Shown here piece by piece: positions 1 through 64,000 of a stretch of 64,000 nucleotides of DNA (within the stretch, counting starts at the first letter, position 1; each line of letters opens with the position of its first letter). The translations under genes and the position numbers were made by a program. The stretch comes from Ruegeria sp. THAF33 (lineage in GTDB: Bacteria; Pseudomonadota; Alphaproteobacteria; Rhodobacterales; Rhodobacteraceae), in contig NZ_CP045384.1 of NCBI RefSeq assembly GCF_009363615.1, positions 3,327,501 to 3,391,500 of the forward strand, in the 5' to 3' direction. The notes beneath the pieces were generated by a model that was given only the letters and a program-made list of their open reading frames with translations, made no database searches and was not told the DNA's origin.

Positions 1-1552
<1,552 letters not shown>

Positions 1553-1691
1553 ATCCAGTAATGGAAAGACAAGACCAAAGCATACACCGACCTTGACAAT
1601 GGATGATCGTGTCGCACCAAGCGACACTGTTGGTTGATAATTACAACCGTGCGGGAACGCGCATTCGCAAGCGAATACGCTGCCTCCCGCG

Positions 1692-1723
1692 CGTCGCCTT
1701 TTTGCAAAGCAAAAAGAGCGACG
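1692..1723 (+). other. Hairpin between 23S and 5S rRNA, likely processing stalk
   Basis: An inverted repeat, CGTCGC then TTTTTGC, loop AAA, GCAAAAA, then GCGACG, lies just upstream of the 5S gene with a small internal bulge. Such stalks in the 23S-5S spacer are typical RNase III or RNase E processing structures; that role is inferred. Confidence 0.5.
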
Positions 1724-1737
1724 TGGGCTTTTCCTCG

Positions 1738-1853
1738 GTTTGGTGGTCATAGCGCAAGTGAAACACCCGGTCCCATCCCGAACCCGGAAGTTAAGCACTG
1801 CCGCGCCAATGGTACTTGGGCTTAAGCCCCGGGAGAGTAGGTCACCGCCAAAC
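1738..1853 (+). rRNA. 5S ribosomal RNA
   Basis: A 116-nt stretch shows the conserved 5S elements: a 5' end GTTTGGTGGTCAT that pairs with the 3' end ACCGCCAAAC, the loop block CCCATCCCGAACCCGGAAG, and GAGAGTAGGTC near the 3' side. It follows the 23S gene at the spacing usual for alphaproteobacterial rrn operons. Confidence 0.95.
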
Positions 1854-1898
1854 CTAGTAAAAGCCCACATCTCTCTAAACGATCAAAAAACAATACCC

Positions 1899-1960
1899 GG
1901 CCTTAAATAGCGCAAGCGATAGGCCAACCAAAGACCTCAAGTAGCGTAAGCGCTAGGTCA
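1899..1960 (+). repeat. Two tandem look-alike hairpins between 5S and tRNA-fMet
   Basis: Two successive short inverted repeats share the same plan, an arm GGCCT or GACCT, a core of the type TAGCG-NA-AGCG, and the complementary arm AGGCC or AGGTC. The first lies about 1900-1925, the second about 1933-1959. They keep their pairing although the arm base differs, so the structure rather than the exact sequence appears conserved. They may be processing signals of the rRNA-tRNA transcript. Coordinates are approximate. Confidence 0.45.
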
Positions 1961-1970
1961 CAAAAACTGT

Positions 1971-2215
<245 letters not shown>

Positions 2216-2231
2216 CGAAACTAATCCTCAA

Positions 2232-2513
2232 TTGGCTAATAGATTCGAATTGGTTGAACGGTTGGTAGGCATCGATGAGTCAATTCCTATTTGGACCTGC
2301 CCACCGAGCGGAAACAAGGCTCTAAGCGACGGATTTAACTTCATTCGACTTTCGGTGTTAAAGAACTTTGCTTCCAACTCACATGAACTAACAGTAGAAA
2401 TCACTGCTCAACTCGGTCTCGGCGAAGCGGCTTGCCGGGCTCAAAAATTGCAAAATTTTTCGAAAAACCTTAAACTCAGCAGATTAAGGTCAAAAGCCAT
2501 TTCCGGTTTTTGA
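2232..2513 (+). CDS. Doubtful short ORF, 93 aa, no recognised family
   Basis: This frame fills part of the 527-bp gap between the tRNA and the amidohydrolase gene. The product shows no signal peptide, membrane segment or motif that I recognise. The region is more AT-rich than its neighbours and no clear ribosome binding site precedes the start. A weak AT hairpin lies inside it (arms 2443-2449 and 2454-2460). It may equally be non-coding spacer; nothing else is visible in this gap. Confidence 0.2.
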   Translation: MANRFELVERLVGIDESIPIWTCPPSGNKALSDGFNFIRLSVLKNFASNSHELTVEITAQLGLGEAACRAQKLQNFSKNLKLSRLRSKAISGF

Positions 2514-2574
2514 CAGCAAAGTCATACGAATACAGAAAATTCTCGGCTGAAATTTATTTCGTGGAGCCAAAAAT

Positions 2575-4242
2575 ATGACTGGAAAAAACACCTTTATTGA
2601 CATGCACACCCACCTGTTCACGGCGCGTTATTTGCCGTTGCACAGTATCTTCTACTTGTTCTTTTCAAAGTATTGGCTTTCGCTTGGATTGGCCGTTCTG
2701 GCGGTTCGTGTGACCCGCATGAGCGACTTCAGCAGACCCGCGACGGAAGAACCTGATCAGGATGATTTGATCGACGCATTGCTCAATCACGATGTCGACC
2801 AGCTTATGCGGGCCATTGCACATCCGGTTCGTGAGAAGATTAGAGAGTTTCAATCGACACCCAACCCCAGCCACCGGGATTGGAAGGACATAGAGGAGCT
2901 GATCCGAGCCCTGAACGATATTGACCATGATATCAACTATTCAAGGGCGGGCGACCTCCCAATAGGTGTTCAGCTTGTGGGCGGTGGCAGAATTTCTGAC
3001 AGGTCCGCTTTTGGAGACAGTGGCACGGACCCTGATTTGCTGGATCGGTTTATGGCCGAGGCCTTCAGGGTCGCTGGTCAAAAAGCGGCAGAAAGCGATT
3101 TCTTTCATGAAGCTGAACACATGCGCTCAGGTGGGTTGTACAAACCTGGCTCTGATGCAGGCTTTCGTGCCGCAGGCATTCCAACCGATCAAACCGGTAG
3201 CATCTTTCAGTTGCTTGAATTCATTGTCATCATGACCTTGTCCGAGCGAAACCGGTTCAAAGCGCTCAAGAGGGATTTCAAGAAGAATGGTCAGCCGAGT
3301 GACCCGGAAGCCAGCCTTTTCGTGGGCGTCCTGCTGGATATGCACCGCGCCTTCGAAAAACTCAAGAAGCCTGGGATGCTTGGGTTCTTACCGCCGTATT
3401 TTGACTTCACCGAACAAATGGACCGGATGCAGTTGCTCGCGGCTGAGAACCCGAATGAATTGATCAATTTTGGTGCGGTTGACCCGTTTCGAGGCGGGAA
3501 CTGGAAACAGATCGTTGATTCAGGCGTTGCACTCGGAATAACGGGCTACAAAATCTATCCGCCCTTGGGGATCCGCCCGATCGATATGCGCGGCTACCAG
3601 ACCCCGGTCGCCTCTGGGCGAAGTCTGGACAAGTACAGAAAAAAAGCATCGAACCCTGCGCCCTACCCGATGGCACAGGCCAAGATGGGTGACATCATTC
3701 GCCATTTCTCCAGCCGCAACCTACGTTTGTTTGCCCATTGCAACCCGATGGGGTTTCAGGTGGAGGAAGGATACGGCATCTACTCCGATCCAGAGTTATG
3801 GAAGCACGCGATGGAGACCCACAATGCCCGGAACCTTTGGTTGTTCCTGGCGCATGGTGGTGGCGCAAAAGAAGTAGATTGGATGGGATGGGCAGCAACC
3901 AACAATTTCGAACAAACATTTGCCTATCGTGCTATTCGCTTGGTTGAGGAATTCGACAATGTTTATCTTGGCTTGGGTCATATTTTGGGAATTCTGGATC
4001 CAAAGCTTAAGACAAAGATATTCCAGCGGCTAAAATCAGTACTAGTGGGCAAGAGAACCAAGAACGCACCGCACCATTTCCGGGACAAAGTGTGTTTTGG
4101 AACGGATTGGGCGATGCCCCTGATGGTCGGCAGAACCCGTGAATACCTGATCGAATTTGACACGTTCTTCAGCGATCCACAGATCAGTCCTTGTGCACCA
4201 AACTTTTTTGAAGGGAATGCAAAAAAATTCTTGGGTATTTGA
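2575..4242 (+). CDS. Amidohydrolase family metal-dependent hydrolase
   Basis: The 555-aa product begins FIDMHTHLF, giving the HxH metal ligands (His11, His13) of the amidohydrolase superfamily. Later strands fit the same TIM-barrel plan: GITGYKIYPPLG, LRLFAHCNP, LWLFLAHGGG, and CFGTDWAMP near the C-terminus supplying the final Asp. An insertion just after the HxH is strongly hydrophobic (about residues 21-45) and may touch the membrane. At 555 residues it is longer than the usual 300-400 of the amidohydrolase-2 group because of a central helical insertion (about 50-290). The substrate is unknown. It precedes the BadF/HgdB genes on the same strand with a 152-bp gap, so a shared function is possible but not shown. 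Confidence 0.8.
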   Translation: MTGKNTFIDMHTHLFTARYLPLHSIFYLFFSKYWLSLGLAVLAVRVTRMSDFSRPATEEPDQDDLIDALLNHDVDQLMRAIAHPVREKIREFQSTPNPSHRDWKDIEELIRALNDIDHDINYSRAGDLPIGVQLVGGGRISDRSAFGDSGTDPDLLDRFMAEAFRVAGQKAAESDFFHEAEHMRSGGLYKPGSDAGFRAAGIPTDQTGSIFQLLEFIVIMTLSERNRFKALKRDFKKNGQPSDPEASLFVGVLLDMHRAFEKLKKPGMLGFLPPYFDFTEQMDRMQLLAAENPNELINFGAVDPFRGGNWKQIVDSGVALGITGYKIYPPLGIRPIDMRGYQTPVASGRSLDKYRKKASNPAPYPMAQAKMGDIIRHFSSRNLRLFAHCNPMGFQVEEGYGIYSDPELWKHAMETHNARNLWLFLAHGGGAKEVDWMGWAATNNFEQTFAYRAIRLVEEFDNVYLGLGHILGILDPKLKTKIFQRLKSVLVGKRTKNAPHHFRDKVCFGTDWAMPLMVGRTREYLIEFDTFFSDPQISPCAPNFFEGNAKKFLGI

Positions 4243-4394
4243 TGGGTTTTCAGGCTGAGAGTGCCTGACCGGCGCCCAAGACAACCTGAATTTCCGATGG
4301 CCCTGTTTCAAGCGGATTCCCGGTGCAGGGGGCGGTTCAGGAATATTATATTGTGCATTGTAAATACATGTTATGTTGGTTGGGGGGTATTTTT

Positions 4395-5906
4395 ATGAGT
4401 CGTATTTTGGAAGAGTCCTATAGGGCTTACGAACCTCGTCCTTTTACTGCGGATCAGCGCAAGGATGTCACCTTGTTGTTTGGTGGGGTCACATGGCGCG
4501 CCGAAAAACTGCTGGAAGGCCTGTTCAAAAGTGCGGGTTACAATGCGCAGCGCCTGCCTGATGTGACAGTTGAAGACTTGTACCTGGGACGTGAACTGGC
4601 GGATGTCGGACAGTGCTGCCCCACCGCCTTCACAACGGGCAACTTGTCGAGTTTTCTCAGAAACGAAGCCGAGGCTATCGGTGCTGACGAAGTGGCCGAA
4701 AAATATGTTTATGTGACCGCCGGAGCCTGCGGGGCCTGCCGTTTCGGTCAATATCACCAAAGCTATGAGCTTGCGCTGAAGAATCTGGGGCTCGAGGCGT
4801 TCAGGATGTTTCTGGTTCAGCAGCATGAAATCGATCAGTCGAAATGCAAAGACGCCGGTTTGCAGACTGATATTCACCTGCTGCTGAGCACGGCCTTGGG
4901 CATGATGGCAGCGGATGCCATTCAGGATCTGGAATACCAGCTGCGGCCCTATGAGCTAGAGCAAGGCGCGACCAACCGGGCGGCGCAGAAGGCGGTTTCC
5001 GAGATATACGACGCCATGTTGAGTAGGCCGAAGCAAATGCCGAAATGGGGATCGGTCCTGTGGCATTCGACGACCAGACGCTTTCTGAAGGCCATGAGGC
5101 GTGCACGCGACCACTTTGAAGACATCCAGCTTGATCGATTGAGGGTCAAGCCCATGGTCAAGATCACCGGCGAGTTCTATCTGGCCACCGCCGAAGGGGT
5201 GCAGAACTACAATATGCACAAATGGCTTGAAGGCGAAGGCGCCGAAGTGCAGCCGGCGCCGATGGTCGTATGGTTCGATTACCTGATGCGGTATGGCGGA
5301 CAAAAGCTCAAGCTGGGCTTCGGGATAAAAGACAAAGCGCGTCAGAACTATGCTCTGTTGAAACTTGGGCAGCGCTTTTTCAGGTTCAAATACGATCAGA
5401 TGCGCCGGATGCTTGGGGGCGTTCCCCGTCCGATGCCCGATCAGGACAAGCTGCGGAAACTGGCGGCTCCTTTTTTTGACAACATGATCAACGGGGGTGA
5501 GGGTGATTTGCTGATCGCCAAGGCGATCTGGGCGCATACCCAGCGAAAAGCACATATGATTTGCGAGCTGTCGCCCTATGGCTGCCTTCCAAACACAATG
5601 AGCATCGGCGCAATGGCGGCCGTACAGGGCCGGTATCCCGACATGCTGTATGCCCCAATCGAAGTAAAAGGGGACAGCGACGTACATGCTTTGTCGCGGT
5701 GCCAGATGGTGCTGGCGGACGCCAAGATCCGCGCGCAGGAGGAATTTGAATCTGCTCTTGCCGCCGCCGGGTTGACAGCGGACGAGGCCAGAAGGCGCGC
5801 CAAAGAGCATCCCAAGGTCAACACGCCATTTTGGAAAGTTCCCCATCGTGGCGCCGTGGGTACGGCATCCAATGTCGTGCTTGAGCTGGGAAATGCCACG
5901 TTGTGA
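4395..5906 (+). CDS. HgdB-like (2-hydroxyacyl-CoA dehydratase D-component related) iron-sulfur protein
   Basis: The 503-aa product matches the C-terminal, HgdB-related portion of the large 'acyl-CoA dehydratase activase-related' proteins: GRELADVGQCCP followed by ACGACRFGQY and a later CELSPYGCLPN. Cys74, Cys75, Cys112, Cys115, Cys390 and Cys397 are candidate iron-sulfur ligands. In known relatives such proteins receive ATP-energised electrons from a BadF-type activase. The ATG at 4395 is chosen over an upstream in-frame start at 4323 because a GGGGG tract lies 8 nt before it and the N-terminal extension looks non-conserved. It overlaps the next gene by 4 nt (GTGA), so the two are translationally coupled. 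The actual substrate is unknown. Confidence 0.75.
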   Translation: MSRILEESYRAYEPRPFTADQRKDVTLLFGGVTWRAEKLLEGLFKSAGYNAQRLPDVTVEDLYLGRELADVGQCCPTAFTTGNLSSFLRNEAEAIGADEVAEKYVYVTAGACGACRFGQYHQSYELALKNLGLEAFRMFLVQQHEIDQSKCKDAGLQTDIHLLLSTALGMMAADAIQDLEYQLRPYELEQGATNRAAQKAVSEIYDAMLSRPKQMPKWGSVLWHSTTRRFLKAMRRARDHFEDIQLDRLRVKPMVKITGEFYLATAEGVQNYNMHKWLEGEGAEVQPAPMVVWFDYLMRYGGQKLKLGFGIKDKARQNYALLKLGQRFFRFKYDQMRRMLGGVPRPMPDQDKLRKLAAPFFDNMINGGEGDLLIAKAIWAHTQRKAHMICELSPYGCLPNTMSIGAMAAVQGRYPDMLYAPIEVKGDSDVHALSRCQMVLADAKIRAQEEFESALAAAGLTADEARRRAKEHPKVNTPFWKVPHRGAVGTASNVVLELGNATL

Positions 5907-8038
5907 AATTCGCTGGGGTAGATATTGGATCGACAACTGTAAAAGGCGTCGTGGTAGAAGATGGCGAAGTCATCTGGAAAGCCTATGGTCGTCACAAAAC
6001 ACGCCAGGCCGAGAAAACCCTTGAACTGCTGTCGCAGATGGAGCTGGAGGCCGGCCTGACCGCCGGTCGCGATGTTGTCACGTTTACAGGATCCGGGGCA
6101 GGGACACTGGCAGATCATGTGAACGCGCGGCAAATCCAGGAGGTTGTCGCCGTCGCCGCCGCCGTCGAAGCGTTGCATCCGGATGTGCATTTCGTGTCTG
6201 AAATTGGCGGGGAAGACATGAAGACGTTGTTCTTCACGCCAACCTCCGCAGGCAAGGCCAAGCAGGTCTATATGCAATCAGCGTGCAGTGGCGGTACGGG
6301 CACCTTTATCGAAAAGTCAGCACGAAAGCTGAATATTTCTCCGGACGAACTGACCACTCTGCCTTTCGATGGTCAAACTCTTCATCGGATCAGTGCCAAA
6401 TGTGGGATCTTTGCTGAGACTGACGCAAACAGTCTGGTCAAGGCCGGAGTTCCCAAGACCGAAATCATCGCAAGCTTGTTTGACGCGGTCGTGCGGCAGA
6501 ACCTGGCGACTTTGACAAAAGGCAACACCCCCACACCATCAGTGCTTTTGCTGGGCGGACCGAACATGTTCTTTCAAGGTCTTCAGCAGGCATGGGCAAG
6601 CCATTTGGCCGCGCTGTGGGACGAGCGCAATGTCGTATTGAAAGCTGGACAGAGCGTCACCGATGCTATCCTGGTCCCCGGCGACGCCTTGTACTATGCG
6701 AGCCTCGGCTGCGTCGAGATTTCTCGCCGGGAACAAAACGTATCCGGGGCCTATTCCGGCACGGATGGCCTGAAGTGGTGGGTTGAAACAGGCCAGCACG
6801 GTGAAAAGGCCAAAACCGGGCAAGAGGCCTTGGCCCGGAACGGTGAACTCGTCCGGTTCCTGAAGGATTTTACGCAACCCGTGATCCAGATGCCCCAGCC
6901 TGTTGCGGCCGAGACATATTATGTCGGGTGCGATTTCGGCAGCACCACGGTCAAGGCGGTGGCGTTGGACCGCGACGCGGAAATCAAGGCTTCGGTCTAT
7001 CAGCACAGTCAGGGAAACCCGATCGAAGATGCCAAGTCCGTTTTCCGCAAGTTGCGTGATGCAGGGATCGAGAATATCGGCGCTCTTGGGCTGACGGGGT
7101 ATGGGAAAGATCTGCTGAAGGATATTTTGGGGGCGGACGTTCCGGTGGTCGAGACGGTCGCACATGCGGCGGCTGCCATGCACATACATCCCGACGCAGA
7201 CGCGATATGCGACGTCGGTGGGACCGATGTCAAAATCATGCTGTTGCGGCAGAAAGCGGTCGTCGATTTTCGGCTCAATTCCCAATGCTCTTCCGGCAAT
7301 GGGGCGTTTCTTCAAGGCGTTGCCGAACGCTATGATGTCCGGCTTGAGGACTATGCCGAAAAAGCCTTCAGCGCCAAGCGGATGCCGAAACTGATGATGG
7401 GGTGCGGCGTGTTCCTTCAGTCCGACATCGTGAACCAGCAACGCAAAGGGTGGGCGGCAGAAGAGATTATGGCAAGCCTTGCCGCGGTCCTGCCTCTGAA
7501 CGTTTGGGTCTATGCCGGGCAGTTTCAGAACCTCAAGGCCATCGGCCGGAAGTTTGTCCTGCAAGGTGGAACACATCGAAACCTGGCCGTCGTCAAAGCC
7601 CAGATCGATTTTATCAGGGGCAAAATTCCTGACGCAGAAATTACTGTGCACCCTCATGCTGGCGAGGCTGGCGCTTTGGGCGCCGCCCTTCTTGCGGTCG
7701 AACATGTGAACACCGGGCAAAAGTCCCGGTTCGTTGGGCACGACCGCGTCGAAGAATTGGAATATGTCAGCACTACCAACAGCAAAACCACCTGCAAGTG
7801 GTGTGCGATGAACTGTAGCCGGGCCTTTGTGGATGTTCAGATCCCCGGCGGTCGCGGCCGGGCAAACAGCAAGGTTCCTCTGGCGGAAGGGTGGGAGCGG
7901 GTGATTACCGGCAATTCCTGCTCGAAAGGATTGATTGAAGACGCAGCCGAGATGAAAGCGCGAAAAAAGCAAATCGACGAGGAAGCGAATGCCAATCCAA
8001 ATATTGCAGAAAGCGTTCGCGAAGGCGCCTTTCGCTAA
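5903..8038 (+). CDS. Double-domain BadF/BadG/BcrA/BcrD ATPase (dehydratase activase)
   Basis: The 711-aa product holds two ASKHA ATPase units. Unit one starts VDIGSTTVK (residues 6-14) and unit two starts CDFGSTTVK (about 345). Each carries the pair of cysteines that hold the bridging [4Fe-4S] cluster in HgdC-type archerases: Cys128 and Cys167 in the first, Cys462 and Cys501 in the second, both 39 residues apart. A further C-x2-C-x3-C group (631, 634, 638) sits near the C-terminus. The family hydrolyses ATP to deliver low-potential electrons to an HgdB-type partner, here encoded immediately upstream. The start is GTG overlapping the upstream TGA. In many relatives these units are fused to the partner domains; here they are separate. 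Confidence 0.88.
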   Translation: MKFAGVDIGSTTVKGVVVEDGEVIWKAYGRHKTRQAEKTLELLSQMELEAGLTAGRDVVTFTGSGAGTLADHVNARQIQEVVAVAAAVEALHPDVHFVSEIGGEDMKTLFFTPTSAGKAKQVYMQSACSGGTGTFIEKSARKLNISPDELTTLPFDGQTLHRISAKCGIFAETDANSLVKAGVPKTEIIASLFDAVVRQNLATLTKGNTPTPSVLLLGGPNMFFQGLQQAWASHLAALWDERNVVLKAGQSVTDAILVPGDALYYASLGCVEISRREQNVSGAYSGTDGLKWWVETGQHGEKAKTGQEALARNGELVRFLKDFTQPVIQMPQPVAAETYYVGCDFGSTTVKAVALDRDAEIKASVYQHSQGNPIEDAKSVFRKLRDAGIENIGALGLTGYGKDLLKDILGADVPVVETVAHAAAAMHIHPDADAICDVGGTDVKIMLLRQKAVVDFRLNSQCSSGNGAFLQGVAERYDVRLEDYAEKAFSAKRMPKLMMGCGVFLQSDIVNQQRKGWAAEEIMASLAAVLPLNVWVYAGQFQNLKAIGRKFVLQGGTHRNLAVVKAQIDFIRGKIPDAEITVHPHAGEAGALGAALLAVEHVNTGQKSRFVGHDRVEELEYVSTTNSKTTCKWCAMNCSRAFVDVQIPGGRGRANSKVPLAEGWERVITGNSCSKGLIEDAAEMKARKKQIDEEANANPNIAESVREGAFR

Positions 8039-9179
8039 GTCCAAACCGCCCAAGCGGGATTTTCGGATCGGCATCCCTCGGGTCCTGAACCAGTGGTCGA
8101 CGCACAGGTTTTGGACGACATTGTTCGTTGAACTGGGAATCAATCGCCGCAGTATCGTCTATTCGTCGGACACATCAGAAGTACAGCAGCTGAAATTCGG
8201 AAAAGGGCGCGGTGCTGTTGACTGCTGCTATCCTGTCAAATGTATGTCTGGCCATTATGGCGAATTGCTGAACGGGCAAAAGCGCCCCATTGATATACTG
8301 TTCGTTCCCATAATCCTGACTGTCCCATCCTTTTTGCGGGGTCATGTCCGGGAAAACATGGCCTGCCCGCGCGTCATTGCCGGCCCCGAAAGTACTCGGG
8401 CCGGCTTTCGGCGGGAAAAGGACGTGTTCAAGGAAATGGGCGTACACTATCTTTCGCCGGCCGTATCCTTGGCAGACCCACAAATTGCGACCCGGCAGTT
8501 GTACGATGCCCTGAAGGGCGTAATCACCGACTTGCGCATGACTGAACTGCGCGCGGCTGTTGCCACGGCTTACGATGCCCTTCAAGAGTTCGATCAGAGT
8601 CTGCGGCGGCAAAGTCTGGCGGTACTGTCCGAATGCGCCACGCAAAATCGACCTTGCATCCTAGCCTTGGGTCGCCCGTACCACATGGACACCGGAATTG
8701 GCCACGCCATTGAAAGCGAGTTGCAGGCCTTTGGTTATCCGATCCTCTGGGGTCAATATCTGCCATTGGACGCAGAGATACTGGACTGGTTGTACGGCGA
8801 TCTGATCAAAGCCGGCCGAATTCAAAGCCCTTTTGACATTTCGGATATTTGGAAAACATCCCACAGCGCAAACACGAATGAACTTCTGTGGGCTGCACGC
8901 TATGGATCCATTATGCCCTGGATAACCTGTTCGATCCGGTTTTCCAGCTATGAATGCGGAATGGATCAGCCGACTTATTCGCCAGTCCAGGAAATCACCG
9001 AAGCGCTTGGAACGCTTTTCTTCGTGTTTCAGGATCTTGATGAGACGAAACCCGCCGGCTCTGTTCGAATTCGCGTGGAAACCATTGCTTACTATCTGGA
9101 ACAGAAATCGCCGAATATCATTCAAAGCAAACTGGAGGCCCTGAAAACTGCACCACCTGAATTGCTGTTGCCAACTTGA
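7989..9179 (+). CDS. DUF2229 (acyl-CoA dehydratase activase-related) protein
   Basis: The 396-aa product has the DUF2229 pattern: IGIPRVLNQW near the N-terminus, then VDCCYPVKCMSGH (Cys79, Cys80, Cys85), NRPCILALGRPYHMD in the middle and YECGMDQPT late. The pattern is the one normally found between the activase and HgdB-like halves of a single large polypeptide. The frame overlaps the activase gene by 50 nt; no other in-frame ATG fits, so the start is kept although the first 20 residues may be dispensable. Together with the two upstream genes it makes a complete, split version of the large fused protein. Function unknown. Confidence 0.75.
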   Translation: MPIQILQKAFAKAPFAKSKPPKRDFRIGIPRVLNQWSTHRFWTTLFVELGINRRSIVYSSDTSEVQQLKFGKGRGAVDCCYPVKCMSGHYGELLNGQKRPIDILFVPIILTVPSFLRGHVRENMACPRVIAGPESTRAGFRREKDVFKEMGVHYLSPAVSLADPQIATRQLYDALKGVITDLRMTELRAAVATAYDALQEFDQSLRRQSLAVLSECATQNRPCILALGRPYHMDTGIGHAIESELQAFGYPILWGQYLPLDAEILDWLYGDLIKAGRIQSPFDISDIWKTSHSANTNELLWAARYGSIMPWITCSIRFSSYECGMDQPTYSPVQEITEALGTLFFVFQDLDETKPAGSVRIRVETIAYYLEQKSPNIIQSKLEALKTAPPELLLPT

Positions 9180-9357
9180 TCCATCGGTCGGTTTTCAAGG
9201 CAGTACGGCACCCGTTTGCGGGCACGAGGCCAAAAGCGGTTCAGCCTGTGTTGGCGCCGCGACGCGAAAGAGACTTCTGAACAAACAACCTGGGGCTTAT
9301 CGACTAAGAAGCAGATTTGAGGGATATTTTGCATAGAGCTGGCGCGGGGGCGATGCT

Positions 9358-10659
9358 TTGCTTGAACACATTGTGGACTCTGAAAAACCCATCGACGATG
9401 GAAAAATAAGACGAAAGATGCAGGTTGTTAACGTTGCAGCCTTTATTGCGTCGCTTGGGTTTGGTTTCACAGCCTTCTACCAGTTCCAACTTGGACCAGA
9501 CTGGAGATATCTTGCATGGGTGAACTTTGGGCTTGGCTTCGCGGCGCTGTTGACGATGACGCTGGATCGCTTCGGCCTTGAGGTCAAAGTCGCTTATTTT
9601 ACAGTATGGTTATTCCTGTTCCTGGCCCATGACATCAGCGTCGGCAAAAACGGTGAAGATCACCTGGTCTTGCTTGTCGGCCCGCCCTTGCTTTTTTATT
9701 TTCTGGGGGCCGCATATTGGCGTTGGATCACTTTGATAACGATCCTCAGCGCAGCTTTGTTTATTTACATATCGCTTGTCGTTCCTTTGCACATACCGCC
9801 CGGCGAAACGATTTGGGATATTGTTACGCGATCATATCAAGACGGATTTGTTAGGCACCCTCAAGATGTTATTTTCATCGTGCTGATTTTGGGAATCGTC
9901 TCGGCGCTTTTTTTCACGTCCTATTCTGCAAACGCCGCAATAGATCGATACGAAGAAGCGTTGGAAAAGGAGTTCGCTGTTTCCGAGCGGCTGATAAATG
10001 TTCTTTTGCCTTCACGTATTGCCAAGCGCATCAAAGCGCACCCGGACAGGCTAATTGCTGAAAGAATTGATGACGCTACAATTCTGTTTTCTGATTTGTC
10101 TGGATTTTCTGAATTCGCGGCCGCCAATGGGGCAAGGGCGACGGTCAAATTGCTGGGCTCCGTGTTCTCGGCATTCGATGAACTGGTTTTGAGTTACAAG
10201 CTGGAGAAAATCAAAACCATCGGTGACAGTTACATGGTTGCAGGTGGTCTGGACCCCTCGGTCAAAGAGGCGCAACCGGATTCGGTTCGCATGGCGGCGT
10301 TGGCGATTGATATGATTGCGACGGTCGAGCGGGTGACAGACAATCTGCATCCAAAGGTGTCCCTGCGGGTCGGAATTCACAAAGGCCCGGTAATCGCAGG
10401 TGTAATCGGCGGCGACAAACCGTTTTTTGACGTTTGGGGTGATACAGTCAACATCGCCTCAAGAATGGAAAGCACCGGAGAGCCCGGGCGCGTTCAAATC
10501 TCACCCGAGGTAAGAGATGAGATAGCCGAATATGTGGATTGCGAGAGACGAGAGGTTATCAATATCAAGGGAAATGGCGAAATCCAACCGTATTGGCTGC
10601 TGAAAGTCCACGACAAACCTGCGACTTCACACTCGTCCGAGCGGCTCATCAAAGGCTGA
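9358..10659 (+). CDS. Membrane-anchored class III adenylate/guanylate cyclase
   Basis: The 433-aa product has about six hydrophobic segments in residues 25-200, then a short linker (LINVLLPSRIAKRI) and a class III cyclase domain from about 235. Metal-binding FSDLSGF, the substrate-region KTIGDSYMVAGG and the transition-state WGDTVNIASRME are all present, so it should be active. The topology, six helices then a linker and a single catalytic domain, is that of Mycobacterium Rv1625c-like half-molecules, which dimerise. The start is TTG at 9358 behind GGGGG (9346-9350); an ATG at 9418 is the alternative. It follows the DUF2229 gene after a 178-bp gap that shows no other feature. Confidence 0.88.
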   Translation: MLEHIVDSEKPIDDGKIRRKMQVVNVAAFIASLGFGFTAFYQFQLGPDWRYLAWVNFGLGFAALLTMTLDRFGLEVKVAYFTVWLFLFLAHDISVGKNGEDHLVLLVGPPLLFYFLGAAYWRWITLITILSAALFIYISLVVPLHIPPGETIWDIVTRSYQDGFVRHPQDVIFIVLILGIVSALFFTSYSANAAIDRYEEALEKEFAVSERLINVLLPSRIAKRIKAHPDRLIAERIDDATILFSDLSGFSEFAAANGARATVKLLGSVFSAFDELVLSYKLEKIKTIGDSYMVAGGLDPSVKEAQPDSVRMAALAIDMIATVERVTDNLHPKVSLRVGIHKGPVIAGVIGGDKPFFDVWGDTVNIASRMESTGEPGRVQISPEVRDEIAEYVDCERREVINIKGNGEIQPYWLLKVHDKPATSHSSERLIKG

Positions 10660-10914
10660 AAACCTTATCTTCTCGGTGAAACGTTCCAATGTCAGTGCGG
10701 GTTCAATCAGTGACTGGAATGGGACGAACCTGGGTCAGCTGAAACAACGGACCGCTCGGAGGTAGCTGCGAGCCGTAGCCGGATGGCCTGTTGAGACGGT
10801 GAGAGCATGCCCTTGAAACCAGACCTTTTTTAAAAAACGAGCCGCCGGTTGGTGATCCCGGCGGCCCGGACTTGAAGCATTACAGTGAAACTGGGACAGC
10901 CGTAGTCAGCGGTT
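10660..10914. other. Intergenic region with a terminator at its right end
   Basis: No coding frame with support is seen in these 255 bases between the cyclase gene and the convergent membrane-protein gene. The only clear signal is the hairpin at 10832-10865. Confidence 0.5.
10832..10865 (-). terminator. Rho-independent terminator of the small membrane protein gene
   Basis: On the minus strand an 8-bp stem GCCGCCGG/CCGGCGGC with a 9-nt loop is followed by TCGTTTTTT. It lies about 50 nt past the stop of the gene at 10915-11280. Confidence 0.75.
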
Positions 10915-11280
10915 TCATGCAGCGACTTCCTGCTCGGGCGCGCTGAGCGAGATGACAAGCACCACGGCCGCACCGTTCAACCAATAAAACACCGCATCCA
11001 GTCCTGAGAACCCCAGAACGCTGGGTGCAAACAGGAAGGTGATGCCGACAATCAAGTCTACGGCCAGATGGAACTTGTAGGGAAGGACCCGCCAAATCCC
11101 AAGGTGGTGATCCGTCAGTACCGTCAGAACAAACGCGGCAACACCGGTGACAACCGACAGCCACAGGGCCAGGGGGTTGGATTGGCCCAATCCCAACAGG
11201 AACGGCAACGTCATGAGGGCAATGGCGACAGGGTAGTCGAGGTAAGCATGGACAGAGCGGGTAACGAAACGCAGGGACAT
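10915..11280 (-). CDS. Small SPW-repeat-like integral membrane protein
   Basis: The 121-aa product is almost entirely hydrophobic, with four predicted membrane helices (about residues 15-32, 36-56, 68-88 and 93-113). Two halves resemble each other, each with a helix pair of the kind seen in SPW-repeat proteins (here LDYPVAIALMTLPFLLGLG and FHLAVDLIVGITFLFAPSV). The family has no established biochemical role. An AraC regulator is encoded 111 bp upstream on the same strand and may control it. Confidence 0.6.
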   Translation of the reverse strand: MSLRFVTRSVHAYLDYPVAIALMTLPFLLGLGQSNPLALWLSVVTGVAAFVLTVLTDHHLGIWRVLPYKFHLAVDLIVGITFLFAPSVLGFSGLDAVFYWLNGAAVVLVISLSAPEQEVAA

Positions 11281-11391
11281 GAGATCTTCCTTTTCTCAAT
11301 CAATGATAAAGGGAAGGTAGGACGCCCAAGCCGAACGCTGAATTCCTGATCGTCTCTGATACTGTGCAGATCGTTCAGAAAACCTGGGGGA

Positions 11392-12342
11392 TCAATGCAT
11401 CGCTCGGTACGCAGCCGGTGACAGCCCAACCTGTTTCTTGAACACGCGTGAGAATGCCGCTTCGGAGGCATACCCAACCTCGGCCGCTGCATCTGCCACG
11501 TTCCATCGTGCCTCGGTCAGGCCGTGGCATGCGATCTGCATCCGCCAATCCGTGAGGTACTGCATCGGCGTAGTATCCATCTTTTCAGCAAAAAGCTGAG
11601 CAAAGGCAGTGCGCGACATACCCGCCACACGTGCCAAAGACGCGACGCTCCAGTCCTTGGCCGGGTCCTGGTGGAACGCGGTCAAGGCCCGCGAGATGCG
11701 CTGATCAGCAAATCCTGCCAATGCGGAATCCTGCGGGCTCTGACGCTCCAGATAGGCCCGGATCGCCTGAGCGAACAGGGCCTCGGACAGTTTCAGCGCG
11801 ATAAGGTCTCCACCGATTCTTGCGCCTGAAACCTCAGAGCCGATCATGCGCAGGGTGGCTTCCATCCACGATCCGGCCTCTTCGCCATAATTCTCGATCA
11901 GGATATAGGGCGGCAGGCGGTCTATCAGCATATGCCCGGTGCCTTTTCGGCCGGCCGGGCCGGAAAAAGAGAAATGACCGCAGATCAGCTGTGTGTCCCG
12001 TTCCTCGTCATCACCGCCATAGACCAGCACGCCTTCGCCTGTGTAGCCCGCGCGCTCCAGCACCTGCTCCAGGGGCAATGCGTCCAACGGCTTGACCTCG
12101 GCACAGAGCAATGCGTGCGGCGCCCCGTGGGGGATCAGGATCAGGTCCCCCTGCCTCAACCGCAGCGTTTCGCCTGTGGTCGAGACATGAACCTTGAGCT
12201 CACCACGCTGCACAAAATGAAACCGCGCCACGTTTTCGAACCCCGGCACCTGAATTCCGAAGGGCGGTGTGAATGACGTGCGGAAGTAAAACGTGCCGCG
12301 CAGGGAAAGGCGGGTGAGAATATCGCTGAGAAGGTCCAACAT
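11392..12342 (-). CDS. AraC-family transcriptional regulator with cupin-type sensor domain
   Basis: The 316-aa product has an N-terminal cupin domain of the AraC 'cupin_6' type (residues about 5-195, with LRLRQGDLILIPHGAPH) and a C-terminal pair of helix-turn-helix units (about 210-316; ASLARVAGMSRTAFAQLF and VADAAAEVGYASEAAFSRVF). The ATG at 12342 is preferred because the frame's further N-terminal extension overlaps the ilvE terminator and looks non-coding. The ligand is unknown. It may act on the adjoining small membrane protein gene. Confidence 0.88.
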   Translation of the reverse strand: MLDLLSDILTRLSLRGTFYFRTSFTPPFGIQVPGFENVARFHFVQRGELKVHVSTTGETLRLRQGDLILIPHGAPHALLCAEVKPLDALPLEQVLERAGYTGEGVLVYGGDDEERDTQLICGHFSFSGPAGRKGTGHMLIDRLPPYILIENYGEEAGSWMEATLRMIGSEVSGARIGGDLIALKLSEALFAQAIRAYLERQSPQDSALAGFADQRISRALTAFHQDPAKDWSVASLARVAGMSRTAFAQLFAEKMDTTPMQYLTDWRMQIACHGLTEARWNVADAAAEVGYASEAAFSRVFKKQVGLSPAAYRAMH

Positions 12343-12416
12343 GTGCCGAAGATACGCATTCTGTGCAATCCGTCCAGATGGCCGAACGGTTTGCACAAAA
12401 ATTTGCACGTTTGGCA

Positions 12417-12443
12417 ACAAAAAGCCCCCGACAAAGCGGGGGC
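12417..12443 (-). terminator. Rho-independent terminator of ilvE
   Basis: A 7-bp perfect stem GCCCCCG/CGGGGGC (12424-12430, 12437-12443) with a 6-nt loop is followed on the minus strand by a run of T. It begins 7 nt past the ilvE stop codon. Confidence 0.85.
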
Positions 12444-12449
12444 AACAGC

Positions 12450-13316
12450 TTACGAGCGAACCAGTTTCTCGTAGTCTTCGGCGATTTGGCGGGTCAGGTC
12501 GCCGACCTCGAATGTATATTCGCCGATCTGTCCGACAGGCGTGACCTCGGCCGCGGTGCCGGTCAGCCAGCACTGTTCGAAGTCAGCCATTTCTTCGGGC
12601 TTGATGCGGCGCTCATGCACGGTGATGCCCTTGTCTTTCAGCATCTGGATCACCGTCTGGCGGGTGATGCCGTTCAGGAAGCAGTCTGCCAGCGGGGTAT
12701 GCACCTCGCCATCCTTGACGAAAAACACGTTTGCGCCGGTGGCCTCGGCGACATATCCGCGCCAGTCCATAAACAATGCGTCCGAGCATCCTTTGGCCTC
12801 GGCCTTGTGCTTGGAAATGGTGCAAATCATGTAAAGACCCGCCGCCTTGGCATGGACCGGGATGGTTTCCGGGCTGGGGCGTTTCCATTCGGCGATGTCC
12901 AGCTTGGCACCCTGCATCTTGGCATCGCCGTAATAGGCGCCCCAAGGCCAGACTGCGATGGCCATGCGCACCGGATTGCGCGCCGAGGCCACGCCCATAT
13001 CCTCGCCCGAGCCACGCCAGACCAGCGCCCGCACATACGCGTCCTGCAAACCGCTGGCTTTCAGCGCTTCTTCCTTTGCGGCTTCGATTTCATCAACCGA
13101 ATAAGGCATCGGCATGTCCAGCGCTTCGGCCGAGGCGATCAGACGCTGGGAATGTTCGCGGCTTTTGAAGATCTTGCCGTTGTATGCGCGCTCGCCTTCG
13201 AATACCGATGACGCATAGTGCATTGCGTGGGTCAGAATGTGCACATTGGCCTCACGCCAGGGCACCAGCTTGCCATCCATCCAAATGGTGCCATCACGAT
13301 CATCATACCCCGCCAT
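12450..13316 (-). CDS. ilvE: Branched-chain amino acid aminotransferase
   Basis: The 288-aa product is a fold-type IV PLP aminotransferase: WMDGKLVPWREANVHILTHA at the N-terminus, the substrate arginine in EGERAYNG, the PLP lysine in ICTISKHKAEAKG and the phosphate-binding GITRQTVIQM. It makes the last step of leucine, isoleucine and valine synthesis in the cytosol. The ATG at 13316 is picked because AGGAGG lies 6-7 nt upstream; the frame's 28 extra residues overlap the promoter region. A terminator follows directly. It is transcribed divergently from the petP-like gene. Confidence 0.93.
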   Translation of the reverse strand: MAGYDDRDGTIWMDGKLVPWREANVHILTHAMHYASSVFEGERAYNGKIFKSREHSQRLIASAEALDMPMPYSVDEIEAAKEEALKASGLQDAYVRALVWRGSGEDMGVASARNPVRMAIAVWPWGAYYGDAKMQGAKLDIAEWKRPSPETIPVHAKAAGLYMICTISKHKAEAKGCSDALFMDWRGYVAEATGANVFFVKDGEVHTPLADCFLNGITRQTVIQMLKDKGITVHERRIKPEEMADFEQCWLTGTAAEVTPVGQIGEYTFEVGDLTRQIAEDYEKLVRS

Positions 13317-13476
13317 GCGAAACCTCCTGAACCGGGTTGAGTTTTCGATTGTTGCGCGACTTAGGTCCGGTGCGGACATAATATTGCGCAAAAACTGCAA
13401 TTCGATACCGCTCTACTCTTGGAATGTCAATAACGCTGACATAAACTCGGCCCGGTAGTAACGAATGAGGCATGAT

Positions 13477-13989
13477 ATGTCCGACATCCGTCCGGCCCCG
13501 CGTTATGGGGGCGAGAGCCTTTTGTTTTTGACCGATGAGCAATTGAGGCAGGGGATCGAGGCCATGTTCTTCGCCTATCGTGGCTTTACGGCTGATCCCG
13601 ATCGCATCCTCGCAGAGATGGCCTATGGACGCGCCCACCACCGGGCAATCCACTTCATCAACCGCGCGCCGGGCACGACGGTCAACAATTTGTTGGCCAT
13701 CCTTGGCGTAACAAAACAGTCGCTGAACAGGGTTTTGCGAACCTTGATCGAGGATGGTTTGGTGGAAAGCCGCGTGGGTACAGTGGACAAACGCGAACGC
13801 CACCTATTTCTGACAGAAAAGGGGCAGTCGCTGGAAACCACGTTGTCGGATGCTCAGCGGGCAAGAATGCGCGCCGCCTACAAGGATGCCGGTCCCGAAG
13901 CCGTGGCTGGATTTCGCAAAGTGCTTGAAGCAATGATGGATGCTGATATGCGTCATGCCTATACGAAACTTCGGGATACGACCACATGA
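13477..13989 (+). CDS. petP: MarR-family transcriptional regulator, PetP-like
   Basis: The 170-aa product carries a MarR winged helix: AHHRAIHFINRAPGTTVNNL, the recognition helix LGVTKQSLNRVLRTLIEDGL, and the wing VDKRERHLFLTEKG. It lies directly before an OmpR-type response regulator with an ATGA overlap, the arrangement of petP-petR in Rhodobacter capsulatus, hence the symbol. Start at 13477 (fifth codon of the longer frame) because GAGG sits 6 nt ahead. The ilvE promoter faces the other way across a 160-bp gap. Confidence 0.82.
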   Translation: MSDIRPAPRYGGESLLFLTDEQLRQGIEAMFFAYRGFTADPDRILAEMAYGRAHHRAIHFINRAPGTTVNNLLAILGVTKQSLNRVLRTLIEDGLVESRVGTVDKRERHLFLTEKGQSLETTLSDAQRARMRAAYKDAGPEAVAGFRKVLEAMMDADMRHAYTKLRDTTT

Positions 13990-14687
13990 GCGATATGGAT
14001 GCCCATCTGCTGATTGTTGACGACGACGAGCGCATTCGTGATCTGCTCAAGAAGTTTTTGATGCGAAACGGGTTTCTGGTTACTGCGGCACGGGATGCGG
14101 CCCACGCGCGGCGCGTATTGTCGGGGTTGGATTTCGACATGATCGTCATGGATGTGATGATGCCGGGCGAGGATGGTGTCAGTCTGACCCGCGCTTTGCG
14201 GGAAACGCATACGACACCGATCCTGCTGCTGACCGCAAAGGGCGAGACGGAACACCGGATCGCGGGCCTCGAGGCCGGGGCGGATGATTACCTGGCAAAA
14301 CCGTTCGAGCCGAAAGAGCTGCTGTTGCGGATCAACGCGATCCTGCGCCGGATGCCGGAAACGCCGGCAGAAGAAACCACGGCGAAGATCCTGAACCTCG
14401 GGCCCATCCGCTATGACATTGAACGCGGTGAGATGTGGCAGGGCGAAGATCCGGTCCGTCTGACCGCAACCGAAAGCCAGTTGATGAAGATATTTTCGGC
14501 CCAGCCCGGAGAGCCGATCAGCCGCGCCAAGCTGGTCGAGGACCTGGGGCGCGACAAAGGTCAGGCGCAGGAGCGCGCAGTGGATGTGCAGATCACGCGC
14601 CTTCGACGCAAAATCGAACAGGACCCCAAGCAGCCACGATATTTGCAGACTGTGCGGGGCGCAGGGTATATGCTTGCGCCGGATTGA
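13986..14687 (+). CDS. petR: OmpR-family response regulator, PetR-like
   Basis: The 233-aa product has a receiver domain (residues 5-120) with acidic pocket DDDE, phospho-acceptor Asp in VMDVMMPGEDG and the conserved Lys in DYLAKPFEP, then an OmpR-type winged helix (about 135-233; AVDVQITRLRRKIEQDP). PetR of Rhodobacter capsulatus is needed for cytochrome bc1 expression; that role is known for the homologue only. No sensor kinase gene lies beside it, as in the known petPR locus. Confidence 0.85.
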   Translation: MSDMDAHLLIVDDDERIRDLLKKFLMRNGFLVTAARDAAHARRVLSGLDFDMIVMDVMMPGEDGVSLTRALRETHTTPILLLTAKGETEHRIAGLEAGADDYLAKPFEPKELLLRINAILRRMPETPAEETTAKILNLGPIRYDIERGEMWQGEDPVRLTATESQLMKIFSAQPGEPISRAKLVEDLGRDKGQAQERAVDVQITRLRRKIEQDPKQPRYLQTVRGAGYMLAPD

Positions 14688-14690
14688 GAT

Positions 14691-14710
14691 GCCGCTGCGC
14701 GGCGTTTTTT
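14691..14710 (+). terminator. Short terminator-like hairpin after petR
   Basis: GCCGC, loop TGC, GCGGC and then G followed by six T lies just past the petR stop. The stem is only 5 bp, so strength is uncertain. The following GAGGATATTTG...AGATGAAG stretch (about 14719-14743) resembles an intergenic repeat type that I associate with Rhodobacteraceae. Confidence 0.5.
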
Positions 14711-14755
14711 GGCCTTCGGCGAGGATATTTGTAGTCAGATGAAGATGGGATCCCA

Positions 14756-15682
14756 ATGACAACCGCCCTTTTGACCCACGCCGATTGTCTGGGCCATGTG
14801 ACACCTGACGGGCACCCGGAGCGGGTGGCGCGGCTGGAGCATATTCTGCATGCGTTGGAAGCGCTGGAGCTGAAGCGGGTGACGGCTCCGATGGCTGCGG
14901 ATGACGATCTTCTGCGCATTCACCCCGAGAGCTATGTTCGCGACATTCGGGCCGCGCGCCCTGCGGACGGGTTCGCACAGATCGACGGGGATACGCTCCT
15001 GTCTCCGGGATCGGTGGACGCAGCTTACCGCGCGGCGGGTGCGGTGGTGCGGGCCGTCGATCTGGTTTTAGGTGGTGAAGCCTCGAATGCATTCTGTGCC
15101 ATTCGCCCGCCGGGGCACCATGCGGAAACCGAAACGGCCATGGGCTTCTGCCTGTTTGGAAATGCAGCATTGGCGGCGAAACACGCGCTGGACCATCACG
15201 GTTTGAAACGTGTGGCCGTGGTCGACTTCGACGTGCATCACGGCAATGGAACCCAGGACCTGTTGTGGGATGAAGCGCGGGCTTTGGTGATAACCAGTCA
15301 GCAGATGCCTTTGTGGCCCGGATCGGGCCGGCCCGAGGAAACGGGTGTTTACGATACGGTTCTCAACATCCCTCTGGCGCCCGACAGTGGTGGCGCCGAG
15401 ATGCGTGCCGCCTATGAAACGAAGGCCTTTCCGCGCTTGCGGGCCTTCAGGCCGGAACTGATTATCATTTCCGCCGGGTTCGACGCCCATCAGGACGACC
15501 CGCTGGCCAATCTGAACTGGGCCACTGATGACTTCGCCTGGATCACCGCCGAGCTGTGCAGGATTGCCGACGAGGTTTGCGACGGTCGTATCGTCTCGAC
15601 TCTGGAAGGCGGGTATGATCTGAACGCACTGGCCCAGGCCACACGCGCCCATGTGGAAGAATTGATAAAGGCAGCCCGATGA
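14756..15682 (+). CDS. Histone-deacetylase-family (class II type) amidohydrolase
   Basis: The 308-aa product has the zinc-deacetylase motifs: RPPGHHAETETAMGFC, VAVVDFDVHHGNGTQD with the Asp and His zinc ligands, ISAGFDAHQDDPLANL and LEGGYDLNAL. Bacterial members remove acyl groups from small amines or proteins (acetoin-utilisation AcuC, acetylpolyamine amidohydrolases). It overlaps xseB by 4 nt and so leads the xseB-ispA-dxs run, an arrangement I associate with Rhodobacteraceae. The substrate is not known. Confidence 0.9.
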   Translation: MTTALLTHADCLGHVTPDGHPERVARLEHILHALEALELKRVTAPMAADDDLLRIHPESYVRDIRAARPADGFAQIDGDTLLSPGSVDAAYRAAGAVVRAVDLVLGGEASNAFCAIRPPGHHAETETAMGFCLFGNAALAAKHALDHHGLKRVAVVDFDVHHGNGTQDLLWDEARALVITSQQMPLWPGSGRPEETGVYDTVLNIPLAPDSGGAEMRAAYETKAFPRLRAFRPELIIISAGFDAHQDDPLANLNWATDDFAWITAELCRIADEVCDGRIVSTLEGGYDLNALAQATRAHVEELIKAAR

Positions 15683-15921
15683 CCCAGACTCCCGTAGACC
15701 AGATGACATTCGAACAGGCGATGAAAGAGCTTGAAGCCGTAGTTGGCCAGCTGGAACGTGGCGATGTCGCGCTGGATCAATCAATTGCGCTGTACGAACG
15801 CGGCGCGGCGCTGAAAAAGCGGTGCGAGGAGGAGTTGAAGCGCGCGGAAGAAAAAGTCGCAGCGATCACTCTGGACGCCAGTGGTCAGCCGACCGGTACG
15901 ACGCCTGTTGAAGGTATGTGA
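15679..15921 (+). CDS. xseB: Exodeoxyribonuclease VII small subunit
   Basis: The 80-aa product matches XseB: MTFEQAMKELEAVVGQLERGD followed by a two-helix coil with LYERGAALKKRCEEELKRAEEKV. It binds the XseA large subunit, not encoded here, to degrade single-stranded DNA. ATGA overlap with the upstream gene and direct abutment to ispA indicate one operon. Confidence 0.93.
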   Translation: MTQTPVDQMTFEQAMKELEAVVGQLERGDVALDQSIALYERGAALKKRCEEELKRAEEKVAAITLDASGQPTGTTPVEGM

Positions 15922-16788
15922 ATGTTCCCCGAAAGACTTGCGCAGGATGCTGCCAGCATTCAAAGCCATTTTGATCTGGTTTTGGGCGTGTTTGCAGACG
16001 TGGATGTCACCCGGGCCATGGCATATGCCACCCGAGGCGGAAAGCGGTTGCGCGGATTTCTGGCATTGGAAAGTGCCCGACTGCATGATGTTGAAGAAGA
16101 CCGGGCGATCTGGCCGGCTACGGCCATAGAGGCGCTGCACGCTTATTCCCTGGTGCATGACGACCTGCCCTGCATGGATGACGATGACCTGCGCCGCGGG
16201 CGGCCCACCGTTCACGTAGAGTGGGATGAGGGCACGGCTGTTCTCGCCGGGGATGCCCTTCAGACGCTTGCTTTTGAACTTTGCACCTGTTCGCAGGTTG
16301 GGTCCGCAGACATTCGCGCAGACCTTGCCCTGACCCTGGCCAAAGCCAGCGGCGCACAAGGTATGGTGCTGGGACAGGCGCTGGACATTGCCGCGGAAAC
16401 GGCCGCCGAACCGCTGTCGCTGGACGAAATCACGCGTCTTCAGGCCGGAAAGACAGGCGCCCTGATCGAGTGGTCTGCCTGCGTTGGCGCCGTTATGGCC
16501 CGATCCGATCCTGACCCGTTGCGCCGATATGCCCGGGCAATGGGTCTTGCTTTTCAGATCGCAGATGACATCCTTGATATTGAAGGCGATGCCCAAAAGG
16601 CGGGCAAGCGATTGCAAAAAGATACAGAGGCAGGGAAAGCCACTTTTGTTTCGCTTTTGGGTCTGCCTGCTGCCAAAGCCCGCGCAAGTGAGCTGGTGGA
16701 ACAGGCCTGCGCCGCTTTGGACGGGTTTGGTCCGAAGGCGGAAACCTTGAAGGAAGCCGCCCGCTTCGTTATTGCCCGGGACAGCTAA
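15922..16788 (+). CDS. ispA: Farnesyl/geranyl diphosphate synthase
   Basis: The 288-aa product is a trans-prenyltransferase with both aspartate-rich motifs, [19 protein letters not shown] (first, magnesium-diphosphate binding) and FQIADDILD (second). It condenses isopentenyl diphosphate with allylic diphosphates to make farnesyl diphosphate for quinones, undecaprenyl carrier and carotenoids. It lies between xseB and dxs, the common isoprenoid operon. Its start abuts the xseB stop. Confidence 0.92.
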
Positions 16789-16804
16789 GCCAGGAACGCG
16801 CCAT

Positions 16805-18733
16805 ATGTCTGACCGCCCCAATACGCCCCTGCTGGATCTTGTGAACCGCCCTGCGGATCTCAAGCAGTTCTCGGACGCGCAACTGCACCAGGTCGCACAG
16901 GAGTTGCGGGCCGAAACAATTTCGGCGGTTGCCGTGACCGGCGGGCATCTGGGGGCCGGCTTGGGGGTTGTTGAACTGACCACCGCCTTGCACGCCGTGT
17001 TTGATACGCCCCGAGACAAGATCATCTGGGATGTGGGTCATCAGTGTTATCCGCACAAAATCCTGACCGAACGACGTGATCGCATCCGCACATTGCGCAT
17101 GAAAGGTGGGCTCAGTGGTTTCACCAAGCGCAGCGAAAGCCCCTATGACCCATTTGGCGCGGCGCATTCCAGCACGTCGATCAGCGCTGCTTTGGGCTTT
17201 GCTGTTGCGCGGGATCTGGGTGGTGTAACGCCCGAAGGGTTGGGCGACGCAATTGCGGTGATCGGCGATGGTTCGATGTCTGCGGGCATGGCCTTTGAAG
17301 CGATGAACAATGCAGGCCACCTGAAAAAGCGTCTGATCGTCATTCTGAACGATAACGAAATGAGCATCGCGCCGCCAGTTGGTGCGTTGTCCAGCTATTT
17401 GTCGCGTATCTATTCCGAAGAACCGTTTCACGATCTGAAAGCCGCTGCAAAAGGCGCTGTCTCATTGCTGCCCGAGCCGTTCCGGGAGGGCGCCAAGCGC
17501 GCCAAAGAGATGCTGAAAGGCATGGCGGTGGGCGGCACGCTGTTCGAAGAGCTTGGGTTTTCCTATCTCGGCCCGATAGATGGCCATGACATGGACCAGC
17601 TGCTGCCTGTTCTGCGTACGGTCAAATCAAGGGCAACCGGGCCGATTCTGATCCATGTATTGACGAAAAAAGGCAAGGGGTATGCCCCCGCCGAACAGGC
17701 CCGCGACAAAGGCCATGCCACGGCCAAGTTCGATGTGGTTACTGGGGAGCAAAAGAAGGCACCTTCAAACGCGCCCTCTTACACGTCTGTATTTGGCAAG
17801 GCGCTGGTGGATGAGGCCGCGCGTGACGACAAGATCGTTGCCGTGACCGCTGCGATGCCCGACGGAACTGGCCTCAACCTGTTCGCCGAGCGCTATCCGT
17901 CACGTTGCTTTGATGTGGCGATTGCCGAACAGCACGGCGTGACGTTTTCGGCTGCGCTTGCCGCAGGAGGAATGAAGCCGTTTTGCGCAATGTATTCGAC
18001 CTTTCTCCAGCGTGGTTACGACCAGGTGGTACATGACGTGGCGATTCAGCGCCTGCCCGTACGTTTTGCAATCGACCGGGCAGGTTTGGTCGGGGCTGAC
18101 GGCGCCACCCACGCGGGATCGTTCGACATTGCCTATTTGGCCAACCTGCCCGGTATGGTCGTCATGGCTGCCGCTGACGAGGCCGAGCTGATGCATATGG
18201 TGGCGACCGCCGCCGCGCATGACGAAGGCCCCATAGCGTTCCGCTATCCGCGCGGCGAAGGTGTCGGGGTCGACTTGCCCGAACGCGGTGAGGTTCTGGA
18301 GATCGGCAAGGGCCGCGTGATACGGGAAGGTGCGCGGGTTGCTCTGCTTTCATTCGGTACACGTCTGGCAGAGGTTCAGAAGGCGGCGGAATCTCTTTCA
18401 GCCAAAGGCATAACGCCCACGATTGCCGACGCTCGTTTTGCCAAACCTCTTGACCGTGACCTGATCCTGGACCTGGTGTCCCGCCACGAGGCGTTGATCA
18501 CCATAGAAGAAGGGGCCGTTGGCGGTTTTGGCAGCCATGTCGCTCAACTTTTGGCGGATAAAGGTGTATTTGATCAGGGGCTGAAATACCGCTCGATGGT
18601 TTTGCCTGATATCTTCATCGATCAAGCCAGCCCCGCGGACATGTATGCGGTGGCCGGCATGAATGCCGAGCATATCGAAGCGAAAGTTCTGGACGTTCTG
18701 GGTGTCGCCTCGATCGGAGAGAAACGCGCTTAG
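16805..18733 (+). CDS. dxs: 1-deoxy-D-xylulose-5-phosphate synthase
   Basis: The 642-aa product carries the thiamine diphosphate motif [18 protein letters not shown], the catalytic His of the N-terminal domain ([10 protein letters not shown]), the glutamate region [18 protein letters not shown] and the [15 protein letters not shown] block of Dxs. It condenses pyruvate with glyceraldehyde 3-phosphate, the first step of the MEP pathway, feeding IspA upstream. The ATG at 16805 has AGGA about 10 nt upstream; an in-frame start at 16772 would overlap ispA by 17 nt. Confidence 0.96.
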
Positions 18734-18922
18734 CGCGCCTGTCGGCAGGGCAGCGGACGTTGCGAGGACCGAAATCCGTTTGACTTGGATTTATCTGGTG
18801 CCGCTGAGGGAAATCCAAAACCAAAATCTTGGAGCGCCACGGAACACTCATGTTTTCTGACCATACCTAAAATACGTTTCTATGTTTCCCGCTATTCCGT
18901 TCTGCACCACTATACCCCATAG

Positions 18923-19757
18923 CTAGGCTCAGGATGCATTATTTTTCGCTGCGCTGCGTGACTCACGGCTCCCAGAACGGAGCGGAGACATGAGCGATCT
19001 TTATTGACGAACCGACGCGCAGATGGCGAAGCTTGTCCCATTTTTCCCGAAGTCGCACAGCAAGCCCCGGGTTGATGACAAAAGGGTTTTGAGCGGTATT
19101 ATCTTCATCAATCGCAATTGTTTGCGCTGGTGAGATGCCCCGGAAGCTTACGGACCGCACAAAACGCTTAACAGCCGATGGACGCGTTGGAGCGAGAAAG
19201 GCATCTTCGCACGGATCATGTCTGGTCTGGCCGCCCAGCATGGCGAAGAGACGACAGTCATGATTGACGCGACCTATCTAAGAGCACACTGCATTGCCAC
19301 CAGTATGGCCGCAAAAAGGGGGCGTGGCCGACTGATCGGTAGAACCAAGGGCGGCATGAATACCAAGCTGCATGCTATCTGTGATAGCGAGGGTCGCCCG
19401 TTCAACCTGTTCGTTACGGCCGGGCAAATCAGTGAATAAATCGGTGCTCGGGCTCTGCTCAGCAGCATACCAAACGTGAATTGGCTTCTCGGGGATCGTG
19501 GTTATGACGCCGACTGGTTTCGAGAAGCGTTGAAAGACAAAGGGATACGCGTCTGCACCCCCGGGCGAAAGCAGCGAAAGACGCCTGTCGAGTACGACAA
19601 GCGCAGATACAATCGGCGAAACCGCATTGAGATTATGTTTGGCAGGCTTAGGGACTGGAGGCGCGTGGCGAAACGCTATGACCGTTGTCCCAAGGTCTTC
19701 CTATCAGCCATCGCACTCGCGGCAAACCTCATCTACTGGTTATGGGTCCTGACCTAG
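18923..19757 (+). mobile_element. IS5-family insertion sequence (IS427-like), inactive
   Basis: An element of about 835 bp is bounded by imperfect inverted ends: CTAGG-CTCAGGATGCATTA at the left and, read from the right, CTAGGTCAGGACCCATAA, with a one-base insertion in the left end. CTAG occurs at both outer edges and may be the target duplication. The interior encodes one IS5-type DDE transposase with three stop codons. It sits between dxs and the catabolic operon, its right edge falling on the stop codon of the LDH2-type gene. Confidence 0.8.
18990..19757 (+). pseudogene. IS5-family transposase, interrupted by three in-frame stops
   Basis: Read in one frame the sequence gives a full IS5-type transposase: QMAKLVPFFPKS, VLSGIIFINRN, MIDATYLRAH with the first catalytic Asp, RLIGRTKGGMNTKLHA, WLLGDRGYDADWFR with the second Asp, and NRIEIMFGRLRDWRRVA with the Glu. 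Stops interrupt it at 19005 (TGA), 19131 (TGA) and 19437 (TAA), each one base from a sense codon; there is no frameshift. The DDE residues survive. It is dead as a single polypeptide. Confidence 0.92.
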
Positions 19758-20770
19758 CCTGAGCCCAAAATTGCTTCAATCTTTGACAGGGTTGCGGAGT
19801 TCACTGCGACTCCCGCTTTGCTTGACGAAAGCCGGCTCTTGCGGCGGCCATCACCGGGCAGATGCGCGCCGTCCTGAGATCTGATCGACTCAACCAGAGT
19901 TGCCATGGCGTTTGAAAACAAACCTGCGGACGACGCCACGGGATCAATCGCAATGAAGAACTGCCCCGTTTTCGGGGGGCCACCGGCCGTTCCGGAAAAA
20001 GGCGATGCGTTCAACCCAAGTGTCGATCCGGTAAGGGCTGCGGCCATGACTTCGGTCAGCAAAGCAACACCCACGCCCTTGTAGCCGCCCGAGGGGGCCA
20101 TGCTGCCTTTCAGTCCAACGTCAGGATCCGTTGTAGGGTTGCCGTCAGCGTCCAGCGCCCATCCGACGGGAATGGCCTTGCCTTCCCTTGCATGCTTCAT
20201 CACTTCGCTTTTGGCGATGGTGCTGGCGCTCTGATCTATCAGCAGTGCGGGTTGACCATCTGTTCCCGGTGCAGCGATCGAGAACGGATTGGTCCCGACG
20301 ACAGGTTTCGATCCGCCCGAAGGTGCGATGGATGCTGGCGCATTGGTGAACCCCAATCCGACCAGCCCTGCCTGGGCCAGCCGATACGTGTGATAGCCCA
20401 GCACACCGCAATTGTAGCTGTTTGTAATCGCCAAAGCGGCGATGCCCTGTTCCTGTGCCGCTGGGATCAGCGCCTCGAAACCCAGATCAATGGCCGAATG
20501 TGCAAACCCGGTTTTGGCATCGACGCGGATGAGGCCCGGACGCGGGGTTTCAAGGGCCGGTTTTGCCTGACCGTCCACCTTGCCGCATTGAACATGCTCG
20601 CAATAGATCGGGATATACGCCAGCCCATGGCTGGCCACACCGTCTGCCTCGGTCGCGGCTGTGGCAACAGCCAAAGGGCGCGCGTTTTCTTCGCTTGTGC
20701 CGGCGGCAACCAGCGCATTGAATGACAGCTCTTCGATTTCGGCAAGCGAGAGGGTTCTGGTTTCGGTCAT
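19754..20770 (-). CDS. LDH2/malate dehydrogenase-type NAD(P)H oxidoreductase
   Basis: The 338-aa product belongs to the LDH2 (PF02615) family: catalytic His in GVASHGLAYIP, IAALAITNSYNCGVLG, VVGTNPFSIAAPG and the late LPGDGRR. This family includes malate, lactate and ureidoglycolate dehydrogenases and the Delta1-piperideine/pyrroline-2-carboxylate reductases. Given an aldehyde dehydrogenase in the same operon, an imino-acid reductase is one plausible role, not proven. The ATG at 20770 follows AAGGACC. The TAG stop coincides with the CTAG edge of the IS5 element; family members end near this point, so little if any C-terminus is lost. Confidence 0.82.
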   Translation of the reverse strand: MTETRTLSLAEIEELSFNALVAAGTSEENARPLAVATAATEADGVASHGLAYIPIYCEHVQCGKVDGQAKPALETPRPGLIRVDAKTGFAHSAIDLGFEALIPAAQEQGIAALAITNSYNCGVLGYHTYRLAQAGLVGLGFTNAPASIAPSGGSKPVVGTNPFSIAAPGTDGQPALLIDQSASTIAKSEVMKHAREGKAIPVGWALDADGNPTTDPDVGLKGSMAPSGGYKGVGVALLTEVMAAALTGSTLGLNASPFSGTAGGPPKTGQFFIAIDPVASSAGLFSNAMATLVESIRSQDGAHLPGDGRRKSRLSSSKAGVAVNSATLSKIEAILGSG

Positions 20771-20781
20771 CGGGTGGTCCT

Positions 20782-21411
20782 TCAATCGTTGTCTGACAAG
20801 CCTGAACCAGCGCCAAGCAGCCGGGATTCTTCAGTTGCGGGGGCATAGGTGCGATGCGCCACAGTGTTGAGGAATTGCCACGCCCCCGGATCCGGGTCAG
20901 CGCGGCTGTGCAAGGAACGGGTGGGTCTGATGCGGCCGGTTTCGGTTATCCCGACGCGATTTGCCCTCTCCATTCCGAAATCGCCACAGCTGAGATGAAC
21001 ACCATCAGTGGTCGCTGAAACCCCGTCCAATGTGATTTCCAAAGTCGATTTCCGCTTTTTCGCCATGGTGGCGACAAAGGGCAGCAACAGAAGAGGAGCG
21101 GCAACATTGGAAATCAGAACTTTGCCTTGCGACAGGGCGTCCGGGAAATCTGATAATGCTGATCCGGTCATAAGGGGACACAGATCCCGGGCGCCGGACC
21201 ACACGCCGTCCCGGGCCTCTGGGATGTGATGTTCCAGGTGCGGCGCAAATTTCTGCTTAAGCAACTGGGCCAGGATCGCAGGCCCGTCAAACCCCTGGAC
21301 GCACAGCCATCGGGTTGCTTTCGCAGCTTCTTCCGCCACACCCCAGGCATATCCAGCCCCACGGGTTGCGCGTTTGGCGGTGGCTTCCACTTCGTTCAAC
21401 GAGAAGGTCAT
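20782..21411 (-). CDS. DUF3726 family protein
   Basis: The 209-aa product starts MTFSLNEVEATAKRATRGAGYAW on frame and matches the DUF3726 pattern, with WGVAEEAAKATRWL and a C-terminal region reading HRTYAPATEESRLLGAGSG. No catalytic motif is recognised. The start overlaps the upstream stop as ATGA and only 11 nt separate it from the following LDH2-type gene, so it is part of the operon. Function unknown. Confidence 0.75.
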   Translation of the reverse strand: MTFSLNEVEATAKRATRGAGYAWGVAEEAAKATRWLCVQGFDGPAILAQLLKQKFAPHLEHHIPEARDGVWSGARDLCPLMTGSALSDFPDALSQGKVLISNVAAPLLLLPFVATMAKKRKSTLEITLDGVSATTDGVHLSCGDFGMERANRVGITETGRIRPTRSLHSRADPDPGAWQFLNTVAHRTYAPATEESRLLGAGSGLSDND

Positions 21412-23096
21412 TGCGCAACCTCCGGATAAACCCAAAGATCGGCGTTCGCGGTGTTCAGCTCTTCCGGGTAGGGCGCGCCCGCATACATGCAGATACGCAC
21501 CCACCGATCCGAACGCGGGTCGAAATGCGTCGCCCCAAAGAAGGACAGTTTGGCGCGCAGCATATCAATGGGCATCACCTGCGCGCTGATCGTGTTGTCT
21601 CGAATTTCACCGTAGGGAGCGATACGGCTGATTTGCGCGCGGCGCACGCTGTGGCGGTGTTCCGGATGGCGCAACAGAAACTCTGCTATCGGAGCGTCAT
21701 CTAGCCAGTTCTGCAACGCTTCGAAAGCCAAGGTTGCATCCCGCGCCGGTGCAAGAGGTTGTTCATAATCCGAGATCGGCTCTTCGAACCGCTCGCCCAG
21801 CCGGGGTTCCAGCTTTTCTTCGGATACGTACCAGGCCCGCGCGCAGTTTTCGGCGGCGGCCCAATCAAGGTTCAAAGCCCAATCAAAGCTGTTCCGGATC
21901 AACGCACGCACCGCTGATACCGGCATGGTCCCATCAATCACCTGTGCAGAGGCGTCGGTGTCTGCCATGCAGCTCGCAAGCCCGTCAACAAGCGCGCCGT
22001 AAGGTTCAAGGATCAAAGAGGCCAGCAGCTCCTGACCTTCTTCGGTCAGCGCGGTTTCGGACCAAAGGATCAGACGGTTCCAGGGGTGATTCTGTGTCAG
22101 ATCATCCTTGGCCAGGTATTTTTCGATTTCTTGCAGATCCGAATTCAGCGCCGCCAGCTTTTCCATCTGCACCGGGTGTTCAGATCGCCACCAGGCGATT
22201 GACTGTTTGCAGCGTGCAAAGACATCGCAAAAGACACGTGCCTCATCCGCCGAAGCCACATCAATGGACCGAACGCGCGAGATCGCCTCCTCGCGCACTA
22301 TGATCCAGTTGTTGAACAGTACCGGGTGATTGACGATGAACGGTGCCATACCCAGGCCGGTCGAATTCCCGATACCCAGCCAGCGCGCGATGTCCGGATC
22401 AAGCTCTGCGGTCTGGTCTCGGCCTTTGACCCATGCCATGTGCTGTACCAGATCGCGCACAAAGGCGCGGGTCAGATAGACCGACAGCATCTCGATCTGG
22501 AACGGACCGCTGACTTCGGACCGGCCGGCTGTCTTTTCGCGGTCCGCCGCGCCGAATTTGCCCGAACCATAAACGGCCGTGGTCCGCATCAGATAGCCGA
22601 CCTTGTAGATCTGTTCGAGGTCGGGTTGCCGTCCCGCAGCAAGCTGATCCACCACATGAGCCCAAAGCCGTACGGAACGGTTCGCCCGCGACAGGGACAG
22701 TTCGGCTTCGCTGACGCGTCCGGCTTCTTGCAACGGAACATTCTGCGACAGACGATCGATATCCTCCGCCGTTGGAATGCCGTCAAACAAGGTAAAGGTG
22801 GCATCCCAGGCCTCGGCAATCACCCGGTCCGATCGTTGATCGGGTGGCAGGTCATGGGCAAAGGCGACCAGCGAATAGGCCCGATCGGGGCCTTGCGCGG
22901 TATAGACCGCATGGCCCACACCCTTGTTGTCAATTTCGAACGCGGGGCGCGAAAAGCTCCAGTTTTCTTCGGCCATGCGACGCGTCAGCTGCCGCATAAA
23001 GCTGAGCCGACATTGGTGCAACGATCCCAAACGTGACAGCCGCATGACCGTGGATGGGTCACGTCTGGCGATCTCTGTCTGCGCGTGTGGTTCCAT
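21408..23096 (-). CDS. Conserved-looking 562-aa protein of unknown function
   Basis: I recognise no domain in this large soluble protein: no signal peptide, no membrane helix, no nucleotide-binding loop. It is rich in Trp, Glu and Asp and mainly helical in appearance. It is locked into the operon: 4 nt after the M19 gene stop and overlapping the DUF3726 gene by 4 nt, which argues for a partner or enzyme role in the same pathway. An AAAGG site lies ahead of the ATG at 23096. Confidence 0.7.
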   Translation of the reverse strand: MEPHAQTEIARRDPSTVMRLSRLGSLHQCRLSFMRQLTRRMAEENWSFSRPAFEIDNKGVGHAVYTAQGPDRAYSLVAFAHDLPPDQRSDRVIAEAWDATFTLFDGIPTAEDIDRLSQNVPLQEAGRVSEAELSLSRANRSVRLWAHVVDQLAAGRQPDLEQIYKVGYLMRTTAVYGSGKFGAADREKTAGRSEVSGPFQIEMLSVYLTRAFVRDLVQHMAWVKGRDQTAELDPDIARWLGIGNSTGLGMAPFIVNHPVLFNNWIIVREEAISRVRSIDVASADEARVFCDVFARCKQSIAWWRSEHPVQMEKLAALNSDLQEIEKYLAKDDLTQNHPWNRLILWSETALTEEGQELLASLILEPYGALVDGLASCMADTDASAQVIDGTMPVSAVRALIRNSFDWALNLDWAAAENCARAWYVSEEKLEPRLGERFEEPISDYEQPLAPARDATLAFEALQNWLDDAPIAEFLLRHPEHRHSVRRAQISRIAPYGEIRDNTISAQVMPIDMLRAKLSFFGATHFDPRSDRWVRICMYAGAPYPEELNTANADLWVYPEVAQ

Positions 23097-23100
23097 TTAG

Positions 23101-24075
23101 TTACCTTTGTGGGGCGAAGTTCTCGGCAAAGAACCGATACCAGTTCCCGCCCATGATCCCGGCCACTTCGTCATCGTTCAGGCCGGTCGCGCGTAACCCT
23201 TTTTCGATGTTGCCAAAGTCCCGGTTGTCCTGGAACCAACCCGGCATCGGTGGGAATCCCGGCGCCGAGGCCGAGCCTTCGCCATAGTCGATCTCTTTTG
23301 TCCAACGCCCCACACGCATCCATTCCACGACGCTGTCGGGCTGATCCTGACACAGGTCGGTGCCGATCCCCAGATGTTCGGCCCCGTATTTGTCGGCAGT
23401 GCGGGCGATCATTTCGCAAAAGCTCTCCAGCGTGCAATCGGACTTGTCTTTCAGGTGGTGAGGGTAGACCGAAAAGCCCAGCATCCCACCTTTTTCCGTT
23501 ACCGCGCGGATGACGTCATCCCGCTTGTTGCGCAGGGCCGGGGACCATTCGTGCGGATTGGCGTGTGTAATCGCGATGGGCCGGTCCGAGATTTCAGCCG
23601 CCTCGATCGTGGAGCGGTCCGCCGAATGGCTCATGTCGACCACAAGGCCCACACGGTTCATCTCTTTGATGACCTGCTTGCCCATGCGGGTGATGCCGGT
23701 GTCTTCGGCCTCGTAGCAACCGGTCGCCAGCAGGGATTGGTTGTTGTAGGTCAGTTGCATGAACCGCGCGCCCAGATCGTGCAGGATTTCGACCAGCCCT
23801 ATATCGTCTTCAATGGGCGACGGGTTCTGAAACCCGAAAAACACGGCGGTTCGGTCCGTTTTACGGGCCGTGTCGATATCGCTGACCCAGCGGCCTTTCA
23901 TGATCAGATCCGGGTATTGCTCGAACCAGCGGTTCCATTTCTCGAAATTCAGAACCGTTTCGCGGAAATTCTCATGATATGCGATGGTGACGTGGATCGC
24001 GTCCACGCCCCCTTCGCGCAACTGGCGGAAGATCTTTTCCGACCAGTTGGCATATTGCAGGCCATCGATCCGCAT
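23101..24075 (-). CDS. Peptidase M19 (membrane dipeptidase) family protein with altered metal site
   Basis: The 324-aa product aligns with M19 renal-dipeptidase-like proteins: ARFMQLTYNN, GLVVDMSHS, PIAITHANPH and a C-terminal IMGGNWYRFF. The two His ligands (in DMSHS and ITHAN) remain. The N-terminal HxD pair, normally DGHND, reads DGLQYAN, and the bridging Glu region, normally VEGG, reads FQNP, so the binuclear zinc site should be changed or lost. It may act on a non-peptide substrate. No signal peptide is present, so it is cytosolic. Its start overlaps the aldehyde dehydrogenase stop by one base (TGATG). Confidence 0.8.
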   Translation of the reverse strand: MRIDGLQYANWSEKIFRQLREGGVDAIHVTIAYHENFRETVLNFEKWNRWFEQYPDLIMKGRWVSDIDTARKTDRTAVFFGFQNPSPIEDDIGLVEILHDLGARFMQLTYNNQSLLATGCYEAEDTGITRMGKQVIKEMNRVGLVVDMSHSADRSTIEAAEISDRPIAITHANPHEWSPALRNKRDDVIRAVTEKGGMLGFSVYPHHLKDKSDCTLESFCEMIARTADKYGAEHLGIGTDLCQDQPDSVVEWMRVGRWTKEIDYGEGSASAPGFPPMPGWFQDNRDFGNIEKGLRATGLNDDEVAGIMGGNWYRFFAENFAPQR

Positions 24076-25517
24076 CAGACGGGGCCTGCGCTGATATAGG
24101 CGGTTTTGACGGTCGTATAGAATTCAGCCGCCGCCTTTCCCTGTTCGCGGGGTCCGTACGAGCTGTCGCCCCGGCCACCGAAAGGCACGTGGTAATCGGT
24201 GCCAGCGGTGGGCAGGTTGACCGTCACAACACCGGTGCGCGCGTTGCGGCGGAAATGCGTGGCGCGGGCCAGCGATTTGGTCACGATGCCCGAGGTCAGG
24301 CCGAAATTGGTGTCGTTCACAACGCTCAGCGCCTCGTCATAGCTGCCGACCTTGATGACGCTGGTCAGCGGTGCGAACATTTCTTCGCGGTTGATGCGCA
24401 TGTCGTTGGCGGTGTTCAGGAACACGCCCGGCGACATGTAGAAACCGTCATGGGGCATCTCCAGCCGCTGACCGCCACAGGCCAGCTCGGCGCCTTCGGT
24501 TTTGCCCAGTTCGACATAGGCAAGGTTTTCATTCAACTGCTGCTGGCTGACGACCGGACCCATCTGAACCCCGTCCTCCAGCGCGTGACCCACTTTCATT
24601 GCCTGCGCACCGGCAACCAATTTTTCGACAAAGGCATCATGGATGCCCGCGTGAACCACCAGACGCGACGAGGCGGTGCATTTCTGACCGGTGCCGCCAA
24701 AGGCCCCGCCCAGTGCCAGCGTCACCGCAAGATCCAGATCGGCGTCGTCCATGACAGTCAGCGCGTTTTTGGACCCCATTTCCATCTGCACCTTGGTCAG
24801 GTTCTGGATCGCCGCGGCGGCAATGCCTTTGCCCACGGGCACCGATCCGGTGAAGGAAATCGCATTAACCTTGGGGCTTTCCACAAGGCGCTGACCGATG
24901 GAACGGCCCGAGCCCATCACCAGGCTGAAAAGACCCTTGGGGATGTCTTGCCGCGCGATGATTTCGGTCAGGGCCACGGCCGAGGCAGGGGTGATGTTGG
25001 CGGGTTTCCAAACAACCGCGTTGCCATAGCAAAGCGCCGGGGCGATCTTCCACGAAGCCGTTGCGGTGGGGAAGTTCCACGGGCTGATGATGGCAACCAC
25101 GCCAACAGCCTCGCGGCGCACGTCAACCTCGATGTCCGGGCGCACGGAATCGGCGTTTTCTCCGATCTGTCGCAGACATTCGGCCGCATAGTAGGTGAAG
25201 AACTGACCTGCGCGGTAAACCTCGCCCTTGCCCTCGGCCAGCGGTTTTCCTTCTTCACGGCTGAGCAGAGTGCCGAGCTCCTCGGCGCGGGCCATCAGTT
25301 CGTTGCCGATGGCGTTCAGCACGGCCTGCTTGCGCTCCAACCCATAAGCCGCCCATTCCACCTGGGCCGCGCGCGCCTGATCCAGCGTTGTCTCAAGCTG
25401 ATCAGCACTGGCCTGCGCGAATATGCCGACCAGATCGCTCAGATCCGATGGGTTGCGGTTTTCGATTTCGCTTTCGCCGGCCAGCCATTCGCCGGCAATC
25501 AGATTCAGTTTGGTCAC
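24075..25517 (-). CDS. NAD(P)-dependent aldehyde dehydrogenase
   Basis: The 480-aa product is a canonical aldehyde dehydrogenase: SPWNFPTATASWKIAPAL for cofactor binding, FTGSVPVGKGI, the general-base Glu in QMEMGSKNA, catalytic Cys in GGTGQKCTASSR and NREEMFAPLTSV. The GQKCTASSR form is shared with alpha-ketoglutarate-semialdehyde dehydrogenases, so a C5 semialdehyde substrate is plausible. GTG at 25517 is chosen because GGGG lies 7 nt ahead; TTG at 25529 is the alternative. It is the first gene of the five-gene operon and is read away from the LysR regulator. Confidence 0.88.
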   Translation of the reverse strand: MTKLNLIAGEWLAGESEIENRNPSDLSDLVGIFAQASADQLETTLDQARAAQVEWAAYGLERKQAVLNAIGNELMARAEELGTLLSREEGKPLAEGKGEVYRAGQFFTYYAAECLRQIGENADSVRPDIEVDVRREAVGVVAIISPWNFPTATASWKIAPALCYGNAVVWKPANITPASAVALTEIIARQDIPKGLFSLVMGSGRSIGQRLVESPKVNAISFTGSVPVGKGIAAAAIQNLTKVQMEMGSKNALTVMDDADLDLAVTLALGGAFGGTGQKCTASSRLVVHAGIHDAFVEKLVAGAQAMKVGHALEDGVQMGPVVSQQQLNENLAYVELGKTEGAELACGGQRLEMPHDGFYMSPGVFLNTANDMRINREEMFAPLTSVIKVGSYDEALSVVNDTNFGLTSGIVTKSLARATHFRRNARTGVVTVNLPTAGTDYHVPFGGRGDSSYGPREQGKAAAEFYTTVKTAYISAGPV

Positions 25518-25530
25518 GTCAGGCCCCAAA

Positions 25531-25552
25531 TTCGCAAATTTCAGTTTGCGAA
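25531..25552. promoter_or_regulatory. Palindromic LysR-type operator
   Basis: Perfect 8-bp arms TTCGCAAA and TTTGCGAA are separated by TTTCAG. The site includes the T-N11-A spacing of LysR-type boxes. It lies between the divergent lysR gene and the aldehyde dehydrogenase operon, only 14 nt upstream of the latter's proposed start, so binding there could block or position transcription. Confidence 0.7.
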
Positions 25553-25620
25553 AGAATGGAACTTGCCGGCGACATCAGTCAAACTCAAATAACTTTAGAA
25601 AACTTCAGAAAGATTGAAGC

Positions 25621-26505
25621 ATGGCCGTGAAAGTGGAAATGCTGCGGTGCTTTTGCACTGTGGCCCAAACCGGAAACCTTGCCGAGGCAGCCAGCCGTTT
25701 GGGCCGCACGCAATCCGCGGTCTCAATGATGTTGAAACAATTCGAGGAGCATCTTGGAAAGAAACTGTTTGAAGGCGAACGGAAAAACCACCTTTCACCG
25801 CTGGGTCAGCAAGTTCTCGACCTCGCAATCAAACAGGTGCGGGATTTTGATCAGGCCGTTCAGAACATTGAACTGGCGGCACAGGCCGAGCATGGGCTGA
25901 TCCGTATCGTATCGGTGCCGTCCGTGGGGGCGTTGGTCTTTCCTGCCCTGCTGGATCATATGACGTCTCGCTTTCCCGGCCTGAAGATCGAGCTGCGCGA
26001 CGGAGATTCGCAGCAGGTTCTGGATGCGGTTGCCGGCGACACGTCTGATATCGGGATAGCGTCAGGCCACTTTCCGCTGAATGGGGTCAGTGCAGAGCCG
26101 CTGTTTCAGGACCGCTTTGGTTTGGTTGCAGCATCCGATCATCCGCTGATGACACGGGCCGAACCGCCAGCCATTTGCGATCTGGTGGCTCAGCCTTTCG
26201 TGCGAAACGCCTTGTGTGACTTTATCGAGTCCGCGCCTTTCCGAGAGATTTTGAACAGGGCCGAGGTCACCATTCACAACACGCATTCCCTGATCACGAC
26301 TGTCAGGGCAGGCCAGTGGATCACGGTCCTGCCGCAGACCGTCGCGCAATTCATTCCGGACGCAGTCGCCTTTCGTCCGATTTCGGATTTGCCGGACAGG
26401 CGCGAGGTGTATCTATACGTTCGGGAAAGGTCGCGATTCCGAGAAATCTCGGAGGCCTGCCGTTCATTTGTCCTGTCGAGTGGATTTGGAAATTCAAGCC
26501 TGTGA
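25621..26505 (+). CDS. LysR-family transcriptional regulator
   Basis: The 294-aa product has an N-terminal winged helix (residues 3-62; FCTVAQTGNLAEAASRLGRT then QSAVSMMLKQFEEHLG) and a periplasmic-binding-protein-like effector domain (about 90-290; IRIVSVPSVGALVFPALLDH). It is divergent from the aldehyde dehydrogenase operon and the palindrome between them is its likely target. The inducer should be a pathway intermediate; identity unknown. Confidence 0.92.
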   Translation: MAVKVEMLRCFCTVAQTGNLAEAASRLGRTQSAVSMMLKQFEEHLGKKLFEGERKNHLSPLGQQVLDLAIKQVRDFDQAVQNIELAAQAEHGLIRIVSVPSVGALVFPALLDHMTSRFPGLKIELRDGDSQQVLDAVAGDTSDIGIASGHFPLNGVSAEPLFQDRFGLVAASDHPLMTRAEPPAICDLVAQPFVRNALCDFIESAPFREILNRAEVTIHNTHSLITTVRAGQWITVLPQTVAQFIPDAVAFRPISDLPDRREVYLYVRERSRFREISEACRSFVLSSGFGNSSL

Positions 26506-26621
26506 ATGCATCAAAAGGGGATTAACTCTGCTCAAAATCATAAATTAATTTGGTTTTTGCAGACTCACGCCCGCTGCCATGCTAGGTTCTCGTTTGAAGT
26601 GGGGGACTTCAGAGGGGCGAT

Positions 26622-29600
26622 ATGTCTCAAGACCTGAGGGGCTGGTTGAGCGCAAATGGATTAAACGAGTACGCGCAGGCCTTCATTGATAACAAGATCG
26701 ACTTTTCCATTCTGCCTGATTTGACGGCCGAGGATCTGATCGAAATCGGTGTGACCGCTGTCGGCGATCGTCGGCGGCTTTTGCGTGCCATCGAGCAACT
26801 TGATTCCTCGCAGATCGCCGCAGAGCCCGAACCCGCAGCGCCGCACGAACCTGCGCGGCGGCAGGTCACGGTGATGTTTGCGGACCTGACCGGGTTCACG
26901 AAAATGTCCAGCAAGCTGGATGCCGAGGATCTGCACGCGTTGCTCAATCAGTTCTTCAGCAAAGTGGACAATGTGGTCGAAAAATACGGCGGACGCATCG
27001 ACAAGCATATCGGTGATGCGGTCATGGCCGTTTTCGGAGCGCCGATCTCACATACCAATGACACGGAAAGGGCAGCACGGGCCGCAGCTGAAATTCATGC
27101 GGTTCTTCCAACGTTATCACCGCCACTGTCCTGTCATATCGGTATCTCTTCGGGGCAGGTCATCGCCAGTACGACAGGCAGCCAGTCGCACACGGAATAT
27201 ACAGTGACAGGGGACGGGGTGAATCTGGCGTCTCGGCTGACAGATATCTCAGGGGGCGGCGAGACTCTGGTCTCACATGACATTCAACGCGCGCTGGGCC
27301 CGTTGTTCGTGGGCGAATCTATCGGAGTCAAGGCGATCAAGGGGTTGAACGAGCCGGTTGAGGTCTGGCGTCTGGACCGGTTAGCCAGGAACATTCGGAC
27401 CAGACGGCACAAATTCATCGGGCGCGAGCGCGAGATGTCGATTTTCTCGGCCACATTCGACCGATGCCAACGCCATGGAAAAGGTGAAGTGCATATCGTT
27501 CTGGGCGAACCCGGAATTGGAAAAACCCACCTGTCCGAGCAAGTGGCGGAACTGGCGACAAGCCTGTCCTACACGATCCACAACGGCGTTGTGATGGACT
27601 TCGGCGCGCGCGAAGGTCATTCAGCCATTCAGACCGTTGCACGCAGCATTCTGGGGCTTGAAGCGTCAGACGGGGCGGAAACCGGGGCGGCCGTTGCAAA
27701 AGAGGCTATTACCAAGGGCTGGGTCAGCCCTTCCAACGCTGCGCATCTCAATGCTTTGCTTGAACTCGAGCAGGATCCGGGCCTGGCCGAGGTCTATGCG
27801 GTAATGGACAATAAGACCCGTCTGCGGGGGCGGCGGCAGGTGCTGGAGGAGCTGCTATCCGCCAGCAGTCGGGAATCGCCCCTGCTTATTCAGATTGAAG
27901 ACATCCACTGGGCGACGCCCGACATCCTGGGGGCGTGTTCTCATATCGCCGCGGTGACGCGGAACACGCCCTGTGTGTTGATGATGACCAGCCGGGCCGA
28001 GGGCGATCCGATCGACAGAGAGTGGCAGATGGCCACGGATGGCGCGCTGGTATCAAAACTGGAACTGGCACCGATGGGAGAAGAGCACGTCAGGCAACTG
28101 GTCGAAGAGTTCCGGGCCATCGATCGCGACTTGCTGGAAACCTGCGTCCAGCGCGCCGGTGGAAATCCGTTGTTTCTGGAACAGCTGTTGCGAAACACCG
28201 ATGTGCTCAAACAGGAAACTGTGCCGGGCAGTATTCAGGGTATCGTTCAGTCGCGATTGGATGCGCTGGATCGCGCCAGCCGAACCGCCATTCAGGCCGC
28301 ATCGGTTCTGGGTCAACGGTTCTCGCCCGAAGTTCTGAATTTCATTCTGGGTGAAGGGCATCTGGACACCAGCAACCTGATTCGCTCGGCGTTGATCCGA
28401 GAGGCAGGGCCCGATTTCATGTTTACCCACGCGCTGATCCGGGACGGGTCCTATGCAACACTGGTCAAATCCGAACGCGCCCGCCTGCACCGGCAGGCGG
28501 CTCAGTGGTTCGAAGACAAGGATGCAACCTTGCGCGCCCAGCATCTGGACCGGGCCGGGGCCAATAACGCGGCACAAGCCTATCTGGAAGCAGCCGACAA
28601 ATTGATTCAGGCCTTCCGCTTCGACGATGCCAGCCCGCTGATCGAGCGTGCTTTGGAATTGCCGTCCCCGGCGGGTGTCCGATTTGACCTGCTGTGCGCG
28701 CGGGGCGAAACGCATCGGTTGCAGGGGTTGTCAAACGAAGCTTTGGACGAGTTCAAGGACGCGGCCAGTTTGGCGGAAACCGATGAACAAATCGCCCGGG
28801 CCCATATCGGGCTGGCGCAGGCGGCGCGGCAAGCAAGCCTGTATCAGGACGCGCTGGAAGCGCTCGACATTGCCGAGGCAGCAGCACAGCGCTGCGGGTC
28901 CGAGGAAGATGAGGCCCAGATAAGCTATGTGCGCGGCAACGTCTACTTCCCGCTGGGACGGAACAAAGAAGCCCTGAAGGCCAACGAGCGGGCGCTCTTG
29001 CTTGCCCGCAAGCTGGAATCCCCGCGCCTTGAGGTTGGGGCGCTGAGTGGGTTTGGCGACGCCAATTTCATGAAAGCCTCGATGAAGACGGCGGCGGGGT
29101 TCTATACCCAAGCCGCTGAACGGGCGCGTGAAAAAGGGCTGGTTCGGGACCTTGCGGCAAATCTGCACAATCTCAGCGTGGCGCGCAGCTATACTGGGGA
29201 TGTCGGTCAGGGCCGAGCAGATGCCAATGAGGCGATTGAAATCTCGCAGACGTATTTCGCCTTCGTTCCGGAATGTGTCGCGCAAACATGCCTTGGTGTG
29301 GCCGAGACCTTTCTGGGCAGCCTCGACCGTGCGCTGGAAGCCTTTGGCGTTTCCGCCGAAATCGCAGAGCGTGTGGGAGCAAAACGCCTTGAAGCGCAGG
29401 CGTTGGAACATCTGGCCAGAACGCAGGTTTATGCTGGTCAGGTCGGGCGCGCACGTGAAACCGGTCTGCGAGCGGTCGAAATTGCGCTTGAACATGGCCG
29501 CAACTTTGTTGGACCCAAGGCCCTTTCAGCCCTGGCGATGGCCGAAACGGACCCGGATGAGCAAACGCGCCTTTTGAAACTGGGTTCCGAGATCATCGCC

Positions 29601-29897
29601 GAGGGATGTGTCGGCCACAGCCATCTGCACTTTTTCCCCGATGCCAGCGCCGTCATGCTGGCGCGTGGAGATTGGGATGCCGCACTTGAATATGCGGATG
29701 ACCTTGCCGCGTTCACCAGGAACGAGCCGTTGCCGATGGTTGACCTGTCCATTCGTCAAACACGGCTGTTGGCCGAGAGCGGAAGGCAGAATATTCCACT
29801 GTCAGAGCATAGCGGTTTTGCCGGTATGACCGAGCATTTTGCCGCGATGGGCATTACCCAATCCTTGCTGGGCCGCGCGGATTTTCTGACCGGTTAG
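26622..29897 (+). CDS. SAM-domain class III cyclase with ATPase and TPR modules
   Basis: The 1091-aa product begins with a SAM domain (about 4-65; LRGWLSANGLNEYAQAFIDN), then a class III cyclase domain (about 85-260) with FADLTGF, the second metal Asp in KHIGDAVMAVFG and GDGVNLASRL. A STAND-type ATPase follows (Walker A GEPGIGKTHL near 295, Walker B-like LLIQIEDIHWA near 425), and the C-terminal half (about 600-1080) is TPR-like helical repeat. This is the architecture of soluble-adenylyl-cyclase-like proteins. It lies 20 bp ahead of a ligand-gated channel homologue on the same strand, so the two are probably co-transcribed. No membrane segment is seen. ATP is the expected cyclase substrate, though this was not tested residue by residue. 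Confidence 0.9.
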   Translation: MSQDLRGWLSANGLNEYAQAFIDNKIDFSILPDLTAEDLIEIGVTAVGDRRRLLRAIEQLDSSQIAAEPEPAAPHEPARRQVTVMFADLTGFTKMSSKLDAEDLHALLNQFFSKVDNVVEKYGGRIDKHIGDAVMAVFGAPISHTNDTERAARAAAEIHAVLPTLSPPLSCHIGISSGQVIASTTGSQSHTEYTVTGDGVNLASRLTDISGGGETLVSHDIQRALGPLFVGESIGVKAIKGLNEPVEVWRLDRLARNIRTRRHKFIGREREMSIFSATFDRCQRHGKGEVHIVLGEPGIGKTHLSEQVAELATSLSYTIHNGVVMDFGAREGHSAIQTVARSILGLEASDGAETGAAVAKEAITKGWVSPSNAAHLNALLELEQDPGLAEVYAVMDNKTRLRGRRQVLEELLSASSRESPLLIQIEDIHWATPDILGACSHIAAVTRNTPCVLMMTSRAEGDPIDREWQMATDGALVSKLELAPMGEEHVRQLVEEFRAIDRDLLETCVQRAGGNPLFLEQLLRNTDVLKQETVPGSIQGIVQSRLDALDRASRTAIQAASVLGQRFSPEVLNFILGEGHLDTSNLIRSALIREAGPDFMFTHALIRDGSYATLVKSERARLHRQAAQWFEDKDATLRAQHLDRAGANNAAQAYLEAADKLIQAFRFDDASPLIERALELPSPAGVRFDLLCARGETHRLQGLSNEALDEFKDAASLAETDEQIARAHIGLAQAARQASLYQDALEALDIAEAAAQRCGSEEDEAQISYVRGNVYFPLGRNKEALKANERALLLARKLESPRLEVGALSGFGDANFMKASMKTAAGFYTQAAERAREKGLVRDLAANLHNLSVARSYTGDVGQGRADANEAIEISQTYFAFVPECVAQTCLGVAETFLGSLDRALEAFGVSAEIAERVGAKRLEAQALEHLARTQVYAGQVGRARETGLRAVEIALEHGRNFVGPKALSALAMAETDPDEQTRLLKLGSEIIAEGCVGHSHLHFFPDASAVMLARGDWDAALEYADDLAAFTRNEPLPMVDLSIRQTRLLAESGRQNIPLSEHSGFAGMTEHFAAMGITQSLLGRADFLTG

Positions 29898-29917
29898 GCG
29901 GCAAGGCAGGAGGCTGA

Positions 29918-31081
29918 ATGAGCGTCGAAAAAAAGGTTTGGCTTATCTCTGGCCTGCTGACCTTTGGGTTGGCCGCCTTGTTGCTCAAGCTTTGGATCGA
30001 ACTGAACCATTTCGAGGAAGACCTGACGCAGCTGCCCGATCAGGCTTCGGTAGATGCGTATCTGTGCAGAATGGACGTGGCGCCGGACTATCGTTTGAGA
30101 ACGGGGATTTTCATAAAGTCGTTCAGCTTTCTGGGCGCCAGTGACGTGCGGCTTACCGGCTATATCTGGCAGCACTACAAGGAAAAGGAACATGATGCGA
30201 TCCTTCCCGCCGAAGGTGAGGTTGGATTTCTTCTGCCCGAAGCGGTCGATACGGCAAGCGGCCTAGTTGAAGAGGCATACCGCTTGTCACAACCCGACGG
30301 CGTCTTGATTGGTTGGTATTTTGAACAAACCCTGCGCCAGAGCTTCGACTACACCAGCTATCCCTTCGATCATAAAACGGTTTGGGTGAGGTTCTCGCCC
30401 GCTTCTTTCGAGGTCAATATCGCGCTGGTTCCTGACTTCGAGGCTTATCCGGCGACCGGACCGGATGACATTTTCGGGATCGACAACCGGATCGTGATGG
30501 GCACGTGGGAGCGAGAAAACACCTATTTCGACTACAAGCTGTCGAAACTGGATACGACGCTGGGCATCCGGCAGAACGCTTACCAGACCAACACGCCCGA
30601 GTTGCATTACAACTTCGTCATCAAACGCAATTTTGCAAACGCGTTCATCGTTCACATGATCCCGTTGCTGGTCGTGGTGATGCTGCTGTTCGGTGCGGTC
30701 ATGACCGTCACGCGCCGCGAGGGTCTGGTAGAGCGGCATGACTTCAGCACGTCCAGCGTGATCGGCACCTGTTCGGTTCTGTTCTTCGTGATCCTGCTGG
30801 CCCATGTGCAACTGCGCGAAGGATTCGCCGGATCGCCCGTGATCTATATGGAGTCGTTCTTTTTCCTTATGTATTTCATGTTGTTGGCAGTTTCGATCAA
30901 CACGTACCTTTTCGCGTCAGAGGCGGTAACGTCGCTGCGGATCATCCATTATCGGGACAACCTGATTCCAAAGGCCAGTTTCTGGCCCTTCGTGCTGCTG
31001 TGCATGGTGGCGATCACGGCCTATAACCTCAGCATCAAGGATAGCGCGGAACCGCCACCGATCAGCACGCGGGAGTGTTAG
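29918..31081 (+). CDS. Pentameric ligand-gated ion channel homologue
   Basis: The 387-aa product has an N-terminal signal anchor (about 7-28), a beta-rich extracytoplasmic domain (about 40-235) and four membrane helices (about 245-265, 280-302, 312-335, 352-370). The layout and landmarks parallel GLIC: GIFIKSFSFL like the first beta strands, SYPFDHKTVWVRF matching the YPFD signature of the Cys-loop, HYNFVIKRNFANAF before helix M1 and the Pro in M1 (MIPLLVVVML). The Cys-loop cysteines are absent, as in other bacterial members. It should be a cation or anion channel opened by an unknown periplasmic ligand. It overlaps the convergent fusion gene by 4 nt. Confidence 0.75.
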   Translation: MSVEKKVWLISGLLTFGLAALLLKLWIELNHFEEDLTQLPDQASVDAYLCRMDVAPDYRLRTGIFIKSFSFLGASDVRLTGYIWQHYKEKEHDAILPAEGEVGFLLPEAVDTASGLVEEAYRLSQPDGVLIGWYFEQTLRQSFDYTSYPFDHKTVWVRFSPASFEVNIALVPDFEAYPATGPDDIFGIDNRIVMGTWERENTYFDYKLSKLDTTLGIRQNAYQTNTPELHYNFVIKRNFANAFIVHMIPLLVVVMLLFGAVMTVTRREGLVERHDFSTSSVIGTCSVLFFVILLAHVQLREGFAGSPVIYMESFFFLMYFMLLAVSINTYLFASEAVTSLRIIHYRDNLIPKASFWPFVLLCMVAITAYNLSIKDSAEPPPISTREC

Positions 31082-34000
31082 GCCACGGGTTCAAACCCGG
31101 GTTTGGGTTCGCCTTGCGCCATATCCAGCGTGTAGTCGCTCACCACTTCGGACGTACCCTCGCGCCAGCTTTTCAGGTATTTTTCCGGATCCGCGATCAC
31201 ATAGGCATATGCGGGTTTCATCGCCCCGTCGATGACGACGTTGATTTTCTTGCGCACATAGACATTCTCGGGTGAGCCGGGGCCGTGATACCCTTCCAGC
31301 CTGTCCAGTTCGCGGAGACCGGATTCGGTGACACGGTAGACCTCTCCACCCACTTGCTTGCCCATCCCCTGCTGATCCACAAGCGTTGCCATGCGATGCA
31401 GATACCCACAGTTGGGATTGTCGCAGAATGGTTCCTTCGGGATGATCAGGGGCATCGGTTGCCGGGTGCGCGCCATTCCCACGAAGTCGTTAAGAACTTT
31501 GCTGTGTGCGTCATGATTGGGGAAGCCCTGCTTCAGGGACCCATAGGTGAAATACAGGTAGGAGGGTTCTTTGACGGCCACGAAGCTTTCGTCACGCCCC
31601 TGTTCAGGGTCTGCCATCTTCAGGTTGTGATCTTGCGCCCAGGCGTCCAGCATGGAACGGATTTCCGGTTCGATCTGCATGCCCTGAACGAATTCGATGC
31701 ACGGGGTCGCATCCATGTCTTCAGCCCGCAGCAGGATTTCCACCATCTTCGGTGCCTTGTTCATCACCGCCACATGCAATGCGGTGAACCCGTGATCGTT
31801 GACAATGTTGACGTCGATATCCCTGTCGATCAGGTCTTGGGCGGCCTCATAATCCGGCTTGCCCAGATCATGGCCGCTTTCGCCCAGTTCGCCTTCACCG
31901 CCCGCTGCATAGTGCAACAGTGAATCTCCATGGGCCTCGTCCACGATGTTGACGCCCACGACCCCTTCGTCGATGGCGCGGAACACGCGCTTCCATTCGT
32001 TGATGTCATCGGCGGCAGCGGCTTCGCGCGCCCATTTGCAGACGCGATACTTTTGGTCGTCCAATTCCTCGAACGCATCCGCCAAAGCTTCCATGATCTG
32101 GTCCGGCGTTGCCATCATGCCGATGCCCATTCGGCCGTTCGAAAGGCGACCTTCGCGCGGTCCGACGAAATCGACCCCAAGCGTCTTAAGCTTGTCGACG
32201 TTGTTCTGCGTGGTGATATTGTTCCACATATTTGTATTGCACGCGGGACAGAGGATCACGGGTTTCTTCTGGTATTGCCAAGCCACGAAGACCGAGGTCA
32301 AAAGATTGTCGGCGATGCCATTGGCAACTTTACCCATCGTGTTGCAGGTGATGGGGGCCACGATGACGCAATCTGCCCAGTCACATAGTGCCAGATGCGA
32401 GGCGCGCACCGGCATGTCGAAATTCAAATAGCGGAAATTCCACTCGTCATCGTCGCGGTAATAGTCATTGTGGGTGATTTTGGCGTCGATCCGTTCGGCA
32501 CCGAAATCCCGAAAGAACTTCTCGGCCGAAACAGACGGGATCAGTTTCACGTTATGCCCCGCGTCGACAATACGTTCGACAAGCTCGGGGATCTTGTCCG
32601 CCGCCGACGACCCGCAGGCGCAGAGCAATACGTTTCGCTTTCCGGCGTTTACTTGATTCATCACCCCCTTGGGGTAGCCGAACGGGTTCTTCTCAAGGCT
32701 TGGGGTTTCATTCAGTTCGGATACCGGCAGCCCTTCCTTGCGCATCCTGGCCTGCAATTCACCGGCCTGGATCATGTCTACGATGTCTTCCAGCTTTTCA
32801 CTTTTGCTGATGCATTTCCCTTTGAAAAACAAATACGGCACGTCCGGTCTTTCGCCCAGCGTCACCAGTTGCCGCCGCATCCTGATCATATTGGGATCGC
32901 GCCCGCCCACGTCGATCTGCTTGACGGTCGTTGCCCCGATATTCGAAAGAATGCTGCGAAGCATATAGGACCACGGGTCTTCGTCCTCGTAGAACAGAAC
33001 CATCGTATTGTGCTTGATGATGCTGGCAACATCGCTTGGGTTTTCGGGCGGTTCGACCTCTTCGATCACCAACAATGCAGGGTCTTCGAGATCCCGCAGA
33101 CCACGGAAAATGTTGCCCCGCGGCGCTTGCCAGACCTGCGAGGTTGCCGGACTCATATCGACTATGGTCACAACGTCTTCATCCTCGTCATAGTCTATGC
33201 ACAGGCACCAGAACTCTTCGAGCAACGCAGTTTCCCGGAACACGTTGTCCGGCGGGCGGATCGCCTCGATCCCGGTGACGCGATTGAAGTCGATGTTGAT
33301 CATCAGGTGGCGATTGCTGTCGGGGGTCAGGCTTTTCAACTGCACCTTGAACCAGTCTTCGGGGGTTTGGATTGATTTGTCGTCGCGGGTCTCAAAGCTC
33401 TGGAACGAACTGCTCAGATGCAGGTTCTCGGATTGTCTGATATACTTTTCGACCATGTCGTGCATGTCTTTGGCGGTGGCGACCCGGCGGACAGTATCCG
33501 TGAACGACACCTGGGCCGCCCGCAGCAACTCGTCCTCGTCCACCCTGTAGTCGCCGTGAATGGCGAGGCTTTCCACCAAAACGCCTATCGAGTTCATGTT
33601 GGGGGTCGCCCGGCGGAACAGGTTGCGGCGTTTCTTGGGGTCTTTCGCCAGGTAACGTGTGCTGTCGACGTAGTTGCACCGCTGCTTGAAGGTCTTCAGA
33701 TGCGTCTTGACCGCTGCCCGTGCTGAAAACCGCAACAGGCCGCGGGACCGCATCGAGGTTCCATCACGATCCGACATGGCTTGCCACAACCGTTCGACGG
33801 TTGTCACCCAAAGCTTGCCGTATTTCTCAGGGTGCACATCCATCATATGCACCAGCCCCGTGCTTGGATTGCACTTGGCGATGACGGCAAAATGGCCGCC
33901 GGGCATAGTCTCGTTGCCATGGGCAAGACCGACCTGGAAATTCGCCACCAGAATGTCGTTGTCACCGCCCAGCCGGTTGGATTCGTCGATCGCCTCAAGC

Positions 34001-34677
34001 AGCAGCGGCACACTGGTTGTGTCTGCGTCCATGAAATAGGCCTGAACCTGAACCCTCTCGCGCAGCCCCTGCGTGTGAATGTAGGTGCAGGCGACGTCAA
34101 AAAGCTCGCCCAGCGAGATTCCGTCGTTCACGACAAAGGACGAGGGCAATGCGCATTCGCGGAAGATGTCATTCACTTCGCAGCTGAACCCCAGCGCCGA
34201 CATGCTGAGAGCGGCCGCCGTGACACTGCAACAATTGATCGGCTGCTGAAAATTCTGCAACTGAACGCTGACCAGATCACCAAACATCGTTGCAAAACAG
34301 GGTTGCCGGACGCTCTCTGGTATCTGAAGCCAGTTCTGGCTGGATAGATACGCCAACCGGGTTCCATCCAGCGCAAGCGCTTCAAGGCTGACAGGGATAT
34401 CCGAGATCTGAAGGTGTTCTTCATAGAAGTAATCACCGACATCCGCGCTGGCCAATGGTTTCCCGTTCTGGCGCAACTGAACCACGCCACGCAGCACGAT
34501 ATACATGCCGTTCGCTGGCAGAACCGCGTTTCCGGTCACCTCGATACATTCGAATTGTGGGTTGATGACGGCTGGGTCGGCGATCTGAGCTTTGCCCGGA
34601 AGGACATCATATATCATCTTCCAGTCTGCGTCGCTTGGGGTGTAAGGTCTGGATTTGGAAATTTGATCTATGGTCAC
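31078..34677 (-). CDS. Phytochelatin synthase-HFCD decarboxylase-gamma-glutamylcyclotransferase fusion protein
   Basis: The 1199-aa product reads as a chain of domains. About 40-125: cyclic-nucleotide-binding-like barrel (MYIVLRGVVQLRQNGKPL) lacking an obvious phosphate-binding Arg. About 140-330: phytochelatin synthase with the full triad Cys150 (INCCSVTAAALS), His262 (GGHFAVIAKCN) and Asp280 (VHMMDVHPEKYG). About 350-535: a second, degenerate copy with Cys and His replaced. About 555-643: glutaredoxin-like, with PWSY where CGFS or CPYC is expected. About 680-870: HFCD flavoprotein of the phosphopantothenoylcysteine decarboxylase/EpiD type, His761 and PACNTNMW present. About 915-985: ankyrin repeats. 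About 1038-1165: gamma-glutamylcyclotransferase fold (FTYGSLKQG, LDRLEGY). It is cytosolic, with no signal peptide. Domain calls for the triad regions and HFCD are strong; the first barrel is tentative. Confidence 0.82.
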   Translation of the reverse strand: MTIDQISKSRPYTPSDADWKMIYDVLPGKAQIADPAVINPQFECIEVTGNAVLPANGMYIVLRGVVQLRQNGKPLASADVGDYFYEEHLQISDIPVSLEALALDGTRLAYLSSQNWLQIPESVRQPCFATMFGDLVSVQLQNFQQPINCCSVTAAALSMSALGFSCEVNDIFRECALPSSFVVNDGISLGELFDVACTYIHTQGLRERVQVQAYFMDADTTSVPLLLEAIDESNRLGGDNDILVANFQVGLAHGNETMPGGHFAVIAKCNPSTGLVHMMDVHPEKYGKLWVTTVERLWQAMSDRDGTSMRSRGLLRFSARAAVKTHLKTFKQRCNYVDSTRYLAKDPKKRRNLFRRATPNMNSIGVLVESLAIHGDYRVDEDELLRAAQVSFTDTVRRVATAKDMHDMVEKYIRQSENLHLSSSFQSFETRDDKSIQTPEDWFKVQLKSLTPDSNRHLMINIDFNRVTGIEAIRPPDNVFRETALLEEFWCLCIDYDEDEDVVTIVDMSPATSQVWQAPRGNIFRGLRDLEDPALLVIEEVEPPENPSDVASIIKHNTMVLFYEDEDPWSYMLRSILSNIGATTVKQIDVGGRDPNMIRMRRQLVTLGERPDVPYLFFKGKCISKSEKLEDIVDMIQAGELQARMRKEGLPVSELNETPSLEKNPFGYPKGVMNQVNAGKRNVLLCACGSSAADKIPELVERIVDAGHNVKLIPSVSAEKFFRDFGAERIDAKITHNDYYRDDDEWNFRYLNFDMPVRASHLALCDWADCVIVAPITCNTMGKVANGIADNLLTSVFVAWQYQKKPVILCPACNTNMWNNITTQNNVDKLKTLGVDFVGPREGRLSNGRMGIGMMATPDQIMEALADAFEELDDQKYRVCKWAREAAAADDINEWKRVFRAIDEGVVGVNIVDEAHGDSLLHYAAGGEGELGESGHDLGKPDYEAAQDLIDRDIDVNIVNDHGFTALHVAVMNKAPKMVEILLRAEDMDATPCIEFVQGMQIEPEIRSMLDAWAQDHNLKMADPEQGRDESFVAVKEPSYLYFTYGSLKQGFPNHDAHSKVLNDFVGMARTRQPMPLIIPKEPFCDNPNCGYLHRMATLVDQQGMGKQVGGEVYRVTESGLRELDRLEGYHGPGSPENVYVRKKINVVIDGAMKPAYAYVIADPEKYLKSWREGTSEVVSDYTLDMAQGEPKPGFEPVA

Positions 34678-35008
34678 AACTGTGTCCCCCCGGAGTTGCG
34701 TTGCAATATTTCAATCTTCGGTCAGCCAGTGCCTCTGGTTCTTCGAAGCTCGGACACCGGTCATTCAGAATAATAGACCTGCCTGTTATCTGTGTTTGTT
34801 CCTGGCAAGGGCCGTGTTGCTGATGGAAAAAGTATGAACAAAATGGCCCAATTGGCTGCACAGTATCCGATATTTGAATAAAAATCACGAGTGCAGTTGC
34901 GGAGGCGGCTGCTGCCTTGCGTGGCGGAACATCTGCCATCCGCGATTTGGATTGCGCGGGTCACGGGTGCCAGCCTTCGGGCAGACAATCTGTGAAGGGC
35001 TTTGGGGA
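34678..35008. other. 331-bp intergenic region upstream of the fusion gene
   Basis: The region lies between the fusion gene start and the stop of the glycosyltransferase gene, both on the minus strand. It is more AT-rich than its surroundings near 34840-34890 and probably holds the fusion gene promoter. I see no supported gene, hairpin terminator or repeat in it. Confidence 0.45.
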
Positions 35009-36586
35009 TCAGTCGAGGAAAAGGTAATCCAACTGCATGATGGCTTGGGCTTTGTCTTCACCAACCCCAAGAAACTTGGCAATAACCGCTTCGTTCTCGG
35101 CGCGCGGGGCCGTTTCCCGCAGGCGCAGGTAATTGTCCAGCCGGGCGGCGCGGATCCGTTCGGATTCATAGCCCAGATCGTTGCGAAGCGTCGGCAGCAA
35201 GGAAGCAACGGTTTCGGTTGGGCTGTTGTCTCCGGCCAACCCGACGCGACGCGCGTGGCCGATCAGATAGTCGTCCGAGTATTCGCATTCGATCTCAAGC
35301 ACGTGAGTTTTGGCCTGGTCGCCGCAGAAATCCTCGAGCGCGTCAAGATTGGCCGGGTCAAGGCACAGCACCAGCTGATCCGACCCGAAACTGTCGAACA
35401 ACAGGCGCAGAACGGCGCGCCGGTGACGAGAGCGCTTGGTCAGTGTGGATTCGATCCCGCCCAGGTCCGGCAGCAACGTATTTTCTTCGTTGAACAGGTA
35501 TTCTACGCAAGGAATACCCGTTTCAGATGCGATCTGATCGACAAGACGTTTGGCGACATGCCATTTCTTGCAGACGATCACGAACAGTTCCCGTTCCGGG
35601 CCGAGTACGCTCGCGGCTTCCCAGAAGCGTTGTCCGAACCGGCGGCCGATACGCCCGCGGCCGGTGAGAAACGCATACAGATTGCGCCCCTCGTTCGAGA
35701 TCGGGAAATCGACACCCTCACTTGCATAGAGCGAGCCGAGCCGGGCCTTCAACTCATGCGCCTCGGCGCTGATCTTGCGGGCGAACAGATAATCCTGGCC
35801 CAGCAACATGTCATAATGATCATTGTAGAACGTGACCGGCATTCCATAGTCCGAGAACATCAGGAAGGTCGGCGTTCGGTTTTCAATCTCGTTTTTTGGG
35901 ATCAGGTGACGCACCAGCGTCTGAAAGAAGGTTTCATCAGGGATCCACGTGGTCGAAAAAAAACGGATCACATCCCGGCGCTGACGCAGGAAATCCAGAA
36001 TCATTTCGACGGTTCTGCGACGCAGGCACCACCATTGGCTGCCGATCATCATCTGAATGTCCTGGGGGATGTCCCGCGTCAGACCGAGGCGCTTTTGCAA
36101 TTCATAGGCGGCATAAAACAGCTTGGACTGTGTGCGCTCGTTGAAGTAGTGGCGATAGATCAGCCGGTCTTCCTTCATGCCGGTCTTGATCCAGTTGCTT
36201 TCAAAGAAATCGTGACTTTCGATGAAATCCTTGTCGTTATCGTCGAGGTAACGGTGCGTGTATTCAGCGGTTTTAATCGCCATGCAGTCACCCGACAGCA
36301 TGTAGAAATGTGTGGCGCGGGGGAAATTTTCCACGGCGGCTTCCAGGGCGTTCAGCGTGGCCCGGACCAGCGACCATTCTCCCCAGCCGCATCTGACGCG
36401 TTTTTTTGCAAAGGTCACATTGGGGTTCTGATCCAGTGCGGAACGAATGCGCTCATAGGCTTCGGCGCTGGCGCTGGCGTCAAAATGGATGGCCATGCAA
36501 TCGCCGACAGCGGTCAGTTGTTCGGCCTGTGCAATGATGGCTTCAGGGTCCTTGTGACACAGCAATATATAGGCGACTTTTGCCAT
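35009..36586 (-). CDS. GT14-type (core-2/I-branching, xylosyltransferase-like) glycosyltransferase with C-terminal extension
   Basis: The 525-aa product starts MAKVAYILLCHKDPEAI and has the GT14 layout: IHFDASAS, RVRCGWGEWSLVRATLNAL, FYMLSGDCMAIK and GSQWWCLRRRTVEMIL followed by TWIPDETFFQTL. These are the donor-binding and acceptor regions of branching N-acetylglucosaminyl/xylosyl transferases. Residues from about 310 form a second region (the DUF5928-type tail, by memory) with a nucleotide-kinase-like ELFVIVCKKWHVAKRL. ATG at 36586 is the first Met of the conserved part. A sulfotransferase gene is divergent from it. Confidence 0.78.
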   Translation of the reverse strand: MAKVAYILLCHKDPEAIIAQAEQLTAVGDCMAIHFDASASAEAYERIRSALDQNPNVTFAKKRVRCGWGEWSLVRATLNALEAAVENFPRATHFYMLSGDCMAIKTAEYTHRYLDDNDKDFIESHDFFESNWIKTGMKEDRLIYRHYFNERTQSKLFYAAYELQKRLGLTRDIPQDIQMMIGSQWWCLRRRTVEMILDFLRQRRDVIRFFSTTWIPDETFFQTLVRHLIPKNEIENRTPTFLMFSDYGMPVTFYNDHYDMLLGQDYLFARKISAEAHELKARLGSLYASEGVDFPISNEGRNLYAFLTGRGRIGRRFGQRFWEAASVLGPERELFVIVCKKWHVAKRLVDQIASETGIPCVEYLFNEENTLLPDLGGIESTLTKRSRHRRAVLRLLFDSFGSDQLVLCLDPANLDALEDFCGDQAKTHVLEIECEYSDDYLIGHARRVGLAGDNSPTETVASLLPTLRNDLGYESERIRAARLDNYLRLRETAPRAENEAVIAKFLGVGEDKAQAIMQLDYLFLD

Positions 36587-36729
36587 TGAGATTACGCAAT
36601 ATCCGTTTCTGCCTGATTTCAACCGTGATACTGAGGATGAACGATTGAATAAACAGAATAATTTTGGTTCTTTGTAACCAAAAGCTGGCGTATCGGATCG
36701 AGACCTGGCCAGCGGAGGAGGCGCAGCAG

Positions 36730-37548
36730 ATGGGGTTTCCCGGTACCTGGATGACCGAGAGCGAAAGCATGGTGTACCGCGTGGTGCCCAAATGTGCCTG
36801 CTCGACCATTGGTCAGATCATGTATTTCTCGGATCATGGTCAGTTCTTTGACGGTGACATCCATGATGCCAAGGACGGCATGCACAAATGGGCATTTGAT
36901 CAGAGCCAGGAGCTGATCTCGAACAATGTGCGCAATCACGCGTCCTATTCGTTCACTTGCGTGCGCAATCCCTACACCCGCATCCTCAGCTCATTCTTTG
37001 ACAAGATCTGTGGCATTCAGCGCAACGGCAAGAGATACCGCGGCAATCTGGTGCCGACGCTGATCTATAACTACGGGATCGAAGTGGGCGGCGACGACGG
37101 CAAGGGAGAGTTTGACCAGATCGCCAGCTTCCGCCGGTTTCTGCTGTTTGCACGTGATACGATCCGGTGGCGGCGCCCGATGGACCCGGACATTCACTGG
37201 TCTGCGATGTCAGGCCACGTGTCTACCTTCATCGTGAACGGCGGTCACTATGACCGTATATTCTGGACAGAAGCGTTCAATGACGGGATGCAGGATGTTC
37301 TGGACAATGTCGAGCTGAAGCACCCGGTCAATTTGTCCGAAATCCCACGGTTCAATGAATCCGAAGGGCATGGGCCAAAACGTGCGCATCCGGTCGAGGA
37401 CTACTTTGACGATCTGTCAATGCATCTGGTCTATGAGATCTACAAGCAGGATTTCGAGCTGTTCAAATACGACTTCGAAAACCCGGCGAACAAGATGCCG
37501 ATCGGTGAAATCGATCTGGACGAAATCCACGCCAAATTGGGCGACTGA
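36730..37548 (+). CDS. Sulfotransferase family protein (carbohydrate type)
   Basis: The 272-aa product has the PAPS-binding elements of carbohydrate sulfotransferases: VYRVVPKCACSTIGQIMYF (5' phosphosulfate loop with Lys-Cys-Ala-Cys-Ser-Thr) and TCVRNPYTRILSSFFDK (3' phosphate motif). No signal peptide or membrane anchor is seen, so it is cytosolic. ATG at 36730 is chosen because GGAGGAGG lies 8 nt upstream; a longer TTG-started frame from 36664 exists. Its partner across the 143-bp divergent promoter is the GT14 glycosyltransferase, suggesting sulfated surface polysaccharide. Confidence 0.82.
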   Translation: MGFPGTWMTESESMVYRVVPKCACSTIGQIMYFSDHGQFFDGDIHDAKDGMHKWAFDQSQELISNNVRNHASYSFTCVRNPYTRILSSFFDKICGIQRNGKRYRGNLVPTLIYNYGIEVGGDDGKGEFDQIASFRRFLLFARDTIRWRRPMDPDIHWSAMSGHVSTFIVNGGHYDRIFWTEAFNDGMQDVLDNVELKHPVNLSEIPRFNESEGHGPKRAHPVEDYFDDLSMHLVYEIYKQDFELFKYDFENPANKMPIGEIDLDEIHAKLGD

Positions 37549-37602
37549 CGGTGGGGGTGCTTCCGCCCGTCGTCGATATTTCTTGCGAAACATCTCCTCC
37601 GG

Positions 37603-37641
37603 TTGGGCCCGGCGCCGCGCGTTGCGCGGCGCCGGGCCCAA
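37603..37641. repeat. Perfect 18-bp inverted repeat between convergent genes
   Basis: Arms 37603-37620 (TTGGGCCCGGCGCCGCGC) and 37624-37641 are exact complements with a GTT loop. The hairpin sits between the sulfotransferase and ilvD stops. It lacks a T run on either side, so it may end transcription in both directions by structure alone or be a mobile palindromic repeat. A TCGATATTTCTTGCGAAACAT stretch just before it resembles other Rhodobacteraceae intergenic repeats. Confidence 0.8.
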
Positions 37642-37748
37642 GGCCAAACGTGGCATCGGCGAAGCTGATGGTGCGATTTGGGCGTGGGAGCTCTTGAGGG
37701 CGGTTGATTACCCGGCTCGCCGCCTCGGCAAGCCGGTCGCGCAGGTGC

Positions 37749-39581
37749 TTAGACTTGGCGAACAGCCCCTTTTGCTGCGCTTGTCGTCAGCTTGGCATAG
37801 GCCTTGAGCGCGGTTGACACCTTGCGCTTGCGCGGTGCGGCGGGCTCCCACCCCTTTGCGTCCTGTTCTTCGCGGCGGGCGGCCAGCTCTTCATCCGAAA
37901 CCGCCAGATGAATGGTGCGGTTGGGGATGTCGATCTCGATCGTGTCGCCATTCTGAACCAGACCGATCTCACCGCCTTCGGCCGCTTCGGGTGATACATG
38001 TCCGATCGACAGGCCTGATGTGCCGCCCGAGAAACGGCCATCGGTCAGCAACGCGCAGGCTTTGCCAAGTCCTTTGGACTTCAGATATGACGTCGGATAT
38101 AGCATTTCCTGCATCCCCGGGCCTCCGCGCGGGCCTTCATAGCGGATGACGACCACATCGCCTTCTTTCACCTTGCCCGTAAGAATGTCGTTGACCGCCT
38201 GATCCTGACTTTCGCACACGTAGGCCGAGCCGGTGAATTTCAGGATATTGGCGTCCACGCCAGCAGTTTTCACGATACAGCCGTCGCGGGCGATATTGCC
38301 GAACAGAACGGCCAGACCACCATCCTGGCTGAACGCGTGTTCTTTCGAGCGGATCACGCCGCCTTCGCGGTCGGTGTCCAGTTCCTTGTACCGGTTGGAC
38401 TGGCTGAACGCCTGTGTGGTGCGCACACCGCCGGGGGCGGCCTTGAACAGCTCCTGCGCCTTTGGATTGTTGGCGACCTTGATGTCCCAGTTGGCGATCG
38501 CTTCGCCCATTGTGGCCGAATGTACCGTGTTGCATTCCTCGTGCAGCAGGCCTGCGCGGCTGAGCTCTCCGAGGATCGAGAAGATACCTCCGGCGCGGTG
38601 GACGTCTTCCATGTGCACATTTTCGGTGTTGGGCGCGACTTTGCACAGGCAGGGAACGCGGCGGCTCAGGCGGTCCATGTCGGACATGGTGAAATCGACG
38701 CCACCCTCATGCGCAATGGCCAGCAGATGAAGCACCGTATTGGTGGACCCGCCCATGGCGATGTCGAGGCTCATGGCGTTTTCGAATGCTTCGAAGGTGG
38801 CAATCTCGCGTGGGAGAAAACCTTTTTCGTCCAGATCATAATGGCGCTTGGTGATCTCGACGATCCGGCGGCCTGCCTCAAGGAACAGCTCTTTGCGGTC
38901 GGCATGTGTCGCCAGTGTCGAGCCGTTGCCCGGCAGAGCCAGGCCCAATGCTTCGGCCAGACAGTTCATCGAGTTCGCAGTGAACATGCCAGAACAGGAC
39001 CCGCAGGTCGGGCAGGCATTCTCTTCGATGTGTTGAACCTGTTCGTCGGTGAATCTGTCGTCCGCCGCGGCGACCATGGCGTCGACGAGGTCGATTTTCT
39101 TGGCATCCAGATCTGCGATATCGATCTTGCCGGCCTCCATCGGCCCGCCCGAAACAAATATAGCAGGGATGTTCAGGCGCATCGCGGCCATCAGCATGCC
39201 GGGGGTGATCTTGTCGCAATTCGAAATGCAGACCATCGCGTCGGCACAATGCGCGTTGACCATGTATTCGACCGAATCCGCAATGACTTCGCGCGAGGGC
39301 AGCGAATACAGCATCCCGTCATGGCCCATTGCGATGCCGTCATCCACCGCGATCGTGTTGAATTCTTTTGCAACGCCACCGGCGGCCTCGACCTCGCGCG
39401 CAACCATCTGACCCAGGTCCTTTAGGTGGACGTGACCGGGCACGAACTGGGTGAACGAGTTGACGATGGCAATGATCGGTTTGCCAAAATCATCGTCTCC
39501 CATGCCGGTGGCGCGCCAAAGGCCGCGTGCGCCAGCCATGTTGCGGCCGTGGGTTGAGGTTCTGGATCGGTACAATGGCAT
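37749..39581 (-). CDS. ilvD: Dihydroxy-acid dehydratase
   Basis: The 610-aa product holds the IlvD/Edd iron-sulfur ligands in [12 protein letters not shown] and [17 protein letters not shown], plus [16 protein letters not shown] near the C-terminus. It dehydrates 2,3-dihydroxy acids to 2-keto acids in valine and isoleucine synthesis. It is of usual length and faces the XRE-cupin regulator across a 107-bp divergent promoter holding a long palindrome. Confidence 0.96.
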
Positions 39582-39627
39582 GATGCTGTTTCCCTGTTGC
39601 CTCGGGTTGCATGTCTTGGGGTTCGTA

Positions 39628-39662
39628 CGTTATAGCGCACGTACCACATGTGCGCTATAACG
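39628..39662. promoter_or_regulatory. 13-bp palindromic operator between ilvD and the XRE-cupin gene
   Basis: Arms CGTTATAGCGCAC (39628-39640) and GTGCGCTATAACG (39650-39662) are perfect inverted repeats around a 9-nt spacer. The site lies 27 bp before the XRE-cupin gene start and 46 bp before ilvD. It is the natural binding site for the dimeric regulator encoded next to it. Confidence 0.8.
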
Positions 39663-39688
39663 CACAAGAGGATTCGCGGGACGATGAG

Positions 39689-40252
39689 ATGAACTCTGAC
39701 GATATAACGCTGAAACTGCGAGACGTGCGCGCGGCATCGGGCCTGAGCCTGTCGAAAGTGGCCGAGATGACGGGCGTGAGCAAAGCCATGCTGGGGCAGA
39801 TCGAGCGCGGCGAATCCAGCCCGACCATCGCAACGCTGTGGAAAATTGCCAAGGGGTTTCAACTGCCGCTCAGCGCGCTGATCGATACGATGAACGGGGA
39901 TCCTTCGGTTTTTCAGACCGTAACTTTCCCCGGCACGATCGAGGTCAAGATCGTCTTTCCATTCGATCCCGCTCTGGGGGCCGAGACGTTCCACGTCAAC
40001 CTCAAGCCGAACCAAAGCCACGAGTCGCCCGCCCACGCGACAGGCGTGACCGAGGAGGTCTTTGTTCTGAACGGCACGCTTGAGATCCTGCGCGGAGACG
40101 AGTGGGTTTCCCTACAGGCCGGGCAGGGGTTGCGTTTCGCGGCCGATCTTCCGCACGGGTATCGCGCCGGTCCAACGGGGGCGGCCTTTCTGAACATGCA
40201 TCATTACGCCCAACACACCGAATTTGTAGAGAACGGCAAGGCCCATTCATGA
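39689..40252 (+). CDS. XRE-family transcriptional regulator with C-terminal cupin domain
   Basis: The 187-aa product has a Cro/C1-type helix-turn-helix (about residues 8-62; GLSLSKVAEMTGVSKAMLGQ) and a cupin sensor (about 95-170; EEVFVLNGTLEILRGDEWV). Such proteins sense a small molecule through the cupin. The start is the ATG at 39689, after which the HTH begins at once; the upstream extension to 39611 covers the operator. It overlaps the following small membrane gene by 4 nt (ATGA). Confidence 0.9.
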   Translation: MNSDDITLKLRDVRAASGLSLSKVAEMTGVSKAMLGQIERGESSPTIATLWKIAKGFQLPLSALIDTMNGDPSVFQTVTFPGTIEVKIVFPFDPALGAETFHVNLKPNQSHESPAHATGVTEEVFVLNGTLEILRGDEWVSLQAGQGLRFAADLPHGYRAGPTGAAFLNMHHYAQHTEFVENGKAHS

Positions 40253-40518
40253 CCGCATTTTTCGACAGCCTGACCATCGTCGACGCCATCGGCTCTTTCG
40301 GGGCCTTGATCGTGGTCGCTGCTTATTTCGCAACACAGATGCGGATGATGAACTCGGATGATCTGGCCTTTCCGGTGATCAACCTGCTGGGCTCGGTGCT
40401 GATCGTGTATTCCCTGCTCCAGAATTTCAATCTCGCGTCAATGTTGATCGAGGGGTTCTGGATTCTGATCAGCCTCATTGGGATTATCCAACATTTCCGC
40501 CTGCGCAGCGCCAAGTGA
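40249..40518 (+). CDS. Small membrane protein, CBU_0592-like
   Basis: The 89-aa product has three hydrophobic helices (about 13-31, 41-58 and 62-82) in the pattern of the CBU_0592 family, with the conserved-looking FGALIVVAAYFATQMR and INLLGSVLIVYSLLQNFN. It is translationally coupled to the XRE-cupin regulator. Function unknown; a role as exporter or sensor partner of the regulator is only a guess. Confidence 0.65.
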   Translation: MTAFFDSLTIVDAIGSFGALIVVAAYFATQMRMMNSDDLAFPVINLLGSVLIVYSLLQNFNLASMLIEGFWILISLIGIIQHFRLRSAK

Positions 40519-40589
40519 GCGCTATCCAGCCTTGAACCCCTATGCCGCCGGGTATAGGGAAAAATCAAGCGCGCTTAGGGGAGGCTTTG

Positions 40590-41444
40590 ATGCAGGACGA
40601 TCCAAAAACCCTCGTATCCACCGAATGGCTGGCCGCGCATATGAAGGATCCGGATCTGCGGATTCTGGACGGGTCGTGGTACTTGCCCGCGCAAAATCGT
40701 GATGCACGGGCGGAATATGACGCAGGCCACATCCCCGGGGCGCGGTTCTTTGACATAGACGAGATATCAGATCACCGTTCCGACTTGCCGCATATGGCGC
40801 CTCCGGTCGAGAAATTCATGTCGCGCCTGCGGGCGATGGGTGTGGGTGATGGTCATCAGGTCGTGGTTTACGATGGCGCCGGGCTGATGTCGGCCGCGCG
40901 CGTCTGGTGGCTGTTCCGTCTTATGGGGCAGGAAAACATCGCGGTTCTGGATGGTGGATTCCCCAAATGGCAGGCGGAAGGGCGCGAGGTTGAAGACCTG
41001 CCGCCAGTCATCCGTGATCGTCATATGACCGTCCGGGTGCAAAATCAGCTTGTTCGGGATGTCACGCAAGTTTCCGCCGCCGCCAAGCTGGGTGATCATG
41101 AGATCATCGACGCCCGTTCTGCCAGCCGGTTTTCCGGGGCCGAAGCCGAACCGCGCGAGGGGCTGCGCTCGGGGCATATTCCGGGTTCACGCAATGTCCC
41201 CTTTGGCCAGTTGCTGAACGCCAATGGTACCATGAAGTCGCCGGAAGAGTGCCGCGCCATTTTCGAGGCCGCGGGCGTCGATCTGTCGAAACCGGCGATC
41301 ACCTCGTGCGGGTCTGGCGTGACCGCCGCGATCCTCAGCCTTGCGCTTGAGCGCATGGGCAAGAAAGACCACTCGCTTTATGACGGCTCATGGGCTGAAT
41401 GGGGCGCCTTCCCGACCCTGCCCGTCGCAACCGGAGAGACCTGA
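40590..41444 (+). CDS. sseA: 3-mercaptopyruvate/thiosulfate sulfurtransferase
   Basis: The 284-aa product has two rhodanese domains. The first (about 8-130) is the inactive structural half with YDAGHIPGARFFDID; the second (about 160-280) has the active-site loop CGSGVT characteristic of mercaptopyruvate sulfurtransferase. It transfers sulfur from mercaptopyruvate to thiols or cyanide. ATG at 40590 follows AGGGGAGG. It ends overlapping the aminotransferase start by one base, and aspartate/cysteine aminotransferases can supply mercaptopyruvate. Confidence 0.9.
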   Translation: MQDDPKTLVSTEWLAAHMKDPDLRILDGSWYLPAQNRDARAEYDAGHIPGARFFDIDEISDHRSDLPHMAPPVEKFMSRLRAMGVGDGHQVVVYDGAGLMSAARVWWLFRLMGQENIAVLDGGFPKWQAEGREVEDLPPVIRDRHMTVRVQNQLVRDVTQVSAAAKLGDHEIIDARSASRFSGAEAEPREGLRSGHIPGSRNVPFGQLLNANGTMKSPEECRAIFEAAGVDLSKPAITSCGSGVTAAILSLALERMGKKDHSLYDGSWAEWGAFPTLPVATGET

Positions 41445-42628
41445 TGTTCGAGAACCTGAAACCGCAGCCTGCCGACAAGATCCTGGCGCTGATGCAGATG
41501 TACCGCGAAGACCCGCGTGATCAGAAGATCGACCTGGGCGTCGGCGTCTACAAGAATGCCGAGGGCGTGACGCCCGTGATGCGCGCGGTCAAAGCAGCCG
41601 AAAAGCGCATTCTCGAAGAGCAGGAAACCAAAGCCTATACCGGTCTGGCCGGTGATCCGGCCTATGCCGATGCGATGATCGGCCTGATCCTCGGCACTTC
41701 GGTTCCGCGTGGCAACATTGCCGCTGTCGCGACCCCGGGTGGTACCGGCGCGTGCCGTCAGGCGTTTGAGATGATCCGCATGGCCAACCCGTCGGCGCGT
41801 GTGTTCGTGTCGAACCCGACCTGGCCGAACCACCTGTCGATCCTGAACTATCTGGGGATGGAGGCCGTCCCGTACCGGTATTTCGACGGCGAAACCCGTG
41901 GTGTCGATTTCGACGGCATGATCGAAGACCTGAAGACCGCCAAAGCGGGTGATGTGGTTCTGCTGCACGGTTGCTGCCACAACCCGACCGGCGCCAACCT
42001 CAACATGGTTCAATGGCAGGAGGTCGTGAACCTGATCAACGCGCTTGGCCTCGTTGCGATGATCGACATCGCCTATCAAGGCTTCGGCGACGGTCTGGAA
42101 GAGGATGCGCAAGCAACACGTCTGGTCGCGTCTTCGGTCAAGGAATGCCTGATAGCGGCGTCATGCTCGAAGAATTTCGGCGTTTATCGCGAACGCACCG
42201 GTTTGCTGATGGCCATCAGCGCCGATGCCGGGCAGACCGCTTTGAACCAGGGCACATTGGCATTCCTGAACCGTCAGAATTATTCCTTCCCGCCCGACCA
42301 CGGCGCACGTGTTGTGACCACGATCCTGATGGACGAAGCCCTGCGCGCCGACTGGATGGCCGAACTGGAAGAGGTGCGCCTGTCGATGCTGGGCCTGCGT
42401 CGCCAACTGGCCGACGAACTCCAGCGTCTGAGCGGCTCGGACCGCTTTGGTTTCATCGCCCAGCACCGCGGCATGTTCTCGCGCTTGGGTGCGGCCCCTG
42501 AACTGGTCGAGAAACTGCGCGTTGAACACGGCATCTACATGGTTGGCGACAGCCGCCTGAACATTGCCGGTCTGAACGCCAACACCGTTCCGATCCTTGC
42601 GCAGGCGATTGTCGACGTCGGCGTCTGA
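41444..42628 (+). CDS. Aspartate/aromatic amino acid aminotransferase (class I)
   Basis: The 394-aa product is a fold-type I aminotransferase of the aspartate/tyrosine group: KIDLGVGVYKNAEGVTPVM, HGCCHNPTGANL, PLP Lys in SCSKNFGVYRERTG, and MVGDSRLNIAGLN at the C-terminus. It interconverts amino acids and 2-keto acids using 2-oxoglutarate. The start overlaps the sseA stop (TGATG), so the two are one operon, and a strong terminator follows. Confidence 0.92.
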   Translation: MFENLKPQPADKILALMQMYREDPRDQKIDLGVGVYKNAEGVTPVMRAVKAAEKRILEEQETKAYTGLAGDPAYADAMIGLILGTSVPRGNIAAVATPGGTGACRQAFEMIRMANPSARVFVSNPTWPNHLSILNYLGMEAVPYRYFDGETRGVDFDGMIEDLKTAKAGDVVLLHGCCHNPTGANLNMVQWQEVVNLINALGLVAMIDIAYQGFGDGLEEDAQATRLVASSVKECLIAASCSKNFGVYRERTGLLMAISADAGQTALNQGTLAFLNRQNYSFPPDHGARVVTTILMDEALRADWMAELEEVRLSMLGLRRQLADELQRLSGSDRFGFIAQHRGMFSRLGAAPELVEKLRVEHGIYMVGDSRLNIAGLNANTVPILAQAIVDVGV

Positions 42629-42650
42629 TTTTCAGGCATTGCGAAACAAG

Positions 42651-42680
42651 AAACCCGGGCACGAATGCCCGGGTTTTTTT
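42651..42680 (+). terminator. Rho-independent terminator after the aminotransferase gene
   Basis: An 11-bp perfect stem AAACCCGGGCA/TGCCCGGGTTT with loop CGAA is followed by more T (42677-42680). It lies 22 nt past the stop codon and between convergent genes, so it may also slow transcription from amtB. Confidence 0.9.
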
Positions 42681-42698
42681 GTTTGGGTGGAAGTGGGA

Positions 42699-44021
42699 TC
42701 AGCCTTTCGAGAACTCGGGATAGGCTTCCATGCCCAGTTCGCCCATGTCGAGCCCGTTGATCTCTTCTTCCTCGCCCACCCGCAGGCCGACGGTGGCCTT
42801 GAGGATCGAGAACAGGATGAAGCTGACCACGAAGACGAAGATGCCGATGGCCGCGAAGCCGATGATCTGGGTCACGAAGGACGCATCACCGTTGGTCCAT
42901 GCCACGATGAAGGTGCCCCAGAAGCCCGCGATCAGGTGAACCGGGATGGCGCCGACCACGTCATCAATCTTCATCTTGTCCAGCAGCGGCACGGTGTAGA
43001 CCACGATCACGCCGCCGATGCCGCCGATGATCAGCGCCTGGAACAGCGACGGTGCCAGCGGTTCGGCGGTGATCGAGACCAGCCCGGCCAGCGCGCCGTT
43101 CAGAACCATGGTGAGGTCGACCTTGCCATACATCACCTGTGTCAGGATCAGGGCGGCGACGGCACCGGCGGCGGCGGCCATGTTGGTGTTGGCGAAGATA
43201 CGGCTGATGTCGGCCATGTCACCGATCGTGCCCATGGCCAGCTGCGAGCCGCCGTTGAAGCCGAACCAACCCAGCCACAGGATGAACGTCCCCAGGGTTG
43301 CCAGCGCCAGGTTCGAGCCGGGGATAGGCACAACTTTGCCTTCCTTGTTGTATTTACCGATGCGCGGGCCCAGTACGATGGCACCGGCCAGAGCTGCGAA
43401 GCCACCTGCGGCGTGAACCAGGGTCGAGCCGGCGAAGTCGCTGAAGCCCATCTCGGACAACCAGCCGCCACCCCACTGCCAGGACGCTTCGATCGGGTAG
43501 ATGATGCCTGTCAGGACGATCACGAAAAAGAAGAAGGGCCACAGTTTGACGCGCTCGGCCATGGTGCCCGATACAATGGACGCGGTGGTGGCGCAGAACA
43601 TCAGCTGGAAGAAGAAGTCCGATCCGACGGACGCATATGACAGGTCGGTTTCGACACCTTCCAGACCAACCGGTTCCAGTGACGTTGGCGAGAACGCGCC
43701 CAGAATGCCGGTGATGGTCCAGCCGTCGCCCGGATACATCAGGTTGAAGCCCACCAGCCAATACATGATGGCTGCAAAGGAAAACAGGCCCATGTTCTTG
43801 ATCAGCTGCATGGCAACGTTCTTGGAACGCACCAGGCCGGCTTCGAGCATCGCAAAGCCCGCAGCCATCCAGAATACCAGAAAACCGCCGACCAGAAACA
43901 ACAGCGAAGTCAGGATGTATTGCGTATGCTGCGCAGTCTCGCCGGTGGCCTCTTGCGCCAGGCCCATCTGCGGCAGCGCGACGATCGCCGCGGCAGGAAT
44001 GAGAGATTTCATCAGGTTCAT
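42699..44021 (-). CDS. amtB: Ammonium transporter
   Basis: The 440-aa product has a signal peptide (ending near GLAQEATG), then about eleven membrane helices in the Amt pattern, with FWMAAGFAMLEAGLVRSKN, DFAGSTLVHAAGGFAALAGA and the twin-His helices GAIPVHLIAGFWGTFIVAW. It conducts ammonium into the cell. glnK lies 33 bp upstream on the same strand, the usual PII-Amt pair in which GlnK plugs the channel when nitrogen is sufficient. Confidence 0.95.
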   Translation of the reverse strand: MNLMKSLIPAAAIVALPQMGLAQEATGETAQHTQYILTSLLFLVGGFLVFWMAAGFAMLEAGLVRSKNVAMQLIKNMGLFSFAAIMYWLVGFNLMYPGDGWTITGILGAFSPTSLEPVGLEGVETDLSYASVGSDFFFQLMFCATTASIVSGTMAERVKLWPFFFFVIVLTGIIYPIEASWQWGGGWLSEMGFSDFAGSTLVHAAGGFAALAGAIVLGPRIGKYNKEGKVVPIPGSNLALATLGTFILWLGWFGFNGGSQLAMGTIGDMADISRIFANTNMAAAAGAVAALILTQVMYGKVDLTMVLNGALAGLVSITAEPLAPSLFQALIIGGIGGVIVVYTVPLLDKMKIDDVVGAIPVHLIAGFWGTFIVAWTNGDASFVTQIIGFAAIGIFVFVVSFILFSILKATVGLRVGEEEEINGLDMGELGMEAYPEFSKG

Positions 44022-44054
44022 GTTCAGTCCTCGAATGATTGTCGGTCGCGGCGC

Positions 44055-44393
44055 CTACAGCGCCTCTTCGTTGGTTTCCCCGGTCCGCACGCGCAGCGCC
44101 TGCTCGACATCGAGGACGAAAATCTTGCCGTCGCCGATCTTTCCGGTCTTGGCGGTTTTGGTGATGGTCTCGACGATCTGGTCGGTCATCGCGGCAGGCA
44201 CCACGATTTCCAGCTTGATCTTGGGCACGAAGTTCACCGCGTATTCGGCCCCCCGATAGATTTCGGTGTGGCCGGATTGCGAGCCGAAGCCCTTGATCTC
44301 GGTTACCATCATGCCGCGCACGCCGGCCTCGGTCAGTGCCTCGCGCACCTCCTCCAGCTTGAACGGCTTGATTGTCGCAATGATCAGTTTCAC
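44055..44393 (-). CDS. glnK: Nitrogen regulatory protein PII
   Basis: The 112-aa product carries the PII signatures: MKLIIATIKPFKLEEVREAL at the N-terminus, the T-loop with Tyr51 for uridylylation in YRGAEYAVNF, and GKIGDGKIFVLDVEQALRVRTGE. Start is GTG at 44393 after GAGGGGAAA; this is the only start that places MKLI first. It sits ahead of amtB, as in nitrogen-regulated operons. Confidence 0.95.
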   Translation of the reverse strand: MKLIIATIKPFKLEEVREALTEAGVRGMMVTEIKGFGSQSGHTEIYRGAEYAVNFVPKIKLEIVVPAAMTDQIVETITKTAKTGKIGDGKIFVLDVEQALRVRTGETNEEAL

Positions 44394-44509
44394 GTCTTTC
44401 CCCTCTGGTTCTCCGGCGGAACCGGTTTGTTTGCACCTGCAGAAAAATGCGCGACTGATCGTGGTAAGAAACGGCTCTTGAGGCCAAAGGATCGCCAAAC
44501 GGCGAAAAA

Positions 44510-44527
44510 TTGCACATTATTTGCACA
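44510..44527. promoter_or_regulatory. Repeated TTGCACA elements upstream of glnK
   Basis: TTGCACA occurs at 44510-44516 and again at 44521-44527, eleven bases apart, i.e. one helical turn. They lie 117-134 bp upstream of glnK and 124-141 bp before the penicillin-binding protein gene. The position and TGCA core suit a nitrogen regulator or an enhancer, but the owner is unknown. Confidence 0.35.
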
Positions 44528-44650
44528 AAATAGGCGATCTGATTAAATAATAGGCAGTATTGTGAGGGGAAATTTCGGAAATTCGGACCTCTACATACTC
44601 AGATCACCGGGGTATGGTGGCGCAAAAGAAAACCCGGGCAGAGTTTGAGC

Positions 44651-46825
44651 ATGACTGAGTCCAAGCGACGCAAGCCGAAATTGGTTGCGGATAAAAGGTA
44701 CCCGTCAAAGGGTCGTAAACCGTCGGCATCCAAGCGCCCGGCGGGCAAGAAGGCGACGGCTCGCAAAACCACCTCACGCAAAACTGCGCGCAAAAAGACG
44801 CGCAAAAGATCGGGGGGCAAAGGCGGCGGCATCTTGCGTCGTTTCTTCCGTTGGGTCTGGCGCATGGTCTGGGGTCTGACCTGGCGGGTCGGAGCGGTCG
44901 TGGCCATCCTGATCGCCTTGGCGGTGGGTGTCGTCTATTCCTCGTTGCCTGACTTGGATGCCTTGTTGGACGGCCGTGCGCGCGGGTCTGTCACGCTGCT
45001 GGACCGCGACGGCAAAGTGTTTGCCTGGCGGGGCGACCAGTTTGGCGGGGTGATCACTGCTGATACGGTGTCGCCGCATCTGAAAAACGCCGTCATCGCG
45101 ACCGAGGACAAACGGTTCTATCGCCATTTCGGGGTCAGCCCGCGCGGTGTGGCAAGCGCCGTGCGCATCAACCTGAGCGAAGGGCGCGGCCCGTTGTCCG
45201 GGCATGGCGGGTCAACCATAACGCAGCAAACGGCCAAACTGCTGTGTCTGGGCGTGCCTTATGATCCGACAGAATGGGAATCAGAGGCCGCCTATGAAGC
45301 CGATTGCCGTCAGGGATCGCTGTGGCGCAAGGCCAAAGAGGCCATTTATGCAATGGCGATGGAGGTGAAATACTCCAAGGATGAGGTTCTGACGATCTAC
45401 CTGAACCGGGCTTTCCTTGGTGCAGGCGCGCGCGGGTTCGAGGCCGCAAGCCAGCGGTACTTTGGCAAGTCCGCCGCCGAAGTCTCGCCAGCCGAGGCAG
45501 CGATGTTGGCCGGGCTGTTGGTTGCGCCCACACGCTATGCGCCGACGAACAATCTGCAACGGTCGCAGGACCGGGCCCGCCTTGTAATCGGTCTGATGGA
45601 GGATCAGGGCTATCTGACCGCTGCGCAGGCCAGCGAAGCGCGGGCGCGCCCGGCCCAACTGTCCGAGGCGGCGGCTGCGCGGGCCGGGGGGTATTTTGCA
45701 GATTGGGTCATGGCCAGCGGGCCCGAGTTCTTTACCCGCAACACGACCGAAGATGTGGTGATCCGGACCACCTTGGATCAGCGCATTCAGACCTCAGCGG
45801 AAGAGGCGCTGAAATTCATCTTTCAGGAAAAAGTGCGCGAAGGATCAAAGGCACAGGCGGCCATTGTGGTGATGTCGGCCGACGGTGCGGTGCGCGCGAT
45901 GGTTGGTGGGCGCAAGACACGCGTGTCTGGCGCGTTCAACCGGGCGACGCAGGCGTTGCGACAGACGGGATCATCGTTCAAGCCATTCGTCTATGCCACC
46001 GCGCTGGAACTTGGATATTCGCCGCTGGATACGGTGATGGATGAACCCTATTGCGTCGATATTCCGGGGTCAGGCCAGTGGTGCCCCAAGAACTACACCA
46101 ACAAGTATTATGGGCGGGTGACCTTGGCGGATGCGCTGAAAAACTCGCTGAACATACCGGCGGTGAAAGTGGCCGAGATTTCCGGCCTGGACAATGTTCG
46201 GACGGTGGCCAGCGGCTTTGGGATTGCCAGCGACCTGGCACAGGGGCCTGCGCTGGCGCTTGGTGCATCTGAAAGCACGTTGATCGAGATGACCGGGGCT
46301 TATGCGGGCATCCTGAATGGCGGTTCACAGGTTGAACCTTATGGGCTGACCGAACTGAAGCTGCTGGGCGACGAAACACCCGTCATGGTCACGACGACCG
46401 GTATTGGCGAGAGGGTGATCAATGAAAAGGCTGCCAAACAACTGACCTGGATGATGGAGCGCGTGGTCTCTGAAGGAACCGGCGGGCGGGCCAAATTGCC
46501 CGGCTGGCAGGTGGCGGGCAAGACCGGCACGACCCAAGCCGCGCGCGATGCGTGGTTCATCGGGTTCACGGCGGATTATGTGACCGGGGTCTGGATGGGG
46601 TATGATGACAACACGCCCTTGTCCGGCGTGACCGGTGGTGGCTTGCCGGCCGAGATCTGGAAAGAAACCATGCTGCGCGTGACCGAGGGCATGACGCCCA
46701 CGCCCTTGCCGATGATGGCGCCGGAACCACCGGTTCAGGTTGCCCAGCCGCAGCCCCGTCGAAAGCGCGGAGGTTTTGCCAATGACATCAACAATCTGCT
46801 GAAGAACATTTTCGGCGGCAATTAA
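44651..46825 (+). CDS. Bifunctional penicillin-binding protein 1A-type (transglycosylase-transpeptidase)
   Basis: The 724-aa product has a strongly basic cytoplasmic tail (about 1-60, Lys/Arg rich), one membrane helix (about 80-100), a GT51 transglycosylase domain (about 125-300; IATEDKRFYRHFG, GGSTITQQTAKL) and a penicillin-binding transpeptidase domain (about 370-680; active Ser in GSSFKPF, then SLN and KTGTTQAARD). It polymerises and cross-links peptidoglycan in the periplasm. ATG at 44651 is chosen over a TTG at 44645. It stands alone between the glnK promoter and leuB. Confidence 0.93.
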   Translation: MTESKRRKPKLVADKRYPSKGRKPSASKRPAGKKATARKTTSRKTARKKTRKRSGGKGGGILRRFFRWVWRMVWGLTWRVGAVVAILIALAVGVVYSSLPDLDALLDGRARGSVTLLDRDGKVFAWRGDQFGGVITADTVSPHLKNAVIATEDKRFYRHFGVSPRGVASAVRINLSEGRGPLSGHGGSTITQQTAKLLCLGVPYDPTEWESEAAYEADCRQGSLWRKAKEAIYAMAMEVKYSKDEVLTIYLNRAFLGAGARGFEAASQRYFGKSAAEVSPAEAAMLAGLLVAPTRYAPTNNLQRSQDRARLVIGLMEDQGYLTAAQASEARARPAQLSEAAAARAGGYFADWVMASGPEFFTRNTTEDVVIRTTLDQRIQTSAEEALKFIFQEKVREGSKAQAAIVVMSADGAVRAMVGGRKTRVSGAFNRATQALRQTGSSFKPFVYATALELGYSPLDTVMDEPYCVDIPGSGQWCPKNYTNKYYGRVTLADALKNSLNIPAVKVAEISGLDNVRTVASGFGIASDLAQGPALALGASESTLIEMTGAYAGILNGGSQVEPYGLTELKLLGDETPVMVTTTGIGERVINEKAAKQLTWMMERVVSEGTGGRAKLPGWQVAGKTGTTQAARDAWFIGFTADYVTGVWMGYDDNTPLSGVTGGGLPAEIWKETMLRVTEGMTPTPLPMMAPEPPVQVAQPQPRRKRGGFANDINNLLKNIFGGN

Positions 46826-46852
46826 ATCAATCTCGAAAACGCCAAAACAAAA

Positions 46853-46881
46853 AAAGGCGGTGCCCGGTGCACCGCCTTTTG
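46853..46881. terminator. Bidirectional rho-independent terminator
   Basis: The stem AAAGGCGGTGC/GCACCGCCTTT with loop CCGGT has an A run on its left (46849-46855) and a T run on its right (46877-46880). It can end both the penicillin-binding protein gene (+) and leuB (-). Confidence 0.88.
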
Positions 46882-46901
46882 TCATTTCTTACTTTCGTTG
46901 C

Positions 46902-48005
46902 TTAGACGCTTGCGTCCAATGCAGATAGGATCGCGTCGCCCATTTCGCTGGTCGAGACGGGCTGAACGCCCTCATCCGCAAGCAGGTCGCCGGTGCGAAC
47001 GCCGTCGGCCAGAACCTTCTCGATCGCAGCTTCCAGCCGATCGGCTTCCTCACCCTGATCAAAGCTGTAGCGCAGAGCCATCGCAAAGCTGAGAATGCAG
47101 GCGATCGGGTTGGCTTTGCCCTGACCCGCGATATCGGGGGCGGATCCGTGTACGGGCTCGTACATCGCCTTGGGGCGTCCATTGGCCATCGGCGCGCCCA
47201 GCGATGCCGACGGCAGCATACCCAGAGACCCGGTCAGCATCGCGGCGCAGTCGGACAGGATGTCACCGAACAGGTTGTCGGTCAGGATCACGTCGAACTG
47301 TTTCGGCGCGCGCACCAGCTGCATGGCACCGTTGTCGGCATACATATGGCTCAGCTCAACTTCGGGGTAGTCAGCGGCAACACGGTTGACCACTTCGCGC
47401 CACAGGATACCCGATTCCATCACGTTGGCTTTTTCCATCGAGCACAGCTTTTTGTTCCGGCGCATCGCCAGTTCAAAGGCCGAGCGTGCGGCGCGTTCAA
47501 TCTCGGATTCGGTGTAACGCTGGGTGTTAATGCCGACGCGTTCATTGCCTTCCTCGAAGATGCCGCGCGGTTCACCGAAGTAGACGCCCGAGGTCAGTTC
47601 GCGCACGATCATGATATCCAGACCGGCAACGATGTCTTTCTTCAGCGACGAGAAGTCAGCCAGCGCGTCAAAGCACTGGGCCGGGCGCAGGTTCGAATAC
47701 AGGTCCATTTCCTTGCGCAGGCGCAGCAGGCCGCGCTCGGGCTTCAGGCTGAAATCCAGATCGTCGTATTTCGGACCGCCGACAGCGCCCAGCAGAACCG
47801 CGTCGACCTCTTGCGCCTTGGCCATCGTCTCATCGGACAGAGGCTTGCCGTGGGCGTCATAGGCGGCACCGCCGACCAGATCCTCGCTCACGTCAAATTG
47901 AAGACCGCGATTGGCGCCGAACCAATCGATGATTCTGCGCACTTCGGCCATGACTTCCGGGCCAATTCCGTCTCCGGGCAGGATAAGGAGCGAAGGGTTG
48001 GACAT
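46902..48005 (-). CDS. leuB: 3-isopropylmalate dehydrogenase
   Basis: The 367-aa product has the beta-decarboxylating dehydrogenase pattern: [35 protein letters not shown], the metal Asp region [13 protein letters not shown] and [20 protein letters not shown]. It oxidises 3-isopropylmalate in leucine synthesis. ATG at 48005 follows AAGGAGA. leuC and leuD are on the same strand 5-7 kb upstream but separated by unrelated genes. Confidence 0.96.
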
Positions 48006-48096
48006 GAAGGGTCTCCTTGCGTTTTGTTGCACAGGGCCTAGCGTCTGCGTTGCATCGGGTCAATGAGACGAACCTGCCAAAACAGAAGGAAAACAC

Positions 48097-48624
48097 ATGC
48101 TGACTCCTGGAAATCCGGTTCCTGCGCTGAAAATCGAAACTGTTGCCCATGGCAGCTTCGATCTTGACGCGGACAAGGGCGAAAACGGGACGCTGGTGAT
48201 TCAATATCGCGGGCTGCATTGCCCGATCTGCATCAAGCAGATGGCCGAGGTCGAAGCGGCGCTGGATGACTTCGCGGCGCTGGGCGTCGAGGTTATCATG
48301 ATCACCACCGATACAGCCGAGCGCGCAGCGGAAGCCGCCGAAAAAGCCGGAGCGTCGCGCCTGCGTGTGGGCCACAGCCTTCCCCTGTCCGCTGCGCGGG
48401 ATGATTGGGGTCTTAACATCTCGACCAAGCGCGAAGGCAGCGCCGAACCGGATCTGTTCGCAGAGCCGGGGCATTTCTACATCACACCCGACCGCACGCT
48501 GTACTATGCGTGGCAACAGACCACGCCTTTCGGTCGCCCGTCCATGTCGGATATTGCGGGTGGTTTGAAATTCACATTGGGCAACAACTATCCCGCGCGT
48601 GGAACTTATACCGGTCCGCTTTGA
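48097..48624 (+). CDS. Peroxiredoxin-like (AhpC/TSA family) protein
   Basis: The 175-aa product has a thioredoxin-fold redoxin layout with a C-P-I-C motif in RGLHCPICIKQMAEVEAAL where peroxiredoxins carry the peroxidatic Cys (TxxC) and a downstream Cys. VIMITTDTAERAAEAAEKAG and GHFYITPDRTLYYAW fit the rest of the fold. It may be a thiol peroxidase or disulfide reductase; the CxxC form resembles thioredoxin more than typical Prx. Confidence 0.75.
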   Translation: MLTPGNPVPALKIETVAHGSFDLDADKGENGTLVIQYRGLHCPICIKQMAEVEAALDDFAALGVEVIMITTDTAERAAEAAEKAGASRLRVGHSLPLSAARDDWGLNISTKREGSAEPDLFAEPGHFYITPDRTLYYAWQQTTPFGRPSMSDIAGGLKFTLGNNYPARGTYTGPL

Positions 48625-48627
48625 CCC

Positions 48628-49521
48628 TCAAAGAGCGGCTTTGAGCCCTTCTGCCAACAAATCCCAGACCCTGCGGATGCGCGGGGTCTGGCGCATGGCC
48701 TGAGGTGCGGCCAGCCACACGGGTAGAATCGGGATGTCTACATCCAGCGGCAGGATTTCCACGTCGGGGTCGGCTTGGGCAACCTGTACCTGGCTGAAGC
48801 CTATGCCACAGCCCGCCCGGATCAGTTCCCAATAGGCGCTTTGCAGGTCACAGCGGGTGGCAAAACTGTCGCGGCTGGCTGGCCATCCCTTTTCACGCAT
48901 GGCTTTGATGATCTCCTGGTTCGCGTCAAACCCCACCAGATCATGCGTAAACAGTTCTTCGGGTGTCTTGGGGCGCCCCTTCCGGTCCAGATAGGACTTT
49001 GCCGCACAAAAGCACAGCGGCACATCCCCGAGATAGCGGGAAATGAGATCCACCTGCGCAGGACGATACATCCGCACGGCGATATCCGCCTCGCGATAAA
49101 GCAGATTCTCGGTGGTGTCAGTGGCCACCAGTTCAAGCTGGATCGTGGGCTCCTGCTTGCGGATGGACGCCAGTATCGGTGGCAGCAGGTGATGCGAGGC
49201 AAAGACGGATGCGGTGATGCGCACCGAACCTTCAAGCTGTTGCGATTGCCCAGCAGCGGCAAGACTGAACGCGGTCATGGCGCTGTGCATCTGCTGGGCC
49301 ATCGGCAAAAGCTGTGAACCCGCTTCGCTGAGCTTCAGACCACGCGCGTGGCGATCGAAAAGAGAGACACCCAGCTCGTCCTCGAGGTTTTGGACCTGCC
49401 GCCCTAAAGTGGGTTGGCTGCGATTTAGATGCCGTGCGGCGGCGGACAGCGATCCCGTCTCGGCCACGGCCAGAAAGCATTGGATCAGAGACCAATCTGC
49501 ATGTGTCAGAGCTTTGTCCAT
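48628..49521 (-). CDS. LysR-family transcriptional regulator
   Basis: The 297-aa product has the LysR winged helix (about 8-65; FLAVAETGSLSAAARHLNRS then QPTLGRQVQNLEDELG) and a substrate-binding-like domain with RITASVFASHHLLPPILASI. It is divergent from an NAD-binding epimerase-like gene, across an 84-bp gap holding a short palindrome. Confidence 0.92.
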   Translation of the reverse strand: MDKALTHADWSLIQCFLAVAETGSLSAAARHLNRSQPTLGRQVQNLEDELGVSLFDRHARGLKLSEAGSQLLPMAQQMHSAMTAFSLAAAGQSQQLEGSVRITASVFASHHLLPPILASIRKQEPTIQLELVATDTTENLLYREADIAVRMYRPAQVDLISRYLGDVPLCFCAAKSYLDRKGRPKTPEELFTHDLVGFDANQEIIKAMREKGWPASRDSFATRCDLQSAYWELIRAGCGIGFSQVQVAQADPDVEILPLDVDIPILPVWLAAPQAMRQTPRIRRVWDLLAEGLKAAL

Positions 49522-49544
49522 TCAGAAATGAATACACGTTCTGC

Positions 49545-49559
49545 GAATTGCGGCAATTC
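49545..49559. promoter_or_regulatory. Short palindrome in the divergent lysR-epimerase promoter
   Basis: GAATTGC-G-GCAATTC is a perfect 7-bp inverted repeat around one base. It lies 24 bp from the lysR start and 47 bp from the epimerase-like gene and may be the LysR binding site. Confidence 0.5.
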
Positions 49560-49605
49560 CTTGCGCGAAGTGAATGGCTAGATTGATCTCAGTCAGGAGG
49601 CAAAC

Positions 49606-50514
49606 ATGGCACAATCTGCACTGGTACTGGGCGCAACAGGTCGTTTTGGACGCAACGCAGCCCTGGCGTTCAGGCGCGCGGGCTGGGACGTGACAGAATT
49701 TGACCGCAGGTCTGATTCGCTGTCACAGGCGGCGCGCGGCGTGGACGTCATCGTGAACGGATGGAACCCGCCCTATCCCGATTGGGCACGCGATGTGCCG
49801 GTGCTGACCAAACGAGTGATAGATGCGGCCTCAGATACGGGGGCGACCGTGATCGTGCCGGGCAATGTCTACGTATTTGGTGAAAATACGCCGGGTCCAT
49901 GGTTGGGCGGGACTCCGCATCAGGCCACCAACCCTCTGGGCCGGGTTCGGATCGAGATGGAAGAGGCCTATCGCGCGTCAACCGTGCACACCATCCTTTT
50001 GCGCGCCGGGGATTTCATCGACACCAATGCATCCGGAAACTGGTTCGATCAGGTCATGATCAAACGTCTTTCGCGCGGTCAGTTCGTTTACCCCGGTGAT
50101 CCGGACGCACCGCACGCTTGGGCCTTTCTGCCTGATCTGGCCCGCGCCGCCGTCGCGCTGGCAGAGATGCGGCAAGACCTTCCGCGTTTTTGCGATGTTC
50201 CCTTTGAAGGGTATACTTTGACCGGGACGCAGATTGCTCAATCCCTTTCACAAGTCACCGGCCGGCCGGTTGCAGTGCGGCGCATGAAATGGTGGCCACT
50301 GCAATTGGCCCGCCCGTTCTGGCGCATGGCCCCTCATTTGATCGAGATGCGGTACCTCTGGCACGTGCCGCATCAATTGGATGGCGGCTATATGAAAGAA
50401 TTGCTGGCCTCGTTTTCTAAAACGAAGCTAGAGGATGCCTTGCGTTCCGCCATTCCGTCCCAACGTGCCGCTTCGTCGCCAACAACCGGGAACAGGGGCG
50501 AGGTTCTAGGGTAG
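49606..50514 (+). CDS. NAD(P)-binding epimerase/reductase-like protein
   Basis: The 302-aa product starts with a Rossmann motif, ALVLGATGRFGRNAALAF, and has an extended-SDR appearance (VIVPGNVYVFGENTPGP, ARAAVALAEM). The classical YxxxK is not obvious, so catalytic function as a dehydrogenase or epimerase is uncertain. AGGAGG lies 8 nt upstream of the start. The divergent LysR gene probably controls it. Its 3' end overlaps the convergent gene by 9 nt. Confidence 0.75.
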   Translation: MAQSALVLGATGRFGRNAALAFRRAGWDVTEFDRRSDSLSQAARGVDVIVNGWNPPYPDWARDVPVLTKRVIDAASDTGATVIVPGNVYVFGENTPGPWLGGTPHQATNPLGRVRIEMEEAYRASTVHTILLRAGDFIDTNASGNWFDQVMIKRLSRGQFVYPGDPDAPHAWAFLPDLARAAVALAEMRQDLPRFCDVPFEGYTLTGTQIAQSLSQVTGRPVAVRRMKWWPLQLARPFWRMAPHLIEMRYLWHVPHQLDGGYMKELLASFSKTKLEDALRSAIPSQRAASSPTTGNRGEVLG

Positions 50515-51534
50515 GGTTATGTCAACCCAGACCAGTCGATGCCTGCTGGCGCGTCGGGCACTGTCGTACAGCGTGTCACCTTCCACGGGCCAGACAATGC
50601 CGGTTTCCAAGATCTGCAGATCACTGGACGGCAACACATAGTCAACGCGCATTTCCCCGGTGGCTTTCCATTCGACCGTTGCTGATGACCCCGATGGATC
50701 CTTTGGTATCGGGTCCTGCACCTTGGGATCGGTCAAAAGCGCGCGAATGGCCTGTTTGTGGCCTTCTCCGCGGCTCGGGTCGAGATTGGCGTCCGCGGCT
50801 ATCACGAAGGGGCCTTGAGGAACTGGCCCCAGACCGCCATTCAGAAAAACCGACCACAGGCGAATCTCATCCCTGTTGCGCAGACCGTTGCGATCCTCGG
50901 GTCCGTCAAAAACCGGTGGGGCAGCGTGAAAGGTCATCAGGCTGAATCGCCCCTGCGGGGTTTCGATCGGAAGCACCCAATGCACGGTCGAGGACAGGCG
51001 CTGAATGTCGTGCGCAGCTTGAGACGGGAAGGGGAGCCCATCCTTGCGTGGCAAAGCAGCCCCAGGCAGGTCTTTCCACCGCAGATCGGTGTAATCCTGA
51101 ACGTCATCGGTCATGATTTCGAAACGGGACAACACCGCCACCCCTCCGTGGCCGGTGAACTTCCCCCAGCCCTGCGCGTCTCCGGGGCCTTGCGTTTTGC
51201 CATCACCGTCCAGATCCAGCGGCGTTTCCAGCCCAGCATTTGGTTGGGCGGAAAAGTGATAGGGGAAATCCAGGCCTGCCTCGCGCAGTTTCTCGGACAG
51301 GGCGCTCAGGGCTGCGCCTTCGAGATCCCAGTCGATGCCTTGCAGGGCAATGACATCAGGTCGCGCAGCGGCAATGACCTCGACAACGGCTTCAACCTGC
51401 GCATCATCCCGCTGGATGTCGCGCAGCAGCAGGCCGGGGCCGTTTCTGCTGAGTTCAGTGTTGTAGGTGGAGATGCGATAAACCTCTGCCTGCACCGATA
51501 AAGGCAGCAGCAGCAGAACAAGGGCACGGATCAT
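50506..51534 (-). CDS. Secreted endonuclease/exonuclease/phosphatase family protein
   Basis: The 342-aa product has a signal peptide (MIRALVLLLLPLSVQAE) followed by the EEP fold: STYNTELSRNGPG, the Asp-Asn motif VIAADANLDPS, MRVDYVLPS and the last catalytic His in RRASRHRLVWVDI. The usual Asn-Glu metal motif is partly altered (VIALQGIDWD where QE is expected), so the strength of catalysis is unclear. ATG at 51534 overlaps the upstream stop as ATGA, so it is coupled to the membrane protein gene. Confidence 0.78.
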   Translation of the reverse strand: MIRALVLLLLPLSVQAEVYRISTYNTELSRNGPGLLLRDIQRDDAQVEAVVEVIAAARPDVIALQGIDWDLEGAALSALSEKLREAGLDFPYHFSAQPNAGLETPLDLDGDGKTQGPGDAQGWGKFTGHGGVAVLSRFEIMTDDVQDYTDLRWKDLPGAALPRKDGLPFPSQAAHDIQRLSSTVHWVLPIETPQGRFSLMTFHAAPPVFDGPEDRNGLRNRDEIRLWSVFLNGGLGPVPQGPFVIAADANLDPSRGEGHKQAIRALLTDPKVQDPIPKDPSGSSATVEWKATGEMRVDYVLPSSDLQILETGIVWPVEGDTLYDSARRASRHRLVWVDITLP

Positions 51535-52361
51535 GCGGCTTGCGTTGTCTCGCTTGTCGAATAGGCACGGCGCTTTTCCACGATCAGACCCGCGATGCGA
51601 AGCGTCGCCATGCCGCGCATGATCATGCTGGCGGGCAGGAAGGCCCAGGCGCACATTGTCCAGATCAACGTTTGCGGATTGCTCAGCGAGATCGGGGCGA
51701 CGACGCTGCTCATGAGCTTGATTACAGCCGGAATGAGGAAGGGAAGCAGAACGCCAATGCAGATATTCAGGCGGCCATCGCGTTGCAGACGGGTAACGAC
51801 ATCGCCGCCCTTGGTCGGATCAAACAACGGTAGATTGGTCCACACGTTGAAGGCGCCATTGCCCGTGGGCCAGCCACGCACTTTGACCGCATAGGCAAAG
51901 CTGGCGACGGTGACCAAGGCGGCCACATAGGCCACACTGGCTGCGATCCGAACCAATTCGATCAACGGCTGGCCCGCATCCAAGGGCAGCATCAGCACGA
52001 TCAACCGAACCGGGGAATAGGGAAAGTCCGCGACATTCGCGACGGCCAGACCCGCGGTGTAGGCGAACGCGGTCAGCTCAGTCGGCTCATAGGCGTTTTT
52101 GCAAACCAGGGTCAGAAAGGTGACCATCGACATCAGCCCGACAAACCGCAGACGGTTCACCGGCGGCGCATCGCGAAATTCAATAAAGCTGGGAAAGGCG
52201 GAATTGTACTCGGCGAATGTCAGGATGAACGCGAGAATCGCGAGGAAGACCAGAATCTCGGTCCCGTTCGTCGATGATACAGGCAGGTACAACGCGGGTG
52301 TCAGCACCATCAGTGCCACAAGTATTCCGCGTATCGCCGCCCCTGTTGTGCGCGCAATCAC
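51531..52361 (-). CDS. Hypothetical integral membrane protein, 276 aa
   Basis: The product has about six membrane helices (about 10-27, 34-52, 73-90, 97-112, 138-158, 200-220, with more near 230-250). No catalytic motif or known transporter signature is recognised. It overlaps the secreted EEP-family gene by 4 nt, so the two are probably one unit. Confidence 0.7.
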   Translation of the reverse strand: MIARTTGAAIRGILVALMVLTPALYLPVSSTNGTEILVFLAILAFILTFAEYNSAFPSFIEFRDAPPVNRLRFVGLMSMVTFLTLVCKNAYEPTELTAFAYTAGLAVANVADFPYSPVRLIVLMLPLDAGQPLIELVRIAASVAYVAALVTVASFAYAVKVRGWPTGNGAFNVWTNLPLFDPTKGGDVVTRLQRDGRLNICIGVLLPFLIPAVIKLMSSVVAPISLSNPQTLIWTMCAWAFLPASMIMRGMATLRIAGLIVEKRRAYSTSETTQAA

Positions 52362-52693
52362 TATCCGAACCCTTTTTCAAACCGGATAAGTCGATCTTCG
52401 CCGACTTACATTCCAACTTGTGCCCATCGTCTCGAGTTTTTGACGGATGCCTCTTTAGCGCCAACATGGACGATAAGCGGCATTTCGCTCAAGACAGGGT
52501 GCAGAAAACACGTGATTTCGGGCAAAATGATGGCGCAACTGGTGCGGGATTGCATCATTTTCGACGCAAATCCGACGTGTATCTCAATGTGAGACCAAGA
52601 TGTTGTGGTTCTGGTAAAATCAACCCCAAGAATGAGAACGGGGCCGCCTTGGCGACCCCGTTAGGTTGAGTATCCAAAGAATCGGCTCGGGCC
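52362..52693. other. 332-bp intergenic region with a weak hairpin
   Basis: Between the leuD stop and the membrane protein start no supported gene is seen. An imperfect stem AACGGGG...CCCCGTT (52637-52662) lies near the leuD end and may terminate leuD, though no T run follows on the minus strand. Confidence 0.45.
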
Positions 52694-53299
52694 TTACACC
52701 CAGGGGCGGGCCTGACTTGCGTGATCCTCGAATTTGTCGATGTGGTGGTCTTTTTCCATGGTCAGACCGATATCGTCCAGACCGTTCAGCAGGCAGTGCT
52801 TGCGGTGCGGATCGATGTCGAATTCGATCACGACCCCATCCGAAGTGGTGATCTGCTGATCTTCCAGGTGCACGGTCATGCGGGCGTTCTCACCCTTATG
52901 TGCGTCTTCCATCAGGATCGCGTGGTGTTCTTCTTCGACCACGATCGGCAGGATGCCGTTCTTGAAGCAGTTGTTGAAAAAGATGTCGGCAAAGCTGGTC
53001 GAGATCACGACCTTGATGCCGAAATCCTTGATCGCCCAGGGTGCGTGTTCGCGCGACGAGCCGCAGCCGAAATTGTCGCCGGCGACCAGAATTTCGGCCT
53101 CGCGATAGGCGGGCTTGTTCAGGACGAACTCTTGGTTCTCGCGCCCGTCATCATGATAGCGCATTTCATCAAACAGCACGACGCCAAGGCCGGACCGTTT
53201 GATGGTTTTCAGATGCACTTTGGGAATGATCATATCGGTGTCGATATTGATCAGTGGCATCGGGGCGGCCACCCCGTGGACTTTTTCAAACTTTTCCAT
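52694..53299 (-). CDS. leuD: 3-isopropylmalate dehydratase small subunit
   Basis: The 201-aa product matches Leu[43 protein letters not shown] and [17 protein letters not shown]. With LeuC it isomerises 2-isopropylmalate to 3-isopropylmalate. An hdeD-like gene lies between leuC and leuD, 42 bp from leuD and 37 bp from leuC, so the three could still be one transcript. Confidence 0.96.
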
Positions 53300-53341
53300 G
53301 TCTGCACTCCTGCAGGAGAGGGCCGCGCCCGTATCCCGCGA

Positions 53342-53896
53342 TTAAGCTTCTTTCGCTTCTGTTGTTTCGTCCTTGGGTGCGTTCTTGACGAAGAACGCCA
53401 TGAACACCAATCCGAACCCGTTGAACAGCATCTCGATGCCCAGCAGGATACCCAGAAGGCTCAGCAAAGCGGCGGGTTCGCTGCTTGCATAAGACCAGAT
53501 GATACCTGCGAGGATGATCGACAAGATGCCCGAGATCATCGTGGGCCAGAAAAACTGTGTTCCTTTCATCTGGAACGACAGAATGACCCGCGCGATGCCG
53601 CCTGCCATGAACAGGATCAGCATCACGGTTGCCAGCGTCAGTGTTCCCTGTAGCGGGTGATCCAGAAAGGACCAGCCCAGGAACAGCATGACCGCACCCA
53701 TGATGAGTGACAGAATCTTGTTGCCTGTGCCTTCGACGGTGAAACCGCCGACCACCTGCATCGCGCCCGCAATCAGCAGCAGCGCACCGGTTACGACCGT
53801 TACGGCAAGCGAAGCCGCAATCGCATTGCCCAGCGCAAAGACGCCGAACGCAATTGATAGAAGCCCCAGCAGGAGCCATTTGACCCAGTCACTCAT
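53342..53896 (-). CDS. HdeD-family (DUF308) membrane protein
   Basis: The 184-aa product has six short hydrophobic helices in the repeating pairs typical of DUF308/HdeD, e.g. LLLGLLSIAFGVFALGNAIAA, GAVMLFLGWSFLDHPLQG and ISGILSIILAGIIWSYA. HdeD in E. coli is acid-stress linked; no such role is shown here. It interrupts the leuC-leuD pair. Confidence 0.82.
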   Translation of the reverse strand: MSDWVKWLLLGLLSIAFGVFALGNAIAASLAVTVVTGALLLIAGAMQVVGGFTVEGTGNKILSLIMGAVMLFLGWSFLDHPLQGTLTLATVMLILFMAGGIARVILSFQMKGTQFFWPTMISGILSIILAGIIWSYASSEPAALLSLLGILLGIEMLFNGFGLVFMAFFVKNAPKDETTEAKEA

Positions 53897-53933
53897 TTGT
53901 TCAATCCCTCAAATATCTAGATATGAGGGCACC

Positions 53934-55337
53934 TTACATCAATTCACGGACGTCTGTCAGCCGTCCCGTGATTGCCGCTGCGGCAGCCATTGCCGGGCTC
54001 AGCAGATGTGTGCGCCCGCCCCGGCCCTGACGGCCTTCGAAGTTGCGGTTCGAGGTCGCGGCACAGCGTTCGCCCGGTTGCAACTGGTCGGGGTTCATCG
54101 CCAGGCACATCGAACAGCCTGCCAGACGCCATTCGAACCCGGCCTCTTTGAAGATGTCGGCCAGGCCTTCTTCTTCGGCCTGGGCGCGGACCAGCCCCGA
54201 ACCAGGCACGACCATGGCGCGCATCCCGTCCTTGATCTTCTTGCCTTTCAGGATTTCGGCCGCGGCACGCAGGTCTTCAATACGTCCGTTGGTGCAGGAC
54301 CCGATAAAGACGGTGTCAATCTCGACATCGCTCAGCTTCTGACCGGCTTTCAGACCCATATACTCGATTGACCGGCGGGCCGCCTCGACCTTGCCGCCTT
54401 CGAAATCCTCGGGGTGCGGCACGGTTGCAGTGATCGGCAGAACATCCTCGGGGCTGGTGCCCCAGGTGACGACAGGCGCGATGTCTTCGCCACGAATCGT
54501 GACAACCTTGTCGAAATGCGCGCCTTCGTCGGTGTAGAGTGTTTTCCACCAATTCATCGCGGCTTCCCACTGCGCACCTTTCGGCGCATGCGGACGGCCT
54601 TTGACATATTCGAACGTGGTTTCATCCGGTGCGATCAGCCCTGCGCGTGCGCCGCCTTCGATGGCCATGTTGCAGACGGTCATGCGGCCTTCCATCGACA
54701 GGTTGCGGATGGCTTCACCGCAATACTCGATGACATAGCCGGTGCCGCCGGCGGTGCCGGTTTCGCCGATCACGGCCAGGGTGATGTCCTTGGCGGTCAC
54801 GCCCGGCTGCAATTTGCCGGTGATTTCCACCTTCATGTTCTTGGATTTCTTCTGGATCAGGGTCTGCGTGGCCAGAACGTGTTCGACCTCGGACGTACCG
54901 ATGCCATGGGCCAATGCGCCGAATGCGCCATGGGTGGCGGTATGGCTGTCGCCGCAGACGACGGTCATGCCCGGCAGGGTCCAGCCTTGTTCGGGGCCGA
55001 CGATGTGCACGATGCCCTGACGTACGTCATTCACCGGGTAGTAGTGAATGCCGAAATCCCGGGCGTTCTTGTCCAGCGCTTCGACCTGAATGCGCGATTC
55101 CGGGTTTTCAATACCGTTCACCCGGTCCGGTGTGGTCGGAACGTTGTGGTCCGGCACGGCAATGGTCTTTTCTGGCGCGCGCACCTTGCGGCCAGCCATG
55201 CGCAGGCCTTCGAACGCCTGCGGGCTGGTGACCTCGTGGACCAGATGGCGGTCGATATACAGCAGGCAGGTGCCATCATCGGCTTCGTGCGCGACATGGG
55301 CATCCCAGATCTTGTCATAGAGTGTTTTGGGGGACAT
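53934..55337 (-). CDS. leuC: 3-isopropylmalate dehydratase large subunit
   Basis: The 467-aa product is an aconitase-type enzyme with cluster ligands in [18 protein letters not shown] and [10 protein letters not shown], and substrate motif [22 protein letters not shown] at 55337 follows GAGAGGACAC; the frame's earlier start overlaps unrelated spacer. It partners LeuD, encoded 0.6 kb downstream. Confidence 0.96.
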
Positions 55338-55591
55338 GTGTCCTCTCCCGTATGTAATGAGAAATAGCTGGCGAGTTGGCTCAGGCGACGGGTAGGCGCG
55401 CCAGGACCGTGCGGGCAGCCCCAAAGAACCGTTCGCGCAGACGCGCGCGGTCTTCCAGATTCTGTTCTTGGGCCACATTGAGTCTCATGCGGTTCAGATA
55501 TACCGCGCCTTTGCTGCAATCAAGGTTCAAAACCGGTGTCAGACTTGCATCGCCTAGCATTGCTGTCCAAGCTGCCGTGCAGGAGGCGCGT

Positions 55592-56944
55592 ATGAACCAA
55601 GACCTGATCCCCAGCTCGCTGACAGACCTTTACAACAACATGGTCGCGGGGTTCTCTTCCGAGCTTCAAGAACTGGTCGAGTTGGTGGTTACGCCGGGCT
55701 GGCGGCAGTATCAGTTGGTCATCATCCTTTTCCTTTGGGCGCTGGCTTTCCTTCTGAAAGTCTTGACACAGCCACGATGGGATGCCTGGACGCGTGCCCG
55801 CACCGGATGGCCGAAATGGCGGCTTCGCACCATGGTACAGCTGATGCAGCGACTGACGCTGGTCTATTTCGTGCTGCTGTCCTGGCTCTTGTATCAGGTT
55901 ATGCAGCATGTCACCTGGCCGTCGCGCAGTTATCTCATTGGGATCATTGCAACCCTGGCAACTGCGTGGCTGGCGATTGCACTGGTCGCGAGGCTTGTCC
56001 GCAACCGGACGCTGCGACGGATATTCAAGTGGGCAATGTGGGTCTATGCAACGCTTGTTGCGTTGAATCTGACGGATGACGTGGCCGAATTCCTTGATGG
56101 GGTCGCGATTTCCGTCGGTGACCTGCATATTTCGGTGCTGGGCATTCTCAAGGCCATCCTGCTGATCGGAGTCCTGTTGACGCTGGCCCGCATCGGCACC
56201 CGCGCGGCCGAGCGTGGATTGCAGAGCAATGACGACATCACTCCGTCCATGCAGGTGTTGTTGGCCAAGGGAATTCAGGTGCTGCTGTATGGCGCGGTCT
56301 TTCTGGCTGCGATCCGCACGCTGGGCTTCGATCTGACCGGCATTGCGCTGTTGTCGGGCGCGATCGGCGTGGGCATCGGGTTCGGCCTGCAAAAAGTGGT
56401 TTCGAACCTCATATCGGGGATCATTATCCTGATGGATCGGTCGATCAAGCCAGGCGATGTGATCTCGCTGGGCGATACGTTCGGTTGGATCAATGCGCTG
56501 GGCGCACGCTATGTCTCGGTTGTCACGCGGGACGGGCGGGAATACCTGATCCCGAACGAGGACCTGATTACCAACCAGGTGGTGAACTGGTCGCATTCCG
56601 ACAAATTCGTGCGGTTGGATCTGGATTTCGGCACCAGCTATGAGGATGACCCCCACAAAGTGCGCGCAACGGCGATCCGGGCTGTGAAGGCGGTGACCCG
56701 CGTGCTGAGTGGCGGAAAACATGAACCGGTTTGCCATATCACCGGTTTTGGCGACAGCAGCGTGGATTACGTGCTGCGGTTCTGGATCAGCGATCCGACC
56801 AAGGGGCTGACCAACATTCGGGGCAATGTTTACCTCGCCCTCTGGGACGCCTTCAAGGCCGAGGGGATATCGATTCCCTTCCCTCAGCGCGAGGTTCGGT
56901 TGCTGTCGGACGGCGCAGACTCGCAACAGATCGCCAAAGAGTGA
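55592..56944 (+). CDS. Mechanosensitive ion channel, MscS family
   Basis: The 450-aa product has several N-terminal helices (about 45-62, 85-108, 115-135, 145-165 and 180-205), then the MscS pore and beta domain: GIGFGLQKVVSNLISGIIILMD, KPGDVISLGDTFGWINALGARY, VVTRDGREYLIPNEDLI and QVVNWSHSD. It relieves osmotic pressure at the inner membrane. AGGAGG (55581-55586) precedes the ATG at 55592 by 5 nt, fixing the start. Confidence 0.92.
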   Translation: MNQDLIPSSLTDLYNNMVAGFSSELQELVELVVTPGWRQYQLVIILFLWALAFLLKVLTQPRWDAWTRARTGWPKWRLRTMVQLMQRLTLVYFVLLSWLLYQVMQHVTWPSRSYLIGIIATLATAWLAIALVARLVRNRTLRRIFKWAMWVYATLVALNLTDDVAEFLDGVAISVGDLHISVLGILKAILLIGVLLTLARIGTRAAERGLQSNDDITPSMQVLLAKGIQVLLYGAVFLAAIRTLGFDLTGIALLSGAIGVGIGFGLQKVVSNLISGIIILMDRSIKPGDVISLGDTFGWINALGARYVSVVTRDGREYLIPNEDLITNQVVNWSHSDKFVRLDLDFGTSYEDDPHKVRATAIRAVKAVTRVLSGGKHEPVCHITGFGDSSVDYVLRFWISDPTKGLTNIRGNVYLALWDAFKAEGISIPFPQREVRLLSDGADSQQIAKE

Positions 56945-57010
56945 GCGCCTGTGCGGCCCCTAAAGCGCCCGTTCATTGAAATGTTGCATTCCCCTTGTTA
57001 CCTTATTAGT

Positions 57011-57026
57011 ACCCCGGCGCCGGGGT
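57011..57026. repeat. Perfect 16-bp palindrome after the MscS gene
   Basis: ACCCCGGCGCCGGGGT followed by TT lies in the 164-bp gap between mscS and rsfS. It could form a terminator-type hairpin (loop of the central bases) or act as a regulatory site; the T run is short. Confidence 0.45.
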
Positions 57027-57052
57027 TTCACGGCGCGCAGCAAAGGAGGACT

Positions 57053-57109
57053 ATGTCCTGTCACTACATACACAGGCGGGTTTGCCCGCCGAAGACGGGG
57101 CCGGTGTAA
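57053..57109 (+). CDS. Possible 18-codon leader ORF coupled to rsfS
   Basis: An ATG at 57053, behind AAAGGAGG (57042-57049; spacing only 3 nt from GGAGG), opens 18 codons ending in TAA at 57107-57109, whose last base is the first base of the rsfS ATG. The peptide is basic and Pro/Cys-containing. A GGCGGG-TTTG-CCCGCC hairpin (57075-57090) lies inside it. It could be a translational-coupling leader, or the strong SD may simply belong to something else. Confidence 0.35.
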   Translation: MSCHYIHRRVCPPKTGPV

Positions 57110-57468
57110 TGGCCCACTCTCAGTCAATCAGCGACAAGCTGCTTGAGCGTATCCTTTCCTCACTTTCCGATGACAAGGCCGAAGACGTCGTGCAGATCAA
57201 CCTGCAAGGCAAGTCGTCTGTCGCGGATCACATGGTCATTGCTTCGGGTCGGTCGACCCGTCAGGTCTCGGCCATGGCGGAAAAGCTGACGGATCGCATC
57301 AAGCAGGAATTCGGTTTCACCTCGAAGGTCGAAGGCAAGGATGCCGGCGATTGGGTGCTGATCGATACGGGCGACGTGATCGTCCATATCTTCCGCCCCG
57401 AAGTGCGCGAATTCTACCAGCTGGAAAAGATGTGGCTGCCTCAGGGCGGCAGCGCCTCGGCGAACTGA
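57109..57468 (+). CDS. rsfS: Ribosome silencing factor
   Basis: The 119-aa product matches RsfS/Iojap: LSDDKAEDVVQINLQGKSSV, ADHMVIASGRSTRQVSAMAE, GDWVLIDTGDVIVHIFRPE. It binds uL14 and keeps ribosomal subunits apart in starved cells. rlmH follows 44 bp downstream, the usual rsfS-rlmH pair. Without the leader ORF no clear ribosome site precedes this ATG. Confidence 0.93.
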   Translation: MAHSQSISDKLLERILSSLSDDKAEDVVQINLQGKSSVADHMVIASGRSTRQVSAMAEKLTDRIKQEFGFTSKVEGKDAGDWVLIDTGDVIVHIFRPEVREFYQLEKMWLPQGGSASAN

Positions 57469-57512
57469 GGCGCCATCCCGGCCCGTATTGAGGGGCCGGA
57501 GGCGAGAGAGAT

Positions 57513-57983
57513 ATGCGTATCAGCATAGTTGCGGTCGGGCGATTGCGCGCCGGACCGGAGAAGTCCCTGCTTGATGATTACCTGACCCGCTTTGATCGGA
57601 CCGGCCGTGGCCTGGGCCTTGGTCCCGCGCGGGTGATCGAGGTTGATGACAAGAAAAACGCAGGCATGGGGGCCGAAGCCGCGTTGCTGCGCAAGGCGCT
57701 GCCCAAGGGCGCGGTGATCTGTACGCTGGACGAACGCGGGCGCGTGATGTCTTCGCCCGATTTTGCCAAGAAACTGGGTAGTTGGCGCGATGCGGGGCGG
57801 CAGGATCTGGCGCTGATCATCGGCGGAGCGGACGGAATAGACCCTGCTTTGCGGGCCGAAGCCGACTTTTCCCTCTCGTTCGGGTCGATGGTCTGGCCTC
57901 ATATGCTGGTCCGTGTGATGCTGGCTGAGCAACTGTATCGGGCCGCGACCATTCTGTCAGGTGGCCCCTATCACCGGGTCTGA
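57513..57983 (+). CDS. rlmH: 23S rRNA pseudouridine-1915 N3-methyltransferase
   Basis: The 156-aa product has the SPOUT-fold knot of Rlm[14 protein letters not shown] for SAM binding and the C-terminal GGPYHRV. It methylates Psi1915 in the decoding-region helix of 23S rRNA. It follows rsfS and is nearly contiguous with the flavodoxin-like gene. Confidence 0.95.
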
Positions 57984-57984
57984 C

Positions 57985-58470
57985 ATGGCGCAGCTTCTGA
58001 TCGTTTACCATTCGCGCACAGGTGGTGCCCGGCAGATGGCCGAAGCGGCGGCTGAATCGGCACGGGCAGAGACCGAGGTTGAGCTTGTGCCTGCGGATCA
58101 GGCGGGGCCGGAGGATGTGCTGGCCGCCGACGGCTACATCTTCTGCGCGCCAGAGAATCTGGCGGCGATCTCTGGCTTGATGAAGGAATTCTTCGACCGC
58201 TGCTATTACCCGGTTCTTGGACAGATCGAAGGTCGCCCATATGCGCAGATGATTTGCGCCGGGTCGGACGGAGAGAATGCAGCCCGCCAGATCGCACGGA
58301 TCGCCACTGGCTGGCGGTTGAAAGAGGTCCAGTCGCCGCTGATTGTCTGCACGCACGCGCAAACGCCCGAGGCCATTCTGGCCCGAAAAACCATTCCGGA
58401 AGATCAGCTGGATCGGTGTCGTGAGATCGGCGCCGCGTTGGGTGCGGGCCTGACCATGGGGATTTTCTGA
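57985..58470 (+). CDS. Flavodoxin-like NAD(P)H oxidoreductase
   Basis: The 161-aa product has a flavodoxin fold: LLIVYHSRTGGARQMAEAAA binds FMN phosphate, and ADGYIFCAPENLAAISGLMKEF matches the second FMN loop. It is one base past rlmH, so it belongs to the same operon. The electron partner is unknown. Confidence 0.82.
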   Translation: MAQLLIVYHSRTGGARQMAEAAAESARAETEVELVPADQAGPEDVLAADGYIFCAPENLAAISGLMKEFFDRCYYPVLGQIEGRPYAQMICAGSDGENAARQIARIATGWRLKEVQSPLIVCTHAQTPEAILARKTIPEDQLDRCREIGAALGAGLTMGIF

Positions 58471-58473
58471 AGG

Positions 58474-58821
58474 TCAGTTCAGTTCGACCAACGTCGTGTC
58501 TTCGTTCCAGCCATCCACATTGCACCGGGCCTGAATCTGCACCTGTGAAACGTTTTCCGGAATCACCACGCCACCAAGCGAGCGGGTAAAAGGTTGTTCT
58601 GTCTCATGCGGGTGGTGCAGCACACGCATTCCCAGTTCATTCCCGTCCATGTCCAGAACGCGCCAGCCGTCGGCGTAATGATCCCAGCCTGTATCGGGAT
58701 GCCGGATTGTCACGTCGAACCGCCACGTGTCACCGGTGGCACTGGCGCGGACCTGCTCGACTGTCGGCGGGTCGGCAAGGGCAGGGGCAGCCAGAAGGGC
58801 ACTGAGAATCACATATCGCAT
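58474..58821 (-). CDS. Small secreted or periplasmic protein of unknown function
   Basis: The product (115 aa from the ATG at 58821) begins with a clear signal peptide, MRYVILSALLAAPALADP, then a short domain with DTWRFDVTIRHPDTGWDHYADGWRVLD-type strands. An earlier ATG at 58851 would lengthen the signal region by 10 residues and lies 6 nt after the upstream stop; either start is possible. It follows the DUF599 gene on the same strand. Confidence 0.7.
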   Translation of the reverse strand: MRYVILSALLAAPALADPPTVEQVRASATGDTWRFDVTIRHPDTGWDHYADGWRVLDMDGNELGMRVLHHPHETEQPFTRSLGGVVIPENVSQVQIQARCNVDGWNEDTTLVELN

Positions 58822-58856
58822 GGATCGAACGTACGGTGTAACGCGGCGCATGGGGA

Positions 58857-59567
58857 TCACGTCTCTGTGTTTGAGGTTTGGGCCATGAGGATCGCGCGGG
58901 AATGCGATGCAAACTCGCGGCGATACAGGACACCGAATGTGATCATCGTGCCCAACACCAATGCCATCGGTCCAAGAAACCACGCCAGCGAAGCAAGGGC
59001 GAAATAGGTGGCGCGAAGACCGCGGTTGAAGCTTCGGGCGGCGGTCACGCAGATCTCGGCCGCCTGACCGGCCCGAGGATAGGCGTTTGGGTCTTCAGGA
59101 TCGTTTGGAACCGAGGCCATCAAAACGGCGCAATACCCAAAAAGGCGATGTGCCCAGACGTATTTCAAAAAAGCATTGGCCAGCAGCAGGACAACCACAA
59201 GTATCTTGATTTCCCAGACCATCGCCGGTGCGCTGCCGATGGCAAGATCCGTCGCCACCCCGGCCAATCGTTCGGTATTGCCCAACAGGGCCAGACCACC
59301 CCCGATGGCAATCATCGTGGTCGAGGCGAAAAAGGTGCTGCCTTGCCGCATGGCAGCCACGACCTGCGCATCGAACATCCGTGGCTGACGCGTCACCATC
59401 TCGTGCATCCAGTCGCGGCGGTAGCCATCCATCACAAGGGCGACGGACGGCTTCTGTGGTGACGGGTGTTCGATCTTCCATCCGATCCACAGCCACGCAC
59501 CCAGCAATATTGCAATGGCAGCATAATCCAGAGGGGAAAATAGGGCGGCACGTTCGATCCAGGTCAT
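58857..59567 (-). CDS. DUF599 family membrane protein
   Basis: The 236-aa product has four to five membrane helices (about 12-30, 80-98, 115-135, 195-218) and the DUF599 layout with MDGYRRDWMHEMVTRQPRMFDA after helix one. Function is unknown for the family. It is divergent from the glycolate oxidase genes. Confidence 0.82.
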   Translation of the reverse strand: MTWIERAALFSPLDYAAIAILLGAWLWIGWKIEHPSPQKPSVALVMDGYRRDWMHEMVTRQPRMFDAQVVAAMRQGSTFFASTTMIAIGGGLALLGNTERLAGVATDLAIGSAPAMVWEIKILVVVLLLANAFLKYVWAHRLFGYCAVLMASVPNDPEDPNAYPRAGQAAEICVTAARSFNRGLRATYFALASLAWFLGPMALVLGTMITFGVLYRREFASHSRAILMAQTSNTET

Positions 59568-59612
59568 GGCGCGACAGTACGACCGGACATCGGAACTTGC
59601 CAGAGTGGTAAA

Positions 59613-59633
59613 TTGGTAATATTATTTTACCAA
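59613..59633. promoter_or_regulatory. Palindromic operator upstream of glcD
   Basis: TTGGTAA-TATTATT-TTACCAA is a perfect 7-bp inverted repeat directly before the glcD ribosome site. The TTGGT...ACCAA form is typical of GntR-family (FadR/GlcC-type) binding sites. No such regulator gene lies in this window. Confidence 0.7.
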
Positions 59634-59646
59634 AGGGAGGGATGCC

Positions 59647-61095
59647 ATGGAAATGCCAAAGCCAAGCCCGGACGTACTGAGCCGGAAAAGCGCGATCGTT
59701 TCGCGGCTGTCGCGGGTTTTGCCGGATACGGCAATTATCCATGATCCGGCTGAAACCCGAGCCTATGAGTGCGATGCCCTGACGGCTTACAAATGCCCGC
59801 CGATGCTGGCCGTGCTGCCGTCGAGCACGCAGGAAGTCTCGGACGTTTTGCGCATCTGCCATGAAGAAGGCGTGCCTGTCGTGCCGCGCGGTGCGGGTAC
59901 GTCGCTGGCCGGCGGGGCATTGCCAACGGCTGATTGCGTCATTCTGGGCGTCGCGCGGATGAATGAGGTGCTGGAGGTTGACTATGACAACCGTTTCATC
60001 AGGGTGCAGACGGGCCGCACCAATCTGAGCGTCACCGGCGCGGTCGAGGAGGAGGATTTCTTTTATGCGCCTGATCCTTCCTCGCAACTGGCATGCGCCA
60101 TTGCCGGCAATATCGCGATGAATTCAGGTGGCGCGCATTGCCTGAAATATGGCGTGACAACGAACAACCTTATGGGCGTGACCATGGTGATGATGGATGG
60201 CAGTGTCGTCGAGATCGGCGGCGCGCATCTGGATGCGCCCGGTCTGGACCTTTTGGGCGTCATTTGCGGCTCGGAAGGTCAGTTGGGCGTGGTGACCGAA
60301 GCAACACTGCGCATTCTGCGCAAACCCGAAGGCGCGCGGCCGGTTCTGATGGGGTTCGACGACAACGAAGTCGCGGGTCAGTGTGTTTCTGACATTATCA
60401 AATCGGGCATTCTGCCGGTCGCGATCGAGTTCATGGACACGCTGTGCATTAAAGCCTGCGAAAACTTTGCGCACGCCGGCTATCCCGACTGCCATGCGCT
60501 GTTGATTGTCGAAGTGGAAGGGTCGGAAGCCGAAATTGACCATCAATTGTCGAAAATCATCGAGATCGCCAAACGCCACAACCCGGTCGAGCTGCGAGAA
60601 AGCCAGTCAGCCGAAGAAAGCGCAAAAATCTGGCTTGGTCGGAAATCCGCATTCGGCGCCATGGGGCAGTTGAACGACTACATGTGCCTTGACGGTACGA
60701 TCCCGGTGTCGGCCCTGCCAACGGTGCTGCGCCGTATCGGCGAGTTGAGTGAAGAATTCGGTCTGCCTGTCGGGAACGTTTTTCACGCAGGGGATGGGAA
60801 CATGCATCCGCTGATCCTTTTCGATGCCAACAAGCCGGGTGATCTGGAAAAATGCGAGGCATTCGGCGCCGAAATTCTGAAACTATGCGTGGACGAAGGC
60901 GGTTGTCTGACCGGTGAGCACGGCGTTGGCATCGAGAAGAGGGATCTCATGTCGCATCAATATGCGCCTGCCGATCTTGAAGCGCAGATGGCGGTCAAGG
61001 ACGTTTTTGACCCCAAATGGCTGCTGAACCCTGCCAAGGTGTTTCCACTGAACGTTTCGGAAACCCGCCGCCACGCGCAGATTGCTGCCGAATAA
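59647..61095 (+). CDS. glcD: Glycolate oxidase subunit GlcD (FAD-binding)
   Basis: The 482-aa product has an FAD-binding PCMH domain (about 50-230; VPVVPRGAGTSLAGGALPT, NIAMNSGGAHCLKYGVT) and the C-terminal oxidase domain with VFHAGDGNMHPLI and CLTGEHGVGIEKRDLM. With GlcE and GlcF it oxidises glycolate to glyoxylate at the membrane. GGGAGG lies 6 nt upstream of the ATG. Confidence 0.95.
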   Translation: MEMPKPSPDVLSRKSAIVSRLSRVLPDTAIIHDPAETRAYECDALTAYKCPPMLAVLPSSTQEVSDVLRICHEEGVPVVPRGAGTSLAGGALPTADCVILGVARMNEVLEVDYDNRFIRVQTGRTNLSVTGAVEEEDFFYAPDPSSQLACAIAGNIAMNSGGAHCLKYGVTTNNLMGVTMVMMDGSVVEIGGAHLDAPGLDLLGVICGSEGQLGVVTEATLRILRKPEGARPVLMGFDDNEVAGQCVSDIIKSGILPVAIEFMDTLCIKACENFAHAGYPDCHALLIVEVEGSEAEIDHQLSKIIEIAKRHNPVELRESQSAEESAKIWLGRKSAFGAMGQLNDYMCLDGTIPVSALPTVLRRIGELSEEFGLPVGNVFHAGDGNMHPLILFDANKPGDLEKCEAFGAEILKLCVDEGGCLTGEHGVGIEKRDLMSHQYAPADLEAQMAVKDVFDPKWLLNPAKVFPLNVSETRRHAQIAAE

Positions 61096-61119
61096 CAGGA
61101 TCTAATAACGGATTTTGCC

Positions 61120-62220
61120 ATGAAACCTGAATCAGAATCTGAACTGGCCGACATGGTGACCGGATTGAAAGAGCCTGTTTGCATCGTCGGTGGCGGCACG
61201 CGCGCGGTCACCGGTCCCGACGCGAATATCGAAACCGGGGCTCTGCGTGGCATTTCGCTTTACGAACCCGGAGCACTTACTCTTGTGGCCAAGGCCGGGA
61301 CACCATTGGCAGAGATCCAGGCCGTGCTGGAGGCGGAAGGTCAGCAACTGGCGTTTGAGCCGATGGATCACCGCAGTTTGCTTGATACTCAAGGTGAACC
61401 AACGATCGGCGGTGTCGTCGCGGCCAATATCTCGGGCCCGCGGCGGATTCAGGTCGGTGCCTGCCGGGATTTCCTGCTGGGTGTGCGTTTCGTCGACGGG
61501 CGCGGGCAGGTGGTCAAGAATGGTGGGCGAGTTATGAAAAACGTCACCGGTTATGATCTCGTTAAATTGATGGGTGGGTCTTGGGGAACACTGGGAATTC
61601 TGACCGAAGTGTCGTTGAAGGTGCTGCCCAAGCCGGAAAGAGTGGCGACTTTGTCCGTCGCCGTTCGGGATGCCGGCAGCGCGGTGAAAATTCTTTCCGC
61701 TGCGTTGAAATCACCCTTTGAAGTGACTGGTGCCGCCTATGACCCGGCGGGTGGAAATGCCCTGCTTAGGGTTGAGGGATTTGCAGAGTCGGTGACGTAC
61801 AGGATCGGTCGGTTGACCGCCTTACTGGCAGATTTTGGTGAGGTGACAGACGAGGGAGACGCCACAGCGCTTTGGACCGGGATCCGCGACGTTCACCCAT
61901 TTCAGGGCAAGGACGGGGACGTCTGGCGGCTTTCGGTAAAACCGAGTGACGCGGCGGAGATTTCGGCGCGCGCCGAAGCGGATCAAACGCTGTTTGATTG
62001 GGGCGGTGGTCTTGTCTGGCTGCGGGTCCCGGCCGGCACGGATGTGCGTGGCCGGCTTGGTTCGTTTTCGGGTCATGCCACTTTGGTGCGATCCGACCAC
62101 GACACGATCAGAAAACTGGGGCGATTTCATCCGGGACCCACATCAATATCGGCTCTGACAAAGGGCTTGCGTGCGAAATTTGATCCTCGCGGTTTGTTCA
62201 ACCCGGGGCTGATTGGATAG
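61120..62220 (+). CDS. glcE: Glycolate oxidase subunit GlcE
   Basis: The 366-aa product carries the FAD-binding half with VCIVGGGTRAVTG, LAFEPMDHRSLL, GEPTIGGVVAANISGPRR and NVTGYDLVKLMGGSWGTLGI. It is the second flavin subunit of the complex, 24 bp after glcD. Confidence 0.93.
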   Translation: MKPESESELADMVTGLKEPVCIVGGGTRAVTGPDANIETGALRGISLYEPGALTLVAKAGTPLAEIQAVLEAEGQQLAFEPMDHRSLLDTQGEPTIGGVVAANISGPRRIQVGACRDFLLGVRFVDGRGQVVKNGGRVMKNVTGYDLVKLMGGSWGTLGILTEVSLKVLPKPERVATLSVAVRDAGSAVKILSAALKSPFEVTGAAYDPAGGNALLRVEGFAESVTYRIGRLTALLADFGEVTDEGDATALWTGIRDVHPFQGKDGDVWRLSVKPSDAAEISARAEADQTLFDWGGGLVWLRVPAGTDVRGRLGSFSGHATLVRSDHDTIRKLGRFHPGPTSISALTKGLRAKFDPRGLFNPGLIG

Positions 62221-62224
62221 GGCG

Positions 62225-63538
62225 ATGCAGACAACATTCACGGATGAGCAATTGCAAGACCCGGCAATCCAGCGCTCGAACGAGATTCTGCGAAACTGCG
62301 TCCATTGCGGATTTTGCACGGCCACGTGTCCGACATATCAGGTGCTGGGAGACGAGCTCGACAGTCCGCGTGGGCGCATCTACCTGATCAAGGACATGCT
62401 GGAAAACGAGCGTGTGCCCGACGAAAAGACGGTCAAGCACATCGACCGCTGCCTGTCCTGTCTGGCCTGCATGACCACCTGCCCGTCAGGTGTGCATTAT
62501 ATGCATCTGGTCGATCACGCGCGCGAATATATCGAGGCCAACTACAAGCGCCCGCTGACGGATCGGGTGTTGCGCTGGGTTCTGGCGCAGATCCTGCCTT
62601 ATCCGATGCGGTTCCGTTGGGCCCTGATCGGGGCCAGGCTGGGTCGTCCTTTCCGGTTCCTGATGCCAGATGCCCGGCTGCGCGCGATGTTGGAGATGGC
62701 GCCCAAGCATATCCCGTCTGTCAGCCGCAACGATGATCCGCAGAGTTTTGCGCCCGGCGGTGAACGAAAGATGCGAGTGGCGCTGATGACGGGCTGCGCA
62801 CAAAAGGCACTGAACACCGATATCAATGACGCCACGATCCGCCTGCTGACACGGTTGGGGTGCGAGGTCGTGATCGTCGAAGGTGCCGGGTGTTGCGGAG
62901 CTTTGACCCATCACATGGGCAAGGTGCAAGACAGTCATATGGCGGCAACCGCCAATATCAGAGCCTGGAAACGGGAAATGGACGGTGATGGGTTGGATGC
63001 CATTGTCATCAATACCTCTGGCTGTGGCACCACCGTGAAAGATTATGGGCATATGTTTCGCAATGACCCGCTTGCCGAAGATGCGGCGCGTGTGTCTGCA
63101 ATCGCCATGGATGTCAGTGAACTTCTGATCCAGCTGGACCTGCCGGCGGGGGAAAACCAAAACCTGACCGTCGCGTATCATGCGGCCTGTTCATTGCAGC
63201 ATGGGCAGAAGATCAAATCCTATCCCAAAGATTTGCTGAAACACGCGGGTTTCACGGTTGTCGAACCCGCCGACAGTCATTTGTGCTGCGGCAGCGCGGG
63301 AACGTACAACCTGATGCAGCCGGAAATATCAGGCCAGTTGAAACAGCGAAAAGTCAGAACACTTGAGGCGAAAAAGCCTGATATCATTGCCGCCGGCAAT
63401 ATCGGGTGCATGATGCAGATCGGTTCTGGTACGCAACTGCCGATCGTTCATACAGTAGAGTTGCTGGACTGGGCGACCGGCGGGCCAAAGCCACCGGCCT
63501 TGCAGAGAACAGGGAACCCGGTTCCCGTCTTGCGGTGA
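62225..63538 (+). CDS. glcF: Glycolate oxidase iron-sulfur subunit GlcF
   Basis: The 437-aa product has two [4Fe-4S] motifs, CVHCGFCTATCPTYQ and CLSCLACMTTCPSG, then two CCG domains (GAGCCGALTHHMG near 225, DSHLCCGSAGTYNLMQ near 360). It passes electrons from the flavin subunits to quinone. ATG at 62225 lies 4 nt past the glcE stop. Confidence 0.95.
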   Translation: MQTTFTDEQLQDPAIQRSNEILRNCVHCGFCTATCPTYQVLGDELDSPRGRIYLIKDMLENERVPDEKTVKHIDRCLSCLACMTTCPSGVHYMHLVDHAREYIEANYKRPLTDRVLRWVLAQILPYPMRFRWALIGARLGRPFRFLMPDARLRAMLEMAPKHIPSVSRNDDPQSFAPGGERKMRVALMTGCAQKALNTDINDATIRLLTRLGCEVVIVEGAGCCGALTHHMGKVQDSHMAATANIRAWKREMDGDGLDAIVINTSGCGTTVKDYGHMFRNDPLAEDAARVSAIAMDVSELLIQLDLPAGENQNLTVAYHAACSLQHGQKIKSYPKDLLKHAGFTVVEPADSHLCCGSAGTYNLMQPEISGQLKQRKVRTLEAKKPDIIAAGNIGCMMQIGSGTQLPIVHTVELLDWATGGPKPPALQRTGNPVPVLR

Positions 63539-63657
63539 ATCATGCTGATGCCAGCGCGCATCATTTCCCAGGGAAATACCTTTGGTGCATGACCGCCCTA
63601 TTTTCGCCCAACGCGGCACGTAGGACAAAAGCTTCGAAGTGAGTCTCGGAGAACCGC

Positions 63658-64000
63658 GTGCGTAACTGGATCAAGGCGATCGTGCTCTGTGTCTTGCCAT
63701 TGGCGGCCACGGCGCAGGACACTAGGCTGGAAAGCCTGGATACGTCGGATTCCGGGCGCGAGTGGATGGCTGTCGGGCGGTTGGATATCGCCGGCGCAGG
63801 GTTTTGCACCGGAACGCTGGTGTCGCCGACCCTTGTACTGACAGCGGCGCATTGCCTGTTCGACAAAAGATCAGGACAACGGATCAACCCTGCGGATATC
63901 GAGTTTCTGGCCGGGTGGCGTTTGGGACGTGCGTTGGCCTATCGGACCGCGCGCCAGGCTGTGATCCATCCGGACTACCAATATGGCGTCGATTCTACGG
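63658..64000 (+). CDS. Secreted trypsin-like serine protease, N-terminal part (cut by window end)
   Basis: The frame opens with GTG at 63658 and reads through the window end. It has a signal peptide (IKAIVLCVLPLAATAQD) and the start of a chymotrypsin fold: WMAVGRLDIAGAGFCTGTLVS then LVLTAAHCLFD, giving the catalytic His of the triad. The Asp and Ser lie outside the window. A GGAG 9 nt upstream supports the GTG start. Confidence 0.75.
   Translation, partial: MRNWIKAIVLCVLPLAATAQDTRLESLDTSDSGREWMAVGRLDIAGAGFCTGTLVSPTLVLTAAHCLFDKRSGQRINPADIEFLAGWRLGRALAYRTARQAVIHPDYQYGVDST

Follow-up and report, generated by a model that had tools for sequence, protein, structure and literature searches.

A conserved seven-region fusion protein with phytochelatin-synthase, HFCD flavoprotein and GGACT-like domains, encoded beside a nucleotide cyclase and a predicted ligand-gated ion channel in Ruegeria: a possible single-chain route for dismantling glutathione

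The window (the whole stretch of 64,000 nucleotides analysed here, from Ruegeria sp. THAF33) contains three neighbouring genes, encoding a class III nucleotide cyclase, a 387-residue membrane protein and a large fusion protein (Table 1). The source organism is a marine bacterium. The fusion polypeptide comprises seven regions: a cyclic-nucleotide-binding (CNB)-like region, a phytochelatin synthase (PCS) domain, a degenerate copy of the latter, a glutaredoxin-like domain, an HFCD flavoprotein domain, ankyrin repeats and a GGACT-like domain. A preliminary description of the DNA had proposed an open reading frame at 31078..34677 that joins three enzymes; the frame is indeed uninterrupted over 1199 codons on the minus strand, and the Phytochelatin (PF05023), Flavoprotein (PF02441) and GGACT (PF06094, of the GGCT fold) families were all placed on the expected segments with scores above the Pfam curated cut-offs. 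The residues that had been named are present, and the catalytic ones are conserved among 73 aligned sequences. The preliminary description had recognized neither the accessory parts of the protein (CNB-like N-terminus, degenerate PCS repeat, glutaredoxin-like domain and ankyrin repeats) nor the conserved genes next to it.

Table 1. Genes and protein regions at the locus (window positions; residues refer to the fusion protein).
Feature	Position	Strand	Remarks
SAM domain - class III nucleotide cyclase - AAA - TPR protein, 1091 aa	26622..29897	+	upstream of the channel gene, with a gap of 20 bp
Pentameric ligand-gated ion channel homologue (predicted), 387 aa	29918..31081	+	convergent with the fusion gene, ends overlap by 4 bp
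Fusion protein P0001	31078..34677	-	ORF, GTG start, 1199 aa, 0 internal stops
Cyclic-nucleotide-binding-like beta-roll, residues 12-122	34312..34644	-	Pfam score below cut-off; PDB match of profile A8
Phytochelatin synthase domain, residues 125-325, triad C150/H262/D280	33703..34305	-	Pfam and profile A4
Second, degenerate PCS repeat, residues 335-548	33034..33675	-	hhalign against the first copy
Glutaredoxin-like domain, residues 548-655	32713..33036	-	profile A6
HFCD flavoprotein (PPC-decarboxylase-like) domain, residues 676-875	32053..32652	-	AtHAL3a match 1.4e-28
Ankyrin repeats, residues 910-990	31708..31950	-	Pfam
GGACT-like (gamma-glutamylamine cyclotransferase) domain, residues 1038-1199	31081..31566	-	Pfam and PDB profile

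The search for the same architecture elsewhere yielded 72 homologues (weakest match 4.1e-106), most of which share the Pfam set and the length of the fusion. Because the identical full-length architecture occurs in many independent assemblies, the fusion is a genuine gene and no assembly artefact, and a mis-assembled chimera is contradicted. That unconnected activities were joined by chance, or by mis-assembly, is therefore barely credible; the gene is present in 31 of 54 congeneric genomes, and split and permuted versions exist. In a cyanobacterial MAG the modules PCS1-PCS2, Grx-HFCD-Ank and GGACT are encoded separately, and a class III cyclase lies upstream of the Grx-HFCD-Ank and GGACT genes; the split GGACT and split PCS proteins received no NCBIfam names. 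Two metagenomic proteins, P0072 and P0073, have the permuted order Grx-HFCD-Ank-GGACT-PCS-PCS2, and a dedicated homologue search for further permuted forms returned the same two. Conservation was scored in an alignment of 73 sequences (the query, the near-identical P0002 and 71 other homologues, with fragments and both permuted forms), to which 11 hand-picked partial or eukaryotic-type proteins from the best 120 of 123 matches were added. Many plain ankyrin proteins were seen among the matches listed (120 of 123). Alignments A1 and A3 hold 34 and 43 of the 73 sequences, and the segment alignments A4-A8 hold 15 loci each (A7 additionally P0075).

The first PCS copy matched PF05023 over residues 144-313 (6.5e-11; 42.3 bits against a cut-off of 24.9). 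Profile A4, compared with the PDB, retrieved Alr0975 at 1.8e-7, with the best stretch confined to the His-Asp half; this modest similarity to a solved PCS counts against the pathway proposed below. The triad is retained wherever its columns are present, that is, Cys150 in 69 of 73 sequences (4 gaps) and His262 and Asp280 in 70 of 73 each (3 gaps each); in the permuted P0072 and P0073 the Asp position reads Glu by eye. The second copy was recognized by hhalign against the first (Prob 93, E 3e-7, 159 columns), and all 11 control comparisons (five other domains with each copy, plus a reversed profile) gave E values of at least 0.079. The match between the copies was weaker with fewer sequences: E 4.7e-4 with about 70 sequences, and Prob 5.6, E 0.0068 with 15 loci. 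By alignment, N362 occupies the Cys150 position and D507 the Asp280 position of the second copy.

Profile A6 of the following domain matched the fold profile of glutaredoxins in the PDB (3.3e-9). P614 is present in 73/73 sequences. The active-site columns read E or D at 566 (67/73), D567 (68/73), P568 (62/73) and W569 (64/73); a CxxC or CxxS active site was not found, with no Cys at those columns in any of the 73 sequences. For the N-terminus, Pfam cNMP_binding scored 17.2 bits, below its cut-off of 27.5, and profile A8 matched cGMP kinases in the PDB (4.9e-8, summed across several CNB domains with no single significant stretch) and a PKA regulatory subunit (5.5e-5, in one single stretch). Cyclic-nucleotide pockets carry a phosphate-binding-cassette Glu and an invariant Arg. 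Glu is found at position 86 in 68 and at position 87 in 65 of the 73 sequences, and no invariant Arg was seen in alignment A8 of this region (15 loci). The lack of an invariant Arg, the sub-cut-off Pfam score and the summing of the best PDB E-value over several domains count against the pathway proposed below. Ankyrin repeats were assigned by Pfam Ank at residues 962-990 (3.1e-7, above the curated cut-off).

The HFCD domain matched Pfam Flavoprotein over residues 682-868 (3.5e-27; 95.4 bits against a cut-off of 22.7). By comparison with AtHAL3a, H761 corresponds to H90, N814 to N142 and M817 to M145, and these residues of the oxidative step are present in 73/73 sequences; Cys175 of AtHAL3a is replaced by N847. 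This cysteine is described for PPC decarboxylase as required in the reductive half of the decarboxylation. Its absence from the module had been pointed out before, and the alignment bears this out: the position is Asn in all 73 sequences, and in the 11 added proteins 10 have Asn and one has a gap. An enethiol-type product is thus favoured on sequence grounds, as the oxidative-step residues are kept and the reductive Cys is replaced. C778 and C813 are candidate stand-ins for the missing Cys; against this counts that C813 is not universal, being Met in P0082. A role of the module as the CoA enzyme was rejected. A separate CoaBC is encoded elsewhere in the genome (412.7 bits; cut-off 219.7), so that the module is not needed for CoA, and the module itself scored far below the NCBIfam cut-offs for both CoaBC (128.2 against 219.7 bits) and CoaC (95.4 against 261.4 bits).

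The C-terminal domain had been described as a gamma-glutamylcyclotransferase. The placement in the GGCT fold family stands, and the nearest kind is GGACT: Pfam GGACT matched residues 1042-1165 (9.7e-15; 55.6 bits against a cut-off of 22.8), the best PDB matches are GGACT entries (3.5e-11; we take 2kl2 and 1vkb to be mouse GGACT), and neither GGCT nor ChaC was among the PDB matches at E <= 1. Tyr1045 and the catalytic Glu1128 are each conserved in 71/73 sequences (2 gaps).

The loss of catalytic cysteines from one PCS copy and from the glutaredoxin-like domain would suit a non-catalytic protein, a scaffold or a sensor, in which some domains, for example the HFCD module, serve for binding or regulation only, as in yeast Hal3, described as a moonlighting HFCD protein (PMC9604783). 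We consider this rather unlikely, because the catalytic residues of the first PCS copy, of the first HFCD step and of the GGACT domain are kept wherever the column is present, and a scaffold would need none of them.

Bacterial PCS enzymes yield gamma-Glu-Cys as product, HFCD enzymes are described as acting on N-acyl-cysteine, and GGACT is described as acting on gamma-glutamylamines. The order PCS, HFCD, GGACT fits a series, because decarboxylated gamma-Glu-Cys would be a gamma-glutamylamine, the substrate class of GGACT; by analogy, the known product class of each module is the known substrate class of the next, which counts in favour of a pathway. We lean, with confidence only slightly above even, to the reading that the fusion takes glutathione apart in a regulated pathway on a single chain, with the following steps, substrate and regulation inferred. 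The PCS domain would remove Gly from glutathione to give gamma-Glu-Cys, in which the cysteine is N-acylated and its C-terminal carboxylate is free. The FMN-dependent HFCD domain would then oxidise the thiol side chain and decarboxylate, giving gamma-glutamyl-aminoethenethiol, because the Cys of the reductive half is Asn, or alternatively gamma-glutamyl-cysteamine if C778 or C813 substitutes for it. The GGACT domain could cleave either gamma-glutamylamine to 5-oxoproline and a free C2 aminothiol, which would be cysteamine or aminoethenethiol; the latter would rearrange or hydrolyse. Binding of glutathione or of intermediates is the probable role of the dead PCS copy and of the glutaredoxin domain that lacks the active-site Cys, and the CNB-like N-terminus may gate the activity via a cyclic nucleotide from the neighbouring cyclase. 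Serial chemistry on glutathione had already been put forward in the preliminary description; it is strengthened by the GGACT-like end domain, the Asn in 73/73 sequences and the split and permuted modules, with activity and product still conjectural. A continuation to hypotaurine or taurine is weakly disfavoured: cysteamine dioxygenase (PF07847) was not detected in the 54 congeneric genomes, which counts weakly against the pathway, as the control genomes likewise gave none.

The same modules might instead process a glutathione adduct or persulfide, stripping glycine, carboxylate and gamma-glutamyl groups in detoxification or in sulfur insertion into a natural product. Deglycination of S-conjugates is possible for plant PCS, and relatives of the glutaredoxin-like fold bind glutathione. 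For TdaF, a PPC-decarboxylase-like protein of tropodithietic acid biosynthesis, a cysteine adduct has been proposed as substrate and cysteamine as a possible co-product (PMC7497051). We nevertheless hold this reading to be unlikely, as HFCD chemistry would need a free thiol, so that thioether conjugates should block it, and as the recurrent neighbours of the fusion in roseobacters beyond Ruegeria, among partly annotated flanking genes, are the cyclase and the channel and no product pathway.

Fusion, cyclase and the 387-residue membrane protein co-occur in 31 of the 54 congeneric genomes, and the remaining 23 have no close orthologues of any of them; the three genes are inherited together within the genus. 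In a survey of 44 loci, a relative of the cyclase adjoined the fusion or lay one to two genes away in 36, in several gene orders, and a GAF-type cyclase was found in one more (37/44), which speaks for the regulated pathway. Seven loci, of SAR116, Rhodospirillaceae and Halieaceae type, had neither cyclase nor channel in the available flanks, which counts against that reading, with the reservation that several contigs stop near the gene (e.g. L006, L052 and L054) and limit such absence calls; L006 retains within its contig the TPR part alone of a cyclase-type protein.

The proximity of a cyclase to a CNB-like enzyme at 37/44 loci also raises a signalling or defence device, in which a cyclic nucleotide activates the enzyme and causes a glutathione drain or releases a reactive thiol, in a Pycsar-like abortive response. 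The PycC models of PADLOC match the neighbouring cyclase (best 3.8e-19, in a scan of four proteins only), and presence in 31 of 54 genomes is patchy. PycC models would, however, be expected to match many class III cyclases, relatives of which occur in 46/54 congeneric genomes; the genes flanking the locus are conserved in many Ruegeria, and the searches of viral contigs and plasmids yielded no relative. A mobile or viral origin was not supported: five stretches of viral contigs matched a pattern, but none of the five encodes a relative, and there was no plasmid match at E 1e-40. The fusion is also, as we take it, unlike the Pycsar effectors, and we regard such a device as quite improbable.

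The membrane protein was not identified as a pentameric ligand-gated ion channel (pLGIC) by sequence with phmmer, Pfam or profile A2, and profile A9 gave no significant PDB match; the only sequences it returned were a pair of GLIC chimeras, with E values of 0.16 and 0.18. A2 and A9 hold 17 and 10 channel sequences, with close duplicates and L071 excluded. Comparison of folds succeeded: in a VIA-align comparison the predicted structure, a beta-sandwich ligand domain with four TM helices, matches pLGICs, which makes the protein a predicted pLGIC homologue, kin of the animal neurotransmitter-gated channels. The Pro-loop signature of pLGICs is (F/Y)PxD. The channel in the window has YPFD, as do six of the ten A9 sequences; two have YPLD, one FPLD and one YPLE.

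The accessory domains, the CNB-like region included, and the cyclase and channel neighbours likely widen the biology toward a regulated or signalling role. ELIC, a bacterial pLGIC, is described as responding best to cysteamine, which at low concentration was its strongest agonist in the study concerned, a pairing that came from trials of small molecules. The locus could accordingly be pictured as an aminothiol signalling circuit, in which a cyclic-nucleotide-controlled fusion makes a cysteamine-type amine out of glutathione and the adjoining channel is its receptor; we offer this as a doubtful proposal. If it is true, a bacterial homologue of neurotransmitter receptors would have cysteamine, or a compound that cysteamine mimics, as a physiological ligand, and if the neighbourhood is functional it is a genomic lead to the ligand of a bacterial pLGIC. 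The pathway, if true, would be a new means of degrading glutathione, one of the major thiols of cells, straight to a decarboxylated aminothiol, and would put CoA-type decarboxylase chemistry to a new use, with a fragment of glutathione as substrate; the system would count as less new if the steps are ordinary glutathione turnover. The component families are known, and no description of a system of this make-up, or of such a fusion, was found in the searches of open-access papers; its function is the part that we infer.

The individual components can be compared with known systems. Alr0975, a bacterial PCS from Nostoc, shares PF05023 and the papain-like Cys-His-Asp triad with the fusion. In the fusion, by contrast, the PCS domain is divergent, has a dead repeat behind it and is part of a seven-region protein. 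AtHAL3a and the CoaC half of CoaBC have the HFCD fold and the oxidative-step His, Asn and Met in common with the fusion, and an N-acyl-cysteine-type substrate is expected; the fusion differs in having Asn for Cys175 and in being joined to PCS and GGACT. The peptidyl-cysteine decarboxylases EpiD, MrsD and CypD lack the reductive Cys, as does the fusion, and oxidative decarboxylation would yield an enethiol, although by sequence the module is nearer to AtHAL3a (1.4e-28) than to EpiD (1.1e-14). GGACT/A2LD1, the closest solved relatives of the C-terminal domain, share the YG(S/T)LKxGxPNH motif and the catalytic Glu, whereas the domain described here is fused and has a CxNxxC insert (residues 1085-1090) that is absent from the aligned solved relative. 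The fusion stands in a different pathway context from TdaF, presumably a stand-alone protein. TdaF, compared by description, is a roseobacter HFCD homologue with cysteamine as a proposed co-product (PMC7497051).

Among the channels, the homologue at locus L042 has an N-terminal dCache-like domain, as do the Cache-LGICs, described as carrying a Cache domain N-terminal to the channel (PMC549065); a term search of that text found no mention of a linkage to a glutathione enzyme or cyclase. The prokaryotic pLGICs sTeLIC, GLIC, ELIC and DeCLIC have the ligand-binding beta domain and TM helices in common with those predicted for the neighbour of the fusion. Unlike these known prokaryotic pLGICs, the neighbour has no Pfam or significant PDB sequence match, and it is genomically linked to a glutathione enzyme, as proposed here, and a cyclase.

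The fusion protein is encoded in a genome of 4.63 Mb and is 90% identical to a protein of Ruegeria sp. 6PALISEP08, which is among its nearest named relatives, all of them Ruegeria. The preliminary description had proposed an intact fusion of a phytochelatin synthase (PCS), a flavoprotein decarboxylase (HFCD) and a cyclotransferase. The reading frame is indeed open, and the Pfam models Phytochelatin, Flavoprotein, GGACT (gamma-glutamylamine cyclotransferase) and Ank all scored over their cut-offs. Two further domains were found with profiles built from 15 loci: (i) an N-terminus resembling cyclic-nucleotide-binding (CNB) domains, which matched cGMP kinases at 4.9e-8 (summed across their several CNB domains) and a PKA regulatory subunit at 5.5e-5 by one stretch; and (ii) a glutaredoxin (Grx) fold lacking CxxC, located after the PCS region (3.3e-9). 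The PCS domain matched the Nostoc enzyme Alr0975 at 1.8e-7, the best stretch being the His-Asp half.

The interval between PCS and Grx has no Pfam name. Alignment of its profile to that of the first PCS domain with hhalign gave a probability of 93 and an E value of 3e-7 over 159 colinear columns, and each of 11 controls had an E value of at least 0.079; with fewer sequences the match was weaker (E 0.0068, then 4.7e-4). By profile comparison the interval is a second PCS copy. It has Asn at the position of the catalytic Cys and retains the Asp, so it should be catalytically dead. The predicted order is CNB-like, PCS, dead PCS, Grx, HFCD, Ank, GGACT.

Residue conservation was counted over 73 sequences, with 11 extra proteins added for some positions (84 in all). 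Gaps aside, the catalytic positions of all three enzymes are conserved (triad of PCS, His/Asn/Met of HFCD, Tyr/Glu of GGACT), which bears out the catalytic residues named earlier. The HFCD domain aligned to the PPC decarboxylase AtHAL3a at 1.4e-28, with H761, N814 and M817 equivalent to His90, Asn142 and Met145. According to passages in PMC9604783, these three residues are needed for the first (oxidative) half-reaction and Cys175 for the second. The Cys175 position is N847 in the fusion and Asn in 73/73 sequences, in agreement with the earlier claim that the Cys of the reductive step is missing. C778 (84/84) or C813 (73/73, but 9/11 of the extra proteins, with Met in the homologue P0082) could conceivably stand in for it. 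A role of the module as CoA enzyme was ruled out: the genome has a separate CoaBC (398 aa, 412.7 bits against the NCBIfam cut-off of 219.7), and the module scored 128.2 bits, below the same cut-off. The best solved relatives of the last domain are GGACT entries (3.5e-11, 4e-11 and 5.4e-8). Since decarboxylated gamma-Glu-Cys is a gamma-glutamylamine, the GGACT step fits after HFCD and not before, which is the strongest argument for the proposed enzyme order. We infer the chemical steps and products of this series, and equally its control by cyclic nucleotides and its link, if any, to a ligand.

Homologues numbered 72 (weakest 4.1e-106), and most share the Pfam set of the fusion and a length of about 1200 aa. 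The domain order was common to 32 of 34 aligned homologues; the other two (P0072 and P0073) are permuted to Grx-HFCD-Ank-GGACT-PCS-PCS. A genome scan gave 42 loci, mostly in Ruegeria, with others in Roseivivax, Roseibacterium, Seohaeicola, Roseovarius, SAR116, Rhodospirillaceae and other alphaproteobacterial MAGs, and beyond alphaproteobacteria in two gammaproteobacterial MAGs and one cyanobacterial MAG. The full-length fusion occurs in 5/295 family genomes (294 genera) and in 31/54 genus genomes. The cyanobacterial MAG encodes the modules in separate genes: a Grx-HFCD-Ank gene (488 aa) overlaps a GGACT gene (162 aa) by 4 bp and is preceded on the same strand by OsmC, FIST and GAF-cyclase genes, the last about 750 bp away. 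A different contig encodes a 503-aa PCS1+PCS2 protein with a CNB-like start by eye; this protein may be truncated by the end of the contig. The same genome also encodes an ordinary PCS at another site. Two transcripts in EukProt combine HFCD with Ank, one of them also with GGACT, and have a start that looks Grx-like by eye. That the same modules are found split, fused and permuted argues that they work together. The OsmC-like and FIST genes suggest redox or small-molecule sensing.

Coordinates of the fusion and of features discussed with it
Locus	Position	Strand	Feature	Remark
Window	31078-34677	(-)	Fusion ORF	Intact, 1199 aa
Window	35009-36622	(-)	Core-2/I-branching glycosyltransferase with DUF5928	Upstream of fusion
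Window	36664-37548	(+)	Sulfotransferase (PF03567)	Upstream of fusion
Window	9358-10659	(+)	Second class III cyclase-like protein, 433 aa	Hydrophobic N-terminus; tblastn
L048 (SAR116-type)	456-1634		Weak cobalamin-independent methionine synthase match	Upstream of fusion
L048 (SAR116-type)	5662-6891		Aminotransferase	Downstream of fusion
L047 (SAR116-type)	9035-9862		Methyltransferase	Upstream of fusion
L040 (Ruegeria intermedia)	13657-14853		Channel gene as two ORFs	Fusion and cyclase ORFs long, open
L063 (cyanobacterial split locus)	6024-9238		OsmC-like and FIST sensory-domain genes	Upstream of cyclase

In Ruegeria and close relatives, two genes are convergent with the fusion, encoding a SAM-cyclase-AAA-TPR protein and a 387-aa membrane protein; no Pfam name was found for the latter, which has the predicted fold of a pentameric ligand-gated ion channel. 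Gene order varies elsewhere. In L056 the cyclase, whose SAM and cyclase domains were confirmed, lies directly upstream of the fusion, and the same is probable for L006, where it is known from its TPR part only; in L042 the fusion, cyclase, a 127-aa ORF and a Cache-channel share one strand. Among 44 surveyed loci (the window, L006 and L022-L063), many of them closely related and thus not independent cases, 36 have a cyclase relative near the fusion, one further locus has a GAF-cyclase, 34 have the channel and 7 have neither cyclase nor channel. The same 31/54 genus genomes that have the fusion carry the channel (with an internal TAG in G315) and a close cyclase orthologue of at least 73% identity (with an internal TAG in G299, G304 and G334). 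Adjacency by itself can also cause such co-inheritance, and cyclase relatives at E 1e-50 occur in 46/54 genus genomes, so that a cyclase near the fusion is partly expected. Family-wide, a channel homologue was found in eight genomes, four of which do not carry the fusion; G141 carries the fusion but no channel. Four Rhodobacteraceae genomes that lack the fusion (L068, L069, L070, L071) have distant channel homologues (36-43% identity), which form a branch of their own in the channel family.

The SAR116-type loci have metabolic-looking neighbours in place of cyclase and channel, which speaks for a core metabolic role in which signalling partners are not always required. The sulfotransferase is near the fusion in 22/43 clustered loci, and the 433-aa cyclase-like protein shares 35% identity with the GAF-cyclase at the split locus of the cyanobacterial MAG (tblastn). 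The CNB match below cut-off, the distant PCS and the loci without the neighbours count against the proposed mechanism.

Searches of open-access papers found neither the fusion nor the gene set described, and database names for the fusion and its homologues, where given, are flavoprotein, gamma-glutamylcyclotransferase, hypothetical protein or similar. Overall, we rate the locus as new as a system, its parts being known and its function predicted.
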